Origin: Clostridia bacterium
GTDB lineage: Bacteria; Bacillota; Clostridia; UBA1381; UBA9506
Reading direction: 5' to 3'
NCBI GenBank assembly: GCA_017416855.1
Contig: JAFQAZ010000006.1
Coordinates: forward strand, 1 to 34,609
DNA: 34,609 bases
The position numbers were made by a program, and so were the translations under genes. Shown here one piece after another: positions 1 through 34,609 of the stretch. Numbering within the stretch: the first letter of the stretch is position 1; each line of letters begins with the position of its first letter. The notes beneath the pieces are model-generated. The model did not search any database. It was not told the DNA's origin and was given only the letters and a program-made list of their open reading frames with translations.

Positions 1-141
1 TGACTAAAATAAAAATTATCATCCAAAATTACTCAAATGAATTTATAAGAGCCTGCTCTGTTCAATTTTCAAGGTTCGCTGCGCTACCTCAGCGCGGAAT
101 TATATTATAACACCCTCAAAACCGTTTGTCAACACTTTTTT
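1..141 (-). promoter_or_regulatory. rRNA operon promoter and 16S leader (left end, reading outward)
   Basis: On the - strand a perfect sigma-A promoter is visible: TTGACA (127-132) and TATAAT (104-109) with a 17-base spacer. A/T-tracts at 133-170 resemble an UP element. The transcribed part holds a GCGCT/AGCGC hairpin and CTTGAAAATTGAACAG, which resembles the boxA-like leader of clostridial rRNA operons, and it stops where 16S would begin. The same 141 bases occur inverted at 34469-34609. That this is rrn rather than another multicopy operon is inference, because no rRNA sequence is inside the window. Confidence 0.75.
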
Positions 142-173
142 GAAAATTTTTTAAAAATTTTTTAAAAACCTGC

Positions 174-199
174 GAAACCCTTGATTTTACGGGGGTTTC
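174..199 (-). terminator. Intrinsic terminator after the DUF4830 gene
   Basis: GAAACCC and GGGTTTC form a 7-bp stem. On the - strand it is followed closely by a T-run. It lies directly downstream of the DUF4830 stop and separates that gene from the rrn promoter that reads the same way. Confidence 0.5.
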
Positions 200-217
200 A
201 TAGTGTGTTTTTTCTCA

Positions 218-679
218 TTACGGTAAGTATTTTCTGTCAATCGGCAGCATAAAACCGTCAATTGCATTGGACATACAATCACCGCCGATTAGTTTTCCTT
301 CACTGATTAAAATATTAACATACACCGGTTCTTCTATTGCATAAGGAAAGTTTTCTACCTGATAAGAAAAGTTCTCTGCCGATTGTCCTGCATAGTCTTC
401 TAAATTAAATCCGCAGACCTTTTGAAGCTTATTATATTCAAGATAAACACTATCCAGTGGCTTTGGAATATGAACCTTTCTTTCTGTTTCGCTGCCGGGG
501 TCTGCCTGCCAGCCATAATATGCGAGACATCTGATCCGGGCTTCTGTTGTCGTGAGGTTCTGCATATATGTATTCTCCCGGATGCCTTTCACGACAATCC
601 GCCCCCACAAAATAAATAACAACCCCAATAGCAGTACAAGTAATATGGTAACTAAATTTTCTTTTATAAATTTTTTCAT
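218..679 (-). CDS. DUF4830 domain membrane-anchored protein
   Basis: A protein of about 153 residues with one N-terminal membrane helix (residues 8-30, very rich in Leu, Ile and Val) and an outer domain. The stretch ARIRCLAYYGWQADPGSE and later VYVNILISEGKLIGGDCMS match what I remember of DUF4830, a small clostridial family of unknown function. I chose the ATG at 679 (MKKFIKEN), preceded by AGGATGGG. An upstream ATG at 712 would add 11 residues but has no ribosome site. The gene is alone between pepQ (divergent) and the rrn promoter. No function can be assigned; an envelope location is inferred from the anchor. Confidence 0.75.
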   Translation of the reverse strand: MKKFIKENLVTILLVLLLGLLFILWGRIVVKGIRENTYMQNLTTTEARIRCLAYYGWQADPGSETERKVHIPKPLDSVYLEYNKLQKVCGFNLEDYAGQSAENFSYQVENFPYAIEEPVYVNILISEGKLIGGDCMSNAIDGFMLPIDRKYLP

Positions 680-725
680 ATTTTCCCATCCTATTATATA
701 TGATACTATCATCCTATGAAAACAG

Positions 726-754
726 TTGAAAAGATATGAAGAAAATGGTATAAT
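726..754 (+). promoter_or_regulatory. Sigma-A promoter of pepQ-yifB
   Basis: TTGAAA (726-731) and TATAAT (749-754) with a 17-base spacer, about 30 bases before the start codon. Confidence 0.7.
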
Positions 755-783
755 TAACTTAAACTACCTTCTGGAGGTTTTTT

Positions 784-1836
784 ATGTTTAAAAAAAGAGC
801 AAAACATCTGCTGGAGGCTATTTCAGCCGATGCTATTTTAATATCTTCTCCGGAAAACCAGCAATACTTTAGCGGATTTACCGGCGGTGAGGCTGTTTTA
901 GTCTTGCAAAAGGACAAATTGACCTTGTTCACCGACTCCCGCTATTTTGTGCAGGTGAAGGAAGAAGCACCTGATTACACTTTACTTGATATTACCAAAA
1001 CCAAGCCTACCGCCTACTTGCAGGATTTTTCTCCCGAGACCATTGCCTTTGAGGAGGATTTTGTTTCTGCTAAAGCTGCTAAGTTGATGGCTGATGCCCT
1101 GCCGGACAGCCGTTGGCTGGGCATCGACAGCGAGATTATGACCCAGCGTTCCATTAAAGACGAAACTGAACTTGCCTGCATTCGTCAGGCGGCCACTCTG
1201 GCAGATGATGCCTTTCATCACATTTTGCCTTTGCTCCGCCCCGGCACCTGCGAGCGGGACATTGCGTTAGAGCTGGAATGGTTTATGCGAAAACAGGGTG
1301 CCACCGGTGCATCCTTTCCTATTATATGTGCATCCGGCTATCGCTCGGCAATGCCTCACGGCGTGGCAAGCGATAAGCTTTTGGAAAATGGCGACTTTGT
1401 AACCCTGGACTTCGGGTGTTTTTATAAAGGGTATGCCAGCGATATGACCCGCACCGTTGTGCTGGGCAAAGCCGATGCCGAGCAAAAGAAAATATATGAA
1501 ACCGTACTCTCGGCTCAAATGGCGGCATTAGATTGCCTCCATGCCGGCATTACCGGCAAAGAGGCGGATAGCGTTGCCCGCAACATCATTATAAAGACCG
1601 GTTACGGCGACGCCTTTGGTCATTCTTTAGGCCACGGTGTAGGATTACAGATTCATGAACAGCCAAACCTTTCCCCCCGTTCCGAGACGGTTTTGCGCCC
1701 CGGTGCGGTGGTTTCTGTTGAGCCGGGTATTTATATAGAAGGCTTTGGTGGCGTGCGGATTGAGGATTTGGTGATTATAACAGAAAACGGCCACGAAAAT
1801 ATGACTCATTCTGAAAAGAAACTCTTAGAGCTGTAA
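784..1836 (+). CDS. pepQ: Xaa-Pro aminopeptidase / Xaa-Pro dipeptidase (M24 family)
   Basis: A cytoplasmic metallopeptidase of 350 residues that releases N-terminal residues before proline. The N-terminal creatinase-like domain (about 1-125) is followed by the pita-bread catalytic domain. The five expected metal ligands are visible: Asp209 and Asp220 (DFGCFYKGYASDMTRT), a His in HSLGHGVG (about 280), Glu313 (VEPGIYIEG) and Glu327 (VRIEDLV). The length is normal for Bacillota YqhT/PepQ proteins. The start is supported by TGGAGG six to seven bases upstream. The yifB gene follows after 19 bases, probably in the same transcript. Aminopeptidase and dipeptidase members cannot be separated by eye, so the symbol is approximate. 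Confidence 0.9.
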   Translation: MFKKRAKHLLEAISADAILISSPENQQYFSGFTGGEAVLVLQKDKLTLFTDSRYFVQVKEEAPDYTLLDITKTKPTAYLQDFSPETIAFEEDFVSAKAAKLMADALPDSRWLGIDSEIMTQRSIKDETELACIRQAATLADDAFHHILPLLRPGTCERDIALELEWFMRKQGATGASFPIICASGYRSAMPHGVASDKLLENGDFVTLDFGCFYKGYASDMTRTVVLGKADAEQKKIYETVLSAQMAALDCLHAGITGKEADSVARNIIIKTGYGDAFGHSLGHGVGLQIHEQPNLSPRSETVLRPGAVVSVEPGIYIEGFGGVRIEDLVIITENGHENMTHSEKKLLEL

Positions 1837-1855
1837 CGGCTGAAAGGACATCATT

Positions 1856-3388
1856 ATGATTGCAAAAGTGAAAAGCTGCGGTTTATTGGGCATTGACGGA
1901 TATATTGTTGAAGTGGAAACAGACATTGCCAACGGTATGCCTGCCTTTGATGTGGTGGGTCTGCCGGATGCCGCGGTGAAAGAATCTCGTGAGCGTGTGC
2001 GGTCTGCCATGAAAAACTCAGACCTTTCTTTTCCTCAACGTCGCATCACGGTGAATCTGGCCCCGGCCAACATCCGCAAAGAGGGTCCTTTTTATGATTT
2101 GCCCATCTGCTTAGGCTTGTTGCGAAGCTCCGGCCAGCTCCCCGGGGACGAACCCGATGAATATCTGTTTTTGGGTGAGCTTTCACTAAACGGCACCCTG
2201 CGTCCTGTTACCGGTGCTCTGCCCATGGTGCTGTGCGCCGCTCAGGCAGGTATTAAAAAAGTGATTCTGCCGGCAGAAAATGCACAGGAAGCCGCCGTGG
2301 TCACCGATGTGGAGGTCTACCCCGCCAAAACCTTAGGCCAGATTATGGCTCACTTTTTACATATTGAACGATTACAGCGCATCACCGTTAATGTCGATGA
2401 TTTATTTAAAAATAATTCCATTCACTGTCCTGATTTTTCCGATGTACGGGGGCAGGAAAGCGTAAAACGCGCTTTAGAGGTGGCCGCTGCAGGCGGTCAC
2501 AATGTGTTGCTTATCGGCTCCCCGGGTTCCGGTAAAACCATGCTGGCACAACGTTTACCCGGCATTTTACCTCAGCCTACCCTGGCAGAAGCATTGGAAA
2601 TTACAAAAATTCACAGTATTGCAGGGGTGTTGCCTTCTGATACACCTTTAATTACCACCAGACCCTTCCGCAGTCCTCATCACACCATTTCTCCCGCCAG
2701 TTTATCCGGCGGCGGTCAGGTGCCCCGACCCGGTGAAGTCAGCCTTTCCCACAATGGTGTGCTGTTTTTGGATGAACTGCCGGAATTTAATAAAAACGCA
2801 TTAGAAGTTCTCCGCCAGCCTTTAGAGGATGGGGTGGTGACCATCTCCCGTGTGAGCGCTACTCTGACCTATCCCTGTAACACCATGCTTGTGGCAGCTA
2901 TGAACCCCTGCAAATGCGGCTACCACGGGGACCCCCACAGAGAATGCACCTGTACAGACGCACAAATACATAGCTATTTATCGAAAATCAGCGGTCCGCT
3001 TTTAGACCGCATTGATTTGCACATTGAAGTGCCGGCGGTGCCCTATCAGGAGCTCTCTTCCAAAACCAGAGGCGAATCCTCCGAGGCCATCCGCGCCCGG
3101 GTGAACGCCGCCAGAGAACGGCAGGCACATAGGTTTGCCGATAGTCCGGGCATTTTCTCCAATGCACAAATGTCCTCACGGATGACAGACACTTACTGTG
3201 CCTTAGGTACAGAAGAAAATGCTCTGATGCAATCAGTCTTTGATAATTTAGGGCTTTCGGCCCGCGCCCATAATCGCATTTTAAAAGTGGCACGAACCAT
3301 TGCTGATCTGGCTGATAGTCCCGATATCAGAACAGAGCATCTGGCCGAGGCCATTCAGTACAGAAGCTTAGATAGAAAATATTGGTAA
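1856..3388 (+). CDS. yifB: YifB/ComM-family Mg-chelatase-like AAA+ ATPase
   Basis: A 510-residue AAA+ protein. The N-terminal ChlI-like domain contains [19 protein letters not shown]. Walker A is GSPGSGKT (about 221-228) and Walker B is [11 protein letters not shown] (about 301). A cysteine cluster [15 protein letters not shown] (about 351-366) suggests bound metal. A Mg_chelatase C-terminal domain follows. Relatives named ComM act as branch-migration helicases in transformation; the role in Clostridia is not established. The start has GAAAGGA upstream. dprA, often the next gene in Bacillota, is absent; tRNA-Leu follows instead. Confidence 0.93.
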
Positions 3389-3421
3389 AAGTACAAAAAC
3401 AAGAGATTATTGAAAAATGAC

Positions 3422-3450
3422 TTGACAAACCTTTTGCCTTGTTGTATAAT
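3422..3450 (+). promoter_or_regulatory. Consensus sigma-A promoter of tRNA-Leu
   Basis: A perfect TTGACA (3422-3427), 17-base spacer and TATAAT (3445-3450), ending 10 bases before the tRNA. A perfect promoter is expected for a stable RNA gene. Confidence 0.85.
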
Positions 3451-3460
3451 AATCTCCTGA

Positions 3461-3544
3461 GCGAGTGTGCTGGAACTGGCAGACAGGCACGTTTGAGGGG
3501 CGTGTGTCCATGACGTACGGGTTCAAGTCCCGTCACTCGCACCA
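3461..3544 (+). tRNA. tRNA-Leu (anticodon GAG)
   Basis: The acceptor arms GCGAGTG (3461-3467) and CACTCGC (3534-3540) pair perfectly, followed by A and an encoded CCA. The D stem is CTG/CAG and the T arm is ACGGG-TTCAAGT-CCCGT. The anticodon stem CACGT/GCGTG encloses the seven-base loop TTGAGGG, giving GAG, which reads CUU/CUC leucine codons. A long variable arm marks a class II tRNA, as expected for leucine. Confidence 0.93.
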
Positions 3545-3545
3545 G

Positions 3546-3576
3546 AAAAAAGCATCGACTATGTCGGTGCTTTTTT
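3546..3576 (+). terminator. Terminator of tRNA-Leu
   Basis: AAAGCATCGA and TCGGTGCTTT form a stem with a short loop, and a T6 run follows. It starts one base after the tRNA CCA end. Confidence 0.85.
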
Positions 3577-3577
3577 C

Positions 3578-3732
3578 AATGAATTGCCTAACGGCACGAA
3601 TTGAAATCTGCTATTTCATGAATTGAGCCTTACGGCTCATGAATTGCACTTCGTGCATTATAAAGGCAATTCAATTCATGTTGTGATAACAACAATTTAT
3701 GGTGAAACCAATTCATGACAACAAAGTTGTCA
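3578..3732. repeat. Array of seven short hairpins joined by ATGAATT / AATTCAT spacers
   Basis: Seven small inverted repeats lie in a row: TGCC/GGCA (3585), TGAAAT/ATTTCA (3602), TGAGCC/GGCTCA (3624), TGCAC/GTGCA (3645), GTTGT/ACAAC (3680), TGGT/ACCA (3700) and TGACAAC/GTTGTCA (3716). The first four are joined by ATGAATT-type spacers. The last three are joined by the reverse complement, AATTCAT or AATTTAT. GAATTGCC (3581) can also pair with GGCAATTC (3664). Stem sequences differ but each is self-complementary. It resembles MITE/REP-like intergenic elements of Clostridia. No coding capacity. Confidence 0.75.
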
Positions 3733-3759
3733 AATCATTATAAAAATATCCGCACCAAA

Positions 3760-3804
3760 AAACCGTAATATGAGTTGCTAATTTAAACAACCATATTACG
3801 GTTT
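3760..3804 (-). terminator. Terminator of the first XRE gene
   Basis: AAACCGTAATATG (3760-3772) pairs with CATATTACGGTTT (3792-3804) over 13 bp. On the - strand a T-run follows, just past the XRE stop. Confidence 0.8.
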
Positions 3805-3814
3805 CTATACGTAT

Positions 3815-4159
3815 TTATTTTTCTTCAATGCCACAGGTTTTCGCATAGGCTTTCACCATTTCTAAAAGATTTGCTGTCTGCTCATTTGTCATTTCACGAA
3901 TGTATTTATTTAATATGCTTTCAACATTATGAGTTGATACACCAAACAGAATATAATCTGCATCAATATCAAGTGCTCTGCAAATATCTTTAAATTTTGC
4001 AATAGACATCCCCGACAATCCTCGTTCAATATTACTAATCTGTTGAGGATTGCAAATACCGGCTTTTTCTGACAAAACTTCCTGTGTCATCCGTCTCTTT
4101 AATCTAATTTCTTTAATTCTTTCCCCAATTTCAGCGTTATTTATATCAAATTTATTCAT
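3815..4159 (-). CDS. XRE/Cro-C1 family transcriptional regulator (module 1)
   Basis: A 114-residue protein with an N-terminal helix-turn-helix (about residues 14-70). The stretch IKEIRLKRRMTQEVLSEKAG is followed by ISNIERGLSGMSIAKFKDI and DADYILFG, the usual XRE pattern. The C-terminal 45 residues are helical and may be for dimerisation. The start has GGAG ten bases upstream. It is divergent from a SLOG-like gene at 4317. A palindrome AAATAGT-GCTTAT-ACTATTT (4183-4202) lies directly before the gene and is the likely operator, so autoregulation and joint control of the partner are inferred. Confidence 0.88.
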   Translation of the reverse strand: MNKFDINNAEIGERIKEIRLKRRMTQEVLSEKAGICNPQQISNIERGLSGMSIAKFKDICRALDIDADYILFGVSTHNVESILNKYIREMTNEQTANLLEMVKAYAKTCGIEEK

Positions 4160-4182
4160 TCTATCACTCCTACACCTATAAA

Positions 4183-4202
4183 AAATAGTGCTTATACTAT
4201 TT
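4183..4202. promoter_or_regulatory. Palindromic operator candidate for XRE module 1
   Basis: AAATAGT and ACTATTT are 7-base perfect inverted arms around a 6-base centre. It sits next to a - strand TATAAT (4203-4208), so a bound dimer would cover the start of xre transcription. A binding function is inferred. Confidence 0.5.
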
Positions 4203-4263
4203 ATTATAGATGCAATACATTTATTTTATAATGTGCTCTTATAACGAAATGTAAACCTCTGAC

Positions 4264-4292
4264 TTGACTTTAAGAAATATAAGTGTTATTAT
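4264..4292 (+). promoter_or_regulatory. Promoter of the first SLOG-like gene
   Basis: TTGACT (4264-4269) and TATTAT (4287-4292), spacer 17. Confidence 0.55.
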
Positions 4293-4316
4293 GAATTCAA
4301 ATAATAATTTGAAAGA

Positions 4317-4850
4317 ATGAGAAAAATGAGCAATAGATTACATTGTTGTTGCTTCTTTGGCCACCGGAACATCACAGAAACAGCAATTCTTAAAAAAACA
4401 ATTTATGATGTAGTTGAAGACTTAATTATAAATAAAAACGTTAGCACCTTCTTTTTTGGCAGCAAAAGTGCTTTTGATAAGCTTTGCCATAAAATTGTTA
4501 CTGAGCTAAAAGAAAAATATCCACATATTGTAAGAGTCTATGTGCGAGCGGAATTTCCGTTTATCAATGATTCATACCGTAATTATCTTTTAAAACAATA
4601 TGAAGATACATATTATCCCGAAAAAATGATTTCAGCCGGAAAAGCGGCTTATGTGGAACGCAACTACGAAATGATTAGTAAAAGTGCATACTGTGTTATA
4701 TATTATGATGAAAACTATGCCCCGCCAAAAAGGAAAAACAGCAAAAAAGATATAACTGTCTATCAACCAGAAAGTGGCACTAAAATTGCCTATAACTATG
4801 CCATTAAAAAAAGTAATGTAGTCAATGTAAAAAACAGAGTCAGTTTATAA
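4317..4850 (+). CDS. Divergent SLOG (DUF1273/YpsA-like) family protein (module 1)
   Basis: A 177-residue protein that resembles the SLOG/YpsA fold. It opens with CCCFFGHRNITE (compare TGHR in canonical members). A strand ends in FFFGSKSAFD in the place of the ISGMAMGTD loop. A later NYEMISKSAYCVIYYDENY matches the usual region before the final nucleotide-binding loop, and SGTKIAYNYAIKK closes it. SLOG domains are known or predicted to bind nucleotide derivatives or ligands. The GHR and the late SGT are kept but the central GxxxG loop is altered, so it may bind a different ligand. The start could be 4317 or the ATG at 4326; neither has a strong ribosome site. The divergent XRE gene next door probably controls it. 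Confidence 0.7.
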   Translation: MRKMSNRLHCCCFFGHRNITETAILKKTIYDVVEDLIINKNVSTFFFGSKSAFDKLCHKIVTELKEKYPHIVRVYVRAEFPFINDSYRNYLLKQYEDTYYPEKMISAGKAAYVERNYEMISKSAYCVIYYDENYAPPKRKNSKKDITVYQPESGTKIAYNYAIKKSNVVNVKNRVSL

Positions 4851-4867
4851 AAGTGGCTCTGTTTTTT
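4831..4867 (+). terminator. Terminator of the first SLOG-like gene
   Basis: AGAGTCA and TGGCTCT pair around a short loop and a T6 run follows. The 5' arm overlaps the last codons of the gene. Confidence 0.7.
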
Positions 4868-4924
4868 ATTTATATACCTTTTCCGAAAAGTTTACATAAT
4901 TTTCTAATAATCCCTTCTAATTCC

Positions 4925-4953
4925 TTGTGATTTTTCATAAATTGTGTTATACT
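4925..4953 (+). promoter_or_regulatory. Promoter of the DUF1538-PII operon
   Basis: TTGTGA (4925-4930) and TATACT (4948-4953), spacer 17, about 60 bases before the GTG start. Confidence 0.5.
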
Positions 4954-5010
4954 AATAATTGTATAGCTTTTGATTGTACACATATAATCAGACAGAAAGG
5001 AGATATCATA

Positions 5011-6531
5011 GTGAATTTAAAATTAAAAGAAAAAGTCACAGAATCCCTTTCTGCTATTTTGCCCATTACAGCCATTGTGCTGTTAATCAGCATTTTCATT
5101 ACCCCCGTTGAACTGGATAACATTGTTATGTTCACCGTTGGCGCCGTTATGCTGGTGTTTGGTATGGGCTTTTTCCAGTTTGGTGCCGAAATGGCTATGA
5201 CGCCTTTGGGCGAAGGCATTGGTGCCAGTCTTTCTAAAACAAAAAACATTCTTATTACCATCATTGTCAGCCTGATTATGGGCATTTTGATTACCATTGC
5301 AGAACCCGATTTGCAGGTACTGGCCACACAGGTGCCTTCGGTACCCAATCTTACACTGATTCTGTCCGTTGCCCTGGGTGTAGGTATCTTCCTGGTGGTA
5401 GCGGTGCTCCGAACCAGATTCCACATTAATCTTTCAGTTATTTTAATTGTACTGTACGCTGCTGTGCTTGCGTTATCCTTCTTTGTACCGAAGGATTTTT
5501 TAAGCGTGGCCTTTGACTCCGGCGGTGTAACCACCGGCCCCATTACAGTTCCCTTTATTATGGCTTTCGGTTTTGGTATAGCCTCAATGGAGCACAGCAA
5601 AGACTCCACCAGTGACAGTTTCGGTCTTGTGGCTCTCTCCAGCGTGGGTCCCATTCTGTCCGTTTTAATTCTCGGCTGCTTTTTCAGTCCGGAAGCGGCA
5701 ATTGATACGATGACGGAGAACATCGCTGTAGCCACAACCAGAGATGTAGCAAAGGCCTTTGCCTATCATCTCCCCAAATTCGCCAGGGAGGTTGCCCTTT
5801 CCCTTCTGCCCATCATTGCCGTATTTGCCGTATTCCAGCTGATTTCCAGACGATATAACAAGCATCAGATGTTAAAAATTCTTGTTGGTTTTGTTTACAC
5901 CTTCATCGGCCTGGTGCTGTTCCTCTGCGGCGTAAATGTGGGTTTTGCCCCTGTGGGTTCCGTTCTTGGCGAAAATCTTATGGCCTTTAAAGGCGGCATA
6001 ATTATCATTCCCATTGGCATCCTCATTGGTTATTATATGGTTAAGGCAGAGCCTGCCATTCAGATTTTAAATGCACAAATTCACACCGTTACAAACGGTA
6101 CCATTTCTGAAAAAGCCATCGGACAGTATATGTCCGTGGGTGTTGCTGTCAGTGTGGGCATTTCTATGATCAGAATTATAACGGGACTACCTCTGCAATG
6201 GGTTATCGTTCCCGGCTATGCCATTGCTTTGGTTATGTCCTTGTTTGTACCGAAAATTTTTGTCGGTATTGCCTTTGACTCCGGTGGCGTTGCCAGCGGC
6301 CCCATGGCCACAACCTTTTTACTGCCTATGGCAATCGGTGCCTGCAAAACTGCAGGCGGCGACCTGATGGCAGATGCGTTCGGCGTGGTGGCTCTGGTTG
6401 CCTTAACCCCGCTGATTGCCATTCAGTTTATGGGGCTGCAATATAAGATAAAATCCAGAAAGGTAGCTACCGAGGAACTCCCGGCTGTTCAGATTGAACA
6501 CGATGAAATTATAGAGCTGGAGGAAGATTGA
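5011..6531 (+). CDS. DUF1538 domain multi-pass membrane protein
   Basis: An integral membrane protein of about 506 residues with two homologous halves. The signature FDSGGVTTGPITVPF near residue 168 recurs as FDSGGVASGPMATTF near 423. Each half also has an MSL/LSF-FVPK-F segment before the signature. This two-repeat arrangement is that of DUF1538 proteins, predicted transporters of unknown substrate. I chose the GTG at 5011 because AAGGAG sits eight bases before it; an upstream ATG at 4927 would add an unlikely, non-membrane 28-residue leader that overlaps the promoter. The PII-like gene follows after one base, so it is probably a signal-controlled channel or transporter. Confidence 0.85.
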   Translation: MNLKLKEKVTESLSAILPITAIVLLISIFITPVELDNIVMFTVGAVMLVFGMGFFQFGAEMAMTPLGEGIGASLSKTKNILITIIVSLIMGILITIAEPDLQVLATQVPSVPNLTLILSVALGVGIFLVVAVLRTRFHINLSVILIVLYAAVLALSFFVPKDFLSVAFDSGGVTTGPITVPFIMAFGFGIASMEHSKDSTSDSFGLVALSSVGPILSVLILGCFFSPEAAIDTMTENIAVATTRDVAKAFAYHLPKFAREVALSLLPIIAVFAVFQLISRRYNKHQMLKILVGFVYTFIGLVLFLCGVNVGFAPVGSVLGENLMAFKGGIIIIPIGILIGYYMVKAEPAIQILNAQIHTVTNGTISEKAIGQYMSVGVAVSVGISMIRIITGLPLQWVIVPGYAIALVMSLFVPKIFVGIAFDSGGVASGPMATTFLLPMAIGACKTAGGDLMADAFGVVALVALTPLIAIQFMGLQYKIKSRKVATEELPAVQIEHDEIIELEED

Positions 6532-6532
6532 T

Positions 6533-7228
6533 ATGACAGCAGAACGTAAATCCTGTGTATTTCGCATTCTGATGCTGATTAATAATAAAAAACTAACACC
6601 AAAAGCTATGCATCTGTTTGAAACAGAGAACATTCCCATTCACAAGCAGTTTGTGGCTCATGGTACTGCCAACAGCGATATGATGGATATTTTAGGTCTT
6701 GGTGGAACTGAAAAAGACGTAATGTCCGTGGTGTTACCAAAGCCCAACGCAGACAGGTTACTAAAAAAACTGTGCGACGGGCTGGAACTGACACAGAAAA
6801 ACAGCGGGATTGCATTTACCATTCCCCTTTCCGGCATCAGCCGTATGTTTATGAAGCTCTGTGAGCAGATAAATGACAACCAGGAAAAAGAACCAAGTAA
6901 GGAGATGGAAACCATGTCTGAACATAAATATTCCGTAATTGCCGCTACCGTTAACCAGGGTTATAGCGAGGAAGTTATGAATGCCGCACGGGCCGCCGGT
7001 GCAAGAGGTGGTACTTACTTTCACAATAACTGCATTATGAATGAAGATGGCACCGGCTTTTTCGGTTCTGATTTTAATGAAGAAAAAGAAACTGTGCTGA
7101 TTATTACCGAGCAGGATAAAAAGCTGGATATTATGAAGGCCATCTGCGAAGCTTGCGGCATGCACACCGAAGCTAAAGGCTTTGTCATTTCCATGCCTAT
7201 TGATAACATCATGGGCTTAAACTCCTGA
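6533..7228 (+). CDS. Double PII-like nitrogen-regulator family protein
   Basis: A 231-residue protein made of two PII-like halves. The first covers about 5-105 (CVFRILMLINNKKLTPKAM ... GIAFTIPLSGI). The second covers about 130-231 (KYSVIAATVNQGYSEEVM ... GFVISMPIDNIMGL). Each has the beta-alpha-beta ferredoxin-like pattern ending in a conserved I-x-P-hydrophobic strand. Classical GlnB/GlnK proteins have one domain of about 112 residues and a T-loop Tyr; neither half looks classical. GGAGG precedes the start, and translation is coupled to DUF1538 (one-base gap). It very likely gates or senses for the membrane partner, as PII-like proteins do beside other transporters; the ligand is unknown. 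Confidence 0.82.
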   Translation: MTAERKSCVFRILMLINNKKLTPKAMHLFETENIPIHKQFVAHGTANSDMMDILGLGGTEKDVMSVVLPKPNADRLLKKLCDGLELTQKNSGIAFTIPLSGISRMFMKLCEQINDNQEKEPSKEMETMSEHKYSVIAATVNQGYSEEVMNAARAAGARGGTYFHNNCIMNEDGTGFFGSDFNEEKETVLIITEQDKKLDIMKAICEACGMHTEAKGFVISMPIDNIMGLNS

Positions 7229-7280
7229 TTTGCCGTAGAAAAAGGCGCAGAATGCATAAAAGAATATAGGCATAACGTAT

Positions 7281-7316
7281 AAACCGGACAGTCTGTACAG
7301 GCTATCCGGTTTTTTG
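7281..7316 (+). terminator. Terminator of the DUF1538-PII operon
   Basis: ACCGGACAG and CTATCCGGT pair, followed by a T6 run. Confidence 0.8.
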
Positions 7317-7327
7317 TTAAATTATTC

Positions 7328-7356
7328 TTGCAAAACCCTTCCTTTCATGCTACAAT
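7328..7356 (+). promoter_or_regulatory. Promoter of the MFS gene
   Basis: TTGCAA (7328-7333) and TACAAT (7351-7356), spacer 17. Confidence 0.6.
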
Positions 7357-7390
7357 ATCCCTTGATATTATTTTAAAGGAAGATTTTTTT

Positions 7391-8647
7391 ATGGAACCAA
7401 AGCACAAACATTTAAAAATATCTTGTTACTGCGCCAGTATGTCTATGTCCGTGGTGGCCAACCTGCCGCCTCTTTTGCTGTTAACCTTCCGTAATTTATA
7501 CGGCATTTCATATTCTATGCTGGGTTCCTTGATTTTAATTAACTTTTTAACACAGCTGAGTATGGATTTGTTATTTTCGTTTTTCTCCCACAAATTCAAC
7601 ATTGCCAAAACCGTCCGCTTTACGCCGGTGCTGACCAGCACAGGTCTTGCGATCTATGCTCTCACACCCCTTTTGTTTCCCAATGCGGTATATGTCTGTC
7701 TGCTCATCGGTACAGTGATTTTCTCTTCCTCGGCAGGCCTGTTGGAGGTACTGAACAGTCCCGTTTTAGCAACCATTCCCTTTAAAGACCCGGACAGAGA
7801 AATGAGCAAGCTCCATTCCGTGTATGCCTGGGGATGTGTGGGCGTTGTGCTGTTTTCCACCCTGTTTTTACAGTTTTTCGGCTCTGAAAACTGGCAATGG
7901 CTAGCACTTTTTTTGATGATTATCCCCCTGACTTCCCTTGTGCTCTTTGCCAAGGCTGAAATTCCCCCTATGCCCACACCGGAAAAGGTAAGTGGCGCCA
8001 TTAGCTTCTTTAAAAATAAAACACTGTGGCTGTTTGTTATCGGTATCTTTTTAGGCGGCTCTGCCGAATGCACTATGGGACAATGGGCCTCAGGCTATTT
8101 AGAGCAGGCTATGGGCATCCCTAAAGTGTGGGGCGATGTGTTTGGCGTTGCCCTTTTCTCCTTAACCCTTGGTCTGGGACGTACCCTTTATGGCTCTTTT
8201 GGCAAAAACATTGGCCGGGTGTTGTTTTACAGCAGCGTGGGCTCCACACTTTGTTATTTCATCGCGGCCGTTTCAGGCTATCCCCTCGTAGGCCTTGTGG
8301 CCTGTGCCTTAACCGGATTTACTGCGGCTCTTTTATGGCCGGGTAGTCTGATTGCCGTGGCAGACCGTTTTCCCACCGGTGGTGTTTTAATGTATGCCAT
8401 TATGGCCGCCGGCGGCGACCTGGGCGCTTCTTTGGGGCCTCAGTTTGTGGGTATGGTGACCGATGCCGCTATGGAAATGCCCTTCTTGATTCAGATGGCG
8501 CAAAGCTTCGGACTTTCCCCTGAGGTATTTGGCATGAAACTGGGTATGCTGACGGGGATGCTCTTCCCCCTGTTTTCCATCCCCATCTTTGCCCGCATCT
8601 GGCACAACCAGAATAAGCGGCTTTTAACAAAAACTGTTGACAAGTAA
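7391..8647 (+). CDS. MFS transporter (FucP-like subgroup)
   Basis: A 418-residue permease with about 12 hydrophobic segments in two halves and a central loop near residues 190-215 (PPMPTPEKVSGAISFFKNK). The N-terminal half, including YGISYSMLGSLILINFLTQLS, resembles the fucose/sugar permease branch of the major facilitator superfamily. The substrate cannot be told. I chose the ATG at 7391 because AAAGGAAG lies just before it; the longer reading begins inside the promoter. It has its own promoter and is not under the T-box, which starts at its stop codon. Whether it works with the downstream symporter operon is open. Confidence 0.85.
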   Translation: MEPKHKHLKISCYCASMSMSVVANLPPLLLLTFRNLYGISYSMLGSLILINFLTQLSMDLLFSFFSHKFNIAKTVRFTPVLTSTGLAIYALTPLLFPNAVYVCLLIGTVIFSSSAGLLEVLNSPVLATIPFKDPDREMSKLHSVYAWGCVGVVLFSTLFLQFFGSENWQWLALFLMIIPLTSLVLFAKAEIPPMPTPEKVSGAISFFKNKTLWLFVIGIFLGGSAECTMGQWASGYLEQAMGIPKVWGDVFGVALFSLTLGLGRTLYGSFGKNIGRVLFYSSVGSTLCYFIAAVSGYPLVGLVACALTGFTAALLWPGSLIAVADRFPTGGVLMYAIMAAGGDLGASLGPQFVGMVTDAAMEMPFLIQMAQSFGLSPEVFGMKLGMLTGMLFPLFSIPIFARIWHNQNKRLLTKTVDK

Positions 8648-8665
8648 ACGCTTCTGTGTTACAAT
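8637..8665 (+). promoter_or_regulatory. Promoter of the T-box operon
   Basis: TTGACA (8637-8642), 17-base spacer, TACAAT (8660-8665). The -35 box lies in the last codons of the MFS gene. Confidence 0.8.
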
Positions 8666-8671
8666 GTTTTT

Positions 8672-8950
8672 CATAAAAGCTGTGAACGGAAACAAGTAAG
8701 CTGGGAATGAAGCGGAGAGAAACGGCGGTTGGTGCGAGCCGGGGTTCTGAACCTGACCGAATACAGTCCGGGAGCTGCAAGGGGGAAATTTTTCAGTATC
8801 CCTTGCCGGAAACGCCCGTTATCGCGTAGGGTGGTAAAATTTTTGACTGCTTTTGCCACTCAATGAGGCAGCATCTGTGAGGATGCTGTAAACCGAGGTG
8901 GTATCACGGATATTCGTCCGTCCTCTGGAAAAGAGGACGGGCTTTTTTAT
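8672..8950 (+). promoter_or_regulatory. T-box riboswitch (probably Tyr, specifier UAC)
   Basis: All landmarks of a T-box leader are present. Stem I has AGCT/AGCT and CGGA/TCCG pairings, the AGTA motif (8695-8698), GGAGAG (8714) and the distal loop GGTGCGAGCC (8731-8740). The specifier loop reads GAATACAG (8759-8766). The CCCGTT of stem IIA/B is at 8815-8820. A stem III GCAGCATC/GGATGCTGT leads to the T-box AACCGAGGTGGTATCACGG (8891-8909). The terminator CCGTCCTCT/AGAGGACGG with a T6 run ends at 8948. Uncharged tRNA should stabilise the antiterminator. Specifier TAC followed by A would mean tyrosine; a one-base shift would give ACA (threonine). A second AGGGTGG at 8827 lies within stem II and is not the T-box itself. 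Confidence 0.92.
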
Positions 8951-9001
8951 TTTCATTTCGTCCTCTTCAGTCAAAATTTATTTATGGAAGGAATGATGAA
9001 T

Positions 9002-10540
9002 ATGGCAGTCAAATTAATTATGCTTGTGGTCTTTTTCGGTGTTATGTTAGGCGTTGGCTTTTATTGCCGGAAAAATGCCACAGATGTTTCGGGTTTTGTT
9101 TTAGGCGGCAGAAGCGTTGGCCCCTGGCTCACGGCTTTTGCATACGGCACCTCCTATTTTTCAGCGGTTATTTTTGTTGGTTATGCCGGTCAGTTTGGCT
9201 GGAAATTCGGTGTTGCCTCCACTTGGATTGGCTTGGGCAATGCATTCATCGGCTCCCTCCTTGCCTGGGTGCTCCTGGGCAGAAGAACCAGGCTTATGAC
9301 CCAGCATTTAAACACAGCAACCATGCCGGAATTTTTCGGCAAACGTTATAACAGCCCGGCGCTTAAAATTGTTGCTTCCTTAATTGTATTTATCTTTTTA
9401 ATCCCCTACACCGCGTCATTATACAACGGTTTATCCCGTTTGTTTGAAATGGCCTTCCCCGGTATTTCTTATAACATTTGCGTTGTTGTTATGGCCGTGC
9501 TCACCGGTGTTTATGTTATCGCCGGCGGTTATATGGCAACTGCCATTAACGACTTTATTCAGGGGCTCATTATGATTGGCGGTATTGTGGCTGTTATCTG
9601 GGCTGTGCTGTCCGGTCACGGCGGCTTCACCGCTGCAATGACAGAGCTTGCCCATGTGGAACATGCCATTCCCGGTGCTTACAGCTCTTTCCTTGGGCCT
9701 GATCCCTTCGGCCTGTTCTGCGTGGTGATTTTAACCTCACTGGGAACCTGGGGTCTGCCTCAGATGGTACAGAAATTCTACGCTATCAAGAGCGAAAAGC
9801 ACATTGCTAAAGGCACCATTATTTCCACCGTATTTGCCGTCATCGTAGCCGGCGGATGCTACTTTTTAGGTGGCTTTGGCCGCATCTCCGGCGTAGCAGT
9901 AGATGCTCTGGGTGCACCGATTGGCGGTTTTGATGCCATTATCCCCGCAATGCTTAATAATCTGCCGGATGTGTTAATCGGTGTTGTGATTGTGTTGGTG
10001 CTTTCCGCCTCTATGTCTACCCTTTCCTCTTTGGTATTAACCTCCAGTTCTACCCTGACCCTGGACTTAATTAAAGGTCACATTGTGAAAAATTTAGAAG
10101 AGAAAAAACAGGTTTTGATTATGCGGATTTTATTGGTTGTGTTCATTGTAATTTCTGCTTTCATTGCCATCAATAAAGATAAATTAGGCTACATTGCCGA
10201 TATGATGGGCATCTCCTGGGGTGCCTTAGCCGGTGCTTTCTTAGCACCATTCCTCTATGGCTTATATAGCAAGAAAATTTCCAAGGCTTCCGTTTGGGCT
10301 TGCTTTATCTTCGGTGCCGGTGTGATGGTGCTGAATATGGTGACGCGGGCAAGCTTCCCTGCTATGCTGCAATCTCCCATTAACTGCGGTGCTTTTGTGA
10401 TGATTGCAGGCCTTGTCATCGTTCCTTTAGTAAGTTTGTTTACCAAAAAGCCCGATGCTGCTTTAGTGGATACTATGTTCACTTGTTACGACCACAAAGT
10501 ATTGGTTTCTGCCAAAGAAGCCTTAGGTGAAGAAGAATAA
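9002..10540 (+). CDS. Sodium:solute symporter family transporter
   Basis: A 512-residue membrane protein with about 13 hydrophobic segments. Typical symporter-family features are FVLGGRSVGPWLTAFAYGTSYFSA in the first helices, GGYMATAINDFIQGLIM, and the later SMSTLSSLVLTSSSTLTLDL, which corresponds to the Na2-site helix of the family. Members carry proline, pantothenate, acetate, phenylacetate and others. I chose ATG 9002 because AAGGA (8988-8992) is nine bases upstream; ATGs at 8984 and 8993 lie before or on that site. It is the first gene after the T-box and is followed 21 bases later by an acyl-CoA synthetase. The cargo is therefore probably a carboxylic acid used in amino-acid synthesis (inference). 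Confidence 0.9.
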   Translation: MAVKLIMLVVFFGVMLGVGFYCRKNATDVSGFVLGGRSVGPWLTAFAYGTSYFSAVIFVGYAGQFGWKFGVASTWIGLGNAFIGSLLAWVLLGRRTRLMTQHLNTATMPEFFGKRYNSPALKIVASLIVFIFLIPYTASLYNGLSRLFEMAFPGISYNICVVVMAVLTGVYVIAGGYMATAINDFIQGLIMIGGIVAVIWAVLSGHGGFTAAMTELAHVEHAIPGAYSSFLGPDPFGLFCVVILTSLGTWGLPQMVQKFYAIKSEKHIAKGTIISTVFAVIVAGGCYFLGGFGRISGVAVDALGAPIGGFDAIIPAMLNNLPDVLIGVVIVLVLSASMSTLSSLVLTSSSTLTLDLIKGHIVKNLEEKKQVLIMRILLVVFIVISAFIAINKDKLGYIADMMGISWGALAGAFLAPFLYGLYSKKISKASVWACFIFGAGVMVLNMVTRASFPAMLQSPINCGAFVMIAGLVIVPLVSLFTKKPDAALVDTMFTCYDHKVLVSAKEALGEEE

Positions 10541-10561
10541 TCAAAAGAAAGGGTTTCTCAT

Positions 10562-12196
10562 ATGCCTATTACTGATTACTTAGAAAGAAATGCCCGCTTA
10601 TACCCCAACGACGTCAGCTTGGTGGAGGTGAATCCGGAACATCAGCCGGATAGCAATGTTTCCTGGCGGGAATATAACTTAATTCAATCCACCGGATGTG
10701 AAAAATATCGCCGTGAATTGACCTGGAAGCAGTTTGATGTGGCCGCAAACCGGTTTGCCAATCTGCTCCTGACCCGCGGTGTGAAAAAGGGCGATAAGGT
10801 TGCCATTTTAATGATGAACTGCATCGATTGGCTGCCTATTTACTTCGGCATTTTAAAAGCCGGTGCTATTGCCGTTCCTATGAATTTCCGCTTTTCTGCT
10901 GAAGAAATTGAATACTGTGCTGATTTAGCCGATATTTCAGTGCTGGTCTTCGGCCCCGAGTTTATTGAACGCTTAGAGGCTGTTCGTGAGCATTTAAACA
11001 TCCGCGACTATTTCTTTGTGGGTAAAGATACCCCTGCTTTTGCAGATAATTACACAGAAATGATTACCTATTGCTCTTCCTGGCCGCCGGCTGTGGAGAT
11101 TTCTGACGAAGATGACGGTGCCATCTACTTCTCTTCCGGCACCACCGGTTTCCCGAAAGCCATTCTTCATCGACACAAAGCATTGGTTTTATCCTGCGAG
11201 GTTGAACAGAAGCATCACTCTCAGTCACGGGAGGATGTGTTCCTCTGTATTCCGCCTCTTTATCACACCGGTGCTAAAATGCATTGGTTCGGTTCTCTGC
11301 TATCCGGTTCAAAGGCGGTTATCCTTCGCGGCATCAAGCCGGAATGGATTCTGCAGACGGCATCAGAAGAAAAAGCAACCATTATCTGGCTCTTGGTGCC
11401 CTGGGCACAGGATATTTTAGATGCCATCGACCGTGGGGATATTCAATTAGATAATTACCGTCTGGCACAATGGCGCTTAATGCACATTGGTGCACAGCCC
11501 GTCCCCCCCTCTTTGATTAAAAGATGGAAAGAAGTGTTCCCCCATCACGATTATGACACCAACTATGGCCTGAGTGAATCCATTGGCCCCGGTGCTGTGC
11601 ATCTGGGTGTGGAAAATATACATAAGGTGGGCGCCATCGGCGTTCCCGGCCATAAATGGCAGGTTAAAATTGTGGATGAACAAGGCAATGAAGTGCCCCG
11701 CGGCAGTGTGGGAGAGCTTTGCTTAAAGGGTGATGGCGTGATGAAATGCTATTACAAGAACCCCGAAGCTACAAAAGAAGTGTTAACCGAAGACGGTTGG
11801 CTATTAACCGGTGATATGGCAAAAACAGATGAAGATGGCTTTATTTATCTGGTTGACCGTAAAAAGGATGTTATCATTGTGGGTGGCGAAAACATTTACC
11901 CCGTTCAGATTGAAGATTTTCTCCGCTCCAACGAAAAAATTAACGATGTGGGCGTGATTGGTCTTCCTGATGAGCGTCTGGGCGAAATTACCGCCGCCAT
12001 CATTCAGTTAAAAGAGGGCATGACCGCCACTGTGGAAGAAATGAACGAATTCTGCATGGCTCTGCCCCGCTACAAACGGCCTAAGAAAATTATTTTTGCT
12101 GAAATTCCCCGTAATGCAACGGGAAAAATTCAGAAAAATACCTTGCGTGAGCAGTATGGTGCGGCAAGGTTGGTGGAAGCCGCCACAACCAAATAA
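10562..12196 (+). CDS. AMP-forming acyl-CoA synthetase (ANL superfamily)
   Basis: A 544-residue adenylate-forming enzyme that should activate a carboxylic acid as acyl-AMP and pass it to CoA. The core motifs are YFSSGTTGFPKAI (A3, about 187-199), YGLSESIGPG (A5, about 334) and GWLLTGDMAKTDEDGF (A7, about 413). The hinge motif is VDRKKDVIIVGGENIYP (A8), and the catalytic lysine sits in NATGKIQKN (about 520). The acid-binding pocket cannot be read by eye, so the substrate is unknown. It shares the T-box transcript with the symporter, and AAAGGG precedes the start. The pairing suggests import plus activation of the same acid, controlled by shortage of one aminoacyl-tRNA. Confidence 0.9.
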   Translation: MPITDYLERNARLYPNDVSLVEVNPEHQPDSNVSWREYNLIQSTGCEKYRRELTWKQFDVAANRFANLLLTRGVKKGDKVAILMMNCIDWLPIYFGILKAGAIAVPMNFRFSAEEIEYCADLADISVLVFGPEFIERLEAVREHLNIRDYFFVGKDTPAFADNYTEMITYCSSWPPAVEISDEDDGAIYFSSGTTGFPKAILHRHKALVLSCEVEQKHHSQSREDVFLCIPPLYHTGAKMHWFGSLLSGSKAVILRGIKPEWILQTASEEKATIIWLLVPWAQDILDAIDRGDIQLDNYRLAQWRLMHIGAQPVPPSLIKRWKEVFPHHDYDTNYGLSESIGPGAVHLGVENIHKVGAIGVPGHKWQVKIVDEQGNEVPRGSVGELCLKGDGVMKCYYKNPEATKEVLTEDGWLLTGDMAKTDEDGFIYLVDRKKDVIIVGGENIYPVQIEDFLRSNEKINDVGVIGLPDERLGEITAAIIQLKEGMTATVEEMNEFCMALPRYKRPKKIIFAEIPRNATGKIQKNTLREQYGAARLVEAATTK

Positions 12197-12290
12197 AAAA
12201 GCTGTAGTAAAACGCGCAGAGCGCAAAAAGCAAAATATAAATATTATATAATTTTATATGTAAAGCTTTAGATTAGTAAAATTATAATGT

Positions 12291-12323
12291 AGGCATTCGT
12301 CATAAAACGAATGCCTATTTTTT
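12291..12323 (+). terminator. Terminator of the symporter-CoA ligase operon
   Basis: AGGCATTCGT and ACGAATGCCT form a 10-bp stem with a 6-base loop, then T6. Confidence 0.85.
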
Positions 12324-12346
12324 AATTGCTTTTTGCTTTGAATAAC

Positions 12347-12409
12347 CTTCACCGCTCGGCGTACCATCGTACGCCGTCGGGATTCAGCTTATCCAATCTG
12401 CATCGTTTT
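12347..12409 (+). repeat. Structured repeat, copy 1 (GTAC-hairpin element)
   Basis: It holds CTTCACC, a perfect hairpin GGCGTAC-CATC-GTACGCC (12358-12375), and GGATTCAGCTTATCCA. Nearly the same order occurs on the - strand at 25076-25137 with a different stem, GCAGTAC-CTTT-GTACAGC. This part of the 308-base gap between the CoA ligase and the SLOG gene has no coding capacity. Confidence 0.6.
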
Positions 12410-12426
12410 CCGTCCAGCTAAAATAT

Positions 12427-12498
12427 TAAAAAAAAGTGCAGACCGTGCTTAAAACATCGCCACTCGCAGTACCTTTTGGAGCATTGTCCAAAACTTTT
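12427..12498 (+). repeat. Structured repeat, copy 2, ending in a terminator-like hairpin
   Basis: It starts with an A-run and GTGCAGA, contains CACTCGCAGTACCTTTT (12461-12477) and ends with TTTTGGA/TCCAAAA and a T7 run on the + strand. The element at 25076-25187 (- strand) has the same order: A-run, GTCCAGA, CTCGCAGTACCTTT, hairpin, T7. It could be a small RNA end or a REP-type repeat. It points towards the convergent SLOG gene. Confidence 0.5.
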
Positions 12499-12504
12499 TT
12501 TGTG

Positions 12505-12978
12505 TTATTCCAATACATTTTTAACTAAAATTTCTTTTCTTTTTGCATAAGCAATTGTATTGTTTGTGCCGCCTTTTTCTCCTGTAAATACCGCAATCAC
12601 AAGACTTGAATGATCGACCATCCATTGATTGCGCACCTGATAGCAACCGATAAAATAGTTCTGATTGATTTCTTTTACCAAATCAGCTTTTTTAATAATT
12701 TGTTGAAACCTTATTTTTTCTTTTATGCTTCTTCTTTTTTCAAAGTTTGGATGTGGCATGGCACAAATTAAATGCAGGTCTTTATGTTGCTTTTTTCTTT
12801 CCAGCACAATTTCGGCCGCCCAGATGTCTGTACCCATAGCCATACCACTAATAAAGGTTTTATAACCATCGCTTATCGCTTCATCAATTGCCTTTTCCAA
12901 AAGAGGCTTAATGTTCTTCTCGCCAAGTTCCATTTTGTCAGGACGATGACCTGTAAAACAACATCTTAGATTTTTCAT
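12505..12978 (-). CDS. SLOG (DUF1273/YpsA-like) family protein (module 2)
   Basis: A 157-residue protein with the standard SLOG/YpsA motifs: CCFTGHRPDK at residues 6-15, ISGMAMGTDIWAAE (about 43-56), LICAMPHPNF, and a C-terminal RNQWMVDHSSLVIAVFTGEKGGTNNTI. Family members are predicted to bind a nucleotide-derived ligand in the pocket formed by the GHR and glycine loops; in Bacillus, YpsA and GpsB are functionally linked. The start has AGGAG seven bases upstream. Its promoter is TTGCAA (13050-13055) with TAAAAT (13027-13032) on the - strand, spacer 17. It diverges from an XRE gene, the same layout as module 1. Confidence 0.9.
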   Translation of the reverse strand: MKNLRCCFTGHRPDKMELGEKNIKPLLEKAIDEAISDGYKTFISGMAMGTDIWAAEIVLERKKQHKDLHLICAMPHPNFEKRRSIKEKIRFQQIIKKADLVKEINQNYFIGCYQVRNQWMVDHSSLVIAVFTGEKGGTNNTIAYAKRKEILVKNVLE

Positions 12979-12986
12979 ATTTTTTC

Positions 12987-13011
12987 TCCTAAATTTTGAC
13001 CAATATAACGG
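12987..13011. repeat. Inverted copy of the operator-like 25-mer in the SLOG2 leader
   Basis: TCCTAAATTTTGACCAATAT (12987-13006) is the perfect reverse complement of 13113-13132. Extended to 13011 versus 13108 the match is 23 of 25. It contains the SLOG2 ribosome site on the - strand. Confidence 0.75.
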
Positions 13012-13058
13012 ACAACTATTTTAATAATTTTAGCACAAAATAATATTAATTGCAACTG

Positions 13059-13069
13059 ATACTGGTCAA
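13059..13069 (+). promoter_or_regulatory. Operator candidate ATACTGGTCAA
   Basis: ATAYTGGTCAA occurs here, inverted at 12996-13006, and again at 13113-13123 and 13643-13653. The first three surround the divergent SLOG2/XRE2 start region, and this one lies just upstream of the SLOG2 -35 box. It is a likely binding site of one of the two HTH proteins (inference). Confidence 0.5.
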
Positions 13070-13084
13070 TTATGAGGTGAAAAT

Positions 13085-13345
13085 ATGGAGCAAAAACTAA
13101 GACGAGACCGCAATATTGGTCAAAATTTAGGAAAATTGAGAATAAAAAATAAATATTCGCAGGAAAAACTTTGTGCAGAACTGCAACGTAGAGGTTGTGA
13201 TATTGGCAGAAGCACATATGCTAAATATGAATGTGGCGAATTAAATATCCGTGTCAGTGTTCTTATAGCTTTAAAATCTATTTATAACTGTTCATATGAT
13301 GATTTTTTTGAAGGACTTGATGTGGAAACGGATAATAAACAATGA
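13085..13345 (+). CDS. XRE family transcriptional regulator (module 2, first)
   Basis: An 86-residue helix-turn-helix protein: IGQNLGKLRIKNKYSQEKLCAELQ is followed by GRSTYAKYECGELNIRVSVLIALKSIYNCSYDDFFEGLD, the canonical XRE order. It has almost nothing beyond the DNA-binding domain. GAGGTGAAA precedes the ATG. It is divergent from the SLOG2 gene and precedes another HTH gene by 40 bases. The first 48 bases of the gene overlap the repeat copied at 13613-13662, and an operator-like motif lies within codons 10-13. Confidence 0.88.
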   Translation: MEQKLRRDRNIGQNLGKLRIKNKYSQEKLCAELQRRGCDIGRSTYAKYECGELNIRVSVLIALKSIYNCSYDDFFEGLDVETDNKQ

Positions 13346-13385
13346 GATGACTATATATCTATAAAAGGTAGGTAAAGATAAAAAG

Positions 13386-13613
13386 ATGCAAAACAAAAAT
13401 TTCGATATTTGGTTAGCTATCGGTTTAAATATTCTGCACTACAGAAAAGAGCAAGGGATGACACAACTGCAATTAGCTGAAAAATGTAATCTAAGCAGAA
13501 ATCATTTGCAACGAATTGAAACAGCCGCATCCTCCTGTACATTAGATACTTTAATAAACATAGCAGAAGCTTTAAATATTCCTCTGGTTAAATTATTTGA
13601 ATTTAAAGATTAA
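13386..13613 (+). CDS. XRE family transcriptional regulator (module 2, second)
   Basis: A 75-residue helix-turn-helix protein: WLAIGLNILHYRKEQGMTQLQLAEKCNLSRNHLQRIE, then TLDTLINIAEALNIPLVKLFEF. This is a minimal single-domain XRE protein. A weak ribosome site (AAGGTAGG) lies about 17 bases upstream; no separate promoter is evident, so it is probably co-transcribed with the gene before it. Two minimal XRE proteins in tandem beside a divergent SLOG gene suggest joint regulation; a small antitoxin-like role is also possible, although no toxin is seen. Confidence 0.82.
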   Translation: MQNKNFDIWLAIGLNILHYRKEQGMTQLQLAEKCNLSRNHLQRIETAASSCTLDTLINIAEALNIPLVKLFEFKD

Positions 13614-13662
13614 TATGGAACAAAAGCTAAGATGAGACCGCAATATTGGTCAAAATTTAGGA
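13613..13662 (+). pseudogene. Truncated copy of the XRE2 gene start
   Basis: It matches 13083-13132 at 47 of 50 bases, including ATG and the first codons, but has an in-frame TGA at codon 7. The copy stops exactly where a MITE-like hairpin element begins. Confidence 0.75.
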
Positions 13663-13738
13663 ATGCATAAATGCATTCCCTACATTATGATAAACCGCTT
13701 AGTTTTGTTGTTCCGTAGGGGACGGATTAATCCGTCCC
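13660..13738. mobile_element. MITE-like element with nested palindromes
   Basis: Hairpin GGAATGCAT-AA-ATGCATTCC (13660-13679) and the perfect palindrome GGGACGGATTAATCCGTCCC (13719-13738) are joined by CCCTAC (13678) and GTAGGG (13713), which are complementary. It is non-coding and resembles small non-autonomous elements common in Clostridia. Confidence 0.6.
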
Positions 13739-13744
13739 GATACA

Positions 13745-13780
13745 AAAAAGTCAGCAGCAATTTTTTGCTGCTGACTTTTC
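13745..13780. terminator. Bidirectional terminator
   Basis: AAAAGTCAGCAGCAA and TTGCTGCTGACTTTT form a long perfect stem with T-runs on both sides. On the - strand it follows the DUF6514 stop. Confidence 0.8.
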
Positions 13781-13782
13781 TC

Positions 13783-14124
13783 TTAAACCGCTTCCACAAA
13801 CAGAGCTTCTCCGGCAAAATCCTCAATGCCTAACAAATCCTCCAACACTTCTTTCATTGAAATGGGTGTTACGGTGTTGTTTGCCATAAGATCAAGCACC
13901 GCCATTGCCTCACCTTCTGTGGCAAACACATCAAAGATTTTTCTGTATTCAGCATAAGCTGTTCCCCCGGGCCGCCGACCCCGTTTATAAATCTCAATGC
14001 CATATCGGATTGCTTTCTGCTGTTCTACTTCCACTTCTTTTGCCAAAACATAATAATCCAGAGCAAAACCTGTTTCTGTTCCTTCTTCCTCCGTTACCTT
14101 TTCCGTTCTGTATAAGTACCGCAT
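13783..14124 (-). CDS. DUF6514 family protein
   Basis: A protein of about 113 residues. MRYLYRTEKVTE ... LDYYVLAKEVE ... YGIEIYKRG ... FDVFATEGEAMAVLDLMANNTVTPISMKEVLED resembles the small clostridial family DUF6514, whose function is unknown. It has no membrane segment or signal peptide. I chose ATG 14124, with GAGGGG eleven bases upstream; a TTG at 14145 would add seven residues. It is divergent from homoserine dehydrogenase. Confidence 0.7.
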   Translation of the reverse strand: MRYLYRTEKVTEEEGTETGFALDYYVLAKEVEVEQQKAIRYGIEIYKRGRRPGGTAYAEYRKIFDVFATEGEAMAVLDLMANNTVTPISMKEVLEDLLGIEDFAGEALFVEAV

Positions 14125-14278
14125 GTTTTTCTTGTCCCCTCTCAAGATTTAGAACTCTTTTCCCTTTCATATACATTATATAGTATTTCCATGATCTTTG
14201 AAATAGCTATATTTCGCATTGTTCGACATAAAAAAATTTTTTCTTTATTTTTTATGATAAAAAAATATTTCCTTTCTC

Positions 14279-14307
14279 TTGACCAAATGCCTATTTTCAT
14301 ATATAAT
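14279..14307 (+). promoter_or_regulatory. Promoter of hom
   Basis: TTGACC (14279-14284) and TATAAT (14302-14307), spacer 17. No T-box or other leader is seen in the remaining 65 bases. Confidence 0.75.
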
Positions 14308-14372
14308 AAAATGGATATAATGTATAATTTGTCAAAAAAGACAGTTAACGGCAAATCTCAGGAGGTTACAAA

Positions 14373-15566
14373 ATGATAAAAGTTGCTATTATGGGCTATG
14401 GTGTTGTCGGCTCCGGCGTGTATGAAATTCTTCGTAAAAACGAGAAAAGCATTACCAAAAAGACCGGCGGCAAAACCTTAGAAGTTAAATATATTTTAGA
14501 TCTGCGTGATTTTCCTGATCACGAAAACCCTGCTCTTTTCACCAAAAATTTTGATGATATTATTAACGACACTGAAGTGAGTATTGTTGTAGAAGTTATG
14601 GGCGGTTTAAAACCTGCTTATGAATATTCCAAGGCTGCACTTTTAGCCGGCAAAAATGTTATCACTTCCAACAAAGAGCTGGTGGCAGAACACGGCACAG
14701 AGTTAATGGCTATTGCCAAAGAACAAAATGTGAACTATTTGTTCGAGGCTTCTGTTGGCGGCGGTATTCCCATCATTAGCCCCTTAAGCCAATGCTTGTT
14801 AGCCAATGAAATTGAAGAAATTTATGGTATTTTAAACGGCACCACTAACTACATTTTAACCAAAATGGTAAAAGAAGGAGCCGATTTTGCCGATGCTTTA
14901 TCTGAAGCTCAGCGTTTAGGTTATGCAGAACGGAATCCTGAAGCCGATGTGGAAGGTCATGATGCCAGACGTAAAATTGCCATTTTAGCATCCTTAGCCT
15001 CCGGCAAATTTGTAAATTGGAAAGAAGTTCCCACCGAAGGCATTACTAAAATTACCAGACAGGATGTTGCCTTTGCCGAAAAATATGATGCTGTGATTAA
15101 ATTAGTTGGCGTTGCAAAAATTGATCCTGAAGGTCAGGTTTACATCCGCGTTTCTCCTATGGTTATTCCCAGAACCAATCAGCTGGCCGATGTTAACGAT
15201 GTATTCAATGCCATTTTAGTAAAAGGCGATTCCATCGGTGATGTTATGTTTTACGGTCGCGGAGCCGGTAAACTCCCCACCGCCAGCGCCGTTGTAGCCG
15301 ATGTGATTGATGCTGCCAAGCATATCCACATTAATAAACTGATTACCTGGAAAAAGGTTGACAATAACTTTATGATAGATCCGGAAACTGTTCCCTGCCG
15401 TTACTTTGTCCGTGCAACAAACAGCGCTGTAATAAACGATTTTTCCGGCGCTGAAGACCTGGGTAATGAAAATGGTGAATGGTTCTTTATCACCGAAGAA
15501 ATGACGGAAAAAGAGTTTAAAAACACGTTAGGAGATCGTGGTGCCTTTATCCGTGTATTAGACTAA
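14373..15566 (+). CDS. hom: Homoserine dehydrogenase, with a shortened ACT region
   Basis: A 397-residue enzyme that reduces aspartate semialdehyde to homoserine for threonine and methionine synthesis. The Rossmann motif GYGVVGSGVYEIL is at residues 8-20. GLKPAYEYSKAALLAGKNVITSNKELVAEHG and GILNGTTNYILTKM carry the catalytic and cofactor segments, and YAERNPEADVEGHDARRKIAIL the substrate loop. The end looks like a reduced ACT domain. CRYFVRAT matches the first strand and GEWFFITEEMTEKEF a later strand, but the DRPGVL-type helix and loop that bind the effector are not recognisable. Threonine feedback may be lost. GGAGG precedes the start. No thrB or thrC is nearby. Confidence 0.93.
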   Translation: MIKVAIMGYGVVGSGVYEILRKNEKSITKKTGGKTLEVKYILDLRDFPDHENPALFTKNFDDIINDTEVSIVVEVMGGLKPAYEYSKAALLAGKNVITSNKELVAEHGTELMAIAKEQNVNYLFEASVGGGIPIISPLSQCLLANEIEEIYGILNGTTNYILTKMVKEGADFADALSEAQRLGYAERNPEADVEGHDARRKIAILASLASGKFVNWKEVPTEGITKITRQDVAFAEKYDAVIKLVGVAKIDPEGQVYIRVSPMVIPRTNQLADVNDVFNAILVKGDSIGDVMFYGRGAGKLPTASAVVADVIDAAKHIHINKLITWKKVDNNFMIDPETVPCRYFVRATNSAVINDFSGAEDLGNENGEWFFITEEMTEKEFKNTLGDRGAFIRVLD

Positions 15567-15584
15567 TATAAGATTGTTAAACGG

Positions 15585-15619
15585 GACTGTAAAAATTAAT
15601 TTTTACAGTCTCTTTTTTT
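15585..15619 (+). terminator. Terminator of hom
   Basis: A perfect 26-base palindrome (15585-15610; arms begin GACTGTAAAAA) is followed by a T-rich run. Confidence 0.85.
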
Positions 15620-15699
15620 ATTTTTTTAAAAATATCATTGGCTTTTTCTGCAAAATATGATACAATATAAATAAGAATTTGTTACGATTAATTTCGACA

Positions 15700-16077
15700 T
15701 TTTTTTAACAGTTATACACAGGGATGTTGATAAAAATAAAACGAAAAATCAAGGTTTTAAGCACTTTTTATTTTCTAGTTTTTCTCATAAAACGTCATAT
15801 TACTGCCGGCTGTGAGAGTTTTCAACAAGAAACTGTTTATTGTGTGTTAATCCCTGTCGAAAAAGGTGTGCATAGATTTTTTGTTTACAAAAAATGGAAA
15901 AACTGTTTTTTTTGCCTGTGGATTATACAAATCCTCCACAAGTTATTCACAGAGTTATCCATAAGAACAAAAAGCGTTATAATCTTAAAAATTAGACTTA
16001 TTAACAGTTTGCACAACCCTTACTACTATAACTATTAAATTATATATATTTTTATTATAAGAAACGGAAGTGAAAAA
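15700..16077. other. Chromosomal replication origin (oriC) candidate
   Basis: This gene-free AT-rich region holds four DnaA-box-like 9-mers, each one mismatch from TTATCCACA: TTATACACA (15712), TGTGGATTA inverted (15917), TTATTCACA (15943) and TTATCCATA (15955). A weaker TCCTCCACA is at 15932. The last three form a tight cluster. Downstream come a weak box GTTTGCACA (16007), a CTA/TTA-rich run TTACTACTATAACTATTA (16020-16037) like DnaA-trios, and an AT-rich tract to 16061 that could unwind. dnaN starts at 16078. parS sites and two outward rrn operons agree. A 104-codon frame at 15724-16038 is probably spurious. Confidence 0.8.
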
Positions 16078-17181
16078 ATGAAATTTTCCTGTAAAAGAGC
16101 TGATTTATTAGAAGCTGTCAATATTGTAGAAAAAGCTGTAGCTTCTAAAAGCACAATGAACATTTTAGAAGGAATTTACATTGAAGCAAAAGACAATGAA
16201 ATTCGTTTTTTAGGTAACAATTTAGAGCTTTGCATTGACTGTAACATTCCCGGTGTGATTGACAAAAAAGGCAATTGTGTTGTGAAAGCCAATTTATTTT
16301 CCGATGCAGTTAAAAAATTACCTTCTTATGTAGAAGATGCACAGATTGAAGTAAACGAAAGCAATGTAATTTTGCTCTCCTGCGGTAATGCAAAGTTTAA
16401 CTTCTCCACTGCTTCTGCTGATGAATTTCCCCGTCCTCAGGAAATTAATATGATTGATGAAATTTCTATTGAAGAACATCTTTTAAAGAATATGATCAGA
16501 CAAACTGTCTACGCTGTGTCACAAAATGACACAAAACCCTACCTCACCGGTATTTTGTTTGATATAAAAGATAAAACAATCAATGTTGTTGGCTGTGATG
16601 GCTACCGTTTAGCCATTCGCAGAGAAGAAACCACACACGAAGGCAATTTAAAATTTATTATGCAGGGCAAAACAGCTCGTGAACTCCTTTCTTTGTTAGG
16701 AGAAACAGATTATGAGGTGAGTATTAAAGTCAGCGATAAGCAGGCTCAACTCTCTTTGAAGAACTGCACCGTAACTACTCGTTTAGTTGATGGTGAATAT
16801 TTAAATTATGAAGGTGTTGCCAAACACGAAAACACCTTACATATTGTAACTGATACAAGAGAAATTACTGATTCTGTAGATCGGGCCGCTCTTATTGCAT
16901 CAGAAGCAGTAAAAGCACACGTTACGCTCTCTATTGAAGACGGTCAGGTAAACATTAATTGTGAAACAGTTCTTGGTCAGGTTAAGGATAAATTTGAAGT
17001 TGAAATGCAGGGCGAACCCATTGAAATAGCTTTTAATCCCCGGTATTTATTAGAAGCATTTAAAAATGCTGATTGTAAAGATATTAAACTCAGCTTTTCA
17101 ACAGCATTAAATCCTGTTGTGATTCAGCCGGTGGAAGGGAACAGCTTCCATTATATTGTTTTGCCGGTTCGTATTCATTAA
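16078..17181 (+). CDS. dnaN: DNA polymerase III beta subunit (sliding clamp)
   Basis: A 367-residue ring clamp that tethers polymerase to DNA. Three topologically equal domains of about 120 residues are visible. The first begins MKFSCKRADLLEAVNIVEKAV. The middle carries VGCDGYRLAIRREE. The end VEGNSFHYIVLPVRI is the usual C-terminal strand that contributes to the partner-binding pocket. Length is normal. GGAAG lies eight to nine bases before the ATG. It directly follows the origin, without dnaA, and leads into an RNase M5-like gene one base after its stop. Confidence 0.97.
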   Translation: MKFSCKRADLLEAVNIVEKAVASKSTMNILEGIYIEAKDNEIRFLGNNLELCIDCNIPGVIDKKGNCVVKANLFSDAVKKLPSYVEDAQIEVNESNVILLSCGNAKFNFSTASADEFPRPQEINMIDEISIEEHLLKNMIRQTVYAVSQNDTKPYLTGILFDIKDKTINVVGCDGYRLAIRREETTHEGNLKFIMQGKTARELLSLLGETDYEVSIKVSDKQAQLSLKNCTVTTRLVDGEYLNYEGVAKHENTLHIVTDTREITDSVDRAALIASEAVKAHVTLSIEDGQVNINCETVLGQVKDKFEVEMQGEPIEIAFNPRYLLEAFKNADCKDIKLSFSTALNPVVIQPVEGNSFHYIVLPVRIH

Positions 17182-17182
17182 T

Positions 17183-17746
17183 ATGAAAACCATAAAAGAA
17201 ACCATTGTTGTAGAAGGAAAATATGATAAAATAAGACTGTCTCAGTTATTTTCTGCCAATATTATTCAGACAGATGGGTTTATGATTTTTAAAAATAAAG
17301 AAATGCTTGCTTTATTATCCCGTTTAGCTGATGAAACCGGTATTATTATTTTAACCGATTCAGACAGTGCCGGTTTTAAAATAAGAAACTATATAAAAAA
17401 TTGTCTGGCAGGAAAAAATGTGAAGCATGCTTTTATTCCTTCTTTGGAAGGAAAAGAAAAACGAAAGGATAAACCGGGAAAAGAAGGACTTTTAGGTGTA
17501 GAAGGTATGCGTGAGGAGGCTCTGATTGCAGCTATGGAGCAGGCTTCATGCAGCTATTGTGATGAAAAGGAAAAAATTACCAAATATGATTTTGTAATGC
17601 TTGGTCTGTCCGGCGGCGGCAACAGTCGAGAAAAGCGGCAGACTTTGTCAAAGAAATTAGGCTTACCGGTAAGACTTTCAGCTAATATGTTACTGGATAT
17701 TATTAATGCGTTGTATACAAAAGAAGAATTTTTATCATTATTTTAA
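17183..17746 (+). CDS. rnmV: RNase M5-like TOPRIM protein
   Basis: A 187-residue protein with an N-terminal TOPRIM domain: IVVEGKYDKIRLSQL (catalytic Glu11) and ILTDSDSAGFKIR (Asp59 and Asp61), then KVEG-like positions replaced by FIPSLEGKEKR. The C-terminal part (about 110-187) resembles DUF4093 of RNase M5. RNase M5 matures 5S rRNA in Bacillota. The ATG at 17183 lies one base after dnaN stops and has no clear ribosome site, so translation is probably coupled. Being between two rrn operons and next to dnaN is notable. Other TOPRIM nucleases cannot be fully excluded. Confidence 0.8.
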   Translation: MKTIKETIVVEGKYDKIRLSQLFSANIIQTDGFMIFKNKEMLALLSRLADETGIIILTDSDSAGFKIRNYIKNCLAGKNVKHAFIPSLEGKEKRKDKPGKEGLLGVEGMREEALIAAMEQASCSYCDEKEKITKYDFVMLGLSGGGNSREKRQTLSKKLGLPVRLSANMLLDIINALYTKEEFLSLF

Positions 17747-17752
17747 AAGAAT

Positions 17753-17794
17753 CTCCATATATTATATTAATTTATGATATATGGAGGTTTTTTT
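17753..17794 (+). promoter_or_regulatory. Terminator-like hairpin that contains the ribosome site of the next gene
   Basis: CTCCATATAT (17753-17762) pairs perfectly with ATATATGGAG (17777-17786), loop 14, followed by T7 and then the ATG at 17795. The 3' arm carries the GGAG ribosome site. It can act as a terminator, as a translation block, or both. Confidence 0.65.
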
Positions 17795-18553
17795 ATGCAG
17801 GCAGCCATTATTCATTTTGAAGATATATTCAGAAAAAAAGATCAGTTTTTTATAGGAAAAACCTTAAAAAAGATAAAAAGAAACATAAAAATAGAAAATA
17901 ATGAAATTCCCGTTTATATTTTGCCTGTTACAAAAGAAAAACCGTCAGTTAAAGCAATAAAACGGTTTATTACATATTTAAAGGAAGAAAAAATTAAATA
18001 TATTATATTTTCAGAAGCAGCACTCCCCTTTCGTTCTTTATTTGAAAATATAAATGAAGGATTTGAATTTTTTTCAGGCATGCATGTTATACATCACAAA
18101 ATTTTCGATATACTAAGAAAATGTGCTGAAAAAAATAATGTGGAGTTATCAGCAAGTACGGTAACTTTGTTAACTGATTATCCTGAGCAGGCTAAAGAAA
18201 TGATTTTAAAAATATATCGATATGTTAAAAAAATCAGAATCAAAACAAAATATAAAGAAAAGTTTGCACCTTTGCTGGAATACTTTTTGTACGAATACGG
18301 CTTATTTATTATTTGCGATGAAAATGTGGAAAATATTGATAATGAGATTTGTTTACCGATTCAACACTTAAATATAGAAGTAAATTTCAAATGTAAAAAA
18401 AGCGTTGGTGATATTTCTTCCTTAATTAATTTAAATCAGGAAGGTTTGGAATTTATCATTTTTTCTTTATATCATTCATTGTCAGAAGAAATGGTTAAAA
18501 GATTTTGTAAGGAATATATTCCAAAAATTAGTAAAATTCAAAATAAAGATTGA
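17795..18553 (+). CDS. Unrecognised alpha/beta protein
   Basis: A 252-residue protein I do not recognise. It is Lys- and Ile-rich, with no signal peptide or membrane segment. Alternating hydrophobic strands and helices are visible, for example IKYIIFSEAALPFRSLF and VELSASTVTLLTDYPEQAKEMILKIYRYVKKIRIKT, the latter like a strand-helix-strand of a Rossmann-type fold. The end (LINLNQEGLEFIIFSLYHSLSEEMVK) is helical. GGAGG within the preceding hairpin fixes the ATG at 17795. Codon use is more A/T-rich than in its neighbours, fitting the AT-rich origin flank. It sits between rnmV and greA; the greA promoter overlaps its stop codon. Confidence 0.75.
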   Translation: MQAAIIHFEDIFRKKDQFFIGKTLKKIKRNIKIENNEIPVYILPVTKEKPSVKAIKRFITYLKEEKIKYIIFSEAALPFRSLFENINEGFEFFSGMHVIHHKIFDILRKCAEKNNVELSASTVTLLTDYPEQAKEMILKIYRYVKKIRIKTKYKEKFAPLLEYFLYEYGLFIICDENVENIDNEICLPIQHLNIEVNFKCKKSVGDISSLINLNQEGLEFIIFSLYHSLSEEMVKRFCKEYIPKISKIQNKD

Positions 18554-18578
18554 CAAATAGTGTTTTTTTGTATATAAT
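18550..18578 (+). promoter_or_regulatory. Consensus promoter of greA
   Basis: TTGACA (18550-18555), 17-base spacer, TATAAT (18573-18578). The -35 box overlaps the stop codon of the previous gene. Confidence 0.85.
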
Positions 18579-18620
18579 ACTCTAGGAAAGTGAATTGTAA
18601 GGTTGAAAGGGATGAATATA

Positions 18621-19097
18621 ATGTCTGAAAAGACAGTTTTTTTAACCTATGAAGGGTTAAAAGAGAGAGAACGTGAACTGGAATATTTAAAAACAGAAAA
18701 AAGAAAAGAAATTTCTGAAAAAATCAAAGTAGCTTTAGGTTTTGGTGATTTATCTGAAAATGCAGAATATGATGAAGCAAAGAATGAACAGGCTGAAGTT
18801 GAGTTAAAAATCGTTCGTTTGGAAAAAATGCTGAAGAATGCTAAAATTATTGATAACGACGATGTTTCAACCGATGTTGTTTCTATGGGCATCAAAGTAA
18901 GAATTTTAGATATTGATATGGAAGAAGAAGAAACCTATAGTATTGTTGGTTCTGAAGAAGCAGATCCTATGGAGAATAAGATTTCCGATGAATCTCCTAT
19001 GGGTAAAGCAATTTTAGGTGCTAAGGTTGGCGATATTGTCAGCGTAGAGGCTCCAAATGGCGCTTTTGAGGTTAAAATCTTAGAAATTAGCAAATAA
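18621..19097 (+). CDS. greA: Transcription elongation factor GreA
   Basis: A 158-residue factor that enters the RNA polymerase secondary channel and stimulates cleavage of backtracked RNA. The N-terminal coiled coil (about 5-75) carries [18 protein letters not shown] at the tip, with the acidic Asp and Glu pair required for activity. The C-terminal FKBP-like domain ends [22 protein letters not shown]. The length is exactly usual for the family. I chose ATG 18621 because GAAAGGG ends about nine bases upstream; in-frame starts at 18603 (TTG) and 18612 precede or abut that site. A parS site overlaps its last stop base. Confidence 0.96.
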
Positions 19098-19112
19098 GTT
19101 TCACGTGAAACA
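19097..19112. promoter_or_regulatory. parS: parS centromere site 1
   Basis: AGTTTCACGTGAAACA differs from the canonical parS palindrome TGTTTCACGTGAAACA only in the first base. ParB (20050) should nucleate here. Confidence 0.9.
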
Positions 19113-19114
19113 TA

Positions 19115-19150
19115 ATCCCCTTGTAAGTGATTTTACAAGGGGATTTTTAT
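19115..19150 (+). terminator. Terminator of greA
   Basis: AATCCCCTTGTAA pairs with TTACAAGGGGATT, then T-rich. It lies between the two parS sites. Confidence 0.85.
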
Positions 19151-19165
19151 GTTTAAAAAATATAA

Positions 19166-19181
19166 TGTTTCACATGAAACA
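19166..19181. promoter_or_regulatory. parS: parS centromere site 2
   Basis: TGTTTCACATGAAACA differs from the parS consensus at one central base (G to A). It lies 14 bases before the -35 box of parA. Confidence 0.85.
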
Positions 19182-19194
19182 TTGCATAATATAC

Positions 19195-19223
19195 TTGAAA
19201 AAGGCCGCAGAATGTGGTAAAAT
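19195..19223 (+). promoter_or_regulatory. Promoter of parA-parB
   Basis: TTGAAA (19195-19200) and TAAAAT (19218-19223), spacer 17. The neighbouring parS site suggests ParB spreading could reach this promoter. Confidence 0.65.
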
Positions 19224-19267
19224 AGTAGTACATCTTATATTATCAAGAAAGGGATGAAAACAGAAAG

Positions 19268-20053
19268 ATGGCTAAAGTAATTGTTGTAGCAAATCAAAAA
19301 GGCGGTGTTGGAAAAACCACCACTGCTGTAAATTTATCTGCTTGTATTGCTACTTTAAAGAAAAAAGTTCTTTTAATTGATTTTGACCCTCAGGGGAATG
19401 CCAGTAGCGGTGTTGGTGTGGATAAAGAGGCAGTTGAAAACTCTGTTTATGATGTTCTAATTAATCAAATGCCTATTAAACAAACAATTATTGAAACAAA
19501 ATTAAAAAATCTTTCTGTGTGCCCTGCAAACATTGACCTTGCCGGTGCTGAAGTTGAGTTAGTTTCGATGAACGACAGAAATAATCTCTTAAAAAAAGCT
19601 ATTAAAGAGGTTAATGATGAGTATGATTACATAATCATAGACTGTCCGCCATCCTTAGGATTGCTGACTTTGAATGCATTTTCTGCAGCAAATAGCGTTT
19701 TAGTGCCCATTCAATGTGAATATTATGCGTTGGAAGGCTTAAGTATGTTAACAAAAACCATTAAAAGCTTAAAACAGGATTTAAATCCTAAGTTAACTTT
19801 TGAAGGTGTTTTATTGACAATGTTCGATTCGAGAACAAATCTTTCCAATCAAGTAATGGAAGAAGTAACAAAATTCTTCCCTGAAAGTGTATTTAAAACA
19901 GTTATCCCACGAAATGTGCGCCTTTCAGAAGCTCCGGGCTATGGTGAACCCATCATTACATATGATAAATATTCAAAAGGTGCCCGCAGTTATTTGAAAT
20001 TGGCAAAGGAAGTCATTAAAAATAATCAGAAAAAGGAGTCAGATAATTCATGA
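19268..20053 (+). CDS. parA: Chromosome-partitioning ATPase ParA (Soj)
   Basis: A 261-residue Walker-type ATPase that works with ParB to separate origins and, in Bacillus, to control DnaA. The deviant Walker A KGGVGKTT (residues 11-18) has the signature lysine. Walker A' is LLIDFDPQGNASSGVG, and Walker B DYIIIDCPPSLGLLTLNA. The length matches chromosomal Soj. GAAAGGG lies somewhat far (about 14 bases) before the ATG. parB overlaps its end by four bases. Two parS sites upstream and the nearby origin make this the chromosomal, not a plasmid, system. Confidence 0.96.
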   Translation: MAKVIVVANQKGGVGKTTTAVNLSACIATLKKKVLLIDFDPQGNASSGVGVDKEAVENSVYDVLINQMPIKQTIIETKLKNLSVCPANIDLAGAEVELVSMNDRNNLLKKAIKEVNDEYDYIIIDCPPSLGLLTLNAFSAANSVLVPIQCEYYALEGLSMLTKTIKSLKQDLNPKLTFEGVLLTMFDSRTNLSNQVMEEVTKFFPESVFKTVIPRNVRLSEAPGYGEPIITYDKYSKGARSYLKLAKEVIKNNQKKESDNS

Positions 20054-20901
20054 AAAAAGGGTTGGGTAAAGGTCTTGGTGCGCTACTGAACACAGAAGAA
20101 GCAGTTGATAGCACATTAGATCAGAGTTTTGAGCTTAAAATATCGCAGATAGAACCGAATAAAAGTCAGCCCAGAACAGAGTTTGACCCTGAAAAACTGG
20201 AAGTTCTGGCAGATTCAATAAAAAAATATGGCGTTTTGCAGCCTATTGTGGTAAAAAAATTAGATAATGGTTTTTATAAAATTATTGCCGGTGAACGTCG
20301 TTGGCGAGCCTCGAAACTGGCTGGACTAAAGAAAATTCCTGTTGTTATCCGTGATTATGATGATCAGGAAACAATGGAAATTGCTTTAATTGAAAACCTT
20401 CAACGTGAGGATTTAAATCCTTTTGAAGAGGCCAGAGGCTATCGTGAATTAATGGATTTATTCAGTATGACGCAGGAGCAAGTGGCACAAAAGGTAGGTA
20501 AAAGCCGTTCTGCAGTTGCAAACAGTATTCGACTTTTGTCATTATGTGATGAAATTAAAGATTTAGTATTGAAAAAAGAATTAACGGTTGGTCATGTTCG
20601 TGCTTTACTTGGCACCGATGATGAGGGTGTTCAGTTAATGGCAGCTCGTAAAATTGTAGCCGACGGTTTAAATGTTCGCCAGACAGAAGCACTTATTAAA
20701 AGTTTATTGCAACCAAAAAAAGAAAAGAAAAAAAATGCAGTTGATGAAGAATTGCGTCGTTATTTGACAACTTTAGAAAAAAAGCTTTCCGATTCATTGG
20801 GAACCAAGGTTACCATTCAGAGTAAAAAGAATCATGGCAAAATAGAAATTGAATATTATAATAACGATGATTTTGAAAGAATTATGAATATTATCAGTTA
20901 A
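20050..20901 (+). CDS. parB: Chromosome-partitioning protein ParB (Spo0J)
   Basis: A 283-residue DNA-binding CTP-dependent clamp. The N-terminal ParB/Srx-like domain has LKISQIEPNKSQPRTEF and the nucleotide-binding GERRWRASKLAG motif. ENLQREDLNPFEEARGY follows. The helix-turn-helix MTQEQVAQKVGKSRSAVANSIRLL (about 139-162) reads parS. The C-terminal segment (about 235-283) is for dimerisation. Its ATG overlaps the parA stop (ATGA), so translation is coupled. Its two likely targets lie 0.9 kb upstream. Confidence 0.96.
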   Translation: MKKGLGKGLGALLNTEEAVDSTLDQSFELKISQIEPNKSQPRTEFDPEKLEVLADSIKKYGVLQPIVVKKLDNGFYKIIAGERRWRASKLAGLKKIPVVIRDYDDQETMEIALIENLQREDLNPFEEARGYRELMDLFSMTQEQVAQKVGKSRSAVANSIRLLSLCDEIKDLVLKKELTVGHVRALLGTDDEGVQLMAARKIVADGLNVRQTEALIKSLLQPKKEKKKNAVDEELRRYLTTLEKKLSDSLGTKVTIQSKKNHGKIEIEYYNNDDFERIMNIIS

Positions 20902-20916
20902 TTGTAAAAAAATGGA

Positions 20917-21009
20917 AGCTTAAAATCAGATTTATTTTCAATTTTTAAAAAAATTATGTGAAATTACCTTCCTTAAATTTAAAATTCAAAATTAAAGGTA
21001 TTTTAAGCT
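20917..21009 (+). other. Intergenic nested inverted repeats between parB and DUF4446
   Basis: AGCTTAAAAT (20917-20926) is the exact reverse complement of 21000-21009. Inside it TACCTT (20965) pairs with AAGGTA (20995). AATTAAAGGTATT is directly repeated near 20990 and 21010. No promoter or terminator with a clear T-run is seen; the function is unknown. Confidence 0.35.
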
Positions 21010-21045
21010 AATTAAAGGTATTGTTAAAACATACAGGAGGAAAAA

Positions 21046-21564
21046 ATGAATTTGGAAGTGTTAGGATATGCCATTCCTTTTGAATGGCTTGTATATGGAA
21101 GTTGTATTCTTTGTTTGATGGGATTTTTATTTGCTTTCATCGGCATGATTGTTTCCATTCAATTGAAAAGAAGATATAAGAAAATTTTAAAAGATGGTGT
21201 CGGTCGTGATATCACAGAAGCTATTGCAAATTATTATAAAAAATGTAGTGATATTATTGACGATTTTAAGGAAGCGGAAGATCGCATCATAAAATTGGAG
21301 GCTGAAAGTAAAGCCTGTGCCAAAAAAGTGGGTGCCATCCGGTATAATGCTTTTGGCGGCAATAATTCCAATTTAAGCTTTGCAGCAGCCGTTCTAGATG
21401 AAAGTGATTCCGGCTTTGTCATTAACGGTGTGTATTCCAGACAGCAAACAACAACCTATTTAAAACCAATTCATAATGGAAAATCATTATTTGAGCTTTC
21501 AGAAGAAGAGCAGGAAGCAATTCATACAGCGCAGTTAAACTATGAAACAATTATCAACAGATAA
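21046..21564 (+). CDS. DUF4446 family membrane protein
   Basis: A 172-residue protein with one N-terminal membrane helix (about residues 12-38, YGSCILCLMGFLFAFIGMIVS) and a basic stop-transfer stretch KRRYKK. A predicted coiled segment follows (DIIDDFKEAEDRIIKLEAE), then the conserved core VGAIRYNAFGGNNSNLSFAAAVLDESDSGFVINGVYSR. This matches DUF4446, often found just after parB in Clostridia, function unknown. AGGAGG precedes the ATG. The spacing to serS is 29 bases. Confidence 0.88.
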   Translation: MNLEVLGYAIPFEWLVYGSCILCLMGFLFAFIGMIVSIQLKRRYKKILKDGVGRDITEAIANYYKKCSDIIDDFKEAEDRIIKLEAESKACAKKVGAIRYNAFGGNNSNLSFAAAVLDESDSGFVINGVYSRQQTTTYLKPIHNGKSLFELSEEEQEAIHTAQLNYETIINR

Positions 21565-21575
21565 ATCACAGATAA

Positions 21576-22862
<1,287 letters not shown>

Positions 22863-22888
22863 TATTTTCCGCAAGGAGAGTAAGTATT

Positions 22889-23434
22889 ATGGCAAAAGAA
22901 AAAATTATTCAGGATTGGGGTCAGGCACTGGAAAATTATAAAGTGCCTCAATGGGAAGAATTACCCAAACTCAGTTTATATATGGATCAAGTGATTGGTT
23001 TAATGGAAGAATATCTCAGCATTTATGAGAAAACCGGTGAAAAGCTGATCACGCCTTCTATGGTGAACAACTATGTTAAACTGGGCGTTATACCCAAGCC
23101 GGAAAAAAAGCGTTATAATCGGGTGCACCTGGCGTATCTGATTATGGTTTGTATTTTAAAACAGGTGCTTTCCATTTCTATGATTCAGAAAATGCTGCCC
23201 ATAACGTTGGAAGAAAAGGAGTTAGCTCTCTTGTTCAATGCTTTTCAGGAGTCACAAAAACAGGCATTTAACAATGTTACGGATAGTGTGTATACCGCCT
23301 TTAAGCATTTAAACAATGAAGAAGCAACGGCAACGGATTATTTTGCCTCCTTTGCACAAACGGCTCTGACCGGTAATATTTATAAAATTATTTCTGCCAT
23401 GATTGCTGAGAATATTAATACCATATCAAAATAA
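22889..23434 (+). CDS. DUF1836 domain protein
   Basis: A 181-residue soluble protein. YLSIYEKTGEKLITPSMVNNYVKLGVIPKPEKKRYNRVHLAYLIMVCILKQVLSISMI is the DUF1836 core; it looks like a winged-helix/MerR-type helix-turn-helix (ITPSMVNNYVKLGVIPKPEKKRY). It may bind DNA, but no target is known. AAGGAGAG precedes the ATG. It ends the + strand block starting at dnaN; a bidirectional terminator separates it from rluD, which converges on it. Confidence 0.85.
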   Translation: MAKEKIIQDWGQALENYKVPQWEELPKLSLYMDQVIGLMEEYLSIYEKTGEKLITPSMVNNYVKLGVIPKPEKKRYNRVHLAYLIMVCILKQVLSISMIQKMLPITLEEKELALLFNAFQESQKQAFNNVTDSVYTAFKHLNNEEATATDYFASFAQTALTGNIYKIISAMIAENINTISK

Positions 23435-23440
23435 ATTTAA

Positions 23441-23485
23441 AGAGGCAGTAGCAAAATAATCATTTTGCTACTGCCTCTTTTTATA
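23441..23485. terminator. Bidirectional terminator between DUF1836 and rluD
   Basis: AAGAGGCAGTAGCAAAAT and ATTTTGCTACTGCCTCTT form an 18-bp perfect stem with T-runs on both strands, serving the convergent genes. Confidence 0.9.
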
Positions 23486-23524
23486 CCTTTTCATGCCTTA
23501 TATTGTCTGTGCATTTTCTACAGC

Positions 23525-24496
23525 CTAAAAAGTAAAAGGTTCACAGCCGGATGCTATATCCAAATCCCTCACAACCTGCAAAAAGTAATCCGGCGGGGGA
23601 GTCGAAAATTCCACATATTCAGCCGTTTTCGGATGCATGAATCCCAACATAGCCGCGTGGAGCATTTGTCCGCTGAGGCTGTATTTTTTTGCGATTTTAT
23701 CGGTTTTAAGTCCATAAACCGGGTCTCCGGCCACGGGATGACCAAGGCTTGATAAATGGACTCTGATTTGATGAGTCCGGCCGGTTTCCAACTGACAGCG
23801 CACCAGCGCACAGTCATTATATTGCCGTAAAACAGTTACATGTGTAACAGCACGACGGCCACCATTAGCACAAACTGCCATTTTTTTCCTATCCTTAGGA
23901 TGGCGGTCAATAGCTTTATCCACCGTGAATTCCGTTTCTTTAAACTTGCCGTAGGCAATGCAGTAATAGGCACGAGTAACGGAATGCTCCTTAATCTGTT
24001 CAGCCAGGGAGAGATGAGCTTCGTTGGTTTTGGCAACGGCTAAAATACCGCTGGTATCCTTATCAATGCGATGGACAATTCCCGGGCGCACTACGCCATT
24101 AATGGCAGAAAGGCGGCCATGTGCGTGATAGAGCAGGGCATTGACCAATGTGCCGCTGGCGTGGCCTGCGGCAGGGTGTACCACCATACCCTGAGGCTTG
24201 TTCACAATAATCACATCGCTGTCTTCGAACACAATGTCTAAGGGTATGTTCTCGGGCGCGGCTTCTAAATCCACTGGTTCCGGCAATGCAAAGAAAATAA
24301 TATCGCCCTTGCGGAGCTTATAATTTTTAGCTACTGTTTTGCCTGAAACGGTCACATCGCCGTTTTCAATGAGCTTTTGTGCGGCTGAGCGTGTCACATC
24401 ACCGTGCTCAGAAAGGAAAACGTCCAACCGGGTGCCGGCGGACGTTTCATCGCACAAAAATTCTGCATATTCATCATTCATCATCGGATTCATCAT
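23525..24496 (-). CDS. rluD: RluD-family 23S rRNA pseudouridine synthase
   Basis: About 323 residues. An N-terminal S4 domain (TRLDVFLSEHGDVTRSAAQKLIENGDVTV) is followed by the RluA-type catalytic domain. The catalytic Asp is in VHRIDKDTSGIL, and RTHQIRVHLSSLGHPVAGDPVYG is a family hallmark. Members modify uridines of 23S rRNA; the exact positions cannot be read. The preferred start is the ATG at 24496, nine bases after AAGG; an ATG at 24505 abuts that site. The start overlaps the end of lspA by over 20 bases, so translation is coupled. The lspA-rluD order is classical in Bacillota. Confidence 0.92.
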   Translation of the reverse strand: MMNPMMNDEYAEFLCDETSAGTRLDVFLSEHGDVTRSAAQKLIENGDVTVSGKTVAKNYKLRKGDIIFFALPEPVDLEAAPENIPLDIVFEDSDVIIVNKPQGMVVHPAAGHASGTLVNALLYHAHGRLSAINGVVRPGIVHRIDKDTSGILAVAKTNEAHLSLAEQIKEHSVTRAYYCIAYGKFKETEFTVDKAIDRHPKDRKKMAVCANGGRRAVTHVTVLRQYNDCALVRCQLETGRTHQIRVHLSSLGHPVAGDPVYGLKTDKIAKKYSLSGQMLHAAMLGFMHPKTAEYVEFSTPPPDYFLQVVRDLDIASGCEPFTF

Positions 24497-24965
24497 TTGT
24501 TTCATCCTTTTCTTCCGGCTTTTTATCTAAAAACAACACATAAAAAGCCAGTAAACATGCGCCACACACAACACAACAATCAGCAAAGTTGAAAATGGCA
24601 AAATTAATGAGTCTAAAATCTAAAAAGTCTACCACAAAGCCCCGAAATAAACGGTCGATAAAGTTACCCAATGCACCGCCTACTAAAAGAGCCAGCGAAA
24701 GGGTTAAGCAGCGGCTTTGGGGCCTTTTTTTAATGATATATGCAGTTACAACAACCACTACTAAAACAGTTATTACAAAGAATAAACCAAATTTATTTTG
24801 TAAAATGCCAAAAGCGGCACCTCTATTTTCACAGTAAGTTAAATGAAAAACATTTTTCCACAAGGGAATGGTGTTAACCGGCTTTACAAACTGCAAAACT
24901 GCCCATTTTGAAAGCTGGTCAATCAGAGTTAAGAGTATGGCAACAATCGAATACAGAGCCAACAA
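24474..24965 (-). CDS. lspA: Lipoprotein signal peptidase
   Basis: A 163-residue membrane aspartyl protease that removes the signal peptide of prolipoproteins. Four membrane helices are visible. The two catalytic aspartates are in GGALGNFIDRLFRG and FAIFNFADCCVV. NRGAAFGIL is the conserved N-terminal motif. Translation appears to begin at TTG 24965 (AAGGAG nine bases upstream), since no ATG lies near the ribosome site. The tail is very acidic (EEKDETNDESDDE). It precedes rluD in one transcript. Confidence 0.94.
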   Translation of the reverse strand: MLALYSIVAILLTLIDQLSKWAVLQFVKPVNTIPLWKNVFHLTYCENRGAAFGILQNKFGLFFVITVLVVVVVTAYIIKKRPQSRCLTLSLALLVGGALGNFIDRLFRGFVVDFLDFRLINFAIFNFADCCVVCGACLLAFYVLFLDKKPEEKDETNDESDDE

Positions 24966-24999
24966 TGCAGGATTCTCCTTCTACAAACAAAATAAGGTT

Positions 25000-25035
25000 G
25001 CGGAAAAGGCAAAATGCCTTTTCCGCTTTTATTTT
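25000..25035 (+). terminator. Terminator-like hairpin on the + strand, without an obvious gene
   Basis: GCGGAAAAGGCA and TGCCTTTTCCGC form a perfect 12-bp stem; T-rich sequence follows only on the + strand. The genes on both sides are on the - strand, so it does not end a known gene. On the - strand it lies in the leader before lspA. Confidence 0.5.
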
Positions 25036-25075
25036 TTATTATCAGAAATAACAATTTTTACGATTTTGGAATAGG

Positions 25076-25187
25076 AAAAAAAGATTCAGAATGGACAAAC
25101 TGAATCCGAAGCTGTACAAAGGTACTGCGAGGTGAAGTTTGTTCATAGTAAAAGGCAGAATAGCCTTTTGTGTTCTGGACTTTTTTT
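25076..25187 (-). repeat. Structured repeat, copy 3, ending in the ileS terminator
   Basis: Read on the - strand: an A7 run and GTCCAGA, hairpin AAAAGGC/GCCTTTT, CTTCACCTCGCAGTACC (25121-25137), a GTAC-CTTT-GTAC hairpin, GGATTCAG, then the terminator GATTCAG/CTGAATC with T7 (25076-25106). It shares the order of motifs with the two copies near 12.4 kb. Here it directly follows ileS and probably ends its transcript. Confidence 0.6.
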
Positions 25188-25194
25188 ACATTCC

Positions 25195-27978
25195 TTATAG
25201 ATTTGCAGCACAACGTGCACACAGTGTGGGATGTTCACTGTTCTGACCAACAGTTTCGGAGAACATCCAGCAACGTTCACATTTTTCACCAGCCGCAACA
25301 GCAACCTTCACCTTCACTCCGGTTTCGCCATCTTTAGCATCTGCGCACGCTTCGGAAAGGGGCAGAACAGAAACGCCGGAGGTGATAAAGTAAGTCGTCA
25401 GTTCATCTTCAGCGCCTTTTAACAGATCATAAAGAGCACCTTCTGCATAAATGGTTACATCAGCGCCTAAAGAGTGACCGATTACCTTGGCATTACGGGC
25501 TTCTTCCAAGGCCCTGGAAACATCACCGCGAACAGAAAGGAGAGATTCCCAACGAGCTTCTAAGGCTTCATCGTTCAAGGAAGCATCTACCTGAGGCATA
25601 TCGTTTAAGATAACGAATTCTTTATTGTCCTTTTCGCTGTGCGGCATAAAGGACCAGATTTCTTCACAGGTGAAGGCCAGTACCGGTGTTAAAAGACGAA
25701 CCAGGCTATCCAAAATGCGGTACATAGCTGTCTGTGCACTGCGACGAGCCAGGCTATCCGGTTTTTCGGTGTAGAGACGGTCTTTAATAACATCTAAATA
25801 GAAGTTACTCATCTCAACAACGCAGAAGTTGTGGATACCGTGGAACACGCTGTGGAATTCATAGCTTCTGTAAGCTTCCAGGGTCTTTTCAACCAGCTTA
25901 TTGAGGCGAGCCATGGCGTAGCGGTCAATTTCCAGCATATCGGAAACGGCTACAGCGTCTTTATCCGGCTCAAAGTCGTGAATGTTACCTAAAATGTAAC
26001 GGGCGGTATTTCTGATTTTGCGGTATGCTTCAGAAAGCTGCTTCAAAATGTTTTCTGAAATGTGCATATCGGTTTTATAGTCGGCAGAGGCTACCCATAA
26101 ACGGAGCACATCGGCACCGAACTGCTTGATAATATCCTGAGGGCTCATACCATTGCCCTTGGATTTAGACATCTTAGCACCGGATTCATCCACAATCATA
26201 CCATGGGTGATAACGGTTTTATAAGGCGCTTCGCCACGGGCGGCAATAGCCGTTAACAGAGAAGACTGGAACCAACCGCGGTACTGGTCATTACCCTCTA
26301 AGTAAAGGTCAGCCGGGAACTTCAGTCCTTCTTTAACTTCCAGCACAGCAGTATGGCTGGAACCGGAGTCGAACCAAACGTCCATAATGTCAGTTTCTTT
26401 GGTAAAGTGGTCATGACCACATACAGGACAAACGGTGCCGGCAGGCAGAATGTCCTTTGCATCTAATTCATACCAGGCATTGGAGCCTTTTTCGTAGAAC
26501 AGTTCAGAAACAGCCTTAATGGTATCGGCATTAATTAATTCCTTGCCACATTCAGCACAGTAGAAAATAGGAATGGGCACGCCCCAGGTTCTCTGACGGG
26601 AAATACACCAGTCGCTTCTATCCTGCACCATGCCGGTGATTCTGTCTTCGCCCCACTTAGGCAGCCAGGTAACACCCTGAATGGCTTTAACAGCATCATC
26701 CTTAATGGCATCAACTGAGGCAAACCACTGTTCTGCCGCACGGTATACGATAGCATCGTGACAACGCCAGCAGTGAGGATATTGGTGAATAATTTCCTCA
26801 ACGGCAAAGAGAGCATTCAGTTCAGTTAATTTATCAATAATTTTACTGTTTGCTTTTTCATAGTAAAGACCGGAAAATTCACCGGCCAGATCGTTTAAGT
26901 AACCCTTTTCGTCAACAGGAACGATAATGGGAATGTCTTTATACTGCTGACAGGCAATGTAGTCTTCCAAACCGTGACCGGGTGCTGTGTGTACACAACC
27001 GGTACCGGCATCCAATGTAACGTGGTCACCCAAAATGATAACAGATTCTCTGTCAATAAAGGGGTGAGCGCAACGAATCAGTTCAAAATCCGCACCCTGA
27101 TAAGAACGGATGGTGGTGTAATTTGTGTGGCCGCCGGCTTTCATGACACTGTCAACCAATTCATCGGCAATGATGTAATATTCACCGTCAGCTTCTACCA
27201 GATTATAAGTAAAACGGCTGTTTAATGCAATAGCCACGTTACCGGGCAGAGTCCAGGTGGTGGTGGTCCAGATTAAGAAGTTAATCTTTTCCTTGGGAAT
27301 ACCGCAGTCGGCAAACACACCATTATCTTCTGTCACGGCAAATTTAACATAAATGGAATTTGTTTTATCTTCCTGATACTCAATTTCTGCTTCAGCTAAT
27401 GCCGTTTCGCAGTCGGGGCACCAGTAAATAGGCTTTAAGCCTTTGTAAATGTAGCCTTTTTCAGCCATTTTGCCGAAAATTTCAATCTGCTTGGCTTCGA
27501 ATTTGGGGTCTAAGGTGAGGTAGGGATCTTCCCATTTACCCAAAGCGCCTAAACGCTTTAAGGAACCCATCTGCAGATTTACATATTTCATAGCAAAGTC
27601 GCGGCAGAGGTTACGGAAGGAAACCGTATCCACTTCGTGACGATTAATGCCAAGGCTTGCAATGGCCTGACGCTCAATGGGGAGACCATGGGTATCCCAA
27701 CCGTGAATATAGGGGGCCTTAAAGCCGTCCATATTCTTAAAACGGGTAATAATATCCTTTAAGGTTTTGTTTAAAGCGTGACCCATATGCATATCGCCAT
27801 TGGCGTAGGGCGGGCCGTCATGCAGAATAAATAAAGGCTTGCCTTCATTTTTCTCCATGAGCTTTTCATACATTGCATTGTTTTCCTGCCGTTGTAACAT
27901 TTCCGGCTCACGCTGGGGCAAATTGCCGCGCATAGGGAACTCGGTTTGAGGCAGATTCAGTGTCTGACTGTAATCCAT
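25195..27978 (-). CDS. ileS: Isoleucyl-tRNA synthetase
   Basis: A 927-residue class I synthetase with editing. The HIGH motif appears as HMGH in PPYANGDMHMGHALNK. The CP1 editing domain includes HTAPGHGLEDY, and the second signature is KMSKSKGN. Two zinc sites occur: C-x2-C pairs around YWCPDCETA with CPVCGHDHF in the insert, and the C-terminal CERCW ... CARC. Length and end are those of the bacterial IleS type with a C-terminal zinc finger. AAAGGA lies about 12 bases before the ATG. It follows divIVA by 33 bases in the ylm cluster, and no T-box is found, so it probably depends on the upstream promoter. Confidence 0.97.
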   Translation of the reverse strand: MDYSQTLNLPQTEFPMRGNLPQREPEMLQRQENNAMYEKLMEKNEGKPLFILHDGPPYANGDMHMGHALNKTLKDIITRFKNMDGFKAPYIHGWDTHGLPIERQAIASLGINRHEVDTVSFRNLCRDFAMKYVNLQMGSLKRLGALGKWEDPYLTLDPKFEAKQIEIFGKMAEKGYIYKGLKPIYWCPDCETALAEAEIEYQEDKTNSIYVKFAVTEDNGVFADCGIPKEKINFLIWTTTTWTLPGNVAIALNSRFTYNLVEADGEYYIIADELVDSVMKAGGHTNYTTIRSYQGADFELIRCAHPFIDRESVIILGDHVTLDAGTGCVHTAPGHGLEDYIACQQYKDIPIIVPVDEKGYLNDLAGEFSGLYYEKANSKIIDKLTELNALFAVEEIIHQYPHCWRCHDAIVYRAAEQWFASVDAIKDDAVKAIQGVTWLPKWGEDRITGMVQDRSDWCISRQRTWGVPIPIFYCAECGKELINADTIKAVSELFYEKGSNAWYELDAKDILPAGTVCPVCGHDHFTKETDIMDVWFDSGSSHTAVLEVKEGLKFPADLYLEGNDQYRGWFQSSLLTAIAARGEAPYKTVITHGMIVDESGAKMSKSKGNGMSPQDIIKQFGADVLRLWVASADYKTDMHISENILKQLSEAYRKIRNTARYILGNIHDFEPDKDAVAVSDMLEIDRYAMARLNKLVEKTLEAYRSYEFHSVFHGIHNFCVVEMSNFYLDVIKDRLYTEKPDSLARRSAQTAMYRILDSLVRLLTPVLAFTCEEIWSFMPHSEKDNKEFVILNDMPQVDASLNDEALEARWESLLSVRGDVSRALEEARNAKVIGHSLGADVTIYAEGALYDLLKGAEDELTTYFITSGVSVLPLSEACADAKDGETGVKVKVAVAAGEKCERCWMFSETVGQNSEHPTLCARCAANL

Positions 27979-28011
27979 TGGTTATTTCATCCTTTCTGAC
28001 CTGAGGGTAGT

Positions 28012-28917
28012 TTACAGACTGTCGTCTTTAAAAACATCAAAATTCTTTAAATCGTTTAAGTTTATTTCAGAAACAGTAGAAGCAGGTTCTTTTTGTACCG
28101 TTTCTTTTGTAACAGAGAAGGTGCTTGCGGCCGGTTCAGAAACAGGCTCTTCCGGAGCTGTGGTTACTTCTTCAGCCCGTTTTTGTTCTTCTCTTTTCTT
28201 TCTCAGCAATTCCTCCACAACGGGATTCATTTTGCGGGCAGGTTCAAACCCAACAGAAGCAGTTGCAGGGGGCTGAACCGGCTTGGGTTCCGGCTTTGGC
28301 ATTTCTTTGGAACGCGTTGTGGGAAGAGTGAAGGTATTTGTATCTTCGCTGGCAGGTGCATCAGGCTCTTCGTTGGCAGGAACTGCAACGGGAGCAGGTT
28401 CTTTCACCGGTTCCGGAGCAGGTGCCGGCGCTTCTTCTTTGGGCACAGCTTCATATTGCGGAGCATTTGCTTTCTGCTCGGGCATATCAGATAATAATTG
28501 CATATAAGTAGAAAGCAGAGCGCTCATTTTGGCTTTAAAGCCGTTCATTTCACGCTGCATACTCAAATATGTTTTTTCTAAATTATTAATGGAACGGTTA
28601 GCCTGATTAATGGCTTCAGAGGCACGGCGTTCTGCATCCTTTACAATGGTTTCAGAACGTTCATAAGCATTTTGCTTAATATCTTCAGCTGTGCGTTGCG
28701 CCACTAAAATGGCGTTTTGCATAGTTTCTTCCATACCCTTATAGTTGGCTATGGCTTCGCTGAGCATCGCATTTTTTTCTTTTAAATCGCTGTTTTCGCG
28801 GTACAATTTTTCGTAATCAACGATGAGAGCCTTCATAAACTCTTCCACTTCGTAAATGTCATAACCGCGAAACGCTTTGGTAAACTCTTTGTTTTCAATA
28901 TCAACAGGCGTCAGCAT
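28012..28917 (-). CDS. divIVA: DivIVA-domain cell-division/polarity protein
   Basis: A 301-residue coiled-coil protein. The N-terminal DivIVA membrane-binding domain (MLTPVDIENKEFTKAFRGYDIYEVEEFM) is followed by coiled coils to about residue 150. After a long Pro/Ala/Glu-rich linker (about 155-260) comes a short end rich in hydrophobics (SEINLNDLKNFDVFKD). DivIVA marks curved membrane at septa and poles. The linker makes it longer than Bacillus DivIVA (164 residues). GGGAGA precedes the start. It lies between ylmH and ileS as in Bacillus. Confidence 0.92.
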   Translation of the reverse strand: MLTPVDIENKEFTKAFRGYDIYEVEEFMKALIVDYEKLYRENSDLKEKNAMLSEAIANYKGMEETMQNAILVAQRTAEDIKQNAYERSETIVKDAERRASEAINQANRSINNLEKTYLSMQREMNGFKAKMSALLSTYMQLLSDMPEQKANAPQYEAVPKEEAPAPAPEPVKEPAPVAVPANEEPDAPASEDTNTFTLPTTRSKEMPKPEPKPVQPPATASVGFEPARKMNPVVEELLRKKREEQKRAEEVTTAPEEPVSEPAASTFSVTKETVQKEPASTVSEINLNDLKNFDVFKDDSL

Positions 28918-28931
28918 AACAGCTCTCCCTT

Positions 28932-29678
28932 TTAAATATATTTTTTTAACACAATTCTGGTTCGACCTTTTTTTGTTTCTCCTAAAATTTCAGCAAGCTC
29001 TGCCCGACCAAATTTGCGGATGCTGAGCACATCCCCCTGGGACAAAATGACAGACCCTTTGGTGCAAACAGTGTGATTCACACTCACCAGCTCGCGACGA
29101 AGCATTTCATCGGCCGAAGACCGGGAAGCACCGGTTAAAAGACCCACCACGCAATCGAGGCGCAAAGAAGCTACAGTACCGCAAACGGGTTCCCAGGCTC
29201 TTGGCAGAATGGCCAGTTCATCAAAGGGAACCTCTGTTAAGGTAACGGGTAGGCGTCCGGCTCGAATCAGATTAAGGCACACATAATCCTTAATGGAATC
29301 ACATGTAAAAATAACGGAGTTTTTTTCCTCCATAGCCACATCGCCCAAAAGATTACGCTCAATGCCCAGCCCCATCAATGAACCAAGCACTGTGCGGTGC
29401 TCTAATTTTTCCGGTGCGGTAAGCCGCAGGGATGCAATGGGGAACAGAGAAGGATCCGGCTCCATATAGTCTGGAAAAAACCCCAGCATTTTTCGCTCAG
29501 CGTCCTCATAGCCGCCCCATAGCAAATAGGGCACACGTGGATGCACACGCTCTTTAAAAAGGGCACATTCAGCAGGGTCTAAAAAGCGGCTGAAATGGGG
29601 ATATCCGCCAAATTCAGTTCCTTGTTCCAGGTCGTTAAAACGCGCCAGGAGTAACTTTTCATCTGTTTGCAGTATCAT
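28932..29678 (-). CDS. ylmH: YlmH-family S4-domain RNA-binding protein
   Basis: A 248-residue protein. The N-terminal and middle parts hold the YlmH core (FSRFLDPAECALFKERV, YLLWGGYEDAERKMLGFFPDY, LGSLMGLGIERNLLGDV). The C-terminal S4 domain (ELVSVNHTVCTKGSVILSQGDVLSIRKFG) binds RNA. YlmH relatives act in ribosome quality control, binding stalled 50S subunits. The start is three bases after the sepF stop and has no ribosome site of its own; translation is probably coupled. ylmG, which usually lies between sepF and ylmH, is missing. Confidence 0.92.
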   Translation of the reverse strand: MILQTDEKLLLARFNDLEQGTEFGGYPHFSRFLDPAECALFKERVHPRVPYLLWGGYEDAERKMLGFFPDYMEPDPSLFPIASLRLTAPEKLEHRTVLGSLMGLGIERNLLGDVAMEEKNSVIFTCDSIKDYVCLNLIRAGRLPVTLTEVPFDELAILPRAWEPVCGTVASLRLDCVVGLLTGASRSSADEMLRRELVSVNHTVCTKGSVILSQGDVLSIRKFGRAELAEILGETKKGRTRIVLKKYI

Positions 29679-29681
29679 GAA

Positions 29682-30110
29682 TTAATAGGAGAAGGGAAAG
29701 CCTTTTGTCAGCTCATCCTTAAAATCGCCCATAATACCAACATTGTAAGGCGCAATCAGGAAAATGCCGTTAGCAACTTTCTGAATATTACCGTCAACAC
29801 CGTAAACAGCACCGGATAAAAAGTCTACAACACGACGGGAAACATCTTTATCCAGCTTTTCCAGGTTGATAACAACCGGTTTTTTTGCTTTTAAGTGGTC
29901 TGCAATATCGCGGGCATCTTCAAAGCTGGTCAGCTGTATAACAACAACCTTCAGCTGAGAGGAGGTGTGAATGTTAACAACCTTGCCGCGTTTGCCTGCA
30001 GGGATGGTGGGTTCCTCTTCTTCAACAGGAGCAGAGGTCAGGAATTCTTCTTCCTCGTCAATATCGTCTGCCAGACCAATCCATTTCAACATTTTGTTCA
30101 TAGTGCTCAT
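29682..30110 (-). CDS. sepF: Cell-division protein SepF
   Basis: A 142-residue cytoplasmic protein that anchors and organises FtsZ filaments. The N-terminal amphipathic stretch MNKMLKWIGL is the membrane anchor. An acidic linker and the SepF core follow (about 50-142): VVNIHTSSQLKVVVIQLTSFEDA, KPVVINLEKLDKDVSRRVVDFLSGAVYGVDGNIQKV and IFLIAPYNVGIMGDF. AGGAGG precedes the start. The order yggS-sepF-ylmH-divIVA is the normal division cluster. Confidence 0.96.
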   Translation of the reverse strand: MSTMNKMLKWIGLADDIDEEEEFLTSAPVEEEEPTIPAGKRGKVVNIHTSSQLKVVVIQLTSFEDARDIADHLKAKKPVVINLEKLDKDVSRRVVDFLSGAVYGVDGNIQKVANGIFLIAPYNVGIMGDFKDELTKGFPFSY

Positions 30111-30149
30111 TTTCTTTCCTCCTAAATTTTATCTTATCTTTTTATTTGC

Positions 30150-30827
30150 TTATTTAAATAAGGCATTGCCAATCCGCACCAGGGTAGCCCCTTCGCGAAT
30201 GGCAGCCTCAAAATCGCCACTCATACCCATGGATAAATGCTCCATGGAAACATTGTCAAAGCCTTCTTTTGCAATGGCTTCTGAAAGCTTGCGCAACCCG
30301 GAAAAAATCTGTCGGGTTTCTGCTTCCGGTGCACCCAACGGCGCCATGGTCATTAAACCGCAGATGTGAATACCACCCAAGCGGGAGAGTTCTTCAAACA
30401 GCTTTTTAGCCTCATCGGCACCAGCACCGGATTTACTTTCCTCGCCGGAGATGTTAAACTGCACCAGAATCTTCTGACAAAGGTTCATAGCCTCGGCTTT
30501 TTTACTGATTTCTTCGGCTAAGTGCAAGGAATCAACAGAATGAATCAGTTCCACCTTGCCCACAATATATTTCACCTTATTGGTTTGCAAATGACCAATT
30601 AAATGCCAGTTTGGTTCACTGCCCAAGATTTCGTATTTATCCAGAAATACCTGTACCCGGTTTTCGCCTAAGTTGGTTACGCCGGCATTGAGAACTTCTT
30701 TTGCACAAAGCGCATCTACCGTTTTGGTAACGGCTACCAGCGTCACATCCTCAGGCTTGCGTCCGGCCTGAGAAGCCGCCCGGGCCATCCGAAGTTTAAT
30801 ATTTTCTATGTTTTCAGCAATATTCAT
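30150..30827 (-). CDS. yggS: YggS-family PLP homeostasis protein
   Basis: A 225-residue single-domain protein of the alanine-racemase fold. The PLP lysine is in VTLVAVTKTVD (about 35). NLGENRVQ, WHLIGHLQTNK and HSVDSLHLAEEI follow, and HLSMGMSGDFEAAI near the end binds the phosphate. It controls free pyridoxal phosphate and has no known catalysis. It overlaps the preceding gene by four bases (ATGA). Length is normal. Confidence 0.95.
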   Translation of the reverse strand: MNIAENIENIKLRMARAASQAGRKPEDVTLVAVTKTVDALCAKEVLNAGVTNLGENRVQVFLDKYEILGSEPNWHLIGHLQTNKVKYIVGKVELIHSVDSLHLAEEISKKAEAMNLCQKILVQFNISGEESKSGAGADEAKKLFEELSRLGGIHICGLMTMAPLGAPEAETRQIFSGLRKLSEAIAKEGFDNVSMEHLSMGMSGDFEAAIREGATLVRIGNALFK

Positions 30828-32026
30828 GATAGCAGTTTTCCCTCCTCATAACTGCTGGCACTAACAACCACCTCATCATAGAGTTTAAGAGGTGTTTCCT
30901 TGCTGGCGGACTCAATAATAACCGTATCCTGTGTGTTATACAGAATGTTAACGGGAATAAACTTCAGCATATTATCACGACGAACATAAATACCGGTCAC
31001 ATCGTCCTTTGTCCGCAGGCTTTTAACATTAATGCGATACCCATCAAAACGGCTTTTAATGAATTCAACATTCACAGAGCGGAGCTTCAGCAGAGAATCC
31101 ACATGCTGGCGTGCTTTGAGTAAAACCGTTTTATGACCATTTTCTTCGGGAGAGAGATAGGCAACTTCAGCTTTCACCAGATCGCCCGAGAGTTCATAAA
31201 ACCTCAGCTTGGCCGTTTGACCTGTACGCAGTGTGCTCAGGTTTTCGGTGGGCACATTAATTGCAATATAATATTCAAAATTGTTAATAATCTTATATCC
31301 GGTGTGCTCAGTACTGTTTTTATCAGCCGCCTGTTCGAACAAAGAATCCACCTTGGTGGGTGTGAGCTCTTTCATATTGTCTGGTGTAATAATATTTTCA
31401 AGACCATCAACAGCAGAAGAGAAAACGCCGGGCACAGGAGCGGTAATCCGTTGCCGTGCCGTTCCGATTTGTGCTTCAATATCTGCTTTCTGATTGCGCA
31501 ATTCATTCAATGTATCATTTCCGCTGGCGGTGCCGGCAATCTGCCCTTTCTTTTCGCACAAAGACTCTAAAACCAACTGTGTATCGCCTACAGCGGCCAT
31601 ATCGCCACGTACAGACTGTTCAACCATTAAAGCAACCTGATCGGTAATTTTTTGTTCCATACGGGAAATATCATTGCCGAAATTAAGTAAATCTGCCTGA
31701 TTCTTTTCAATTTGCTCTATTTTACTGTTGATCCGCTCTAGCCTGGCTCTCAATTCAGAGCTGACACCGCCGGAATATACGGCGGCAACTTCCTGACCAG
31801 CAGAAATGCGAGTGCCTTCCTGCACCGAAGCCTCGTAGTTATCTGAGGCTTCCGGGTTCAGCACAGTTTCGCGTTTAATCACAATTCCCTTGGTGATAAC
31901 CATATCTTCCATACTGCCCTGGCGGAGTGTTTCCACCCGGATCTGAGGCCCAATAACAGAACGGAGAACATAAATGAGAACCAAGAGGGCAAATATGGGA
32001 ATCAGTATGTTAATTTTATGCTTCAT
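30824..32026 (-). CDS. HlyD-like membrane-fusion (periplasmic adaptor) protein
   Basis: A 400-residue protein with one N-terminal membrane helix (residues 6-24, ILIPIFALLVLIYVLRSVIG). The lipoyl half-domains are interrupted by a long helical hairpin (about 90-175, IEQIEKNQADLLNFGND ... DIEAQI), and ITAPVPGVFSSAVDG resembles the second lipoyl half. A beta-barrel region follows (NFEYYIAINVPTENLSTLRTGQTAKLRFY). This is the adaptor fold, but no ABC or RND partner lies nearby. It is the first gene of the yggS-sepF-ylmH-divIVA-ileS transcript. A role at the septum or envelope is inferred only from place. Confidence 0.8.
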   Translation of the reverse strand: MKHKINILIPIFALLVLIYVLRSVIGPQIRVETLRQGSMEDMVITKGIVIKRETVLNPEASDNYEASVQEGTRISAGQEVAAVYSGGVSSELRARLERINSKIEQIEKNQADLLNFGNDISRMEQKITDQVALMVEQSVRGDMAAVGDTQLVLESLCEKKGQIAGTASGNDTLNELRNQKADIEAQIGTARQRITAPVPGVFSSAVDGLENIITPDNMKELTPTKVDSLFEQAADKNSTEHTGYKIINNFEYYIAINVPTENLSTLRTGQTAKLRFYELSGDLVKAEVAYLSPEENGHKTVLLKARQHVDSLLKLRSVNVEFIKSRFDGYRINVKSLRTKDDVTGIYVRRDNMLKFIPVNILYNTQDTVIIESASKETPLKLYDEVVVSASSYEEGKLLS

Positions 32027-32094
32027 ACCCTTTTACTCCGATTCTTTTTCTATCAAAACCAATAATTACAGCATCATATAGTATTACATTATTA

Positions 32095-32123
32095 ATTGTA
32101 CCATAAAATTTATGTTTATGCAA
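32095..32123 (-). promoter_or_regulatory. Promoter of the HlyD-yggS-sepF-ylmH-divIVA-ileS operon
   Basis: On the - strand TTGCAT (32118-32123) and TACAAT (32095-32100), spacer 17. Confidence 0.6.
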
Positions 32124-32151
32124 CGAAAAGATGTAATTTTTTTACTGTATT

Positions 32152-32433
32152 TTGCGGATTTTATTGACTTTTTTTATTGTCTGTGCTACCCTCTTAGCGG
32201 TGATGATTTTGAAGAGAAAAAATTTTGAAATGTATGACACGGAATTAGACTATTTTTTTATTGTAAAGGTCCGGCAAAACGGAGAAGAATTATATGCCTA
32301 CAATCAGCGGATTCTGGTTCATGATGAAGCCTTTGCCAAGCGGTTTGAAACACGGCGATCGGCTCGCCGGTGCATTGCACTTTCAGAGTATGAAAGCTGT
32401 GAAATACTGAAAATAAAACGGAAAGAAACATAA
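32152..32433 (+). CDS. Small membrane-anchored protein, unrecognised
   Basis: A 93-residue frame with one N-terminal membrane helix (residues 3-20, ILLTFFIVCATLLAVMIL), then a basic soluble part (KRKNFEMYDTELDYFFIVKVRQNGEELYAYNQ). Translation would start at TTG 32152, for which no ribosome site is seen; an ATG at 32203 would lose most of the helix. It is the only + strand gene in a long - strand block and is followed by a terminator. A real gene is likely from the helix-then-soluble layout, but the function is unknown. Confidence 0.5.
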   Translation: MRILLTFFIVCATLLAVMILKRKNFEMYDTELDYFFIVKVRQNGEELYAYNQRILVHDEAFAKRFETRRSARRCIALSEYESCEILKIKRKET

Positions 32434-32468
32434 AAGTCGCCAGCAGAAACATTCTGCCGACGACTTTT
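32432..32468. terminator. Bidirectional terminator between the small gene and prmC
   Basis: AAAAGTCG and CGACTTTT flank an inner GCAGA/TCTGC stem; there are T-runs on both strands. Confidence 0.75.
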
Positions 32469-32480
32469 ATATATTATATA

Positions 32481-33335
32481 TCATGGTTTGAGCCAACCAA
32501 ATACAACTCGTGTTATACCGGCCAGATCGCATTTTGTGCCGGTTCCGGCAAAGTTTTCACTTTCTTTCATTAAGGCAAGTACCGCGTCCTTCTGATCGTG
32601 GCCGATTTCAAAAGCCAACAGACCGCCCGGACGTAACAAGCCGGATATATTTTTGATGATGTGGCGGTAAAACACAAGACCGTCATCGCCGCCATCTAAC
32701 GCGGTGTGTGGCTCAAAATCCTGCACATCTGCATCTAAAGTAGCAACCATCTTTGTGGGAATGTAAGGCGGATTGGAAACCACACAGTCAAAAGTACCGA
32801 GCAGGGGAAGAGGTTTCAGCACGTCAGCTGCCAGCACCTTCATTCTGGTATCCACGCCGTTATGCTTGGCGTTTTTCTGAGCGGTTTCAATGCAAATGGG
32901 GTTGATGTCTACAGCCGTTACCCGACTTTGGGGCAAATAATGTGCCAGGCTGACGGCAATGGCACCGGAGCCGGTGCACAAATCCAAAATCGTAATAGGC
33001 TCTGTTTTTGGGTAGGTCTCCAACACCAGTTCCACCAGGGTTTCGGTGTCCGGTCGGGGAATCAGCACTCCGGGAGAAACGGCAAAATCAAGGGACATAA
33101 ACTCCCGATGACCAACAATATAAGCAATGGGCTCGTGGTTGGTGCGCCGTTTGATTAAGTCTTGAAAAGTATCCACTGTTTCCTGTGAAACAGTGTCTGT
33201 ACGATGCATCAGTAAATATAACCGTTCCTGATGTAACAGGTGCGCTAAAAGCACTTCAGCATCCAGACGGGGTTGCTCAATGCCGGCCTCCGCCAAGGCT
33301 TGAACCGCTTCTTGCAGCAGGTCGCCGATTACCAT
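32481..33335 (-). CDS. prmC: Release factor glutamine methyltransferase PrmC
   Basis: A 284-residue SAM enzyme that methylates the GGQ glutamine of release factors 1 and 2. The N-terminal helical domain (about 1-80) is followed by the Rossmann fold with LDLCTGSGAIAVSLAHYLP (SAM motif I) and the catalytic NPPY in CVVSNPPYIPT. GLLAFEIGHDQ follows. GGAGG lies seven bases before the ATG. It overlaps the DUF1385 gene by seven bases, so the two are coupled. prfA, the usual partner, would lie elsewhere. Confidence 0.95.
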   Translation of the reverse strand: MVIGDLLQEAVQALAEAGIEQPRLDAEVLLAHLLHQERLYLLMHRTDTVSQETVDTFQDLIKRRTNHEPIAYIVGHREFMSLDFAVSPGVLIPRPDTETLVELVLETYPKTEPITILDLCTGSGAIAVSLAHYLPQSRVTAVDINPICIETAQKNAKHNGVDTRMKVLAADVLKPLPLLGTFDCVVSNPPYIPTKMVATLDADVQDFEPHTALDGGDDGLVFYRHIIKNISGLLRPGGLLAFEIGHDQKDAVLALMKESENFAGTGTKCDLAGITRVVFGWLKP

Positions 33336-34285
33336 TTGTCATCCTCCGGATTACCGGTTAAAACGGCAGTTAAAGAAGCAATGGCAACCTCTAACTGAGA
33401 GTCATCCGGCTCACGGGTGGTAATTTTCTGCAGCCACATACCGGGCAGGCTCACAAGGCGCATGCACTTGCTCTTACTGCGGCCGGCCAGCTTGATGACT
33501 TCATAAGAAAGACCGGCCACCACCGGCAACAGAAGCAACCGGAGCCCCAAGCGCAGTAAAATATGGTCAACGGAAATAAAGGAGAACAAAATAATGCTCA
33601 CCACCATAACAATCAGCAAAAAGCTGGTGCCGCATCGGGGATGCAGACGGGAGAACTTCCGGGCGTTTTCAATGGTCAGCTCTTCGCCGCTTTCATAGCA
33701 GAAAATGGTTTTGTGTTCCGCACCGTGATATTCAAATACACGGCGGATATCCTTCATCTGAGAAACCAGCAGAATATAAATCAGGAAAATCGTAATGCGC
33801 ACAAGACCTTCTGTCAGGGTTGCTAAAATGTTAGAAGGAAACAGCTTGCGTACCAAATCCACCAGCACGCCGGGGAGCAGCATAAAGAGGCCGATGCCAA
33901 AAAGCAGGGCAACCACCACAGAACCATAAATAGCCGCCGTTTTAACCTTGCTTTCCTTGGCTTCTGCTTTTGCCCGTTCTTCTTCGGTCATTTCGGCTTT
34001 TTTAGCCTTGTCTTCTTCCTCTTCAATATCAAAAAATTCAGCAGAAAACATCAGGGCTTTTGTGCCCACCACCAAAGATTCAAAGAAAGATATAACGCCT
34101 CGGATAATGGGCAGCTTTAAAAATTTATATTTTTGCAAAATAGAGGCAACAGGCTTTTTATCAATAATAATTTCGCCATCGGGCTTGCGCACGGCAACGG
34201 CAATCTCTTTGGGACCGCGCATCATAACGCCTTCCATAACGGCCTGACCGCCGATGCTGGTCATATGTTTTTTATTCTCACTCAT
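33329..34285 (-). CDS. DUF1385 family membrane protein
   Basis: About 318 residues. The opening TSIGGQAVMEGVMMRGP is the DUF1385 signature. Several membrane segments follow (around 120-145, 165-190 and 220-250), with FEYHGAEHKTIFCYESGEELTIEN and FSRLHPRCGTSFLLIVMVVS, both highly conserved in the family. Function unknown; members often neighbour rpmE, prfA and prmC, as here. The start is ATG 34285 with AAAGGA nine bases upstream; the longer frame to 34459 runs through a promoter. A - strand promoter, TTGAAA (34339-34344) and TACAAT (34316-34321), spacer 17, serves it. Confidence 0.92.
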   Translation of the reverse strand: MSENKKHMTSIGGQAVMEGVMMRGPKEIAVAVRKPDGEIIIDKKPVASILQKYKFLKLPIIRGVISFFESLVVGTKALMFSAEFFDIEEEEDKAKKAEMTEEERAKAEAKESKVKTAAIYGSVVVALLFGIGLFMLLPGVLVDLVRKLFPSNILATLTEGLVRITIFLIYILLVSQMKDIRRVFEYHGAEHKTIFCYESGEELTIENARKFSRLHPRCGTSFLLIVMVVSIILFSFISVDHILLRLGLRLLLLPVVAGLSYEVIKLAGRSKSKCMRLVSLPGMWLQKITTREPDDSQLEVAIASLTAVLTGNPEDDKW

Positions 34286-34315
34286 ATGTTTCGTTCCTTT
34301 CAAACTAGTACTTTT

Positions 34316-34344
34316 ATTGTAACATATAAAAGATTTTTTTTCAA
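34316..34344 (-). promoter_or_regulatory. Promoter of the DUF1385-prmC operon
   Basis: TTGAAA and TACAAT on the - strand, spacer 17. Confidence 0.65.
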
Positions 34345-34372
34345 CTGTCTTCATAGATTGTTTACAGAGAAA

Positions 34373-34402
34373 TTGAAAAAAATTGGGAACTTTTAGTATA
34401 AT
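34373..34402 (+). promoter_or_regulatory. Possible upstream rrn promoter (P1)
   Basis: TTGAAA (34373-34378) and TATAAT (34397-34402), spacer 18, about 100 bases before the main rrn promoter. No matching sequence exists at the left end. Confidence 0.4.
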
Positions 34403-34468
34403 AAAAAAATTTTTGTACAAGATATAGTGTATTGAAAAAAACTTTCTTGAAAACGGCATTTTTTTTCA

Positions 34469-34609
34469 AAAAAAGTGTTGACAAACGGTTTTGAGGGTGT
34501 TATAATATAATTCCGCGCTGAGGTAGCGCAGCGAACCTTGAAAATTGAACAGAGCAGGCTCTTATAAATTCATTTGAGTAATTTTGGATGATAATTTTTA
34601 TTTTAGTCA
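34469..34609 (+). promoter_or_regulatory. rRNA operon promoter and 16S leader (right end, reading outward)
   Basis: The reverse complement of 1-141 without a mismatch. TTGACA (34478-34483), 17-base spacer and TATAAT (34501-34506) are perfect. The leader continues to the window end with a boxA-like CTTGAAAATTGAACAG and the A/T-rich stretch usual before 16S. Confidence 0.75.

Follow-up and report, generated by a model that had tools for sequence, protein, structure and literature searches.

The S23 family of four-helix-bundle proteins (PF05635) is widespread and its structures have been solved, while the origin and spread of the 23S rRNA intervening sequences (IVSs) that encode some of its members have long been an open question. 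In Coxiella burnetii, three tandem GACAGAT heptamers are located directly upstream of the S23p open reading frame (ORF) of the IVS; the 2016 source describes S23p as a protein without known function and the IVS as selfish (PMC4990558). Heptameric repeats are also reported from Xanthomonas and Nostoc, mostly with four units, some of them inverted, and their explanation is left unsettled in the portion of that paper available to us (PMC4692102). As for Gut-1, it was listed in 2010 as a non-coding RNA from the human gut only, with no gene link given in the available text (PMC2864571). Finally, the homology of S23 and Avd, a protein of diversity-generating retroelements (DGRs), is noted in the accessible section of PMC10053308; Avd works with its own reverse transcriptase and a template repeat.

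The window, i.e. the whole 34,609-nucleotide stretch of Clostridia DNA analysed here, carries an array of four direct and four inverted 7-nt linkers with hairpins between them (3579-3738; Table 1). A preliminary description of this DNA had reported seven hairpins with unrelated, self-complementary stems, separated by a nearly fixed linker that is reversed after the fourth hairpin, and both points were borne out when coordinates and anatomy were checked: four ATGAATT linkers are followed by four AATTCAT linkers, and the seven stems, of 3 to 6 bp, are self-complementary and mutually unrelated. At least three outer pairs are formed in 7/7 segments, vs. a maximum of 3/7 in 20,000 letter shuffles of the same segments, and the folding of the 171-nt array stretch, compared with dinucleotide shuffles, gave z-scores of -6.6 (DNA) and -5.2 (RNA). 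The limits first proposed (3578-3732) fall short of the larger unit, 3545-3738. This unit includes a boundary hairpin (hp0) formerly taken for the terminator of the tRNA-Leu gene and best read as the first hairpin of the array, since the same place holds the first hairpin in other copies. No S23 gene accompanies the window array, and no array family or Gut-1 (RF01706) was returned by Rfam, either for the window at gathering threshold or for positions 3440-3800 at E-values up to 10. Two further features were noted in the window: a perfect 13-bp inverted repeat (AAACCGTAATATG/CATATTACGGTTT, 3760-3804) between the array and an HTH gene, probably a terminator, and a T-box leader (RF00230, 113.9 bits) at 8673-8928 on the + strand, flanked by an MFS gene on one side and a sodium:solute symporter gene on the other.

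Table 1. Components of the hairpin array and the adjoining tRNA gene, in window positions.
Feature	Positions	Strand	Basis or remark
tRNA-Leu (GAG)	3461..3544	+	ARAGORN, Rfam tRNA; CCA end directly abuts array
hp0, boundary hairpin GAAAAAAGC...GCTTTTTTC, terminator-like	3545..3577	+	First-hairpin position as in other copies
F arm, four ATGAATT linkers	3579..3645	+	3579-3585, 3596-3602 (ACGAATT, one mismatch), 3618-3624, 3639-3645
F-arm hairpins	3586-3595, 3603-3617, 3625-3638	+	Sequence
Fourth hairpin GCACTTCGTGC	3646..3656	+	Sequence
Conserved centre ATTATAAAGGCAATTC	3657..3672	+	Sequence
R arm, four AATTCAT linkers	3673..3738	+	3673-3679, 3694-3700 (AATTTAT, one mismatch), 3710-3716, 3732-3738 (AAATCAT, one mismatch)
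R-arm hairpins	3680-3693, 3701-3709, 3717-3731	+	Sequence

Six array copies were found in the genome of origin (2.37 Mb in 32 contigs), the remaining matches being short or weak, and related arrays in relatives, so the window array is not the single occurrence that would have counted against the preliminary description. The whole element matched 14 of 61 genomes (own included), the identity reaching 88% outside its genus. A pattern of two linkers separated by a gap was found in 11/95 genomes of the order (0/95 when read backwards), and one of three linkers in at least 120 stretches of species genomes, nearly all of them gut or rumen Clostridia assemblies, with a few cyanobacterial and other rows taken as listed. 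This patchy spread of near-identical copies suggests that the element moves between lineages. Concerning a phage or plasmid origin, which was considered and dropped, the element DNA itself had no match in phage and plasmid collections; a shorter pattern gave 34 stretches in viral contigs, about one third being true arrays by eye and the rest tandem repeats or chance. Two phage-labelled faecal contigs (L506 and L507; MT835815 and MT835590) hold S23 genes with GTGATAT- and TGAAAT-type arrays.

The arrays were traced to S23 through several of their flanks that, when read backwards, show a ribosome-binding site and the protein start MKENKLVDL, which we took to be that of an S23 protein. The PF05635 profile matched in 22/27 genomes, with S23 genes starting beside arrays. 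An array-blind sample was then obtained by a class-wide S23 search, in which 76/291 genomes matched and part of the listed places was retrieved; 180 distinct S23 genes were found with a profile of our own, 173 of them with enough upstream sequence. An array was called, at a score of at least 2, wherever copies of one 6- or 7-mer, whatever its sequence, were separated by self-complementary segments. Such a call was obtained upstream of 66/173 S23 genes vs. 0/346 dinucleotide-shuffled upstream regions, and, among array-blind S23 genes, for 56/161 vs. 4/206 other ORFs from comparable loci (odds ratio 27, p 1e-18), the four control positives (L309, L341, L342, L343) being themselves arrays of S23 elements. 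For 100 of the 173 genes, the caller found no hairpin array on either side.

Where an array is present, its end lies at a median of 42 nt upstream of the S23 start. The exact plan of four forward and four reversed linkers (FFFFRRRR) occurs in 20/63 S23 arrays, most of the others having one or two linkers too few or too many, and full S23 elements have the gene after, or between, two inverted arms. At the same tRNA-Leu site, a congener (G001) has an array in which all linkers are GTGAAAT and the centre is similar, and an S23 gene follows it. Solo arrays, on the other hand, are present in genomes without a cognate S23. The genome of the window has no PF05635 match and no intact S23; one of its arrays directly adjoins an S23 fragment, MKENKLVDLSKQFAVDIVNLCTEIKENTKGD, followed by stops. 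Because this fragment is all that it keeps, the window copy is, to judge by these searches, an ORF-less orphan or relic of an S23 element whose protein has been lost from the genome. With no S23 gene beside it and none intact in the genome, its present function may be nil.

The S23 protein of the ATGAATT clade is TIGR02436 and matches PDB entries 2rld and 2gsc, of five chains each, which are also the nearest structures to its four-helix model (mean pLDDT 91.3). Avd and the reverse-transcriptase complexes of DGRs come next (TM 0.72-0.78, no Foldseek E-value being better than 0.07), Avd sharing the fold (4dwl, TM 0.76-0.78 by query length). Plasmid S23 genes (L505, L508, L514, L515) were seen inside or beside restriction-modification or methylase genes, for example between hsdS and hsdR in Monoglobus. 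The region 1-4600 of L076 resembles a cassette array, small unrelated genes being interspersed with four single arms of the same strand. The idea that single arms by themselves mark gene cassettes was not retained, such arms also bordering unrelated genes such as the one in L063, presumably serine acetyltransferase-like.

A blind tally of the gaps between neighbouring hairpins returned the ATATCGA and TGAAGT families besides ATGAATT. In distal-arm orientation, nine linkers are distinguished: ATGAATT, [AG]TGAAAT, GCTAAAT, TCGATAT, GCGATAT, ATGATAT, GTGATAT, GTGAAGT and [AG]TGATGT. Each pairs with one S23 clade (ATGAATT, the window linker, with the KQFAVDIVNLC clade), and the FFFFRRRR plan repeats in the larger families. 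Mapped onto a tree of 70 S23 proteins (73 of the 173 genes had a call, two unlabelled and one too short being left out), the nine labels need 13 changes, vs. a possible minimum of 8 and a shuffled mean of 45.0 with 0/200 shuffles as low, on a short alignment (119 columns) with many forks open, one mislabelled member (L466, with TCGATAT arrays) and TGAAGT and TGATGT groups that are weak alone (three rows each). Linkers of related clades differ by one or two letters: the ATGAATT and GTGAAAT clades share a fork with a support of 87, and the TCGATAT and GCGATAT clades one of 96. These two couples provide matched protein/DNA pairs for specificity testing, and the pairing of an S23 clade with a 7-nt word gives the family a first concrete, testable partner.

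Gut-1 belongs to the same material. Its consensus corresponds to the F (first) arm of a GTGAAAT-linker array, with four GUGAAAU-type words and three hairpins, and thus covers one arm of one linker family. It scored above gathering in 9/20 loci picked from S23 loci with arrays (11 matches), and in 2/14 of an earlier locus set.

As for the stems, 380 distinct between-linker segments were collected from non-viral loci, of which 349 start with G and end with C. The next two positions pair in 303 of the 346 long-enough segments, whereas re-dealt arms gave a mean of 33.6 and a maximum of 49, and all 16 dinucleotides are found at these positions. On this count, the stem sequence is free and the pairing kept, with nearly perfect covariation over the 349 distinct hairpins, which upholds the stem variation with conserved pairing proposed in the preliminary description. 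The T before and the A after each hairpin also pair, so that the unpaired linker is reduced to five letters, TGAAT.

The loops are not symmetrical. On the AATTCAT strand, 3- or 4-nt loops read G..A in 119/277 cases and the mirror T..C in 4, the loop-closing pair is C-G in 237/309, and GNNA loops have A (23), C (19), T (15) or G (4) as their third letter. In RNA tetraloops, a purine would be favoured at that position. Single-stranded DNA, for its part, forms loops of very high stability with c(GNA)g and c(GNNA)g. When S23-linked arrays are read on one strand, the first arm has T..C loops in 53/87 cases and G..A in 0, and the second arm G..A in 32/57 and T..C in 1. Since the DNA-type GNA/GNNA loops are mirrored, each arm showing them on a different strand, folded single-stranded DNA rather than RNA would be favoured, though less firmly, as the form that matters. 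The arrays may also have a role as RNA, in view of the share of GNRA among the loops and of the annotation of Gut-1 as an RNA.

For the 100 S23 genes in which no array was called, tandem repeats were sought up to 220 bp away. A period of 7 was found in 23 of them, the other periods from 4 to 12 in none and shuffled sequences gave 0; most array-less S23 genes are also without a period-7 repeat. Period 7 was found at 0 of the flanks of 141 other ORFs. Of the S23 loci matched in plasmid or phage-labelled records, 11 of 27 were scanned; 7/11 have period 7 and none another period, in Nostoc (two), Planktothrix, Treponema, Euhalothece, Bernardetia and Chlorohelix. When a second flank was considered (n=30), the repeat was mainly inverted in 13 cases, direct in 6 and undecided in 11. 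Because period-7 repeats occur beside array-less S23 genes, and heptamers in the Coxiella IVS, a 7-nt unit runs through the S23 family, and the hairpins would be insertions between heptamers.

The comparison with described systems can be made point by point. As a family, the arrays share with the 23S rRNA IVS, as far as the accessible account of it goes, an S23 ORF (missing from the window copy), complementary flanking arms and tandem heptamers directly upstream of the ORF. They differ in lying outside rRNA genes, at tRNAs, gene 3' ends or promoter-like sites (the window copy, following tRNA-Leu, lacks this IVS trait), in heptamers split by covarying hairpins on a four-plus-four plan, in a clade-specific linker and in abundant ORF-less copies. 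The Xanthomonas and Nostoc repeats have in common with them the 7-nt unit, mostly in fours and sometimes inverted, but no hairpins between units are described and S23 is never named in the available part of that paper (PMC4692102). In the open-licence literature, no paper was found on such arrays, nor on an S23-heptamer link beyond the Coxiella IVS paper.

Concerning the insertion sites, 14/66 S23-linked arrays begin no more than 120 bp downstream of a same-strand tRNA. The preliminary description, in placing the array after a tRNA-Leu terminator, had accordingly seen a recurrent insertion place; the tRNA 3' end stands, and the hairpin called a terminator is best read as hp0. The S23 gene has a tRNA no more than 600 bp upstream in 19/66 cases, none on the opposite strand. 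As in the window, tRNA-site copies often read CCA-GAAAAAAGC...GCTTTTTTCAA-linker, with CCAGAAAAAAGC...GCTTTTTTCAA before the first linker in tRNA-site copies other than the window one; because this CCA-hairpin-linker text is shared, hp0 is part of the array or of a target hairpin. Eight arrays of several linker families (L101, L145, L332, L442, L463, L471, L473, L476) follow the end of one gene (DMFPxTxHVExVxLL), which we take to encode an RlmD-type rRNA methyltransferase and whose final codons come from the pairing arm. Between hp0 and these last codons, the median stem is 9.5 with one mismatch allowed, and reaches at least 9 in 5/8, vs. a median of 5, and none of at least 9, for 18 such gene ends without an array. 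Since hp0 pairs with the last codons of the gene over longer stems than those at array-less ends, its second arm seems to be a copy of the target.

A promoter-like TATAAT stands directly before hp0 in 17/34 canonical copies, and a -10-like hexamer is found within 60 nt in 21/63 S23 arrays; tRNA-site and gene-end copies are without the TATAAT promoter. A motif GGCATCTAAATCGTTCAC, followed after about 6 nt by TATAAT, was also observed past the ends of S23 genes and next to solo arrays (L386, L373, L002 and others), and represents a promoter or an element end. This tail is shared by 10/34 canonical copies and some S23-bearing elements; it was rejected as a general 3' end, being within 450 bp of only 9/173 S23 genes. 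Searches for an empty site with clean ends or a target duplication found none, the tRNA-Leu locus of congeners holding other sequence. Among 115 array places, 74 could be judged for gene context (21 convergent, 44 tandem and 9 divergent, vs. 56, 119 and 65 in the background) and 27 others overlap an ORF call; by these crude ORF calls, arrays are depleted between divergent genes.

Taken as a whole, we consider it likely that the window array represents an S23 element orphaned and left without its ORF, and a cis-acting heptamer array of the kind read by a cognate S23 pentamer. That S23 binds its heptamer is, in our view, equally probable: the pentamer would read the heptamers of its clade, with the hairpins looped out. 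The latter need only fold, in this proposal, so that the heptamers lie adjacent and in register, and any stem sequence would therefore suffice. With moderate confidence, we regard the arms as ends by which a selfish element is mobilised or recognised, and the ORF-less copies as MITE-like derivatives of it. Bound arms would be the cis signal for copying the element into new places, a step in which other enzymes would assist. Copies without an ORF, the window copy among them, would move, or have moved, in trans like MITEs. We know of no catalytic activity for S23, and a partner enzyme must hence be assumed. It is conceivable, though doubtful, that snap-back synthesis copies the target end upon integration and that the same process changes a stem in one step. 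Equally tentative is the wider proposal that S23 proteins, as readers of a heptamer code, drive an undescribed class of mobile elements that copy their ends by snap-back synthesis on the target. If true, 23S rRNA IVSs, the Gut-1 RNA, the bacterial heptamer excess and the hairpin arrays would be one system.

A rival to which we grant somewhat less than an even chance is that the array works as RNA, bound by S23 and forming either a structured 5' leader in the mRNA of that gene or a small RNA that is free, of the Gut-1 type; hairpins and linkers would then act as RNA, in an Avd-like ribonucleoprotein, and mobility, if any, would proceed by reverse transcription. The TATAAT and -10-like hexamers, the short distance to the S23 start, the Gut-1 matches in selected S23 loci and the resemblance of the S23 model to DGR ribonucleoprotein subunits all agree with it, whereas the tetraloops are GNNA and not GNRA, the mirrored loops would leave one arm of the transcript with T..C loops, and the promoter is missing from tRNA-site and gene-end copies. 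That mutation does everything, with slippage or template switching making and repairing the hairpins without structural selection and the linkers conserved as the copies are young, is an unlikely explanation. Template switching is able to create and keep stems, according to the accessible part of PMC8794818, and hp0 at the methyltransferase gene end is a reverse copy of the gene's own last codons; fixed linkers between wholly changed hairpins, nine linker families on the same four-plus-four plan and linkers that track the S23 tree nevertheless argue against it. Such a process may still be how the stems change.

Very improbable, next to the S23 reading, is a REP/BIME-type repeat moved by a RAYT transposase, the linked gene envisaged in the preliminary description. 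REP/BIME sequences with RAYT (TnpAREP) resemble the arrays in that the repeats are small and palindromic, occur in either orientation and have a cognate protein; hairpin arrays do occur near genes in two orientations, and one lies 66 bp downstream of a RAYT gene (G012, L197), one among the RAYT-like flanks read. REPs, however, have a conserved short foot (GTAG/CGTC class) and stem, while the arrays combine free stems (349 distinct G..C-closed segments) with a 7-nt linker, ATGAATT in place of a GTAG foot, and a different protein family. A search for Y1_Tnp in 61 genomes, the own one and those of 60 relatives, gave no association (Y1 genes in 9/14 genomes with the element vs. 26/47 without, p 0.76), the genome with the most array matches of all (G006) having no Y1 match, and the expectation of a RAYT gene was thus replaced by S23 as the linked gene. 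Finally, an ordinary tRNA terminator region with chance hairpins would account for the likeness of hp0 to an intrinsic terminator, but the fold z-scores, the shuffles and the copies elsewhere make its probability negligible.

In the same order, RAYT-like genes (L203, L206, L213 and others) are accompanied by GTAG-type palindromes, GTAGGGGCGATTCACGAATCGCCC, some of them in the reading frame, and the variants of these palindromes at RAYT loci have changed stems that are still paired.

Follow-up and report, generated by a model that had tools for sequence, protein, structure and literature searches.

A 511-bp intergenic region immediately upstream of dnaN is, in our estimate, very likely (probability about 0.88) the chromosomal origin of this Clostridia bacterium. 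It would represent the oriC2 half of a Clostridia-type origin, linked to dnaN and parAB and unlinked from dnaA. The region lies in what we call the window, i.e., the whole 34.6-kb contig that was analysed (G000:C5) from a 2.37-Mb draft genome of 32 contigs. An initial annotation had placed an origin beside dnaN, and this interpretation is supported by an unwinding module, the positions of parS sites, the GC skew of relatives, and the lack of a box cluster at dnaA. The features concerned are collected in Table 1.

Table 1. Features of the proposed origin and of the conserved dnaN-linked block, in window coordinates
Feature	Position	Strand	Remarks
hom-dnaN intergenic region	15567..16077	.	proposed chromosomal origin (oriC2-type); box cluster above chance; block alignable genus-wide
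Hairpin and T-run	15584..15623	+	probable terminator of hom; left edge of region; fold z -6.6
Extended -10-like TATGATACAAT	15656..15666	+	conserved in genus alignment; about 420 bp upstream of dnaN
DnaA-box-like TTTTTAACA	15702..15710	+	
DnaA box TTATACACA	15712..15720	+	fits TTWTNCACA
DnaA-box-like TTATCAACA	15725..15733	-	
DnaA-box-like TTTTCAACA	15819..15827	+	kept in most of genus
DnaA-box-like TAATCCACA	15917..15925	-	within CCTGTGGATTA block
DnaA box TTATTCACA	15943..15951	+	several relatives have TTATCAACA here
DnaA-box-like TTATCCATA	15955..15963	+	
Unwinding module, box 1, TTATTAACA	15998..16006	+	
Unwinding module, box 2, GTTTGCACA	16007..16015	+	abuts box 1
CCC cluster, then DnaA-trio TACTACTATAACTATTA	16017..16037	+	CCC 16017-16019; trio 16021-16037
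AT-rich stretch	16038..16061	.	presumed first DNA unwound
dnaN, sliding clamp	16078..17181	+	Pfam; sole copy in assembly
rnmV, RNase M5-like (Toprim + DUF4093)	17183..17746	+	Pfam
Fast-evolving ORF	17774..18553	+	no Pfam match; this genus only
greA	18621..19097	+	Pfam
parS site AGTTTCACGTGAAACA	19097..19112	.	
parS site TGTTTCACATGAAACA	19166..19181	.	
parA (soj)	19268..20053	+	Pfam
parB (spo0J)	20050..20901	+	Pfam
DUF4446 gene	21046..21564	+	Pfam
serS	21594..22862	+	closes conserved dnaN-linked block; named by sequence and position

The proposed origin occupies the exact interval from hom to dnaN (both genes supported by Pfam) and is 74% A+T. The claim that a DnaA-box cluster and AT-rich DNA lie between these genes was borne out, the cluster standing far above shuffled sequence. 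Five boxes with no more than one mismatch to TTATCCACA begin at 15712, 15725 (minus strand), 15917 (minus strand), 15943 and 15955; dinucleotide shuffles of the 511 bp yielded a mean of 0.15, and none of 1000 reached five. Across the whole window, 19 such boxes were found, against 9.9 expected. Further, the region holds six TTWTNMACA sites, a number matched by 0/1000 shuffles. In a search that covered about 190 kb of the 2.37-Mb genome, the density of TTWTN[A/C]ACA was greatest in the origin region (6 per 400 bp) and did not exceed 2 in the 73 kb around dnaA and the 80 kb around rpmH. No perfect TTATCCACA occurs among the boxes of 15567-16077. The earlier statement that all boxes deviate by one base thus holds with respect to TTATCCACA, but it fails for TTATACACA and TTATTCACA, which conform to TTWTNCACA, the accepted DnaA-box consensus (PMC7561715); the emphasis laid on the deviation was partly misplaced. 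The origin block can be aligned across the genus despite a change of the upstream gene. Its TATGATACAAT element is a probable promoter that would read through the origin into dnaN; a dnaN transcript begun there would traverse the entire origin.

Further elements lie at the right-hand end of the region. The tandem boxes, the CCC cluster, the DnaA-trio and the AT-rich DNA appear, from their sequence, to constitute the basal unwinding module of the Clostridia dnaA-dnaN gap, here without dnaA. Two boxes and DnaA-trios form the basal unwinding system in B. subtilis (PMC8287927), and in C. difficile it is the trio-bearing oriC2, lying between dnaA and dnaN, that is unwound (PMC7561715). The initial annotation had overlooked the tandem boxes, the CCC cluster and the trio. 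The 40 bp of lowest GC content between 15500 and 16150 begin at 16020 and contain 3 G/C. A perfect match to the trio pattern occurs once in the 2.37-Mb assembly, in the origin region, and a single-mismatch match once elsewhere; the reversed control pattern likewise has one match in the assembly, and the trio score was equalled in 1 of 100 shuffles. Tandem boxes and a trio are found just before dnaN in the family of the window genome (f1), as they are in families in which dnaA adjoins dnaN; in related families of the latter kind, the module occupies the same place in nearly all sequences. The trio calls are weak in some species (L004, L006, L010 and L011); degenerate trios occur in part of the genus and among the f2 and f5 sequences sampled.

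Downstream, the predicted succession of dnaN, an RNase M5-like gene, greA and parAB proved correct, the complete order being dnaN-rnmV-ORF-greA-parA-parB-DUF4446-serS. The ORF at 17774-18553 shows 34-43% identity within the genus; in other genera the corresponding gap measures about 0.9-1.2 kb. The two parS sites of the window are 3.0-3.1 kb from the start of dnaN, and none is near dnaA. The family shares this pattern: each of the 10 family genomes searched has its clear parS sites within about 3-5 kb of dnaN on the same contig, whereas the dnaA contigs of these ten genomes have none. One genome (G008) carries a single extra site on another short contig. In the f3 and f4 genomes that have parS, the sites are on the dnaA-dnaN contig. 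The position of parS is independent support for an origin at dnaN.

The classical origin genes lie elsewhere. As the initial annotation had surmised, the window contains neither dnaA nor recF, both being found on contig C1; the single full-length dnaA is there in the order dnaA-S4-recF-remB, which is the textbook order minus dnaN. Its statement that gyrB is missing beside dnaN was also correct (two gyrB/parE-type genes reside on C21 and C14); C21 also carries rpmH. It had further suggested that dnaA might lie on the far side of an rRNA operon; no such operon was detected in the window at the Rfam threshold. A distant dnaA with a box cluster of its own had been named as evidence against an origin beside dnaN. 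The gene is indeed distant, and no cluster (oriC1) lies upstream of it: the upstream sequences of 12 family genomes contain 0-2 sites per 600 bp. The corresponding figure is 4-7 in three f2/f3 genomes and 0-2 in f4. An origin at dnaA was rejected, given the absence there of both boxes and a skew switch. An origin near rpmH or gyrB is unsupported; no convincing box cluster or skew switch marks rpmH, apart from a weak change seen in G008. At its end, about 2 kb from dnaA, the dnaA contig runs into a large serine-recombinase-like gene beside a tRNA-Leu-like sequence (L003, 12163-13317); this gene probably belongs to an integrated element.

All genomes of the family are draft assemblies, and the dnaA contig of the window genome breaks off inside that recombinase gene. 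It could therefore be argued that faulty assembly or binning has parted genes that are truly adjacent. We find this scarcely credible: dnaN lies in the interior of long contigs (one of 165 kb in G001, where dnaA has a different contig), S4-recF-remB follows dnaA directly, and the arrangement recurs in independent assemblies from 5 genera. In 15/15 family genomes in which both genes were found (5 genera), dnaA and dnaN are on separate contigs. The dnaA gene retains S4-recF-remB and lacks dnaN. For its part, dnaN is followed by rnmV and greA in all family genomes examined, and then by parA-parB-DUF4446-serS wherever the contig extends so far; the gene upstream varies.

In the other families of the order (f2, f3 and f4), dnaA and dnaN are about 1.2 kb apart or have a contig end between them. 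Within the family the split is a fixed trait; other families of the order nearly always keep the genes together. That relatives retain dnaA beside dnaN marks the split as derived within the order. In a class-wide sample of 127 genomes from about 56 families (tables read by eye), separation was seen only in f1, f15 and f38; in f38, greA precedes dnaN and recF follows it. One f8 genome in the sample has dnaA and dnaN divergent and close together. At locus L168 (G160, contig C3), dnaN and dnaA are divergent and separated by about 1.4 kb, and the dnaN side carries tandem boxes and a trio. The split is thus rare but not unique in Clostridia (3 of about 56 sampled families), and in one of the three dnaN lacks the origin. 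In that case (f15, genome G181), the genes are 175 kb apart on one contig and dnaN has moved with recF-remB; no module precedes this dnaN, and the stretch from 1.31 to 1.58 Mb shows no skew switch. The f15 loci L161 (G181, 1.52-1.54 Mb) and L152 have the order dnaN-recF-remB, and the origin lies elsewhere. This case indicates that the linkage has been lost by more than one route. Further, because dnaN moved there without module or switch, the joint test of the two features discriminates. We found no report of the f1 arrangement in Clostridia in the open-access literature searched.

GC skew, computed on stretches of sequence, was one of the checks that the initial annotation had proposed, and across relatives the switch falls at dnaN, not at dnaA. 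About half of 15 sequences reach their cumulative minimum within 45-306 bp of dnaN. Negative skew was recorded upstream of dnaN for at least 12 of 15 sequences and upstream of dnaA for 1 of 8 (Fisher p 0.006), counts that come from related species and are therefore not independent. The switch is clear in most relatives; in G010 and G011 the upstream skew is positive. The window itself has almost no skew over the 15 kb to the left of dnaN, and its local minimum is 10 kb away. With so flat a skew on this side, evidence of this kind is drawn mainly from relatives. Rearrangement, possibly a recent inversion, is the probable cause of this flatness. Most genes at 784-12196 of the window point toward the origin, head-on to a leftward fork, and relatives with negative skew differ in this respect. 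On the same flank, a T-box leader (RF00230; 8673-8928) precedes a sodium/solute symporter-like ORF (8984-10540) that probably encodes an amino-acid transporter.

These observations bear on whether the true origin could be elsewhere, be it near dnaA, near rpmH or at an unrecognised site, with the boxes serving only to regulate dnaN and the skew switch reflecting a local gene-strand effect. DnaA boxes do also serve gene regulation, the f15 dnaN parted from dnaA without carrying an origin, and the left flank of the window has no clear skew. Yet a regulator of dnaN needs neither tandem boxes, a trio and an AT-rich tract nor nearby parS; neither a box cluster nor a skew switch marks dnaA, rpmH has little to offer, and the f15 dnaN, which moved alone, misses module and switch alike. 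We thus consider an origin elsewhere improbable. Less probable still is that an active origin here is accompanied by a second one firing elsewhere. Several contigs do show irregular skew, and multiple origins are used by some cyanobacteria whose skew is irregular (PMC7198777), but the sole perfect trio match of the assembly is in the origin region and the clear parS sites are at dnaN, the search for box clusters having covered about 190 kb of this genome.

The reading we favour is an origin between hom and dnaN. Under this proposal, oriC2 was kept upstream of dnaN, joined to the rnmV-greA-parAB-serS block, with dnaA-S4-recF-remB elsewhere. DnaA encoded at a distance would occupy both the box array (15702-15963) and the two abutting boxes (15998-16015), and its filament would extend along the trio. 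The AT-rich DNA would then be opened up to dnaN and the helicase loaded; segregation of the new origins would fall to ParB, bound at the parS sites 3 kb away. We infer DnaA binding, unwinding and actual initiation at this region from its sequence; we likewise infer that dnaA, rather than dnaN, did the moving. In f4, few boxes lie upstream of dnaA yet the gene adjoins dnaN, which suggests a stepwise path. Plausibly, oriC1 was lost first, leaving a one-part origin, and dnaA then parted from oriC2-dnaN, an order suggested by few outgroups.

The initiator itself differs in this family. The domain IV signature is GGRNHATI or GGRNHATV in 12/12 of its DnaA proteins read (one without a G), as opposed to GGRDHTTV in E. 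coli and most Bacillota; the changes are D433N and T435A in E. coli numbering. Residues D433, H434 and T435 have been named as base-contacting (PMC7561715). These facts raise the possibility that DnaA specificity was altered and the boxes drifted to TTWTNAACA, such that initiator, origin sequence and gene position changed together. At position 6 of the boxes, A outnumbers C by 51 to 18 in f1 and by 27 to 22 in f4 (Fisher p 0.048). However, f4 retains D433 though boxes with A at position 6 are enriched there too, and two f1 genomes of different genera (G012 and G007) have C at this position in both module boxes. These exceptions leave the link between D433N and specificity weak, and we regard the idea as doubtful. 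The signature is variable in the order and its neighbours (L015-L043), where GGRDHTTV, GNRDRTTV, GKDRSTV, GGRHYTTV and GGRNHATI were all encountered.

Bacillota origins are usually sought via dnaA, and linkage of the two is commonly taken to tie the supply of initiator to the copy number of the origin. The family described here offers a natural test of that linkage, as the module stays with dnaN and the segregation system, leaving dnaA free. Origin-placing tools keyed on dnaA would misplace the origin in these gut species.

Among known systems, the closest parallel is the bipartite oriC of Bacillota such as B. subtilis and C. difficile (rnpA-rpmH-dnaA-dnaN), with which this region shares tandem boxes, a GC-rich spacer, a DnaA-trio and an AT-rich tract upstream of dnaN. 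It differs in that dnaA is neither between the halves nor nearby, no boxes lie upstream of dnaA, and parAB and serS are directly downstream. Because the two defining features, an adjacent dnaA and oriC1, are absent, we class it as a variant of the bipartite origin. In Synechococcus elongatus and other cyanobacteria, as here, the origin is beside dnaN, at the skew shift point, and dnaA is encoded separately (PMC7198777). That phylum is distant, and the present origin has a Clostridia-type trio module and linkage to parAB; by analogy, it would work like the dnaN-linked cyanobacterial oriC without being a member by descent. The f15 case resembles it in the unlinking of dnaA and dnaN only, since dnaN there left with recF-remB and took neither module nor switch. 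Finally, E. coli also has its oriC away from dnaA (PMC4285127), but dnaN stays with dnaA in that organism, whereas here it stays with the origin.
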